DNA from: Bacteroidales bacterium
GTDB taxonomy: Bacteria; Bacteroidota; Bacteroidia; Bacteroidales; JAADJA01
DNA: 34,786 nt
Direction: 5' to 3'
Assembly: GCA_026984135.1 (NCBI GenBank)
Contig: JALSSR010000241.1
Location: forward strand, 1 to 34,786
The stretch's first letter is position 1, and every line of letters begins with the position of its first letter. Both the position numbers and the translations under genes were made by a program. The notes below the pieces were generated by a model that saw only the letters and a list, made by a program, of their open reading frames with translations, searched no databases and was not told where the DNA came from. Of the stretch, positions 1 through 34,786 are shown in pieces.

Positions 1-7
1 TTCTTTA

Positions 8-37
8 TTTAGAATTAATAAAAATTATATATCTTTG
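8..37 (+). promoter_or_regulatory. Candidate Bacteroidota promoter for the first adhesin gene
   Basis: TATCTTTG at 30-37 matches the Bacteroidota -7 element TAnnTTTG. TTTA at 8-11, 18 bases upstream, is a 3/4 match to the -33 TTTG. The match is seen directly; promoter activity is inferred. Transcription would begin near 44 and leave a 5' leader of about 150 nt before the ATG at 196. A second, weaker candidate (TTTG at 89-92, AATATTCG at 109-116) would give a shorter leader. Confidence 0.4.
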
Positions 38-195
38 TAAAGTCAAATCATTTGTTAATAACAATGTTAAAAACAAAGAGACAACTTTTTTGTTAATTTT
101 TATGTCTTAATATTCGTAGTTATAATACGGACAAATGCTAACTTTTTAAATCGCTAATATACAGCTGGTTAGCCTGTCCTCACAAAATACAAACA

Positions 196-3100
196 ATGAA
201 TAACAGAATTACTTTACTACTTTTATTTGTAACTTTAGTTACATTTAGTTATCAATCTTATGCGCAAATAAACATTCAATCGGGCGTAGATCCGAACGCA
301 ATGGTTGAAAATATTGTAGGAGACGGAGTTATTTTTGATAACGTACAATACACAGGTGCCAATGCTGCCAGAGGAATTTTCTCTAACGGAGGCACAACAA
401 ACCTTGGTATTGAAAGCGGTATATTTCTTACATCGGGTGCAGGATATGTAATTCCCGGACCAAACGGACCCGGGTCATGCTCGGCAGGCTCCAATAACGG
501 AATGGGAGGAGATGCAACACTTACAGGACTGGCAGGCGTTTCGACTTATGATGCCTCGGTTTTGCAATTTGACTTTATACCCGAATCCGATACGTTAAGG
601 TTTAAGTATGTTTTCGGATCGGAAGAATATAACGATTTTGTTTTTTCAACTTTTAATGATGTGTTCGGATATTTTGTTTCCGGCCCTAATCCCAATGGTG
701 GGTTTTACAGTAATGAAAACGTTGCATTAATTCCCGGCACTAATATTCCGATAGCCATAAATAATGTAAATAACGGTTTTTCAAGTTGTGATGTAATTCC
801 CACAGGACCGTGTACTCATTGCGAATACTATGTTGACAATACCGGTGGTATGACACTCGAATACGATGGCTTTACTGCTGTTTTAACAGCCTGGATAATG
901 GTTGTTCCTTGTGAAACATATCATATTAAAATGGCTATCGCCGACGCCGGTGACCATATTTACGATTCCGGTGTTTTCATTGAAGAAAACAGTTTTGAAA
1001 GTCCGAAAATAGATGTTGAAGCTGAACCAATTCCCGAAGGAGTTTCAGACAATATGGTTGAAGGATGTGTTGAAGCGGATATTATTTTCAGATTACCCAA
1101 CTCAAGCTATGCACCTATAACCATCAATTATGAAATAACAGGTACTGCAGATCCCGACCTGGATTTTGAGGAGCCCATTCCTACGTCGGTAACGATTGAA
1201 GAAGGAAATGACAGTGCATTCATTCATGTTGCTCCTATAAAAGATGGAATTTTGGAAGGTGATGAAACACTTATCTTTATCATTACAAACGAACTCGGTT
1301 GCCAGGTGAGATATGACACGGTTGAATTCATCATTGTGGATTATGTAGATATGGTGCTTGACGTTACACCCGACATGGCTGTCTGCGAGGGACAGACCGT
1401 TGAGCTGACAGTGGAAGCATTTAACGGCATTTCTCCCTATTTTTATCAATGGTTAGAACCATCCGTTGAGAATGACACCATCGAGGTTACACCTGAAGAA
1501 ACCACGACATACAATGTTCAAGTCACGGATATGTGTGACGGTTTTATTGAGGATTCAGTCACCGTTGTTGTTCTTGAAATGCCCGAACTGGAACTTGGTA
1601 ACGATACGGTTGTCTGTGGTGCCGATTCCCTTGTTTTACATGCCGGTGGAGGTTTTGCTTCCTACCAGTGGCAAGACGGCTCAACCGACTCTATTTATGT
1701 TGTCACACAGCCCGGCACTTACTGGGTGCAGGTTATGGCTTCTAACGGTTGCGTAGCCGGAGATCAGATTACGGTCAATTTCTTCCCCCCGATATTTGTT
1801 AACCTGGGTGCAGATACCGTTATATGTCAGGGAGAAATGGTAACCCTTGATGCAGGGGCCGGTTTTGAATCCTATTATTGGCAGGATGGTTCAAATCAAC
1901 AAACATACGATGTTACACAAACAGGAACTTATTGGGTACAGGTTTTTGATGCCAACGGCTGCACCGCATTTGACACAATACAGGTCAACGTTGATAATGA
2001 TGCACCGAATTTCAGTCTGGGCGATGATTTGCAACTATGTTACGGAACGACATATACATTATCAACCGGACTCCCCGGAGGTTATGAATATGAATGGCAG
2101 GACGGATCAACGGATTCGGTCTTTATTGTGACCGAACCCGGACTTTACAGTGTAGCCGTACAAGGAGGATGCGGAACAGGATATGATACAATCTTGGTAA
2201 ATTACTTCCCGCCGGTCAATGTTAACCTGGGACAAGATACCACAATGTGCCAGGGCGAATCAATTACACTTGACGGAGGAAACGGATTTATAAGTTACAC
2301 CTGGCAAGACGGCTCAACTTCACAGTACCTGAATGTTTATGAAAGCGGAATATATTCGGTACAGGTTACGGATGCTTACGGATGTGACGGCGGAGATACA
2401 ATATCCGTTGAAGTTGCAAAAAATGTGGATCTCATTCCCGATTCCAGTTTCTGCGAAGGAGAAACCATTGTTCTGGATGCAGGCTATGGCTTCGACAGCT
2501 ATCAATGGAGTACCGGCAGTACTTCCCAGATTGTTCATGCCACCGAAGGCGGAACATACTGGGTCAATACATCCTATGTTTTCGGATGTCCTTCTTCCGA
2601 CACTACGGTGCTCACAATGTTTCCCCTTGCCAATGCCGATCTTGGAGGTGACAAAGATATTTGCGAAGGAGATACTGTTTTATTGACAGCACCCGATGGC
2701 AATTTTGAGTATTACTGGAATGATGTACAAACTGACGAAAATACTTATACGGTTACACAAGGCGGTACATATAAACTAACGATGAAAAATTATTGCGGCG
2801 AAGATTCGGACGAGATAGAGATCACGGAATATCCCAAACCCGATGTAAACCTCGGTGAAGATCAGGTTTTATTTCCCGGAGAATCTGTTCAGTTGGATCC
2901 CGGTGAATTTGTTTCATATCTATGGATGGACGGCTCTAGCGACAGATATTACACTGTATCCTACGACACTTATAACGATTCGATATATACGGTAGAAGTA
3001 TGGGATGCCCATTGCAAGAATTCAGCTTCGGTTAAAATAGAAATATTCAATGTTGAAGTTCCTAATGTTATTACTCCCAACGGAGATGGTTACAATGATA

Positions 3101-3333
3101 CTTTCAGACCGGGTAAAGGCTGGAGCGGTATTAAAACGAGCAAGATTGTAATTGTTAACAGATGGGGAGGCAAAGTATGGGAATCTTCCGACTTCCAGTC
3201 CGGATGGGATGGAAAAGTAAACGGAAGACCGGTTGATAACGGCACTTATTTCTGGGTGCTTGAGGTTACATACGGTCCGAATAATGAGAAGAAAATATAT
3301 AAAGGAAGTCTTACGGTATTGGGTACGGATTAG
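196..3333 (+). CDS. Choice-of-anchor L / Calx-beta / Ig-like repeat adhesin with T9SS type B sorting domain
   Basis: Predicted secreted, cell-surface protein of 1045 aa. Residues 1-23 form a signal peptide ending YAQ. Residues ~28-268 look like a choice-of-anchor L domain (the F-G-S-E-E-Y-N-D-F-V motif and the conserved SGPN segment are visible). Residues ~270-384 resemble a Calx-beta domain (G-D-E-T-L). Residues ~385-950 hold about eight Ig-like repeats of ~65-70 aa, with the pattern LGxDTxxCxG, LDAG, WQDGSTDS, GTYWVQV, GC, DT. Residues ~952-1045 are a gliding-motility-associated C-terminal domain (TPNGDGYNDTF, NRWGGKVWES, GWDGKVNG, GTYFW), the signal for type IX export and surface attachment. 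It is followed after 86 bases by the solenoid adhesin gene on the same strand, so the two may be co-transcribed. Ligand unknown. The domain calls are from memory of the families; the sorting domain is the most certain. Confidence 0.9.
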   Translation: MNNRITLLLLFVTLVTFSYQSYAQINIQSGVDPNAMVENIVGDGVIFDNVQYTGANAARGIFSNGGTTNLGIESGIFLTSGAGYVIPGPNGPGSCSAGSNNGMGGDATLTGLAGVSTYDASVLQFDFIPESDTLRFKYVFGSEEYNDFVFSTFNDVFGYFVSGPNPNGGFYSNENVALIPGTNIPIAINNVNNGFSSCDVIPTGPCTHCEYYVDNTGGMTLEYDGFTAVLTAWIMVVPCETYHIKMAIADAGDHIYDSGVFIEENSFESPKIDVEAEPIPEGVSDNMVEGCVEADIIFRLPNSSYAPITINYEITGTADPDLDFEEPIPTSVTIEEGNDSAFIHVAPIKDGILEGDETLIFIITNELGCQVRYDTVEFIIVDYVDMVLDVTPDMAVCEGQTVELTVEAFNGISPYFYQWLEPSVENDTIEVTPEETTTYNVQVTDMCDGFIEDSVTVVVLEMPELELGNDTVVCGADSLVLHAGGGFASYQWQDGSTDSIYVVTQPGTYWVQVMASNGCVAGDQITVNFFPPIFVNLGADTVICQGEMVTLDAGAGFESYYWQDGSNQQTYDVTQTGTYWVQVFDANGCTAFDTIQVNVDNDAPNFSLGDDLQLCYGTTYTLSTGLPGGYEYEWQDGSTDSVFIVTEPGLYSVAVQGGCGTGYDTILVNYFPPVNVNLGQDTTMCQGESITLDGGNGFISYTWQDGSTSQYLNVYESGIYSVQVTDAYGCDGGDTISVEVAKNVDLIPDSSFCEGETIVLDAGYGFDSYQWSTGSTSQIVHATEGGTYWVNTSYVFGCPSSDTTVLTMFPLANADLGGDKDICEGDTVLLTAPDGNFEYYWNDVQTDENTYTVTQGGTYKLTMKNYCGEDSDEIEITEYPKPDVNLGEDQVLFPGESVQLDPGEFVSYLWMDGSSDRYYTVSYDTYNDSIYTVEVWDAHCKNSASVKIEIFNVEVPNVITPNGDGYNDTFRPGKGWSGIKTSKIVIVNRWGGKVWESSDFQSGWDGKVNGRPVDNGTYFWVLEVTYGPNNEKKIYKGSLTVLGTD

Positions 3334-3419
3334 TTTTTTTGAATCGGGTTAAACACATTATAAGAAATATTGTTTAATTTAAAAGATAATCTTTATCAAT
3401 AGGTTATACTGAATTTAAT

Positions 3420-6400
3420 ATGCATATTATGAGTCTTAGACATATCTTATCACTCACGGGAATTTTATTTGCAATGACACTGTCAGCTCAGACAGATTAT
3501 TTTTGGGTTGGCGGCCAGGGAAACTGGGCAAACTTAAACAACTGGATAACCAGTTCGGGATTACCTCCCGAAGAGGTTCCCGATGCAAACGACAACGTTA
3601 TCTTTAATAATAACTCCTTTAATCAGGATAATGATACGGTTTTTATTTTCACAAAGAATCCCGAATGCAAGAATATGATCTGGGAAAACCTGAAATATAA
3701 TGTTGTCCTTGCCGGGGGTGCCGATACTACTTCTTTAAGTATTTACGGTTCTCTTACATTTGAGCCGAAGGTCTTTAATGATTACAGAGGAAAGATCAAC
3801 TTTCAGGCGGGAACAACCGGTAATACGATTACCTGCTCGGGAAACAGATTTTTTGCCGACATATATTTTGACGGTGATGGTGAATGGATTCTGCAAGACA
3901 CCTTAATGACCTGGGACACAACAGACTGGCAGGCAAGGGTAGCTGACCCCACGTTGGAAAATCCCGCACCTGACCCTATTATCTATCTGCAAAAAGGAAC
4001 ACTCAGAACAAACCAACAAGTAATAATTGCCGAGGGTTTTATTTCTTCAAAGGAAAATTTGAGAGAACTGGATATGCAAGGCTCTGAATTCTTCATTTTA
4101 GGCCCCTGGGTTGTCAATGCAGCAGGATTAACAATGAAATCTGCAAATTCCCTTGTCACTATGAGAGGGACAATGTCCAATTTTAACGGAAATAATTTAG
4201 TATATAATAATGTTATCAAGTTGCCTGACGAAAACGGAAATGCCGGCATTATAGAATCAATTGACCTTAGAAGCACATTTAATGTTGTTGAATATAAAGG
4301 CGGCGGAGTTATGCAGGCATCAACAACTCCCGGACAGTTAGGACATTTTACGGTTGATACGGTAACAATGCTTTGGGGTCCGGCTCCGAATGCCATTTCC
4401 GGTTTTGTGGATTCAATAAATTACGGAAGGTATGACGGTCCCGGTTTCCTTAATGTTAACGAATCATACCTTAAAAAATTCATACTCAATGTAGGCGGAA
4501 AACTTGACGGTAAAGACAATGATATTGATTCCATATTCTTCAAAGACTTATATTCATTCGGTCCGGCGGCAAAAGGTATGATTACCGGGAAAAACTATGT
4601 TGATTACCTCTATTTTCAGACTTTGGGTGTTTTATCTTCTTATCAGGGTTTAAGTAATACCGTGATAGATGCAGTATATGCTGCCGATGGTTTTTTCGGA
4701 GGAAAAAATACAATAACCAATTTATATCTTGGCAGCGGTTTCTGGTATCAGTTTGGAATAGATTCTCTCGACAATTCAGGAAATACTACAAACACTAATG
4801 TTCAGACAATTCTGCAATCAATTATGGTAACCGGAGGTTGTGAAGGAGGTATGACCTGGCTGACTTCTACCAAGAAAACAGTTCAAGCAAATATGGTAGT
4901 TCCGTCATCCGGTCTGAGTACAAATTATCTTGCTGTCAGAGATATCAGTAATAAAGGTGGGACAGTTACGGTAAATAACGGAATTGATATGGGCAATAAT
5001 AGCGGCTTTGTCATTAACGAAATTACAAACAGAGACCTTTATTGGGTTGGCGGCCAGGGTAACTGGAATGAAACGAATCATTGGTCATTAATCTCAGGAG
5101 GTAGCGGAGGTGAATGCCCGCCGACAATCAGGGATAATGTTTATTTTGATAATGCCGGACTCGGAAATCGTGACACCGTATTTGTCAATGTTAAATATGG
5201 GAAATGCCGTGATATGATTTGGACGGTTACCGATACTGCGGTTATCTCCAGCCCGATTAATTATGACTTTATGCAACCGGTAGATACTACAAATCTCCGT
5301 ATTTGGGGCTCTCTTCAATACACCGACCCGATGGAATCTTCGTTCTATGGAAACTATTTCTTCGAATCTCAATATGACACTTTACCGGATGGCAGTTATA
5401 GCCCGCAAACCATTGATTTTGCAGGAAAAACAGCTAATAAACAGATGACATTTTACGGTGATAACGGGGCTTGGAAATTCCTTAGCGACGTAGTAAACAC
5501 TTATGATACCATATTTCTAAAAATGGGTAATCTGAATACAAACGGGTTTGATGTTACAGCCTATAACTTCAATTCAATGGATACCCTTAATAGAATACTC
5601 TCACTTGATTCATCTACATTTATTGTGCGGCAAAAAGCATCCGATGCCTGGTTCGTAAATCATTATCATCTTGATTTTCATAGCGGCACTTCTACAATTA
5701 AAGCATTAGGAGACCTCTTTTTAATGCCCGGTGAACCACCTAACCAATGTCATGTCAGAAGTATGAATGCCGATAGTATGGTATATTATAATGTAGAATT
5801 TCATTCTTTGCAGGCCTTGCTAAAAAGTGAAGGATACTGTATTTATAACCTTGTTGATTATATGGACGCGGCTCCTCTCGGACAACTTGTGGGTTTATCG
5901 GTTATTGATACTCTTACTTTCCATGATGGTGCTGCAAATTGTGCAATAAAAAACAGCGATACTATTAACGTGTTAATGGCTTATGGTTTAAATGACACTA
6001 TTCTTGGCGGCCAGCATATTGTAAATGAAGCCAATTTTTTCAATGAAGGTTTTGTTTTCGGATATAACCGGATTGGACAATTGAATTTCTTCAAAAAGGG
6101 CACAATGATTTTGCAAAATGATGTTGATTCTGCCATTTTTTATAGTGACGGTTATATCCGCGGAAACAACACATTTGACACTTTGGTCTTTACTCCGGGA
6201 AATAAATACTTTTTACAGCATAATGGAGTACAGACAATTACAACAAAGTGGAGTGCCGAAGGTACTTGTACGGCTCCTATACGTATCCAGTCCGATTCCA
6301 TCGGAACTCAGGCAATGGTAAGTGCGGAGTATCCCGGCGTGGAAATTAAATATACATCCTTCCGTGACCTTTATGCCGTTGATAATAATGGAAATACTCC

Positions 6401-8804
6401 ATATACGGCAAGCCATTCAAATGATATGGGTAATAATACCAACTGGAGTTTTACGGAAATTGATGATGACATTTATTACTGGATACAGGGTACGGGAAAC
6501 TGGAGCGATGCCCAGCATTGGTCACTGACAAGTGGCGGTCCTCCCCTTGACTGTCTTCCCCGCGAATTGAATACTGTTGTCTTTGACGATAATTCATTCA
6601 TAAACTCCGATGATGTTGTAACAATTGATGTTCCCAATGCCTCCTGCCTGAGTATGTGGTGGAAACAGACTCCTGAAAGTGGATTATATCCCACATTTAC
6701 AGGCGAGGACACTACCAATCTTTTTATCTACGGCTCTCTTTTGCTAAACGACAGTATGGATTATGATTATCGTGGTCTTATTTTCTTCGACGAAATTTCC
6801 GGAGACAAAAAAGGTCTTGGAACAGATACAATTACATCGAAAGGGAAAGTTATCCTTAATGATATCCGTTTTCAGGGAATTAATGGAGAATGGGTACTTG
6901 CCGACAGTCTGACTCTTCTGGTGATGGATCCTACAGTATTCAGAACTATTTATCTGGAACATGGAAAACTTGATACGAAAGGATTCAATGTCTCCTGCGG
7001 ATCCTTTGAATCGGAATACAACAATGAAAGAGGTCTTACAATTACAAATTCCGTAATTAACGTAACAAATCCATATGATTACGGCTGGATAGTTGACGGT
7101 GATAACCTTACTCTTGAAGCCGGTGGTTCTACGATAATCAATAATGGCATTTATAGTTTTGTCAAAAGTTATGATGGTGACTATCTGGAATATAACGACA
7201 TTATAATGGCAGCACCTCTTGATAGCCTGATCAACCGGAATAATATTGTGGAATACAATGTGGTCCATATTGACGGACCTGCAAACTGGTTTGGAGGAAA
7301 CTTCATAGCAGATTCCGTTATTTTCAAGGGTATCAGCTCGGGAATGTACTTGACGTCACAGTCTAACGTTGTCATTCTGGATACAACAAATTGTAAAATA
7401 AGTGACAACCATCATGTCAACAAAGGAATAATCAATTTCTTCGGAACGGTAATAGGCCATAATGATTTTGACTATTGTATATTCAATTCGGATGGTGCTT
7501 TCAGAGGAGAAAACACATTCGACACTTTAATCCTTACTCCCGGAAAAGGAAATACATTTTGGTTTGAGGAAGAAAAATCACAGACAATTTATGACTCTTT
7601 GTTTTTAAGAGGAAATCAATGTCAAAACATTACAATTAAGTCGTTGAACCTTAGCAAGACCGCATACCTTAAAAAGGATGGAGGAATTGTACAATGCGAT
7701 TTCATGAATGTTTATAATGTGGGAACTACGGGAACTACAACATTTTATGCAGGGAAAAACAGCACACCGCTTCCAAATCCTAATATGCCACCACCGGGAT
7801 GGATATTTGACGATTCACAGGGGTACATTTATGGATTCCCCGATGATCCGGTACACTTTTGTTACGGCGATGTTTACGAAATACCATCGGTAAACTTTAA
7901 CGGAGATTCAAAAACACAATACATTTGGAGAAATATGTCGGGTGACACAATACACATAGGCCCGGTATTATCCATAACGGAACCCGGAATTTTCTCACTT
8001 GAAGCTCTATATACTGCTGAATGCTCTTTTGGAGATACGATTACGGTAGAGGCTGTTGATCCTCCGGTTGTGACTCTCAATCCGGGACCATATTGCGAAG
8101 GAGACATTATTAATGTTGAAGTTTCGCCATCAGATAAAACATATAGTTATCAATGGTCAAACGGCTCAACAGACGAAAACCTTGAAGCTCAACTTGATTT
8201 AAACGGCAACCTAAGTGTACAGGCCACGGAATCGGAATTCGGTTGCAAATCGGCAGATACAACATTTATGCAGGTAGAGCCTGTGCCCAAGCCCGATGAC
8301 AATCTTCCACCCGACCAAACGCTGTTGTTTGGAGAAACAATAACACTTGATGCCGGCGAAGGTGACACTTATAACTGGTCGGCAGATGACCCGCTGATAA
8401 CAATTCCCGACCCGACCCAAAGATATATTACTGTAGGAGGCACCCCGGACCCGGGCGTAACTTATCAGGTTGAAGTTACTCTCGGAATTTGCTCCGGACA
8501 GGGTGAGGTTAAAATATCGGAATACCCGAGATGTAAATGTGATGTTCCCAGTGCATTTTCACCAAATGGAGATGGAGAAAATGATATTCTTTTTGTCAGG
8601 GGTAGTGGCTTGCACGACGTCACATTTTTAGTCTATGACAGATTTGGAAAACTTGTATTTGAGACGGATAATCTTGAAAACGGATGGGATGGAACCTTCA
8701 ACGGGAGCAAGCAACCTAAAGAAGTTTACACTTTCTACCTTAAAGGTGTTTGTGAAGACGGTGGAGTTATTGAGAAAAAAGGAAACATTACAATCATCAG
8801 ATAA
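3420..8804 (+). CDS. Giant three-module solenoid-type surface protein with T9SS type B sorting domain
   Basis: 1794-aa predicted surface protein. The signal peptide ends LSAQ at about residue 24; the ATG at 3429 is an equally good start. Three tandem modules begin with a W-[VI]-x-G-x-G-N-W motif at W29, W542 and W1021. Each runs through beta-strand-rich sequence to a conserved closing block (N-x-F-D-T-L, TPG, QTI, then a 'DMGNN...W' ending in modules 1 and 2). Modules 2 and 3 carry a Cys pair after the opening motif (ECPPT with GKCRDM; DCLPRE with ASCLSM). Residues ~1470-1700 hold Ig-like repeats and ~1706-1794 a type B sorting domain (SPNGDGENDI, YDRFGKLVFET, GWDGTFNG, KGNITIIR). Stop and the next start overlap by one base (TAATG), pointing to translational coupling with the PorP/SprF gene. 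I know no assigned function for the module; an adhesin role is inferred. It is paralogous to the 1774-aa protein downstream. Confidence 0.88.
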   Translation: MHIMSLRHILSLTGILFAMTLSAQTDYFWVGGQGNWANLNNWITSSGLPPEEVPDANDNVIFNNNSFNQDNDTVFIFTKNPECKNMIWENLKYNVVLAGGADTTSLSIYGSLTFEPKVFNDYRGKINFQAGTTGNTITCSGNRFFADIYFDGDGEWILQDTLMTWDTTDWQARVADPTLENPAPDPIIYLQKGTLRTNQQVIIAEGFISSKENLRELDMQGSEFFILGPWVVNAAGLTMKSANSLVTMRGTMSNFNGNNLVYNNVIKLPDENGNAGIIESIDLRSTFNVVEYKGGGVMQASTTPGQLGHFTVDTVTMLWGPAPNAISGFVDSINYGRYDGPGFLNVNESYLKKFILNVGGKLDGKDNDIDSIFFKDLYSFGPAAKGMITGKNYVDYLYFQTLGVLSSYQGLSNTVIDAVYAADGFFGGKNTITNLYLGSGFWYQFGIDSLDNSGNTTNTNVQTILQSIMVTGGCEGGMTWLTSTKKTVQANMVVPSSGLSTNYLAVRDISNKGGTVTVNNGIDMGNNSGFVINEITNRDLYWVGGQGNWNETNHWSLISGGSGGECPPTIRDNVYFDNAGLGNRDTVFVNVKYGKCRDMIWTVTDTAVISSPINYDFMQPVDTTNLRIWGSLQYTDPMESSFYGNYFFESQYDTLPDGSYSPQTIDFAGKTANKQMTFYGDNGAWKFLSDVVNTYDTIFLKMGNLNTNGFDVTAYNFNSMDTLNRILSLDSSTFIVRQKASDAWFVNHYHLDFHSGTSTIKALGDLFLMPGEPPNQCHVRSMNADSMVYYNVEFHSLQALLKSEGYCIYNLVDYMDAAPLGQLVGLSVIDTLTFHDGAANCAIKNSDTINVLMAYGLNDTILGGQHIVNEANFFNEGFVFGYNRIGQLNFFKKGTMILQNDVDSAIFYSDGYIRGNNTFDTLVFTPGNKYFLQHNGVQTITTKWSAEGTCTAPIRIQSDSIGTQAMVSAEYPGVEIKYTSFRDLYAVDNNGNTPYTASHSNDMGNNTNWSFTEIDDDIYYWIQGTGNWSDAQHWSLTSGGPPLDCLPRELNTVVFDDNSFINSDDVVTIDVPNASCLSMWWKQTPESGLYPTFTGEDTTNLFIYGSLLLNDSMDYDYRGLIFFDEISGDKKGLGTDTITSKGKVILNDIRFQGINGEWVLADSLTLLVMDPTVFRTIYLEHGKLDTKGFNVSCGSFESEYNNERGLTITNSVINVTNPYDYGWIVDGDNLTLEAGGSTIINNGIYSFVKSYDGDYLEYNDIIMAAPLDSLINRNNIVEYNVVHIDGPANWFGGNFIADSVIFKGISSGMYLTSQSNVVILDTTNCKISDNHHVNKGIINFFGTVIGHNDFDYCIFNSDGAFRGENTFDTLILTPGKGNTFWFEEEKSQTIYDSLFLRGNQCQNITIKSLNLSKTAYLKKDGGIVQCDFMNVYNVGTTGTTTFYAGKNSTPLPNPNMPPPGWIFDDSQGYIYGFPDDPVHFCYGDVYEIPSVNFNGDSKTQYIWRNMSGDTIHIGPVLSITEPGIFSLEALYTAECSFGDTITVEAVDPPVVTLNPGPYCEGDIINVEVSPSDKTYSYQWSNGSTDENLEAQLDLNGNLSVQATESEFGCKSADTTFMQVEPVPKPDDNLPPDQTLLFGETITLDAGEGDTYNWSADDPLITIPDPTQRYITVGGTPDPGVTYQVEVTLGICSGQGEVKISEYPRCKCDVPSAFSPNGDGENDILFVRGSGLHDVTFLVYDRFGKLVFETDNLENGWDGTFNGSKQPKEVYTFYLKGVCEDGGVIEKKGNITIIR

Positions 8805-9829
8805 TGAATAAGAAAGCCTTAAAGATAACTACTATATTTGTAATAACACTTATTTCAATTCAATTGGGAATAAGCCAGGATGTTCATTACACACAGATGT
8901 ATAACACTCCGTTATATATCAATCCGGCACTTACGGGAAATCATCAATGCGATTTCAGGGCGGGAGTCAATTTCAGGCAGCAGGCAGCCAGTTTCACGGT
9001 TCCTTTTGAAACATATACTGCCTGGGGAGACGGCAGATTGTATCCCGGCTTTCTTGGAAGAAGATCTTGGATAGGATTAGGTGGCAATCTTTATTACGAC
9101 AATGCCGGTGACGGTGAGTTGAAAAAGATCCAGGGAATGGGATTTTTCTCTTTCAGTCAGGGATTTAATTCGGATAATTCCCTCTATGCAAGTCTTGGAA
9201 TAGGTCTTGGCGTTACTAACCGCAGCATTGATATGACAAAGCTGATCTTTGACAATCAATGGGATCCCATTAAGCTTGAATTTAATTCCGCTTTAAGTTC
9301 AGGAGAACAATTAACTGCAAACTCCGTTTTTTATCTGGATATGAACTGGGGCTTGCTTGTCCATCACCTTGTTACGGAAAAATTCCAATATGAGATAGGT
9401 GCAAGTATGAGTCATTTCAACAGGCCACAGGAATCTTTTTTCGGAGAACCTAACAAGGTCGGCATTAAATATATAGCACACGGCGATGTCCAATGGTTAC
9501 TCTCGAAAAACATTCTTTTTATGCCGGCCGTCTATTTTATTTACCAGGAAAATGTGTCGGAGAGTATGGTAGGTGGTAACTTTGCCTTCGGAACTAAGGG
9601 TGTGAAGTTACTTGCCGGTTTATGGACAAGAGTGGGAAGAGATGTTATTCCTATAATAGGCTTGGAGTACAACTATTTCGGTCTTCAGTTTTCCTATGAT
9701 ATAAATGTTTCATCGCAGCATGCAGCATCCAACTACCGTGGTGGTTTCGAGTTTTCTCTCGTTAAAAAATTCTGCTATTCAACAAGAACATCAACAAAAC
9801 GGGAACCCTGTAAGTTCCTTGAGTTTTAA
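8804..9829 (+). CDS. PorP/SprF family type IX secretion outer-membrane protein
   Basis: 341 aa. A signal peptide (~1-24, ending GISQ) precedes the family's opening signature: QDVHYTQMYNTPLYINPA closely resembles the Q-[DQ]-x-H-[YF]-[ST]-Q ... NPA start of PorP/SprF proteins. The rest alternates short aromatic, glycine-rich beta strands typical of an outer-membrane barrel, and the C-terminus is also family-like. In Flavobacterium, SprF is needed for surface export of the type B sorting-domain adhesin SprB. By inference this protein is the dedicated partner of the four type B proteins around it. Its start overlaps the upstream stop by one base, so its dose is probably tied to that adhesin. Length is normal for the family. 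Confidence 0.93.
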   Translation: MNKKALKITTIFVITLISIQLGISQDVHYTQMYNTPLYINPALTGNHQCDFRAGVNFRQQAASFTVPFETYTAWGDGRLYPGFLGRRSWIGLGGNLYYDNAGDGELKKIQGMGFFSFSQGFNSDNSLYASLGIGLGVTNRSIDMTKLIFDNQWDPIKLEFNSALSSGEQLTANSVFYLDMNWGLLVHHLVTEKFQYEIGASMSHFNRPQESFFGEPNKVGIKYIAHGDVQWLLSKNILFMPAVYFIYQENVSESMVGGNFAFGTKGVKLLAGLWTRVGRDVIPIIGLEYNYFGLQFSYDINVSSQHAASNYRGGFEFSLVKKFCYSTRTSTKREPCKFLEF

Positions 9830-9921
9830 TTTTTTTTTGCTGACTTTTCTTTTATGTAAATTATTTTTCCTAATTTAGCACTGTAAACTGATGCTGAATA
9901 AAAATGCAAATTTCTTCGAGA

Positions 9922-9929
9922 TATATTTG
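9922..9929 (+). promoter_or_regulatory. Candidate -7 element for the second adhesin unit
   Basis: TATATTTG is an exact TAnnTTTG match. The region about 19 bases upstream has no clear TTTG, so only the -7 half is convincing. It lies in the 142-base gap after the PorP/SprF gene and would start transcription near 9936, about 36 nt before the ATG at 9972. It suggests the downstream adhesins form their own unit. Confidence 0.5.
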
Positions 9930-9971
9930 CTATAATTCAGATAATTACATAAAATAGAATTTGCAAAGTTT

Positions 9972-12900
9972 ATGCGTTTTAGTATAATTCATTTGCCAAT
10001 GAAAAGCAGTACTAAACCTATATTACTCTTACTCGCAATTATTACTTCTGTGGTGGTTTCAACACCTTCATTTGCAAGTGATTATTACTGGATTGGAGAT
10101 AGTGGAAACTGGTCTGATATTAACCATTGGGCACAATCTTCGGGAGGAACGGTTTTGCACAATACCCCTCCTACTGCCGATGATGATGTTTATTTTGACG
10201 GCAATTCCTTTTCAAATTCCGGTCAAATAGTTTTTGTTAATGCTGAGAATGCGGTTTGCAGAGATTTAAACTGGACAGGAGCGCTTCATCATCCTTATTT
10301 TGAAAATTCAAATTCGGAAAACCTGAGAATTTTCGGGTCAATTACTCTTATTGAAAATATGGATTTTCTTTATGACGGAACCATCACCTTCGAATCGCCG
10401 GAAACAGGTAATACAATATTACTTGCAGGGCATTCTTTTTTGAACAATATATATTTTGAAGGAATAGGGGGAGAATGGACTCTATCTGATTCTCTAATGT
10501 CGGAAAGTAATATCTATCTGAATTACGGGACTTTAAATACAAACAACAATACTATTGTCTGCACCAATTTTTATTCATCCAATCCTAATGAAAGGACATT
10601 AATACTTGGCTCATCCCATATTTTCGCAAGCAACGGATGGAGTTTGAACGGATTGAATCTGAATTTCCAGTCCGGGACATCAATTATATATATCAATTAT
10701 TCACTTTCAAACATTGAGGGAGATAAGCTTATATACAATTCGGTCGTATTTACAGGAACATCCTCTACGTTGCAAAACAGTTCGGTTTATGTTTATTATG
10801 ACTCGGTCGTTTATGAACATGTAGGAAATGCTTTTGGGGACTGCTATATAAACTATCTGAAATTTACGGAATACGGCACCGTAAATGACAGCGACACTAT
10901 TCATTATGCTCTTTTCGGAAGCTGCGGTGTAAACAAAATAAGCGGAAGTCACATTATTGACACGGCAATATTTAATTGTAACGGATGGATTGAAGGACAA
11001 AGCACAATAGATTATTGTTATGTTGGATACTTTACCGACATAATTGACAACAACGTGATTAACTATCTTTTTGCCGGTGATACTGCACATATAAGAGGCA
11101 TAAATAACATAGGACATTCATTCTTCAATAGAATGGTCTATTTCCGCGAAAACAATGATGTTGAATATGCATATCTTAATTGCGACGGAGATTTCGGCGG
11201 AGAAAATTCATTCGACACTTTAATTTGCACACCGGGATTTCAATACATTTTTGAATTTAATAAAACACAAACAATCAACGACAGTCTTGCCATTAAAGGT
11301 ACCTGCGAAAGACCGATATGGATAAAGTCCTCCTACAACGGGGCAAGAGCAATAATTCATAAAACAAATGGAGCCGTAAAAGGTGAACACCTCTCGTTAA
11401 GAGATATTGAAGCTACGGGAAGCGTTCCGTTCGAGGCATTGCAAACGGTTAATCTCGGCAATAATGTAAACTGGAATATTGATGCTCTATCACCGCGAGA
11501 CCTTTACTGGGTAAACGGCAGCGGAAAGTGGACTGAATCTGCTCATTGGGATTTAAGTCAAGGTGGTGCCGGCGGAGAATGTCCTCCGACCGAACTTGAT
11601 AATGTATTTTTTCCGGGTGCCGGCGGAACAATTACTGTTGATATCAGAAATGCCGTTTGTCATGATATGGACTGGTCAGGAGCTTCAAATCCTTATTTTT
11701 CCGGTGATGATACTCTGAACCTGAAAATATACGGTTCGCTGAAGTTCATTCAAAACATGAACAATGGCTTCCTTGGTGAAGTTCATTTTGAGGATACAAC
11801 AGGCGGACAAACGGTGGAATCTGCAAAAAATCAATTCCTTAACAATGTGAGGTTTCAGGGAAGCAACGGCGGCTGGAAACTACTTGATAGGATTTCGACT
11901 TACGACACGATTTATCATGACCGCGGATCGCTAAGTACCAACGGCGAAAGAATACAGTGCGGATATTTTTACGTCAGAGATACATGTTACAAAGAACTTT
12001 ATCTTCATAGTGATACAATTAAGGCTACCGGGCAGTATACAACCATTTTTGTTGACGGTTCAAACCTTGAACTCCATGCCGATTCCTCGGTATTAGTTAC
12101 AACAACCGATAATGCCATTATTCTTAATAAAAACGCACAAAGACAAATCTATCATAATGTTCATCAACACGGAGAATTCGCTCAAATCATAAATGAAGCT
12201 TTTTGTGTTTTTAATCTGGTGGAGCATTACGGTAATAACAGTTCTATACATCTTAATTGTACCATTGACACAGCTGTTTTTTACGGGAAATACGGTTATG
12301 TTTATGACAGTGATACAATAAAAACGGCTATCTTTTATGATTTTGACGGAAAGTTACAAGGAACTCATGTTGTTGAAATTGCCTATTACTACAATGATGG
12401 TACTGCAAAAGGAAATAATCAAATTGATACCGCCTTGTTCTTCAAGAGAGGTTATATCATTGAAAATAATATTATAGATACGACCATTATCAAAAATGCT
12501 GCTTTAATAGAAGGCAATAACATTATCAGAACCGCAACATTACTTGACAAAGGGCTCTTCCATGGTAATAATGAATTTGACGATCTTTCACTCACTTATG
12601 CAAAAGAGTACTATTTCGAGCATGATTCAACACAAACAATAAACGAAAAATTCATTGCAAACGGGCGTTGTACAGGCAACATTATCCTTATGTCGGACTT
12701 TGACGGAAAGCGGGCTTATTTAGAGAAAACCAACGGAAACGTTGAGATTGAGTATGCCAATATCAGGGATTTACAAGCTGAAGGAAACATACCTTTCATT
12801 GCAAATAGTTCCGTTGACCTTGGCAATAATGAAGGTTGGGAGATTAGTACTGCAGAATCAATTGCATTATTTTGGGTTGACGGATCAGGAAACTGGAGTG

Positions 12901-15296
12901 ACTCCCTTCATTGGGCACCGGTCAGCGGTGGGACAGGAGGATATTGCATTCCCTCTCCCATTGATGATGTCTATTTTGACGACAGTTCATTTTACCAGCA
13001 GCAGTTGGGAAACATTGTCACACTTGACATTTCACATCCAAATTGCAGAAATATGAGTTGGGCCGGTTCTGACATTTATGATCCCGTTTTTACCGGACCG
13101 GCTGAAAACGGAATGTATATATACGGCTCTCTGCTTTTTAACGACTCTTTGAACTTAAACTATGAAGGTATCACATATTTCGAGTCGCAAGAAGAAGGAA
13201 GAACAATTGAAATGAAAAACCGGTCATTTAATAATGATGCTATTTTTAGAGGAAGAAACGGCGGGTGGGCATTAACCGATGATTTTACCACCTTGAACAA
13301 TCTTATCCATAAACATGGTAAGCTAATCACTAACGGTTATGAAGTTTATTGTAATAATTTTCTTTCAATTGACACAAATCAGCGACAACTATTGCTCGAC
13401 ACTTCTAAAATAACAGCCTATGCAGCCTGGGAAGTCAACACGCAAAATCTTGACATTGATGCGGATTCTTCTTTCATTTCTGCCGGAAGCAAAATTCTGA
13501 CATATAATAACGACATTTCAATACAATCAAAATACAAGGATACTTTAGTTTACAATGATGTTAAGCTTCTTGATGTAGCCGGACTGACAAACGACAGCGT
13601 TTATTGCATTTTCGACGAAGTACATTTTAACACAGCAGGGTCAATTAACGGCGACTGTTTTATTGACACCGCCTTTTTTGGAGGTTCCGGGACAATAAAC
13701 GATAATGACTCGATTAACCATGTCCATTTTTTAATGGCCGGGACAATTAATGGTGGTCATCATGTTATTAGCTCTTCTCTGTTTGAGGGAGTGGGTACTG
13801 TAACAGGCAGCAATGAAATTAATTCCGCAATCTTTAACTCAAATGCCAACATTGCCGGAAATAACGTAATAGACACAACAATAATCTATGGAAACGGCTC
13901 CATCACCGGTGATAATGTTTTCAACAGTGATGTATATATTTACGGTAGCGGTAATATTTTCGGAACCAATTTGATACAAAACTACCTTGAAATACACGGT
14001 CTTGCCTCAATATACCAGACAAATAATATTCACGAAGCCCTTTTGCTGAATTGGGGCAATATCGGCGGATATAACAATTTTGACATCTTGACTTTAACAC
14101 CCGGGAAAACATACACGCTAACCGACGGAACAACCCAAACGATAAACCAGCATTTGAATATAAGAGGGAATAATTGTTTCCCGATAACTTTAAGATCATC
14201 AACACAAACACAACAAGCGGATATTTCAATGCCTTCTTCGGCAGATACCGTTTCGGGTGATTTTATTATTATGAGGGATATAAACGCAACCGGAGGAAAT
14301 ATCTACTTTGCCGGAGGAAACAGTAACGACATATCAAACAATACGGGCTGGATATGGGATGATGCTCCCGATTATATCTACGGTTTAAGTTTTGATACGG
14401 CATATCTGTGCAGTGGTGACTCACTAATAATCACAACTGAAAATTTCAACCCCAATGAATCCACCTATTTCGAATGGGACGACGGAACCATAAGCCCCAC
14501 TTTTACGGTATATGAACCCGGTGAGTACTCCGTTGTTGCACATTTTTCGGATGACTGCTCCGTTCCGGATATGGTAACCGTTTTAGGTTTACCCTCACCG
14601 GAATTGGACCTTGGAGAAGATGGTGAAATTTGCGAAGGGCAACAGTTTGAAATAGAGACACAGGGTGATTTTGAAGAATACCTTTGGCAGGACGGAACAA
14701 CAGAAAATTCCGTTGTCGCAACAACAACAGGCATATACTGGCTTGAAGTGACAGCAGAAAACGGTTGCAAAACCCGCGATTCCGTATATCTGACAGTCAA
14801 CCCCTCCCCTCACCCCCAACTTGGTAATGACACGATAATCCATAACGATGAATTCGTAATCCTTGACGCCGGATATCCTTGTGGGGTATATTATTGGTCA
14901 ACCGGCGACTCTTCTCAAATAATAAAAGCGGAAGGTGTTGAAGGCGGTGAGGAGTACTGGGTTGAAGTGTATTATGCAGGTTGCCCCGGATATGATACCA
15001 TAGTAATTGATGAATATCCCTATTGTACTGCGGCTGTTCCTACCGCTTTCTCTCCTAACAATGACAACATAAATGACATTCTTTATGTAAAAGGCTCGGG
15101 AATAATGACTCTCGATTTCAGAATTTATAACAGGTATGGAGAATTGGTTTTTAAGACTGACAATATGGAAACCGGATGGGACGGCACCACCAACGGAGAA
15201 AAACAAAATGAAGAGGTTTATATATATTATTTGAAAGCCGTTTGCTTCGACGGCTTAGTGACTGAAAAAAAGGGAAATATAACATTGTTGAGATGA
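9972..15296 (+). CDS. Giant three-module solenoid-type surface protein (paralogue) with T9SS type B sorting domain
   Basis: 1774 aa. The first ATG gives a 10-residue lead before MKSSTKPILLLL; the ATG at 9999 gives a more compact signal peptide (ending SFA) and may be the real start. Opening G-[NK]-W motifs lie at W40, W513 and W968. Each module contains a solenoid-like stretch (residues ~289-422, ~757-877, ~1222-1376) with turns of 17-18 residues of the form G-x-I-x-G-x-N-x-I-x-x-A-x-F. Each then closes with N-x-F-D-x-L, QTI, a C-x-x-[PN]-I segment and a '[LI]-x-N-N-x-x-W' end. Ig-like repeats follow (~1470-1680), then a type B sorting domain (~1688-1774: SPNNDNINDILYV, YNRYGELVFKT, GWDGTTNG, KGNITLLR). 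Its last four bases overlap the next start (ATGA). Probably a surface adhesin exported with the upstream PorP/SprF; the ligand is unknown. Confidence 0.88.
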   Translation: MRFSIIHLPMKSSTKPILLLLAIITSVVVSTPSFASDYYWIGDSGNWSDINHWAQSSGGTVLHNTPPTADDDVYFDGNSFSNSGQIVFVNAENAVCRDLNWTGALHHPYFENSNSENLRIFGSITLIENMDFLYDGTITFESPETGNTILLAGHSFLNNIYFEGIGGEWTLSDSLMSESNIYLNYGTLNTNNNTIVCTNFYSSNPNERTLILGSSHIFASNGWSLNGLNLNFQSGTSIIYINYSLSNIEGDKLIYNSVVFTGTSSTLQNSSVYVYYDSVVYEHVGNAFGDCYINYLKFTEYGTVNDSDTIHYALFGSCGVNKISGSHIIDTAIFNCNGWIEGQSTIDYCYVGYFTDIIDNNVINYLFAGDTAHIRGINNIGHSFFNRMVYFRENNDVEYAYLNCDGDFGGENSFDTLICTPGFQYIFEFNKTQTINDSLAIKGTCERPIWIKSSYNGARAIIHKTNGAVKGEHLSLRDIEATGSVPFEALQTVNLGNNVNWNIDALSPRDLYWVNGSGKWTESAHWDLSQGGAGGECPPTELDNVFFPGAGGTITVDIRNAVCHDMDWSGASNPYFSGDDTLNLKIYGSLKFIQNMNNGFLGEVHFEDTTGGQTVESAKNQFLNNVRFQGSNGGWKLLDRISTYDTIYHDRGSLSTNGERIQCGYFYVRDTCYKELYLHSDTIKATGQYTTIFVDGSNLELHADSSVLVTTTDNAIILNKNAQRQIYHNVHQHGEFAQIINEAFCVFNLVEHYGNNSSIHLNCTIDTAVFYGKYGYVYDSDTIKTAIFYDFDGKLQGTHVVEIAYYYNDGTAKGNNQIDTALFFKRGYIIENNIIDTTIIKNAALIEGNNIIRTATLLDKGLFHGNNEFDDLSLTYAKEYYFEHDSTQTINEKFIANGRCTGNIILMSDFDGKRAYLEKTNGNVEIEYANIRDLQAEGNIPFIANSSVDLGNNEGWEISTAESIALFWVDGSGNWSDSLHWAPVSGGTGGYCIPSPIDDVYFDDSSFYQQQLGNIVTLDISHPNCRNMSWAGSDIYDPVFTGPAENGMYIYGSLLFNDSLNLNYEGITYFESQEEGRTIEMKNRSFNNDAIFRGRNGGWALTDDFTTLNNLIHKHGKLITNGYEVYCNNFLSIDTNQRQLLLDTSKITAYAAWEVNTQNLDIDADSSFISAGSKILTYNNDISIQSKYKDTLVYNDVKLLDVAGLTNDSVYCIFDEVHFNTAGSINGDCFIDTAFFGGSGTINDNDSINHVHFLMAGTINGGHHVISSSLFEGVGTVTGSNEINSAIFNSNANIAGNNVIDTTIIYGNGSITGDNVFNSDVYIYGSGNIFGTNLIQNYLEIHGLASIYQTNNIHEALLLNWGNIGGYNNFDILTLTPGKTYTLTDGTTQTINQHLNIRGNNCFPITLRSSTQTQQADISMPSSADTVSGDFIIMRDINATGGNIYFAGGNSNDISNNTGWIWDDAPDYIYGLSFDTAYLCSGDSLIITTENFNPNESTYFEWDDGTISPTFTVYEPGEYSVVAHFSDDCSVPDMVTVLGLPSPELDLGEDGEICEGQQFEIETQGDFEEYLWQDGTTENSVVATTTGIYWLEVTAENGCKTRDSVYLTVNPSPHPQLGNDTIIHNDEFVILDAGYPCGVYYWSTGDSSQIIKAEGVEGGEEYWVEVYYAGCPGYDTIVIDEYPYCTAAVPTAFSPNNDNINDILYVKGSGIMTLDFRIYNRYGELVFKTDNMETGWDGTTNGEKQNEEVYIYYLKAVCFDGLVTEKKGNITLLR
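13635..14100 (+). repeat. Nine-turn 17-18-residue solenoid repeat in module 3
   Basis: Codons 1222-1376 of the 1774-aa protein read as about nine consecutive turns of 17 or 18 residues. Typical turns are GTINGGHHVISSSLFEGV, GTVTGSNEINSAIFNSN and ANIAGNNVIDTTIIYGN. The alternating small, branched hydrophobic and Asn positions are what a right-handed beta-helix would show. The repeat is seen in the translation; the fold is inferred. Divergence between turns at DNA level suggests it is old. Confidence 0.7.
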
Positions 15297-18200
15297 AAAC
15301 AATATTTCAAAATATCGTTTTAATATTTTTGACAATGGTTTCCTTTTCAGGTTTTCCACAAAATGAAGCCGTAATCTGGTATTTTGGTAGTCATGCGGGA
15401 TTAGACTTCTCGGGTGGAGTTCCAGAACCATTAACCGACGGACAGATCTCAACATCGGAAGGTTGTTCAACCATATCTGATCAAAATGGGGATCTTCTGT
15501 TTTATACAGATGGAGTTCATGTATGGAATAAAAACCATATATATATGCAAAATGGCACTCAACTAATGGGAAACTGGTCAGCTTCACAGTCAAGCCTTGT
15601 TGTAGCCAATCCGTCTAATAATGGCATTTTCTATATTTTTACAGTTGATGCTATGGAAAATTACCTTACAAACGGATTCAGATTCTCAGTGGTTGATATT
15701 AATCAGAATAATGGACTTGGTGCCGTTACTGGTAAAAACATATTGCTATTCACTCCTGCTTGCGAAAAAATAACTGCAGTGAAGCATAACAACGGATCCG
15801 ATATTTGGGTAATTGCACATAAATGGGATTCGGATAAGTTTTATACATACCTCGTCACCTCAAGTGGTGTGTCAGAAAATCCGGTAATCAGTTCAGTTGG
15901 ATTGGAGCATACCGGCTCATATAGAAATGCGATAGGTTATATGAAAGCTTCGGTTCAGGGAGACAGAATAGCTCTTGCAATCGAAACAGATTCAAAAATA
16001 GATATCCTTGATTTTGATAATCAAACAGGATTATTGTCTAACTCCATAAACTTTGATTATCCCGGAGCAGGCAGAGCATATGGTGTAGAGTTTTCTCCGG
16101 ACGGAACAAAGCTATATGTCTCCTCCTGGGATATCAATAAACCAATGTACCAGCTAAATTTGCAATCAGGTACTCCCGGAGGAATTTACAGTTCTGCTAT
16201 TTTAATTGCTTCAGGCGGAGGAATCCAAAGAGCAGCTTTACAGCTAGGACCGGATGGTAAAATTTATCTGGCAAGGAGATTTGAAAATTACGTTGGGGTT
16301 ATCAATAATCCAAATGAAGAAGCTCCATTGTGTAATTTTGTCGAAGAGGCTGTCTCTCTCTCAGGAAAACAATGTTTATTAGGCTTGCCGAATTATTTGC
16401 AAAGCTACTTTTACCCTTTTCAAACACAGGACTTCCTTTTTAATGAAACCTGTTTTGGTGATACTACTTTTTTCAACCTTACGAATACAACAGAACTGAT
16501 TTCTGTCGAATGGAACTTTGGAGATCCTTTATCGGGTAGCGCAAATACTTCAACAGACTGGAATCCATATCACATTTACTCTTCATCCGGCACTTTTACT
16601 GTAACATTAATATCAATTTTTTCTACAAATTCCGACACTGTTAACAAAGAGATCACAATTAATGCGTTACCTGATGTCAACCTTGGCAACGATACCTCCT
16701 TCTGCTATAATGATTCTTTCATACTTGATCCGGGACAAGGTTATGACCAGTACTTATGGCAAGATGGATCCACAAATTCAACTTTCACTGCCGATACATC
16801 AGGATTGTATTGGGTTCAGGTCACAAATGAATTCGGATGTTCTGCAACCGATTCCATTTCACTGGAAACATTTCCAACTCCCGACATTGATATTGGTAAT
16901 GACACTTTGATTTGTATTGGAACAACTCTGGAAATAAATGCCGGTTCGGGTTTTGAAAGCTACCTTTGGAGTACCGGTTCAACAGACTCGACTATTACTA
17001 TAAACGCTTTTGGAACTTACTGGGTTGAAGTTACCAATGAATACGGATGTTCAACAACGGACTCAATAACTATCGGCTTATATCCCGATGCTTCAGCTAT
17101 TAATCTCGGTGGCGATACAACTTTTTGCTACGGGCAACAATTTATTCTTAATGCAGGCAGCGGCTACACATTCTATGAATGGCAGGACGGCTCAACCGAT
17201 TCGATATTTATTGCAGACACAGCAGGTGTATATTATGTTCACGTTGTTAATCCCTGTGGCGAAGATTGGGATACCATTAATCTGTCTCTTTATCCCATTA
17301 CTGAAATTGATATCGGTAACGACACTTCGGTTTGTCTGAGTGACGGTTTTGTATTGCTTGATCCCGGAATGGGGTTCCAATCATACCTTTGGCAGGACGG
17401 GTCGGTAAACCAGTTCTATTATGCTAACCAAACAGGTGATTATTGGGTGGAAGTTGTTGACGAATACGGGTGCCCCGTATCCGACACAATTTCCCTCTTT
17501 TTCATTGATCCCGATCCCGGACTCGGGCAGGATACTACAATTTGCAACGGAGATGAGATAACCTTCACGGCGGATGACGGGTTTGTAACTTACCTTTGGA
17601 ATGACGGAACGAACGGAGTTGGGTTCACAACGGGAAGCGAAGGTATTTACTGGTGTGAAGTGACCGACAGTCTGGGCTGTACAGGTGCTGATTCCGTCAT
17701 ATTGGATTTGTTGTATCCGCCTGAAATATCACTTGGGAATGATACTGCAATTTGTACGGGCGATTCGCTGTTATTGAATGTCCCTTATGACTCTTCATTT
17801 GTCTTTTTATGGTTTGACGGTTCTGACGATTCCGTAAAACTTGTTTCCGATGAAGGATACTATTGGGTACAGGCTTCCAATATCTGCGGAAGTGATATTG
17901 ATTCGGTTATTATCTCACTTCTACCTCTGCCGCAAGTATTTATAGGCAACGATACCATTATCGGCATAAAAGATGAAATCACTCTTGATGCGGGAAACGG
18001 GTTTGAGAGTTATCTTTGGAACACCGGTTCGGAATTTCAATACATAACCGTTTCGGATTCGGGAAATTACTGGGTCAGGGTATCAGACGGCATCTGCTTT
18101 AATTCCGACACAATTAATGTTGAAAAAGTTAAATGCGATTTATTCATACCCATTGTCTTTACACCCAATTGGGATAATTATAATGATTACTTTTATGCTG

Positions 18201-18412
18201 TTACTTCGGACGACATTACGGACTTTGACCTGACAGTTTACAATCGCTGGGGAGAGCAAATGTGGGAGACAACGGATGTGACCGGAAAATGGGACGGTAA
18301 GAAAAACGGGAAAAATTGTGATACGGGAACTTACTTTTGGGTTACAAAATATAAATGTTTATTATCGAATAAAACTTTCACTTTAAAGGGGAGTGTTACT
18401 TTGCTGAGATGA
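15293..18412 (+). CDS. Propeller-like head, PKD and Ig-like repeat surface protein with T9SS type B sorting domain
   Basis: 1039 aa, coupled to the upstream gene by a 4-base ATGA overlap. The signal peptide covers ~1-23. Residues ~25-370 look like a beta-propeller (GVEFSPDGTKLYVSSWD and LGPDGKIYLARR are typical blade motifs). Residues ~380-455 form a PKD domain (WNFGDP ... HIYSSSGTFTVTL). Residues ~456-945 are seven Ig-like repeats of about 70 aa (IGNDTLICIG, AGSGFESYLWSTGSTDS, GTYWVEVTNEYGC). Residues ~947-1039 are a type B sorting domain (TPNWDNYNDYF, YNRWGEQMWET, KWDGKKNG, KGSVTLLR). This arrangement is common in Bacteroidota surface proteins of unknown ligand. It closes the four-adhesin block. 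Sorting domain and repeats are sure; the head fold is inferred from motifs. Confidence 0.9.
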   Translation: MKTIFQNIVLIFLTMVSFSGFPQNEAVIWYFGSHAGLDFSGGVPEPLTDGQISTSEGCSTISDQNGDLLFYTDGVHVWNKNHIYMQNGTQLMGNWSASQSSLVVANPSNNGIFYIFTVDAMENYLTNGFRFSVVDINQNNGLGAVTGKNILLFTPACEKITAVKHNNGSDIWVIAHKWDSDKFYTYLVTSSGVSENPVISSVGLEHTGSYRNAIGYMKASVQGDRIALAIETDSKIDILDFDNQTGLLSNSINFDYPGAGRAYGVEFSPDGTKLYVSSWDINKPMYQLNLQSGTPGGIYSSAILIASGGGIQRAALQLGPDGKIYLARRFENYVGVINNPNEEAPLCNFVEEAVSLSGKQCLLGLPNYLQSYFYPFQTQDFLFNETCFGDTTFFNLTNTTELISVEWNFGDPLSGSANTSTDWNPYHIYSSSGTFTVTLISIFSTNSDTVNKEITINALPDVNLGNDTSFCYNDSFILDPGQGYDQYLWQDGSTNSTFTADTSGLYWVQVTNEFGCSATDSISLETFPTPDIDIGNDTLICIGTTLEINAGSGFESYLWSTGSTDSTITINAFGTYWVEVTNEYGCSTTDSITIGLYPDASAINLGGDTTFCYGQQFILNAGSGYTFYEWQDGSTDSIFIADTAGVYYVHVVNPCGEDWDTINLSLYPITEIDIGNDTSVCLSDGFVLLDPGMGFQSYLWQDGSVNQFYYANQTGDYWVEVVDEYGCPVSDTISLFFIDPDPGLGQDTTICNGDEITFTADDGFVTYLWNDGTNGVGFTTGSEGIYWCEVTDSLGCTGADSVILDLLYPPEISLGNDTAICTGDSLLLNVPYDSSFVFLWFDGSDDSVKLVSDEGYYWVQASNICGSDIDSVIISLLPLPQVFIGNDTIIGIKDEITLDAGNGFESYLWNTGSEFQYITVSDSGNYWVRVSDGICFNSDTINVEKVKCDLFIPIVFTPNWDNYNDYFYAVTSDDITDFDLTVYNRWGEQMWETTDVTGKWDGKKNGKNCDTGTYFWVTKYKCLLSNKTFTLKGSVTLLR

Positions 18413-18450
18413 TTCTGAATGGTTTAATTTAAAATATTTTTTACATAATT

Positions 18451-18480
18451 TTTGTTTTTTACAAATATTTATTATATTTG
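18451..18480 (+). promoter_or_regulatory. Bacteroidota promoter for the two-gene secreted-protein unit
   Basis: TTTG at 18451-18454 is followed after 18 bases by TATATTTG at 18473-18480, matching both halves of the Bacteroidota consensus at good spacing. Transcription would begin near 18487, giving a leader of about 40 nt. It separates this unit from the adhesin block, whose end shows no terminator I could recognise. Confidence 0.7.
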
Positions 18481-18517
18481 CAATGTCAAAACAATAATTC
18501 TTTATCATAATTTGAAC

Positions 18518-18523
18518 GGAGGT
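18518..18523 (+). promoter_or_regulatory. Shine-Dalgarno site of the 161-aa gene
   Basis: GGAGGT lies four bases before the ATG at 18528. A strong site like this is not the norm in Bacteroidota and supports this start. Confidence 0.6.
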
Positions 18524-18527
18524 AAAT

Positions 18528-19013
18528 ATGCCAAAAAAAATAGCGATAATTAATTTAATCACTTTTTTTATGATTAGCGTTTCAGCTATCAATGCTCAAA
18601 ATACAATATCAACTTCAGGTGGAGAGCTAACCGGGACTGAAGGAACTGTTAGTTACACCATTGGCCAGTCTTTTTACAAAAACAATACTGGCACAAATGG
18701 CTCTGTAATTGAAGGAGTTCAGCAACCTTATGAAATCTCTGTTGTTTCAACTGAAGATGAGAAAAAATCAAATCAGGAAATAAAAGTTTTCCCAAATCCC
18801 ACATTAGACATTATTACAATCAAAATTATCAATGATTTTAAAACAGGTATGAAATATAACCTTTATGATGACAATGGAAAAATTCTAATAAGCAAAGTAA
18901 TTAATACTAAAGAGATAAAGATTAAAATGGGGTCATATTCCTATGGAACTTATTTTTTGAAATTATTAGATAAAACAAAAGAAATAAAAACATTTAAAAT
19001 AATTAAAAATTAA
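18528..19013 (+). CDS. Small secreted protein with T9SS type A sorting domain
   Basis: 161 aa. A signal peptide (~1-23, ending INAQ) precedes a short head (~24-75) rich in G/S/T that contains VSYTIGQ and the conserved-looking EGVQQPYEIS. Residues ~85-161 are a type A (Por-secretion) sorting domain: KVFPNPTLDIITIKI, then YNLYDDNGKILIS and a closing GTYFLKLLDK...FKIIKN. It should be exported by type IX secretion and anchored or released at the surface. Such short proteins are frequent in Bacteroidota but I know no function for the head. The next gene starts five bases after its stop, so the two are surely co-expressed. Codons 2-4 contain an A8 run. Confidence 0.85.
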   Translation: MPKKIAIINLITFFMISVSAINAQNTISTSGGELTGTEGTVSYTIGQSFYKNNTGTNGSVIEGVQQPYEISVVSTEDEKKSNQEIKVFPNPTLDIITIKIINDFKTGMKYNLYDDNGKILISKVINTKEIKIKMGSYSYGTYFLKLLDKTKEIKTFKIIKN

Positions 19014-19018
19014 TAGCA

Positions 19019-19954
19019 ATGAAAAAATTTCTCACGACATTATTGGTATTACTATTTTATCTATCTGCATATTCACAATCACCGGAGAAAATGAGTTATC
19101 AGGCCATTGTCAGAGATGCAGATAACAATCTTGTAACAAATCAAATAGTAGGAATTAGCATTAGCATTTTACAAGGAAGTGCAACAGGAAATACAGTTTA
19201 TTCAGAAACTCAAACTCCCACTACAAATTCTAATGGTCTATTAACGATTGAAATAGGTAACGGTACAAGTAGTGATCTGTTTTCTGCAATTGACTGGGCA
19301 AATGGTCCTTTCTATATCAAGACCGAAATAGATCCTACAGGAGGTACAAATTATACAATAACCGGCACAAATCAACTGTTAAGTGTGCCTTATGCCCTTT
19401 ATTCGAAAAACAGTGGTCATTGGCATTTCAACGGCAATACGATTTACACTTACAAAAATGTCAGTTTAGGTACAGAAGAGTCCACCTCGTTATTTACCCT
19501 TTCGGCAAATTCATCAGGAACAATAGGAAGAGAGATTCTTGGCATTCAAAACCTAAGTAATGACTATGGATCCGCAAGCAGATTTGACATTTCAGCAGGT
19601 ACTGATGCAAATAAAGCTACAGCAAACCTCATTACTTTTTCGAAAGGATATTCTTTATCAGCAGGATATTCAGGTTATACAGTACTAAATACAGGATATA
19701 ACCTCCCTGGCATTGTCATAAGAGCTCAAGGTTATGACGGAAAGCTGAGATTTCTAATAGGTGGTAATGAATTTGAACAATACGAAAAAATGCAGATTAA
19801 CAAAGATGGATTGATTAAAGCTACTACCGGAGATGTTTATATTGAGAACATTAACAAAGGTGTGATAATGAGGTCCCCAAGCGGGCAATGCTGGAGAATG
19901 ACGGTCAATAACAGCGGAGAACCTGAATTCACAGCGATTTCTTGTCCTGAATAA
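19019..19954 (+). CDS. Secreted 'PEKMSYQA'-type protein of unknown function
   Basis: 311 aa. The signal peptide (~1-19, ending AYSQ) is followed by SPEKMSYQAIVRDADNNLV, the opening of a widespread Bacteroidota family. Residues ~20-130 form a domain ending LLSVPYALYSKNSG. In many relatives this leads into phage-tail-fibre-like repeats and an S74 chaperone/peptidase. Here the C-terminal half (beta-rich, ending GVIMRSPSGQCWRMTVNN) has a tail-fibre flavour but no S74 domain that I can see. No T9SS sorting domain is present, so after Sec export it may be periplasmic, or handled by its 161-aa neighbour. Five bases separate it from that gene. Function unknown. Confidence 0.8.
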   Translation: MKKFLTTLLVLLFYLSAYSQSPEKMSYQAIVRDADNNLVTNQIVGISISILQGSATGNTVYSETQTPTTNSNGLLTIEIGNGTSSDLFSAIDWANGPFYIKTEIDPTGGTNYTITGTNQLLSVPYALYSKNSGHWHFNGNTIYTYKNVSLGTEESTSLFTLSANSSGTIGREILGIQNLSNDYGSASRFDISAGTDANKATANLITFSKGYSLSAGYSGYTVLNTGYNLPGIVIRAQGYDGKLRFLIGGNEFEQYEKMQINKDGLIKATTGDVYIENINKGVIMRSPSGQCWRMTVNNSGEPEFTAISCPE

Positions 19955-20038
19955 GATTTGAATATGATAATAGCTATTTATTAGCCCATACCGGACAAAA
20001 ATAAATGCTTCTTCACCGAATTTAGCACTAAATTATAC

Positions 20039-20046
20039 TATTTTTG
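20039..20046 (+). promoter_or_regulatory. Candidate -7 element for the glycan gene cluster
   Basis: TATTTTTG matches TAnnTTTG exactly. The best -33 candidate upstream is TTTA at 20021, too close, so only one half is supported. It lies 53 bases before the glycosyltransferase start, in a 145-base gap with no recognisable terminator for the preceding unit. Confidence 0.4.
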
Positions 20047-20099
20047 CACGAAAAGTTACATTCTTTGTTTTCATTTGTGCAATAATAAATAATTAAGGT

Positions 20100-21266
20100 A
20101 TGAAATTATTAATGGTTCTTGATAGAGAATTCCCACCAGATATACGAGTTGAAAATGAAATCGAAGCATTATCAGAAGCAGGATTTGAGGTTCATATTGC
20201 CTGTTTTACAAAAGAAAACAAAAAAAAATACGAATTTTCAAATAATATTCATATTCACAGAAAAAAAATCTCTGAAATAATTTTTAAAACTAGCGTTGGT
20301 TGTCTAAAGTTCCCAATTTATTTTAATTTTTGGAGATCATTTATTCAAGGGTTATTTAAAAAGTATAATTTTAAAGTTATACATATTCATGATCTTCCTT
20401 TGGCTCAAATTGGTTATGAATTCAAGTCAAAATACGGTGTTAAATTCATTCTTGACTTACATGAGAATTGGCCGGCATATTTAAGAATGGCTGCACACAC
20501 AAAATCAATATTTGGAAAATTCCTTTCAAATGATTCGGAGTGGATAAGATATGAAAGTGAGATGTGTAATAATGCTGATAACATTATCACCGTCGTAGAT
20601 GAAGCTAGGCATAGGCTTGTTAAAGCGGGAGTTCAAGGGAAAAAAATTGCTGTTGTCTCAAACACATTGAATTTAACACATTTTTCCTTGCCGAAAATAA
20701 AACAGGATCCAAATATCTTCACTATCGTATATGCAGGAGGAATCAATAAACATAGGGGATTACAAAATATCATAAGAGGACTTCAATTTATAGATAAAGG
20801 TGCGAAAAAATTACAGTTTATAATACTTGGTGTAGGCTCTTATTTGAATGAACTCAAAAAAATCAGCAAAAATATTGGTGTTTACAATATGATAGATTTT
20901 ATTGGTTGGGTACCATATGTAGAAATGCAAAAGTATATTTTAAAGTCTGATTTATGTGTTATTCCCCACGAGAAGAATGACCATACAGACTCAACCATTC
21001 CGCACAAACTATTTCAATATATGTTTGCCGGAAAACCTGTAATTTCATCTAATTGCAACCCTATTACCCGAATTTTAAATGAATGCAAATGTGGTTATGT
21101 GTATAAATTTAATGATCCGAATGATTTTGCAGTAAAAGTTTCTGAAATATATAATAACAATGAATTATATATAAAAATGTCAAAAAATGGCAGGGCCTGT
21201 GTCGAAAACAAATATAACTGGGAAAAAGATAAAGAATACTTACTATCAATTTACAAAACTATATAG
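20100..21266 (+). CDS. Family 4 glycosyltransferase (GT-B fold)
   Basis: 388 aa, cytoplasmic. Predicted to move a sugar from an activated nucleotide donor to a glycan or lipid-linked acceptor. The N-terminal Rossmann half opens MKLLMVLDREFPPDIRVE and includes HIHDLP (~95-100) and DLHENWP (~119-125). The C-terminal donor-binding half starts at VYAGGINKHRG (~210-220) and contains IPHKLFQYMFAGKPVISS (~300-317), the usual E/Q-x-M-A-x-G-x-P-V element of GT4 enzymes. In place of the common E-x7-E pair, the second acidic position is not obvious, so the donor cannot be guessed. It is the first gene of a tight + run: its stop directly abuts the methyltransferase ATG. Very AT-rich compared with the adhesin genes. 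Confidence 0.88.
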   Translation: MKLLMVLDREFPPDIRVENEIEALSEAGFEVHIACFTKENKKKYEFSNNIHIHRKKISEIIFKTSVGCLKFPIYFNFWRSFIQGLFKKYNFKVIHIHDLPLAQIGYEFKSKYGVKFILDLHENWPAYLRMAAHTKSIFGKFLSNDSEWIRYESEMCNNADNIITVVDEARHRLVKAGVQGKKIAVVSNTLNLTHFSLPKIKQDPNIFTIVYAGGINKHRGLQNIIRGLQFIDKGAKKLQFIILGVGSYLNELKKISKNIGVYNMIDFIGWVPYVEMQKYILKSDLCVIPHEKNDHTDSTIPHKLFQYMFAGKPVISSNCNPITRILNECKCGYVYKFNDPNDFAVKVSEIYNNNELYIKMSKNGRACVENKYNWEKDKEYLLSIYKTI

Positions 21267-22040
21267 ATGGATAATGAACAAATATATGACAAATTCATAT
21301 GGGAGCAACTATCTTATAATATTTTAAAGAAGAAAATAGATAAAATAAAAGAACTCATACCAAATGATGTTAAAACAATTGTTGATATTGGCTGTGGAAA
21401 TGGTGTAATCACAAATGAACTTGGTAAAACTTATGATATAACCGGAGTTGACAGGAGTAAAAATGCACTTTCTTATGTAAAAACACCAAATATTTTATCA
21501 AGTTGTGACAGTATCCCCCTGAATGACGGGAAATTTGATATGGTCTTTTCAAGTGAGCTACTTGAACATCTTGAATACAAAACATTTATTAACACTATTA
21601 AAGAATTTAAAAGGTTAAGTAACAAATATATTTTTATTACTGTACCTAACAATGAAAACCCTGACAAAATCGCAATAAAATGTCCTCAGTGCGAGTATAT
21701 TTACAATAGACCCAACCATTTAAGAAGTTTTAAAATCAACGATTTTAAAGAATTGTTCCCTGAATACAGAATAATTAATTCACTTGAATACGGCTTGAAA
21801 GTAAGATATTATAACAAAGGGATTCTGAAACTTAAGAAAAAGTTTTCCCCATCATCGTCCTGGGTGCCATATTACTGGATACCAAAAAACAACAGAAATA
21901 CTATTTGCCCGAGATGCGAGAATGAATTTGAATATAACTACAAATTTAACTTAGTAGCAACTGTTTTGGATATCGCAAATTTTATTATATCTACGAAAAA
22001 ACCATATTGGTTATTTGTACTTTTGAAGAAAATTAATTAA
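21267..22040 (+). CDS. Class I SAM-dependent methyltransferase with two CxxC pairs
   Basis: 257 aa. The SAM-binding motif I VDIGCGNG lies at residues 39-46, with an acidic residue ending motif II (GVDRS, 60-64), FDMVFSSELLEHL at 90-102 and a beta-strand motif FITVPNN at 123-129. This is the pattern of methyltransferase family 11-type enzymes of polysaccharide clusters. Unusually, the C-terminal half has CPQC (139-142) and CPRC (214-217), which could jointly bind a zinc ion. The gene starts immediately after the glycosyltransferase stop, so a role in modifying the same glycan is likely. Substrate unknown. Length is normal for the class. Confidence 0.85.
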   Translation: MDNEQIYDKFIWEQLSYNILKKKIDKIKELIPNDVKTIVDIGCGNGVITNELGKTYDITGVDRSKNALSYVKTPNILSSCDSIPLNDGKFDMVFSSELLEHLEYKTFINTIKEFKRLSNKYIFITVPNNENPDKIAIKCPQCEYIYNRPNHLRSFKINDFKELFPEYRIINSLEYGLKVRYYNKGILKLKKKFSPSSSWVPYYWIPKNNRNTICPRCENEFEYNYKFNLVATVLDIANFIISTKKPYWLFVLLKKIN

Positions 22041-22053
22041 TAGCATTGTAGAT

Positions 22054-23532
22054 GTGGGAATAATAAAGAAACAAAGCATATCAGGGACGATCTACTCTTA
22101 CATCGGAGTTATTCTGGGATTTTTAATCTCCGGACTTCTTATGCCGAAAATATTAGAAACGGATGAAATTGGTTTATTAAGAGTTTTGGTATCATACTCT
22201 GTTCTTATTGCTCAGTTTGCAAGTATGGGGGTAAATACAGCAGCTGTAAAAACATTTCCTGTTTTCCGTGACAAAGAGAAAAAGCATCATGGCTTTCTGG
22301 GGCTTGCTTTACTTTCAACAATGGCGGGCTTCACAATAGCAGCTTTGATATACTTATTTTTCAAGCAGAATATTATAAACTCTTCATCTGAAAAATCGGC
22401 GCTTTTCATTCCGTATTTCTATTATGTTATTCCTTTGGTCTTTTTTACCATACTTTTTAACGTATTTGATACATATTACAGGGTGCTTTACAATGCTGTT
22501 AAAGGTATAGTATACAAAGAACTCATTCAAAGGATATTAATCCTTGTTACACTAATTCTTTTCTATTTTAGTATTATTGATTTTCATACTCTTGTCATAC
22601 TATACTTGATAGCACTAATATCACCCTCTTTATTTCTTCTTTTTGAACTTATCAAAGATAAGCAGTTTTATATTAAACCGGACTTTGAGTTTCTTGACAG
22701 AAAGTTATTAAAAGAAGTTTTCAATATTGGAATTTTCGGTATGATAACCAGTTTTTCGGGTGTTTTAGTTATGAATATTGATATTGTAATGGTAAACAAA
22801 ATGTTAGGATTAAGCGAAACGGGAATCTATACTGTCACATTTTTCTTTGGCTCAATGATACTTGTGCCTCTACGAACAATGGGAAAGATAGGTTCGGTTG
22901 TAGTATCCGATGCCTGGCAGAAAAACCAAATCGAAACTATCCGGGATATATATCAAAAAAGTTCTATAAGCTTAAGTGTTATTGGTATCCTTTTATTTAT
23001 AGGGATTTGGGGCAATATTGACAACATCTTTCTAATAATCGGAGATAAATACATTGCAGGCAAATTTATTATTTTATTCATAGGTCTTGCAAGCCTTACA
23101 GACATTTCACTTGGTATTGCTCCCCACATAATATTCAACTCGAAATATTACAAAAATCTATCTTACTTCCTGGTGCTGTTTGTTTTTCTTTTAATAATTA
23201 CTAATTTACTTTTAATACCTGTATATGGAATTGTGGGAGCTGCAATTGCATCATTGATATCAAAATTCATTTTCAATTCCATCAAGTTTATTTTTTTATA
23301 TAAAAAATTTGATTTACAACCGTTCACTATCAAACATTTGATATTACTTTTTATTGGAGCAGGTTCATTGTTTGCGGGTCATATTTTACCCCAATTCAAT
23401 AACTATATAGTTGATATTGTTATTAGAAGCTCAATCATTCTAACTGTCTTCATATCACTTGTTTATATTTTTAAAATATCACCTGATATTAATACTAAAA
23501 TAAAAGAGACTCTTAATTTTTTCACTCCTTAA
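22054..23532 (+). CDS. Wzx-like polysaccharide flippase (MOP superfamily)
   Basis: 492-aa integral membrane protein with about 12-14 hydrophobic segments spread along its length. The opening GIIKKQSISGTIYSYIGVILGF is typical of Bacteroidota oligosaccharide flippases that move lipid-linked repeat units across the inner membrane. The start is a GTG at 22054; the overlapping ATG at 22052 is out of frame and meets a stop at once, so GTG is the supported choice. It sits 13 bases after the methyltransferase gene, in the same unit. No polymerase gene is visible near it, so the pathway is incomplete in this window. Confidence 0.88.
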   Translation: MGIIKKQSISGTIYSYIGVILGFLISGLLMPKILETDEIGLLRVLVSYSVLIAQFASMGVNTAAVKTFPVFRDKEKKHHGFLGLALLSTMAGFTIAALIYLFFKQNIINSSSEKSALFIPYFYYVIPLVFFTILFNVFDTYYRVLYNAVKGIVYKELIQRILILVTLILFYFSIIDFHTLVILYLIALISPSLFLLFELIKDKQFYIKPDFEFLDRKLLKEVFNIGIFGMITSFSGVLVMNIDIVMVNKMLGLSETGIYTVTFFFGSMILVPLRTMGKIGSVVVSDAWQKNQIETIRDIYQKSSISLSVIGILLFIGIWGNIDNIFLIIGDKYIAGKFIILFIGLASLTDISLGIAPHIIFNSKYYKNLSYFLVLFVFLLIITNLLLIPVYGIVGAAIASLISKFIFNSIKFIFLYKKFDLQPFTIKHLILLFIGAGSLFAGHILPQFNNYIVDIVIRSSIILTVFISLVYIFKISPDINTKIKETLNFFTP

Positions 23533-23564
23533 AGTGAATTGACAATTCCTATTATCATTTTATT

Positions 23565-23572
23565 TATATTTG
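23565..23572 (+). promoter_or_regulatory. Candidate -7 element immediately before gpsA
   Basis: TATATTTG is an exact TAnnTTTG match, 17 bases before the ATG at 23590; ATTG at 23538-23541 could serve as a loose -33. It supports the ATG rather than the upstream TTG (23539) as the start, because that TTG would lie upstream of the expected transcript end. Confidence 0.5.
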
Positions 23573-23589
23573 CATCAAATTTCAAATAT

Positions 23590-24567
23590 ATGATATCAAA
23601 TGTTAAAAACCTGGTAATAGTCGGTGCCGGGTCAATCGGGACGGCAATTGGTAATGTACTTGCAAGAAAGGATGCTTATAATGTAATCCTTCTTTCCATT
23701 GAAAAGGATGTCGTTGAAAATATCAACACCAAAAGAAGGAATACCAAATACTTTCCAAACATTAAACTTAGTAAACATTTAAAAGCTACAACAGACGACA
23801 ATGTACTTAAAGAAGCTGATATTGTTTTTCTTGCTATTCCTTCAAATGCGATTGTCGGATATATTGAAAAAGTTTCTGCAATACTAAACCCTGATGCCAT
23901 TCTTCTAAATATGGCAAAAGGTTTTGGCCCGGACAGAAAAATTATAACCAGCAGTTTAAAAGCCGTTACTTCCAATCCGGTTTGTGCATTTAAAGGACCG
24001 ACTTTTGCTCGTGAACTTATCAACAGAATTCCAACAGCTTTCACAATCGGGTCAAAAGATGAGTCTCATTATGAGATTTTTCAAAAGGTTTTTGAAGACA
24101 CAAACATATACATTGACTTCACAAAAGATGTTAAAGGCGTTGAAATTTTAAGTCTTTTAAAAAATATTTATGCAATAGCCACGGGTATTGTTGATGCACA
24201 TTACAGTTCTCCCAACTTCAGGTTCCTTTTCCTGACAAAGGCATTTAACGAAATGAGGGAGATTATGATTCAATTTGGCGGCAAGGAAGAAACAATGTTC
24301 AAATATTGCGGATTTGGGGACTTCTGCCTTACTGCACTTAATGACCTTAGCCGTAACCGCACACTTGGTCTTCTAATAGGAAAGGGATTCTTCGTTGAAG
24401 ATATCTCAGATAAAGTTACTCTGGAAGGGAAAATAGCCGTTAATGTTTTTTGCAATGAGATTACCAAAGGTAAAAAAATCAGTTGTGATTTTCCGATAAT
24501 AACCGAGCTTTATAATCTTTTTAACGAAGAATATGATGCATCAAAGTTTGTGACCAGAGTTATTTGA
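23590..24567 (+). CDS. gpsA: NAD(P)-dependent glycerol-3-phosphate dehydrogenase, GpsA-like
   Basis: 325 aa. Reduces dihydroxyacetone phosphate to sn-glycerol-3-phosphate, the phospholipid backbone. Motifs seen: dinucleotide-binding GAGSIG (12-17), AKGF (109-112), KGPTFARE (135-142), LKN with the probable catalytic Lys191, GFGDFCLT (241-248) and SRNRTLG (254-260). The segment after Lys191 (ATGIVDAHYSSPNFRFLFL) lacks the usual G-D-N-x-K-A stretch, so this is a divergent member. The ATG at 23590 is chosen because the Rossmann fold follows at the normal distance and a promoter element lies just upstream. It follows the flippase by 57 bases and overlaps the convergent glycosyltransferase gene by 8 bp. 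A role in making a glycerol-phosphate glycan substituent is possible but only inferred. Confidence 0.82.
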   Translation: MISNVKNLVIVGAGSIGTAIGNVLARKDAYNVILLSIEKDVVENINTKRRNTKYFPNIKLSKHLKATTDDNVLKEADIVFLAIPSNAIVGYIEKVSAILNPDAILLNMAKGFGPDRKIITSSLKAVTSNPVCAFKGPTFARELINRIPTAFTIGSKDESHYEIFQKVFEDTNIYIDFTKDVKGVEILSLLKNIYAIATGIVDAHYSSPNFRFLFLTKAFNEMREIMIQFGGKEETMFKYCGFGDFCLTALNDLSRNRTLGLLIGKGFFVEDISDKVTLEGKIAVNVFCNEITKGKKISCDFPIITELYNLFNEEYDASKFVTRVI

Positions 24568-25861
24568 TTAAACTGTCAAGCAAAACGGATATTTTTTTCG
24601 TTAAGTTTTTTCGTGAGTATTTATCAATATTTTCTTTTTCCGCTTCTAACATTCCGCTTTTAAACCGAGTATAGCAAATAAGGATATCATTTTTTAATTT
24701 TTCAACATTTTCAAATCCCGAAACAAAACCGCTTTTTGTCTCCCTGATAATTTTTGCTGCATCCCCATCTTCAGGGCCAATACAAAGTATCGGGGTTCCC
24801 GAAGCCATATACTCAAATAGTTTTCCGGTAACAACCATTTTGGCGTTAGGAGTTTTGTTAATCACCAAGAGTAACAATCCTGCCTGCATCTGTATTCTTA
24901 TAATTTCGTCATGCCCAATGTATTCTTTGTAAGTAACAAACTTCTCAATTCCGTACTTTTCAATATCATTCTTAACGGAAAAATCAATTTGCCCGATCAA
25001 TTTCATTTCAAAATCATTCTTAAAATCATAATCTGCGCTGAGTATCTCATCTAATGCTTTCCATAATGAAACCGGATTTCTTGCTTTATTCATTGAACCG
25101 ATATATACAAGAGAGAACTTGCTATCCTTTTTAACATCACCGGCACTCATATGGTCATCCTCATCAAACCCGTTTGTTATGACGCTATACTCCCTTTTGA
25201 CGCAGGCTTCAAAATCAGTTGCCATTGTTTCGCTGATGACAGTAATGATGTCAGCCTCTTCCAATACTTTCTTCTCCAAATCATGATGTTTTTTATCTGC
25301 TTTTGCCGACAATTTCAACTGATCATAAAAATCAATATTTGTCCACGGGTCTCTGAAATCGGCAAGCCAGGGAATATTCAGTTTCTTTTTTAGTCCGAGG
25401 GCAATCATATGCATACTGTGTGGAGGCCCTGTTGAGACTATTGCATCCACGGGATTCTCATTAAGATATTTTGTCAGATATTTTATTGAGGGTTTTATCC
25501 AGAATTTACGCGCATCGGGAATAAAAAAGTTACCGCGAATACGAATTGACAATTTCTCAATAAGTGACGGTTTCTTTTTTTCGGACAAAAATCCGGTTTT
25601 TATCTTATCACCTGACTTAATTCCTGCAAACTTTTTATAAACCGAATAAGGTTCCCATATTTTCGTTTTCAGTACGGTCAAATTTTGCGGGACATCCTTA
25701 AGTAGAGATTCGTCAACGGCGGGTGCTTCCGGATTTTCAGGGGTATAGACAACAGGTTCCCATCCGAAATTCCTTAGATATTTTACAAATTTCAGCCACC
25801 TCTGAACTCCTGCACCTCCGCTCGGCGGCCAATAATATGTTATGACAAGGACTTTCTTCAT
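24560..25861 (-). CDS. Glycosyltransferase, GT4-like
   Basis: 433 aa, cytoplasmic or peripheral membrane. It opens MKKVLVITYYWPPSGGAGVQ, the glycine-rich acceptor-side loop common in Bacteroidota GT4-like enzymes, and continues with ADFRDPW in the N-terminal half. The donor-side half carries VYIGSMNKARNP and KLFEYMASGTPILCIGP (from residue 347), the standard nucleotide-sugar-binding region. Its start overlaps the YfhO gene stop by four bases (ATGA), so it is last in the four-gene minus-strand operon. Donor and acceptor cannot be told from sequence. Its end overlaps the end of gpsA. Confidence 0.88.
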   Translation of the reverse strand: MKKVLVITYYWPPSGGAGVQRWLKFVKYLRNFGWEPVVYTPENPEAPAVDESLLKDVPQNLTVLKTKIWEPYSVYKKFAGIKSGDKIKTGFLSEKKKPSLIEKLSIRIRGNFFIPDARKFWIKPSIKYLTKYLNENPVDAIVSTGPPHSMHMIALGLKKKLNIPWLADFRDPWTNIDFYDQLKLSAKADKKHHDLEKKVLEEADIITVISETMATDFEACVKREYSVITNGFDEDDHMSAGDVKKDSKFSLVYIGSMNKARNPVSLWKALDEILSADYDFKNDFEMKLIGQIDFSVKNDIEKYGIEKFVTYKEYIGHDEIIRIQMQAGLLLLVINKTPNAKMVVTGKLFEYMASGTPILCIGPEDGDAAKIIRETKSGFVSGFENVEKLKNDILICYTRFKSGMLEAEKENIDKYSRKNLTKKISVLLDSLIK

Positions 25862-28332
25862 TCCTCTTTTGAACTAAACTTCAGTTTTATTTCATAACCT
25901 ATATATCCCAAGACCAACAGAATGACAAGCAGGGAACTTGCAAAGGAAATTTTTTCGCCGATATTGTAAACTTTAGGCTCGAATTTAAACTCAATGAGAT
26001 GTTTGCCTGCCGGAACTATCATTCCCCGCAAGACGTAATTCACCCTGAAATGAGGCTTAAGCTCACCGTCAACATACGCATTCCAGCCTTTCGGATAATA
26101 AATTTCGGAAAATACCGCAAGTTGTTCTTTGTGGGTATTCGACTGATATTTAAGATCGTTAGGAGCATAACTTATGAGTTTAATTAGTGCGGTTGTATCT
26201 TTCACAGGGACAAAACCTGTAAGCTCATTTTTAAAACGTTCGTCAATGACTGCTGTTTTTGCAGGATCAAAATCGGTGAGCGCATCTAACTCCTCATCGG
26301 CATTTTTCACCCATTTAATTTCATCAACAAACCATGCATTCCCGAGTGCCTGAGTATTAGGCATCACAGTAGGTTGTTTATTTTTATCCGGTTGAATAAT
26401 ATATTTGGTGTTCAACATATTAAGAACCGCCATATTAAATTTACCTTTGATTTGATGATCGTACAGCTCCTGATATCTTCTCAATTTTGCACCATGATAT
26501 CCGCCGATTGATTTATGATAGTATGACGTACTTGCATCGGCAAAAGGATCAACTGTCAGGTTCAATACTCTGTAATCGGGGTCTTTATCTTTAAGAATAA
26601 ACTCATCGGCTTTTGTTTTTCTGAAAGGTACGCTAACCTTAGATGCGGAGACAAACTTATCATTATTAAGATATCTTTTGTCAACACTCCACATATCAAC
26701 CAAAATCAATACGGTTATTATTATTAAAGCATAGCCTTGCTTAAGTTTTGTCTTTGCAAATGCCCAGATAGTTGCCGCAGCAAGCAAGATATAGATAAAA
26801 GAGCGGAACGCATCAGCCTTAAATATTTTCATTCTTGCAATTTCAACATTGGCAAAAAAATCGGCAATCTGCTTCCCGTATTCGGGATTTGACTTTTGCT
26901 GTTGAGCTATTGATTGCACCTCCTGATCGCTGATAAAATCAAAAAATAATCCCGGGAACAAAGCAAACAAAAGTGATAATCCGGCAGTCAGTCCGAAAGA
27001 AATATAAAAGGGATTAATCTTCGCCCCGAATAAATTTATTTTGCGATTAAAACTTTCAGGATCATTAAAAATTTGATTTAAAGCCAGTATTGCCAAAATG
27101 GGTATCGTAAGTTCTGCAATAACAAGTATCATTGAAACCGCCCTGAATTTATTATATCCCGGAAAGTAATCGAGGAAGAAGTCGGTTAAAGGCATAAAAT
27201 TCTTTCCCCACGAAAGCATTACAGACATAATTGTAGCGGCAAGTATCCACCATTTTAATTCACCCTTAATAATAAACAGCCCATAAATAAACAGAAACAT
27301 TATAATAGCACCTACATACACCGGTCCTGAAGTAAAAGGCTGATTACCCCAATAACGGTTGGCACTGTTAGCAACATACTCTTTAAACCGGCTATCAACT
27401 CCCGACAAAACGCTTTCATCATTTCCTATTACGCCTGATGCGCCACCCTTAGCGTCGGGTATCATCAGTGTGAAGGTCTCCCCTACTCCATAGCTCCATT
27501 GTGTGGCATAATCTTTATCGAGACCCGATGTACGGTTTTCCTTTTCCGTTGTCAACTCGGTTTTACCTCTAATTGTGTATTTCCCATACTCCCAGGTTGC
27601 CCACAGACTTGTGATATTGGTTAGTACAGCCAAAACCACAGCTACAATTACGACAGCAGATGATTTAATAAACGGCTGATAATCTTTGGTTTTTGTCACA
27701 TTAAAAAGTTCCGTAATACCGAACAATAAAAGGGCAAGCATAAGATAATATGTTATTTGAGGATGACCTGCCTGCAACTCAAGTGCAAGAAACAAAACGG
27801 TCAACAAACCTCCTAAAAGGTATTTTCTACGGTATGTGAGAATAAATCCAGCCAACACCGGAGCCATATATGCAATGGCATGTGCTTTGGAGTTGTGTCC
27901 GGCTTCAAGAACAATAAAAAAATAGGAGGAAAACCCGAAAGCAATTGCGCCGGCAATACCTAACCAGGGATTTACTCTAAGTACTATCATAAGAATATAG
28001 AACCCAAACATATACATAAACACAATCCAGGCAGGATGTGGTAGCCCGAGTCTGAATATTTTATCAATAAACCTGATCAAGTTTCCATTATACTCTGTAG
28101 ATATCTGATATGCAGGCATCCCACCGAACATTGAATTTGTCCACAAAGGCTCTTCACCTGTCTTTGCCCTGAAATCAACAATCTCTTTCGACATTCCTTT
28201 GAAATTGGAGACATCATTCGATTGTAGTTTCTTTCCTTCAAGAACAGGACTTAAATAAGCAAGTGCTAAAAACAGAAAAATAAAAATTGCTGCAATGTGC
28301 GGGATGAATTTTTTAAAATCAATGTTCTTCAT
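25858..28332 (-). CDS. YfhO-family multi-spanning membrane protein
   Basis: 824 aa with a hydrophobic helix at ~12-30, roughly a dozen more through residue ~560, a long soluble part (~590-780) and a final helix at ~790-812. The motif LWTNSMFGGMPAYQ (~63-76) and AGHNSKAHAIAYMAP are characteristic of YfhO proteins, which resemble GT-C enzymes using lipid-linked sugars. In Firmicutes, YfhO is known to add sugars to lipoteichoic acid together with CsbB-type enzymes. That substrate does not exist here, so an analogous role in glycan or protein decoration outside the membrane is inference. Located between the FkbM methyltransferase (15 bases upstream) and a glycosyltransferase (4-base overlap). Confidence 0.88.
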   Translation of the reverse strand: MKNIDFKKFIPHIAAIFIFLFLALAYLSPVLEGKKLQSNDVSNFKGMSKEIVDFRAKTGEEPLWTNSMFGGMPAYQISTEYNGNLIRFIDKIFRLGLPHPAWIVFMYMFGFYILMIVLRVNPWLGIAGAIAFGFSSYFFIVLEAGHNSKAHAIAYMAPVLAGFILTYRRKYLLGGLLTVLFLALELQAGHPQITYYLMLALLLFGITELFNVTKTKDYQPFIKSSAVVIVAVVLAVLTNITSLWATWEYGKYTIRGKTELTTEKENRTSGLDKDYATQWSYGVGETFTLMIPDAKGGASGVIGNDESVLSGVDSRFKEYVANSANRYWGNQPFTSGPVYVGAIIMFLFIYGLFIIKGELKWWILAATIMSVMLSWGKNFMPLTDFFLDYFPGYNKFRAVSMILVIAELTIPILAILALNQIFNDPESFNRKINLFGAKINPFYISFGLTAGLSLLFALFPGLFFDFISDQEVQSIAQQQKSNPEYGKQIADFFANVEIARMKIFKADAFRSFIYILLAAATIWAFAKTKLKQGYALIIITVLILVDMWSVDKRYLNNDKFVSASKVSVPFRKTKADEFILKDKDPDYRVLNLTVDPFADASTSYYHKSIGGYHGAKLRRYQELYDHQIKGKFNMAVLNMLNTKYIIQPDKNKQPTVMPNTQALGNAWFVDEIKWVKNADEELDALTDFDPAKTAVIDERFKNELTGFVPVKDTTALIKLISYAPNDLKYQSNTHKEQLAVFSEIYYPKGWNAYVDGELKPHFRVNYVLRGMIVPAGKHLIEFKFEPKVYNIGEKISFASSLLVILLVLGYIGYEIKLKFSSKEE

Positions 28333-28347
28333 ATTTACACTATTTAA

Positions 28348-29118
28348 TTAAGTCAAAAATAATTTATTATTTATATTGGATAATCTGCTTTCGGGAATAA
28401 AAAAGATATCTCCAAAAGGTTTATTTTTATTCTGTTTTTCAGAAATCAATTTATCATTAACCAGATTAAAAGTTTTGTATCCGTACTGACCAATAAGTTT
28501 CTCGATTTTTTCTTTGGCCTCTCCACCGGTTTCAATCTGCATTATAGGCTGAAATTTTGAAATCAAAGATAACATCTCAGGAATTACTATGCCTTCGTAT
28601 CCTTCAATATCACACTTTATATAGTCAAGTTTTTCAAGGGATTTAAAAACCTCATTCGGATTCATTACTGTCACGTCGAAAGTAAACTTACTCTCAAAAT
28701 CATCATCCATTATTTGCGTACGTCCGTGACTAAGATATTTATTTCCGGCAGGAATCCCCATCCTGACAGTTACGCCATTCTCCTTTCCAAGTGCATAGGG
28801 AACAATTTCAATATTTTTATATTTTCGGGTATTTCGCACCAGAACCTCACGGAACGTGGTAACCGGTTCAACACTAAAAACCCTTCCTGTATTACCTGTT
28901 AATTCTGCAAAGATAACGGAATAATAACCCAAATTTGCACCAATATCAATGATAAAATCACCCTCGTGAATAAGATTTCTGACAAAATAATGGTGGCTGA
29001 TAACAGGACTCCCTTTCAGTAATCCCGTTTTGTAAAAAAAGAAAAAGGCGGAACTAACAATTTTAAGATAGTTCTTCAGTCCGAATATTTTAAAAAGAAT
29101 TCTTTTAATCAGATTCAT
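28348..29118 (-). CDS. FkbM family methyltransferase
   Basis: 256 aa. The SAM-binding motif FIIDIGANLGYYS (residues 55-67), SVEP (82-85) and the FkbM hallmark IKCDIEGYEG (167-176), followed by IMQIETGG, identify the family, which O-methylates sugars or small molecules. The N-terminal ~45 residues include an amphipathic or hydrophobic stretch (AFFFFYKTGLL) that may touch the membrane. The start is firmly set by a 10-base Shine-Dalgarno match at 29122-29131 inside the end of the DUF4834 gene, which it overlaps by 14 bases. Probably methylates a residue of the same envelope glycan; substrate unknown. Confidence 0.9.
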   Translation of the reverse strand: MNLIKRILFKIFGLKNYLKIVSSAFFFFYKTGLLKGSPVISHHYFVRNLIHEGDFIIDIGANLGYYSVIFAELTGNTGRVFSVEPVTTFREVLVRNTRKYKNIEIVPYALGKENGVTVRMGIPAGNKYLSHGRTQIMDDDFESKFTFDVTVMNPNEVFKSLEKLDYIKCDIEGYEGIVIPEMLSLISKFQPIMQIETGGEAKEKIEKLIGQYGYKTFNLVNDKLISEKQNKNKPFGDIFFIPESRLSNINNKLFLT

Positions 29119-29359
29119 CTTTCACCTCCTTGTAATCAACATACTCGCCAATATCATCAAGTTTTGCTTTTTTCTCAGGCTTATAATCAATAGATACCTC
29201 ACCTTCCTTTTTTTGAGCCGGTTCATTATATCTGTCCTGAAAATTTTTTGCAGCTTTATTTATGAAATATTTTGCAATCCACGGCATGACATACCTTGCT
29301 ATCAGTTTAAACAGATAGTAAACTATCAAAATTATCAATATTGTTCTGAGGAGTTGCAT
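29105..29359 (-). CDS. DUF4834 family small membrane protein
   Basis: 84 aa. One N-terminal membrane helix (~4-25, LLRTILIILIVYYLFKLIARYV) is followed by a charged cytoplasmic tail rich in Lys and Glu with a conserved-looking IGEYVDYKEVKDE end. This is the layout of DUF4834 proteins of Bacteroidota, whose function is not known. It is the first gene of the minus-strand operon and carries the ribosome-binding site of the next gene within its last codons. Confidence 0.85.
   Translation of the reverse strand: MQLLRTILIILIVYYLFKLIARYVMPWIAKYFINKAAKNFQDRYNEPAQKKEGEVSIDYKPEKKAKLDDIGEYVDYKEVKDESD
29122..29131 (-). promoter_or_regulatory. Full-length Shine-Dalgarno site for the FkbM gene
   Basis: On the minus strand this reads AAGGAGGTGA, a ten-base complement to the usual 16S rRNA tail. 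The core AGGAGG is six bases from the ATG at 29118. It doubles as the Lys-Glu-Val codons of DUF4834. Confidence 0.75.
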
Positions 29360-29391
29360 ATATTTAATATAACCGACAAATCAATCTGAGA

Positions 29392-29419
29392 CAAAAGTAG
29401 AATAATTCTTTCAAACAAA
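29392..29419 (-). promoter_or_regulatory. Promoter of the DUF4834-FkbM-YfhO-GT operon
   Basis: On the minus strand, TACTTTTG (29392-29399) is an exact TAnnTTTG match. TTTG (29416-29419) lies 16 bases upstream, slightly short; a second TTTG at 29412-29415 is nearer still. Transcription would begin near 29385, about 26 nt before the DUF4834 start. Confidence 0.6.
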
Positions 29420-29432
29420 AGGATAATCGTAT

Positions 29433-29469
29433 AAAAAAACAAAGAGGAGATAATCTAAAAATTATCTCC
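29433..29469 (-). terminator. Rho-independent terminator of rpmH
   Basis: On the minus strand a perfect 9-bp stem, GGAGATAAT pairing with ATTATCTCC around a six-base loop (29446-29469), is followed by TCTTTGTTTTTTT. It begins about 40 bases after the rpmH stop and would stop rpmH transcripts before the DUF4834 promoter. Confidence 0.85.
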
Positions 29470-29507
29470 CCAATGATATATTCTTACAGAGTTAATACCC
29501 TGATAAA

Positions 29508-29666
29508 CTATCTCTTATCAAGTTTTTCGTCGGAAACCGTCAATTTCTTTCTTCCTTTGGCACGTCTTCTTGCCAAAACTTTACGCCCGTTCTTAGTAGC
29601 CATTCTTGCTCTGAAGCCATGCTTATTAACTCTCTTTCTTCTCGATGGTTGAAATGTTCTTTTCAT
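29508..29666 (-). CDS. rpmH: Large ribosomal subunit protein bL34
   Basis: 52 aa, recognised by direct translation of the minus strand: [20 protein letters not shown], then [20 protein letters not shown] and a short tail ending DEKLDKR. This is the canonical L34 sequence, rich in Arg and Lys, binding 23S rRNA in the large subunit. The length is normal for Bacteroidota. It is a single-gene unit with its own promoter (29690-29720) and terminator (29433-29469). rnpA, the frequent neighbour of rpmH in other bacteria, is not next to it. Confidence 0.97.
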
Positions 29667-29689
29667 TGTTACCTATTTTTTTGAGGGTG

Positions 29690-29720
29690 CAAAGATATGT
29701 ATATTTTATTTTATGACAAG
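29690..29720 (-). promoter_or_regulatory. rpmH promoter
   Basis: On the minus strand TATCTTTG (29690-29697) matches TAnnTTTG exactly, and CTTG (29717-29720) lies 19 bases upstream as a 3/4 match to TTTG. Transcription would start near 29683, about 17 nt before the rpmH ATG. Confidence 0.7.
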
Positions 29721-29769
29721 AAAAAAATAAAAATATTTTTTATGTCAACAAATAATAAAACCGCATGAA

Positions 29770-32676
29770 TTAATTGATTACTATTTTCTTTGTCTGATAA
29801 CTCTTATCAGTCTCAATTCTAATGAAGTATATACCTTTTGATAATATGCTTGTATCAATGAGCAATCTTCTTTTTCGCGAAATATTATTATTCCTGTAAA
29901 CGATCTCTCCGTTAACATTAACAATTGATAGTGATCTAACAACCGCACCATCATTAAAAGTAATAGAAAAATATGATTTTGCAGGATTTGGAGAGATATC
30001 AAATAGATCAACTCCGGTTTCATTTTCTTCAACACCAACTATATCGGATAAAAGTGCAACAAAACCATGTCTGTTATTAGAATATAATTGCTCATCACCA
30101 ACAGAAAAGTTCCCCATAAAATATCCTCCTGTTATTATATTATCTTTGTCGAGAAATGCCACACTTTGAATAGCTGCCGTACCATTATTTCCCTGTGCAG
30201 TTTTCACCCACTCCAACTCACCATTAGTCTTATACTTTGAAACAAAAATATCTGTCATTCCTTCAACGGGATAATATGTATAGTCATCACCAAATTCCAA
30301 TGTATCCCTTACCTGTGCACCCAAATAAACACTACCCTCAAAATCAACATCCATCTGATTAAAATCATATGCCAACAAATGCATTCTGATTGAATTTACC
30401 CAAACCGTATTACCGTCAGGATCAAATTTACCTATAAAATAGCTATAATTATAATCAGGACTTAGTAATAAGAAATTATCAAAATATGTCGAATCGGTAT
30501 GCCATCCCTTAATATATATATAACCTTCATTATCGGTTTTAATGCCTGTAGGCCAACAATACCAGTCACCATAATTAACCGTTGAACCTGCTTTTGAAGT
30601 TAACCACAAAACCTCTCCATTAGAATTTAATTTTGCAAATACAATATTTCCATCTCCTTCAAGAAGTGTTATTTGAGAATTACCGAACGTAACATTTTCG
30701 GAAGTAAACTCCCCGGTAAAGTAAATATTGTTATCGCTATCTGTCGCAACCAATCCGCTGAATTCATCTGTTTCGCCACCGCCACTGGTTGCCCATATAG
30801 CTTCTCCGTCATTTCCATATTTTGCAATAAAAACATCGGAAAAACCATTGGAAGTCAATGTTGTACCTCCGATATTAATAATCTCCGAATAGAAAATACC
30901 GCTTAACAAAATATTTCCGGCATTATCAGGAGATAAACAGAGTTCATCACCATCGAAATCATTCTTTTTCGCCCAGATAAAATTCCCGTCAAAATCATAT
31001 TTTATTATAAAAACACTTCCAGATAACTCCGGAATTAGCACTGTGTATTCCGGAATTGTCAGGCTGCTATAAAATGTACCGGTAATATACACATAATTAT
31101 TGATACTATCTATAGTATTATAACTTCCATAAGAACTCAGTTTAAAGTCATCGCATAGAAATGTTTTTTTCCATAAAATCTCTCCATTAATGTTATGTTT
31201 TGCCAAAAATAATCCTTCATCCTGAACTTGCCCGAAATAGTCAATATCACTTGTGGTATATCCGTAGACATAAGCATTTTTATCATTATCGGTTACTATC
31301 CCGCAAACCCTCGCATTACCCGAATCACCACTAAAAGATTTAAACCATGTTTCAGAAAAAGCTTCATTTAAAAGAGATAAATATATCAAATCGTTTTTTA
31401 CTCCTGTTGCCACAATAGAGTATGTCACAGGATTATAACAAAACTCATTCATTTTATAAAAATATACTGAGCTGTTGATTTCATCTCCATTCTCAATATT
31501 ATATTCATATAAATTGGCACCACTGAAGTTATAAAATAAAAATAATTTTCCATAACCACCTGTAATCTTTATATCTTGATAAATGTTAAGTGTATAAATA
31601 TCTTTCCCCCATACAGGTTCACAGGAAGAAGAAAATTTCAGCAAAAAACCAGGTGGGTAATTTTCAAAAGTTATGTTGCCAACTTGTAAATCTCCCTTCT
31701 TGCGTCCAGCTACATACAAACTTCCGTCATCATCACAAAACATTGATTCCCCGACACTATAGCCATTACTTGTAGCTTCCGCCACTGTTATCTGGTTGAA
31801 AGAGAAGTTCAAATCGGATTCGGCAACAAACAGATTACCTGAATTTGTCGGTTCAACCCAAATCGTACCAATATATCCTGCTTCAGTGATTGCTCCCGTA
31901 AAATAAATCGAATTTCCGTGAATAACCATATTATTAAAAACCTGTTCGAAATAAAGCGAGGTTAGCAAATTACCTGATGAGCTATATTTTAACAATTCAC
32001 TATAGTGATTCCATCCGGTTGTTTCTCCGCACTTTCCCAAGACAAAGATATTTCCATCTCCGTCTGAATTTATTTTTAACCCGGAATAGGAATTTGTCCC
32101 GTTATTTTTCGCAAGTAAAACCCCCCCCTCATTATTTAATTTTACAAAAAATAAACTTTCAGAGCTATTGCCTGGAAGTGTAAAGTCACCAATTGTTGCT
32201 GCACCTGTATAATATCCTGTTACATAAATATTTCCATCAGCATCAATATTAATGTCATTCGAAACTATTTTTTTATATTCTTGCGCATAAAATTGGGTCA
32301 ACCAAATAAAATTACCTGAAATATCGAACTTAGCAACAATTCCATCCCAATCACCTAAACTAACATAAGAATTACCTTCAATAGATATTTCACCGGAAAA
32401 TCTACCTGTCATATAAATATTTCCATCTTCATCCATAATAATATCAGAGGAATAATCAACACCTGTACCTCCAAATTCACTTACCCAAGACCAATCAGGT
32501 GGCTCTCCATAATCAGTAATTATATTACCGGATTTATGTAATGAATAATCATAATTAGTTGGGTTTTCTTGCTCCGTACCATTTTTAATCTTCTGTAGTT
32601 CATTAAAATTAATTTGACCATAGACTATAACCGTACCCAAAACGAAAACAAAAAGGGCTAAACTTGTTTTTTTCAT
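29770..32676 (-). CDS. SBBP-type beta-propeller surface protein with T9SS type A sorting domain
   Basis: 968 aa. The signal peptide is ~1-20. Residues ~60-880 are many tandem ~60-70-residue repeats of the SBBP (beta-propeller) kind: D-x-D-G-N-I-Y-[MV]-T-G, a short 'SG..IEG' stretch, then D-x-[FI]-[IV]-A-K-[FY]-D-x-x-G-N-F-I-W. Residues ~888-968 are a type A sorting domain (FDISPNPAKSYFSITF, SIVNVNGEIVYRN, LSKGIYFIRIE ... KKIVIN), so it is a type IX secretion substrate. The 5' end faces the nuclease gene across 97 bases. Codons 183-186 include an eight-G run where gain or loss of one base would lead to an early stop. Binding partner unknown. Confidence 0.88.
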   Translation of the reverse strand: MKKTSLALFVFVLGTVIVYGQINFNELQKIKNGTEQENPTNYDYSLHKSGNIITDYGEPPDWSWVSEFGGTGVDYSSDIIMDEDGNIYMTGRFSGEISIEGNSYVSLGDWDGIVAKFDISGNFIWLTQFYAQEYKKIVSNDINIDADGNIYVTGYYTGAATIGDFTLPGNSSESLFFVKLNNEGGVLLAKNNGTNSYSGLKINSDGDGNIFVLGKCGETTGWNHYSELLKYSSSGNLLTSLYFEQVFNNMVIHGNSIYFTGAITEAGYIGTIWVEPTNSGNLFVAESDLNFSFNQITVAEATSNGYSVGESMFCDDDGSLYVAGRKKGDLQVGNITFENYPPGFLLKFSSSCEPVWGKDIYTLNIYQDIKITGGYGKLFLFYNFSGANLYEYNIENGDEINSSVYFYKMNEFCYNPVTYSIVATGVKNDLIYLSLLNEAFSETWFKSFSGDSGNARVCGIVTDNDKNAYVYGYTTSDIDYFGQVQDEGLFLAKHNINGEILWKKTFLCDDFKLSSYGSYNTIDSINNYVYITGTFYSSLTIPEYTVLIPELSGSVFIIKYDFDGNFIWAKKNDFDGDELCLSPDNAGNILLSGIFYSEIINIGGTTLTSNGFSDVFIAKYGNDGEAIWATSGGGETDEFSGLVATDSDNNIYFTGEFTSENVTFGNSQITLLEGDGNIVFAKLNSNGEVLWLTSKAGSTVNYGDWYCWPTGIKTDNEGYIYIKGWHTDSTYFDNFLLLSPDYNYSYFIGKFDPDGNTVWVNSIRMHLLAYDFNQMDVDFEGSVYLGAQVRDTLEFGDDYTYYPVEGMTDIFVSKYKTNGELEWVKTAQGNNGTAAIQSVAFLDKDNIITGGYFMGNFSVGDEQLYSNNRHGFVALLSDIVGVEENETGVDLFDISPNPAKSYFSITFNDGAVVRSLSIVNVNGEIVYRNNNISRKRRLLIDTSILSKGIYFIRIETDKSYQTKKIVIN
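32121..32128 (-). repeat. G8 homopolymer tract inside the propeller gene
   Basis: Eight consecutive G on the coding strand span codons 183-186 (Glu-Gly-Gly-Val). Loss of one G leads to a TAA within about 16 codons; gain of one leads to a TAA within about seven. The tract is read directly; slippage is inferred. Confidence 0.8.
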
Positions 32677-32705
32677 AATTAATTTATTATTGTTTGATTA
32701 TGAAA

Positions 32706-32739
32706 CAAAAATAGATAAAATTTCAATAATTACATCAAA
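32706..32739 (-). promoter_or_regulatory. Candidate promoter of the propeller gene
   Basis: On the minus strand TATTTTTG (32706-32713) matches TAnnTTTG, with TTTG (32736-32739) 22 bases upstream, at the long end of usable spacing. Transcription would begin near 32699, about 22 nt before the ATG. I see only a weak candidate (TATTTTTA at 32745-32752) for the divergent nuclease gene. Confidence 0.5.
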
Positions 32740-32773
32740 AATATTATTTTTATCTTATATATAAACATACATT

Positions 32774-33400
32774 ATGAAAATATCAATCATTGCAGACAAC
32801 AGGGAAAGGAAATCGGGTATTCCCGAAATACTTATAAAAAAGGGAGTTAGTCTCAGGCTGTTGCAACTTGCTACCGGTGATTATATCATAAATGAAAGCA
32901 TAATTGTCGAACGTAAGACCTCACAGGATTTTATACAATCAATAAAAAACGGCAGGCTTTTCAATCAATGTTCCGGATTACGAAAAACAGGAATGCTCCC
33001 GCTCATCATTGTTGAGGGAAATCCATTTGAAGCCGGATCGAAAATAACTGCCGAATCAATAAAAGGAGCTTTACTCTCGGTAACTCTGTCGTGGCAAATT
33101 CCCGTAATAAGGTCATCGGGAAAGGAAGATACCGCCAACCTTATGATATTGGCCGCCCGTCAACGGCTTAACCCTCCGCAGTTCATACGCAATACAGGTG
33201 GTAAGACAAGAGTAAAGCGAACAAATATTCATTATTTCATAGGCAACCTGCCCGGTGTGGGTCCGACATTGGCTTCAAATCTTTTGACTCATTTCAAAAC
33301 CATTGAGAATATCGTTCTCGCCGACATAATTGACCTGATTGAAGTTGATGGCATAGGAAAGAAAAAAGCAGAGTTTTTATATAAATTTTTCAGGGAATAA
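32774..33400 (+). CDS. Compact XPF/ERCC4-type structure-specific nuclease with helix-hairpin-helix domain
   Basis: 208 aa. Residues ~3-130 are an ERCC4 nuclease domain: DNRER (8-12), TGDYII (34-39), the metal-binding VERKTSQDF (45-53) and SIKNGRLFNQ (56-65), matching the G-D-Y...E-R-K-x3-D core of XPF, Mus81 and archaeal Hef. Residues ~153-208 carry two helix-hairpin-helix motifs (NLPGVGPTLA and EVDGIGKKKA) for DNA binding. No helicase part is present, so the layout is like the short archaeal XPF. By family knowledge it should cut branched or flapped DNA, probably as a dimer. The gene stands alone, divergent from a surface protein and convergent with pepD, so context gives no pathway. All catalytic residues appear intact. 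Confidence 0.9.
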   Translation: MKISIIADNRERKSGIPEILIKKGVSLRLLQLATGDYIINESIIVERKTSQDFIQSIKNGRLFNQCSGLRKTGMLPLIIVEGNPFEAGSKITAESIKGALLSVTLSWQIPVIRSSGKEDTANLMILAARQRLNPPQFIRNTGGKTRVKRTNIHYFIGNLPGVGPTLASNLLTHFKTIENIVLADIIDLIEVDGIGKKKAEFLYKFFRE

Positions 33401-33401
33401 A

Positions 33402-33428
33402 AAACCCGAAAGCAAAACTTCCGGGTTT
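33402..33428. terminator. Shared hairpin terminator between nuclease gene and pepD
   Basis: AAACCCG (33402-33408) pairs with CGGGTTT (33422-33428), and three further pairs form inside after one mismatch. On the minus strand it is followed by a T6 run, a good terminator for pepD. On the + strand the tail is only TTTCTATT, so termination of the nuclease transcript is less sure. Confidence 0.75.
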
Positions 33429-33450
33429 CTATTATGATTAATCGAGACGA

Positions 33451-34786
33451 TTATTTTTTAGGGATATTTTTAAGTGTCTCAACTAAATAATCCCAGAATT
33501 TTTGTACCGTTTCAATGTTTACTTTTTCGTCGGGAGAGTGGGGATATCTGATTGTGGGACCAAAGGAAATCATATCCCAATTAGTGTATGTTGCACCGAG
33601 GATTCCGCACTCAAGACCGGCGTGGATAACTTTCACTTCGGGAATTTTTCCGAATTTATGGTTATAAACCTCCTTCATAGTTTCGAGAATTTCGGAATTA
33701 ACATTGGGTTTCCATCCCGGATAAGCACCTGCATGACTTGCTTCAGCGCCATTTTCCCTGAAATTATCTGCGATTTTGTGTGCCCATTTATCTCTTTCGG
33801 CATCAACACCGCTTCTCGTAAGACATGCAATCTCAACAGCATCATCGTTCATTTTAATAATTGCAAGGTTTGATGAGGTTTCAACCACACCCGGCAGGTT
33901 AGCATCCCAGGCTAAAACACCATTGGGACAGTTTGCAACGCCGTTGAGCAATCCTTCCTGAGTGGTTTTATCAATAACCATATTCGGCAACTGTACTTCC
34001 TCTGCAAAAATCTCCAGGTCGGGATCAATATCTTTCAATGCCTCTTTCTCCGAAGTCTGAATTTCATTAAGGAAAGATTTGAAAGCGGCATCATATTCGG
34101 CAGGGACTACAACATTTGCAGTTGCTTCACGCGGTATGGCATTACGCAGGCTTCCTGCATCAATTTCCGAAATGCGCAAGCCGAATTTTTCGGCAGCTTC
34201 CATCATAACCTTATTAAGTATCAGACAAGCATTCCCTTTGCCAAGGTGAATGTCAAGTCCGGAGTGTCCGCCTTTGAGACCTTTCACGACAAGTTTAAAA
34301 GCTTTTGTACCTCCCGGCACCTGATCTTTCTTAATATTATATTTTACATTGGTATCAATACCGCCGGCACAGCCTATGTAAAGTTCACCTTCATCTTCCG
34401 AGTCCATATTCAGCAAAATATCACCGTTGAGATAACCCGGTTTCAGGTTAATAGCGCCCGTCATTCCGGTCTCCTCATCAATTGTAAAAAGCGCTTCAAC
34501 AGGACCGTGTGCTATATTGTCGGCTTCGAGCACAGCCATAGCCGCAGCTACCCCCATTCCGTTATCTGCACCAAGCGTTGTACCTCTTGCAGTCACCCAA
34601 TCGCCGTCAACATAGGCATCAATGGGGTCTTTTTCAAAATCGTGGTTATTATCACTGTTTTTCTGCGGCACCATATCAAGATGACCTTGCAGGATAACTC
34701 CTTTGCGGTCTTCCATACCGGGAGTTGCAGGTTTCTTGATAATAACATTCCCTATATCATCAACAACGGTTTCCAAACCGAGTTCT
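33451..34786 (-). CDS. pepD: Aminoacyl-histidine dipeptidase (peptidase M20 family), 5' end cut by the window
   Basis: About 445 residues are present; the reading frame is open to the window edge and enters with ELGLETVVDDIGNV, so an estimated 40-50 N-terminal residues are missing. The TTG near 34776 is not a real start. Motifs of the two-zinc M20 dipeptidases are visible: VILQGHLDMVPQKN, GTTLGADNGMG, TIDEETGMTGA and KGGHSGLDIHLGKGNA. Near the C-terminus IHAGLECG and SFGPTIRYPHSPDEKV supply further metal and substrate ligands. It splits dipeptides such as Xaa-His in the cytoplasm. It converges on the nuclease gene at a common hairpin terminator. The match to PepD is strong along the whole length. 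Confidence 0.95.
   Translation of the reverse strand, partial: ELGLETVVDDIGNVIIKKPATPGMEDRKGVILQGHLDMVPQKNSDNNHDFEKDPIDAYVDGDWVTARGTTLGADNGMGVAAAMAVLEADNIAHGPVEALFTIDEETGMTGAINLKPGYLNGDILLNMDSEDEGELYIGCAGGIDTNVKYNIKKDQVPGGTKAFKLVVKGLKGGHSGLDIHLGKGNACLILNKVMMEAAEKFGLRISEIDAGSLRNAIPREATANVVVPAEYDAAFKSFLNEIQTSEKEALKDIDPDLEIFAEEVQLPNMVIDKTTQEGLLNGVANCPNGVLAWDANLPGVVETSSNLAIIKMNDDAVEIACLTRSGVDAERDKWAHKIADNFRENGAEASHAGAYPGWKPNVNSEILETMKEVYNHKFGKIPEVKVIHAGLECGILGATYTNWDMISFGPTIRYPHSPDEKVNIETVQKFWDYLVETLKNIPKK

Follow-up and report, generated by a model that had tools for sequence, protein, structure and literature searches.

A repeated beta-solenoid module of an uncatalogued family in two giant type IX secretion cargo proteins of a Bacteroidales bacterium, with relatives in phages

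The window, a stretch of 34,786 nucleotides from the draft genome of an uncultured Bacteroidales bacterium, carries two genes for giant secreted proteins on its forward strand, P0001 (3420-8804, 1794 aa) and P0002 (9972-15296, 1774 aa). Between them lies a gene for a PorP/SprF-family outer-membrane protein (8804..9829, +; PF11751 at E 1.9e-33, TIGR03519 at 151 bits against a cut-off of 90.55), whose start codon shares one base with the stop codon of P0001. Upstream of the pair is a gene for a protein with a type B C-terminal domain (CTD), choice-of-anchor L and Ig_7 (196..3333, +; NF038133 at E 1.2e-75, CHU_C at E 1.9e-18), which is likely part of the same operon as the giants. Downstream is a gene for another type B CTD protein, with PKD_4 and Ig_7 (15293..18412, +); its first 4 bases are also the last 4 of P0002, and it likely belongs to the same operon.

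Both giants consist of a leader, three tandem copies of one module and a C-terminal secretion signal, all of the following features lying on the forward strand. In P0001, a signal-peptide-like leader (residues 1-24, 3420..3491) is followed by module 1 (3495..5024; profile match of 569 bits, with position-1 orthologues in other genomes), module 2 (5034..6461; 600 bits) and module 3 (6471..7817), which has few solenoid turns and was matched in two pieces (440 + 144 bits). The next stretch (7818..8540), probably Ig-like to judge from its sequence, has no family match, and its equivalent in P0002 touches Ig_7 below the cut-off. P0001 ends in a type B C-terminal signal of the type IX secretion system (T9SS; 8541..8792; CHU_C of Pfam at E 5.8e-15, TIGR04131 of NCBIfam at 1.3e-14). 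P0002 has a leader (residues 1-36, 9972..10079), module 1 (10080..11489; 649 bits), module 2 (11499..12854; 650 bits), module 3 (12864..14366; 626 bits), which has the most solenoid turns (at about 13689-14108), and a type B signal of its own (15036..15284; CHU_C at E 5.5e-15, TIGR04131 at 5.4e-14). Across the six copies the profile matches thus span 440-650 bits.

The first-pass annotation of this DNA had described six module copies, three per giant, and translation, BLASTP and the profile confirmed both their number and their places. The copies are 449-510 aa long, and each of the 15 pairwise comparisons gives an alignment of 416-467 columns at 27-36% identity, with BLASTP E values from about 1e-18 to 3e-74. 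The sequence marks by which they had been recognised proved less uniform than described. Opening tryptophans do lie at W29, W542 and W1021 of P0001 and at W513 and W968 of P0002, the motif at W513 reading W-V-N-G-S-G-K-W, but the first Gly is missing from the opening at W40 of P0002, W-I-G-D-S-G-N-W. Both residues of the Cys pair are present only in modules 2 and 3 of the two giants (4/6), where they might form a disulfide that pins the cap region; the first Cys is absent from module 1. Four copies match the closing block [DN][MLI][GS]NNxxW exactly, whereas P0001 module 1 has F as the last residue of the block and P0001 module 3 has a degenerate version (PLPNPNMPPPGW). A 17-18-residue period, taken earlier for the core of the module, holds up in four copies, the three of P0002 and module 2 of P0001, in their second half (autocorrelation z of 3-5 at lag 17, with harmonics at 34/35/52), but is absent from the first half of all six, and the turns are an optional expansion, not an invariant core. 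Their number ranges from about two recognisable turns in each of P0001 modules 1 and 3 to at least six in P0002 module 3.

An AlphaFold2 model of P0002 module 2, built with 73 sequences, reached a mean pLDDT of 96.6 and a pTM of 0.90 and is all-beta, with about 43 short strands from end to end: a confident beta-solenoid, as the first-pass annotation had suggested. In model residues ~275-370 (12315..12602, +), which form the variable-length insertion and in which the period test and the strand pattern agree, the strands are arranged as regular 5+7-residue pairs of 17-residue turns. Two modules modelled in tandem gave a pLDDT of 93.3 and a pTM of 0.68, so each module is well defined and the relative orientation of the two less so.

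Searches with the single-module model by Foldseek returned no solved structure at E <= 0.001, the best solved neighbour being the passenger of the autotransporter EspP (probability 0.89, E 0.029, TM 0.37/0.22; not significant). The first-pass annotation had suggested a right-handed coil, and the neighbours point both ways: right-handed autotransporter passengers rank first (E 0.03, not significant), and left-handed hexapeptide (LbH) proteins appear as well, both in Foldseek and among the profile matches. Like the passengers of type V secretion (EspP, Hbp), the module is an elongated beta-solenoid; unlike them, it forms discrete repeated units with their own caps, which are exported by the T9SS and not through a C-terminal barrel. 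The giants have no Pfam or NCBIfam autotransporter match, and their C-terminus is a T9SS signal. With the solenoids of bactofilin and LbH proteins (YdcK, eIF2B, GlmU) the module shares a turn of 17-18 residues, but outside the insertion it has no counterpart there, and the matches all fall below the family cut-offs. Only the solenoid turns (positions ~250-363) give weak profile matches, to bactofilin and to left-handed hexapeptide proteins (YdcK, eIF2B), as any 17-18-residue beta-coil would; bactofilin (PF04519) stayed below its gathering score among 73 modules (best E 0.0035, 20 weak matches) and gave no match on the window proteins.

The first-pass annotation had not recognised the unit as a named domain, and searches of Pfam, NCBIfam and the PDB agree, since no family in them covers the module end to end. 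The six window modules give no match above the cut-off of any Pfam or NCBIfam model, and Pfam covers none of 122 modules scanned singly (73 long and 49 short, the six window modules included). An existing domain family was ruled out, as nothing in Pfam, NCBIfam, PHROGs or the PDB exceeded a cut-off across the module. The literature searched by motif strings does not describe the module, and that searched by domain words does not name it. The fold class and the secretion system are already known; the domain family is uncatalogued in the libraries searched. With no model for the module in Pfam, NCBIfam or the PHROGs tested, such proteins are at best named by their C-terminal signal, and a module profile would annotate hundreds of proteins at once.

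The module occurs in a long and a short form. The 207 relatives taken from bacterial loci divide at 420 aa into 126 shorter ones, whose lengths peak at 340-380 aa, and 81 longer ones, most of them of 440-480 aa. Short relatives (326-378 aa) lack profile positions ~235-355, the region of the 17-residue turns, and keep the opening and closing blocks; the solenoid turns were therefore ruled out as the defining core, and the constant unit is one of ~350 aa in which the regular turns vary the length. Both forms are present in the source genome, where the two window giants are of the long form and a third paralogue, on contig C64, has two short modules and one that covers most of the profile. The residues conserved in both module sets comprise W, G, P, F, S and C along with a nearly invariant Asp (D36), and one Arg is conserved in long-form modules only; W, G, P, F and C look structural and mark no binding site. 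In our best explanation the module opens with an N-terminal cap (W-x-x-G-x-G-N-W...W), continues with a solenoid body and, optionally, a stack of 17-residue turns, whose count determines the module length, and closes with a C-terminal block that has LGNNxGW at its end.

Three copies are the rule in other genomes as well. Exactly three modules were counted in 44 of 54 full-length ORFs, four in 4, five in 3 and two in 2, the latter because one gene is split into two frames, with fragments only in one. The split gene, in an Ignavibacteriae MAG (locus L079, 7090-12637), is a three-module gene in two overlapping frames within module 2, a frameshift or an assembly error. The best match of a module in other proteins stands at the same array position for 151 of 159 modules, and the best match lies inside the same protein for only 12 of 159, which rules out recent tandem duplication within each protein. 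The prevalence of three-module ORFs and the same-position matches place the triplication before the spread of the family, and the three array positions have evolved separately; their fixed order allows one to ask what each position does.

The module was found in 17/17 genomes of the genus searched, in 17/45 well-complete genomes of the genus and order, and in 15/296 sampled genomes of the phylum, and its bacterial relatives come from Bacteroidales, Saprospiraceae, Flavobacteriales, Ignavibacteria and Chlorobiota. Culturable species with a three-module gene include Neolewinella persica, Lewinella cohaerens and Portibacter lacus, and Labilibaculum euxinus has a longer relative with an adjoining PorP. 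In a MAG labelled Planctomycetota, a 3.7-kb contig bears a three-module ORF (L066); this contig could be misbinned and come from Bacteroidota. The module is also present on plasmids of Hymenobacter, Chryseobacterium, Aureibacter and Bernardetia (NZ_CP114768, NZ_CP015200, NZ_AP025308, NZ_CP147018); the annotations of the proteins that bear it there read type A CTD, type B CTD or M6 metalloprotease.

A signal-peptide-like leader of 15-60 aa precedes the module in 67 of 69 bacterial relatives. The type B signals of the two giants exceed the curated cut-offs (CHU_C, 55.6 and 55.7 bits against 27; TIGR04131, 54.1 and 52.1 against 35), in keeping with the link to type IX secretion proposed earlier; elsewhere, some bacterial module proteins have the annotation of type A CTD cargo or of an M6 metalloprotease. 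CHU_C flags in the relatives were taken from single-sequence comparison and library searches; an iterated home-made profile (603 matches) drifted, and its flags were discarded. The source genome encodes SprA of the T9SS translocon (2563 bits, contig C182) and, next to another PorP, a GldJ-family protein (484.5 bits, over the cut-off). The T9SS cargo load of this 4.17 Mb draft comprises 150 Por_Secre_tail matches, 34 CHU_C matches and about a dozen strong type B signals. Only five PorP/SprF genes are present for the dozen or so strong type B signals, so that one PorP is likely shared among several type B proteins.

Among 20 loci with the solenoid-rich form (L040-L059), 17 have a PorP gene beside the giant gene, nearly all within about 80 bases or overlapping. 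In one related genome (G013) the order is giant, PorP, type A propeller, giant, type B, type B, and in another (G056) it is PorP, giant, type B; a PorE-like gene was ruled out at the former locus, the 710-aa gene after the PorP encoding a type A YCF48-like propeller protein. Short-module relatives mostly lack a PorP within some 8 kb (L110 and L117 are the only loci that have one), so the PorP does not depend on the module, and an obligate link is ruled out for the module overall but holds for the solenoid-rich subfamily. In experiments on known type B proteins, CTD fusions of SprB and Fjoh_3952 needed the cognate PorP/SprF for their secretion, and complexes of SprB with SprF and of PG1035 with PorP were isolated (PMC12618676, PMC9143113); in F. 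johnsoniae one shuttle is common to three orphan substrates, and type B substrates are termed known or predicted adhesins (PMC12618676). The giants resemble SprB-SprF and Fjoh_3952-Fjoh_3951 of F. johnsoniae and PG1035-PorP of P. gingivalis in having a Sec leader, a type B signal and an adjoining PorP/SprF, and in being very large repetitive secreted proteins; unlike those pairs, their repeat is a ~350-500 aa beta-solenoid module in three ordered copies, and one PorP stands between two giants. By analogy with them, we infer that the pairing of type B CTD and PorP applies to the PorP at 8804..9829, which would serve both giants.

The module is shared with phages, which we regard as the most interesting part of the finding. 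Foldseek against viral models matched an uncultured Caudovirales protein at E 1.9e-15 (BFVD A0A6J7WY70 among the matches), and two scans of IMG/VR confirmed 216 and at least 492 relatives. In the viral set of 159 loci (157 viral-collection contigs and two isolated phages), 168 ORFs match the profile, 166 of them at E <= 1e-10; reversed ORFs gave 0 matches, which rules out an artefact of composition. Five module starts were counted in 42 viral ORFs, commonly in ORFs of about 1,720 aa. The two isolates, Limnohabitans phage DC31 and Methylophilaceae phage P19250A, are phages of Betaproteobacteria, with profile matches at E 1e-120 and 1e-32, respectively. The DC31 ORF (PQ492658.1, 1-4123, minus strand; locus L279) has 1374 codons and four modules and runs off the start of the record; it is not annotated as one gene, and two small ORFs on the opposite strand are annotated in its place. 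The phage module proteins tested matched no PHROG family. Their genes stand in tail-gene neighbourhoods: the P19250A gene follows those for host specificity protein J and a tail fibre, the DC31 ORF is near genes matching tail-fibre and tail-fibre-assembly PHROGs, neighbours at locus L262 match virion structural and tail PHROGs, and the module ORF at L204 is downstream of a tape-measure-like ORF.

Viral modules come directly after the start Met, with a leader of at most 8 aa in 123 of 135 and MANRYWVGG as a typical start, and no viral ORF was found to have a type B signal resembling that of P0001. In a tree of module first halves, 79 of 90 non-redundant viral modules fall into one clade (support 0.95); those outside it include L160, L202, L203, L204 and L218, some of them among bacterial modules. 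The module protein at L218 (7926-10463), on a viral-collection contig, has a signal-peptide-like leader and may represent a bacterial contig or a secreted copy. The Caudovirales, DC31 and P19250A proteins thus carry the same module as the window by sequence and structure, and in tandem copies, but unlike the giants they lack a leader and a T9SS signal and are encoded among tail genes. The suggestion in the first-pass annotation that the module might be specific to type IX secretion is ruled out by these leaderless copies, found in viral contigs and in two isolated phages. Leader-bearing bacterial and leaderless phage copies offer a clean, testable case of one fold in both.

We interpret the giants as PorP-anchored adhesive surface rods, each of three modules, an Ig-like stretch and a type B signal, and give this reading a probability of about 0.62. 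It builds on the module homology, the predicted fold, the T9SS signal, the PorP linkage, the three-module order and the SprA and GldJ genes, all of which are observed and together make up the architecture of a rod; from these we infer its function, including what it binds. The three ordered modules, the Ig-like stretch and the signal would form one rod. Its route would lead first through Sec and next through the type IX system to the outer membrane, where the PorP/SprF protein, whose gene separates those of the giants, would receive it; the rod would then stay on the cell surface, and its modules would most likely bind a surface, a polymer or a neighbouring cell. The adhesin label of type B proteins has been given mostly by analogy. 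Tail-region proteins of such size commonly contact the host surface, so the phage module proteins, lying in tail regions, support a surface-binding role and strengthen the case for adhesins. A broader reading, which we hold tentatively and at somewhat less than even odds, is that the module is a general receptor-binding beta-solenoid doing the same surface-sticking job in phages and Bacteroidota by two unrelated delivery routes, either leaderless in virions or via the type IX system; the turn insertion would then be a region of adjustable length or binding, and the three-module array would have been fixed early, with its positions specialising afterwards.

The adhesive rods could also be SprB-like motility adhesins, carried along the cell by the gliding machinery, which would be a special case of the adhesive-rod explanation and no contradiction of it. 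Like the mobile substrates of F. johnsoniae, they combine type B CTDs with a PorP/SprF and no adjoining PorE-like gene (PMC12618676), and the source genome has the GldJ-family protein beside another PorP, but the rule on the absence of PorE comes from one species, and we consider this role rather unlikely. It is unlikely, too, that the giants are passive spacers or surface-coat rods with no binding face. Their fixed module number and order and their strongly structural conservation would fit such rods, and the tandem model touches the S-layer protein RsaA in Foldseek, although not significantly; against this, the module is N-terminal in phage tail-region proteins, where a pure coat role is less likely, and the giants have no other N-terminal domain for binding.

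Many right-handed beta-helices are lyases, and the tandem model has PL6 lyases among its Foldseek matches at E 0.2-2, but a polysaccharide-acting beta-helix enzyme (lyase or glycosidase) repeated three times is very improbable, since what is conserved is structural (W, G, P, F, C and one Asp) and includes no catalytic-type set of residues, D36 is the sole nearly invariant polar residue in both sets besides S and C, no Pfam lyase family matches, and the modules differ at 64-73% of positions. Least credible of all is that the phage link is an artefact of bacterial contigs wrongly called viral: IMG/VR contigs are predictions, five of the loci named above lie outside the main viral clade and L218 has a leader, but this idea is refuted for the two isolated, named phages and runs counter to the single clade of 79/90, the absence of a P0001-like type B CTD, the 123/135 proteins that start within 8 aa of the module, and the virion structural and tail PHROGs beside L262.

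Three further genes of the window lie downstream of the giants. A 311-aa protein (19019-19954, +), encoded directly 3' of a small type A CTD protein, has an N-terminal match to the N-terminal domain of the Bdellovibrio mosaic adhesive trimer (44.8 bits, under the cut-off of 60). At 29770-32676 (-) is a 968-aa type A CTD protein with SBBP beta-propeller repeats. A 208-aa protein (32774-33400, +) matches the C-terminal nuclease part of archaeal Hef / XPF (PRK13766, E 3.8e-52), and a lone ORF for this nuclease part is unusual in a Bacteroidota genome.
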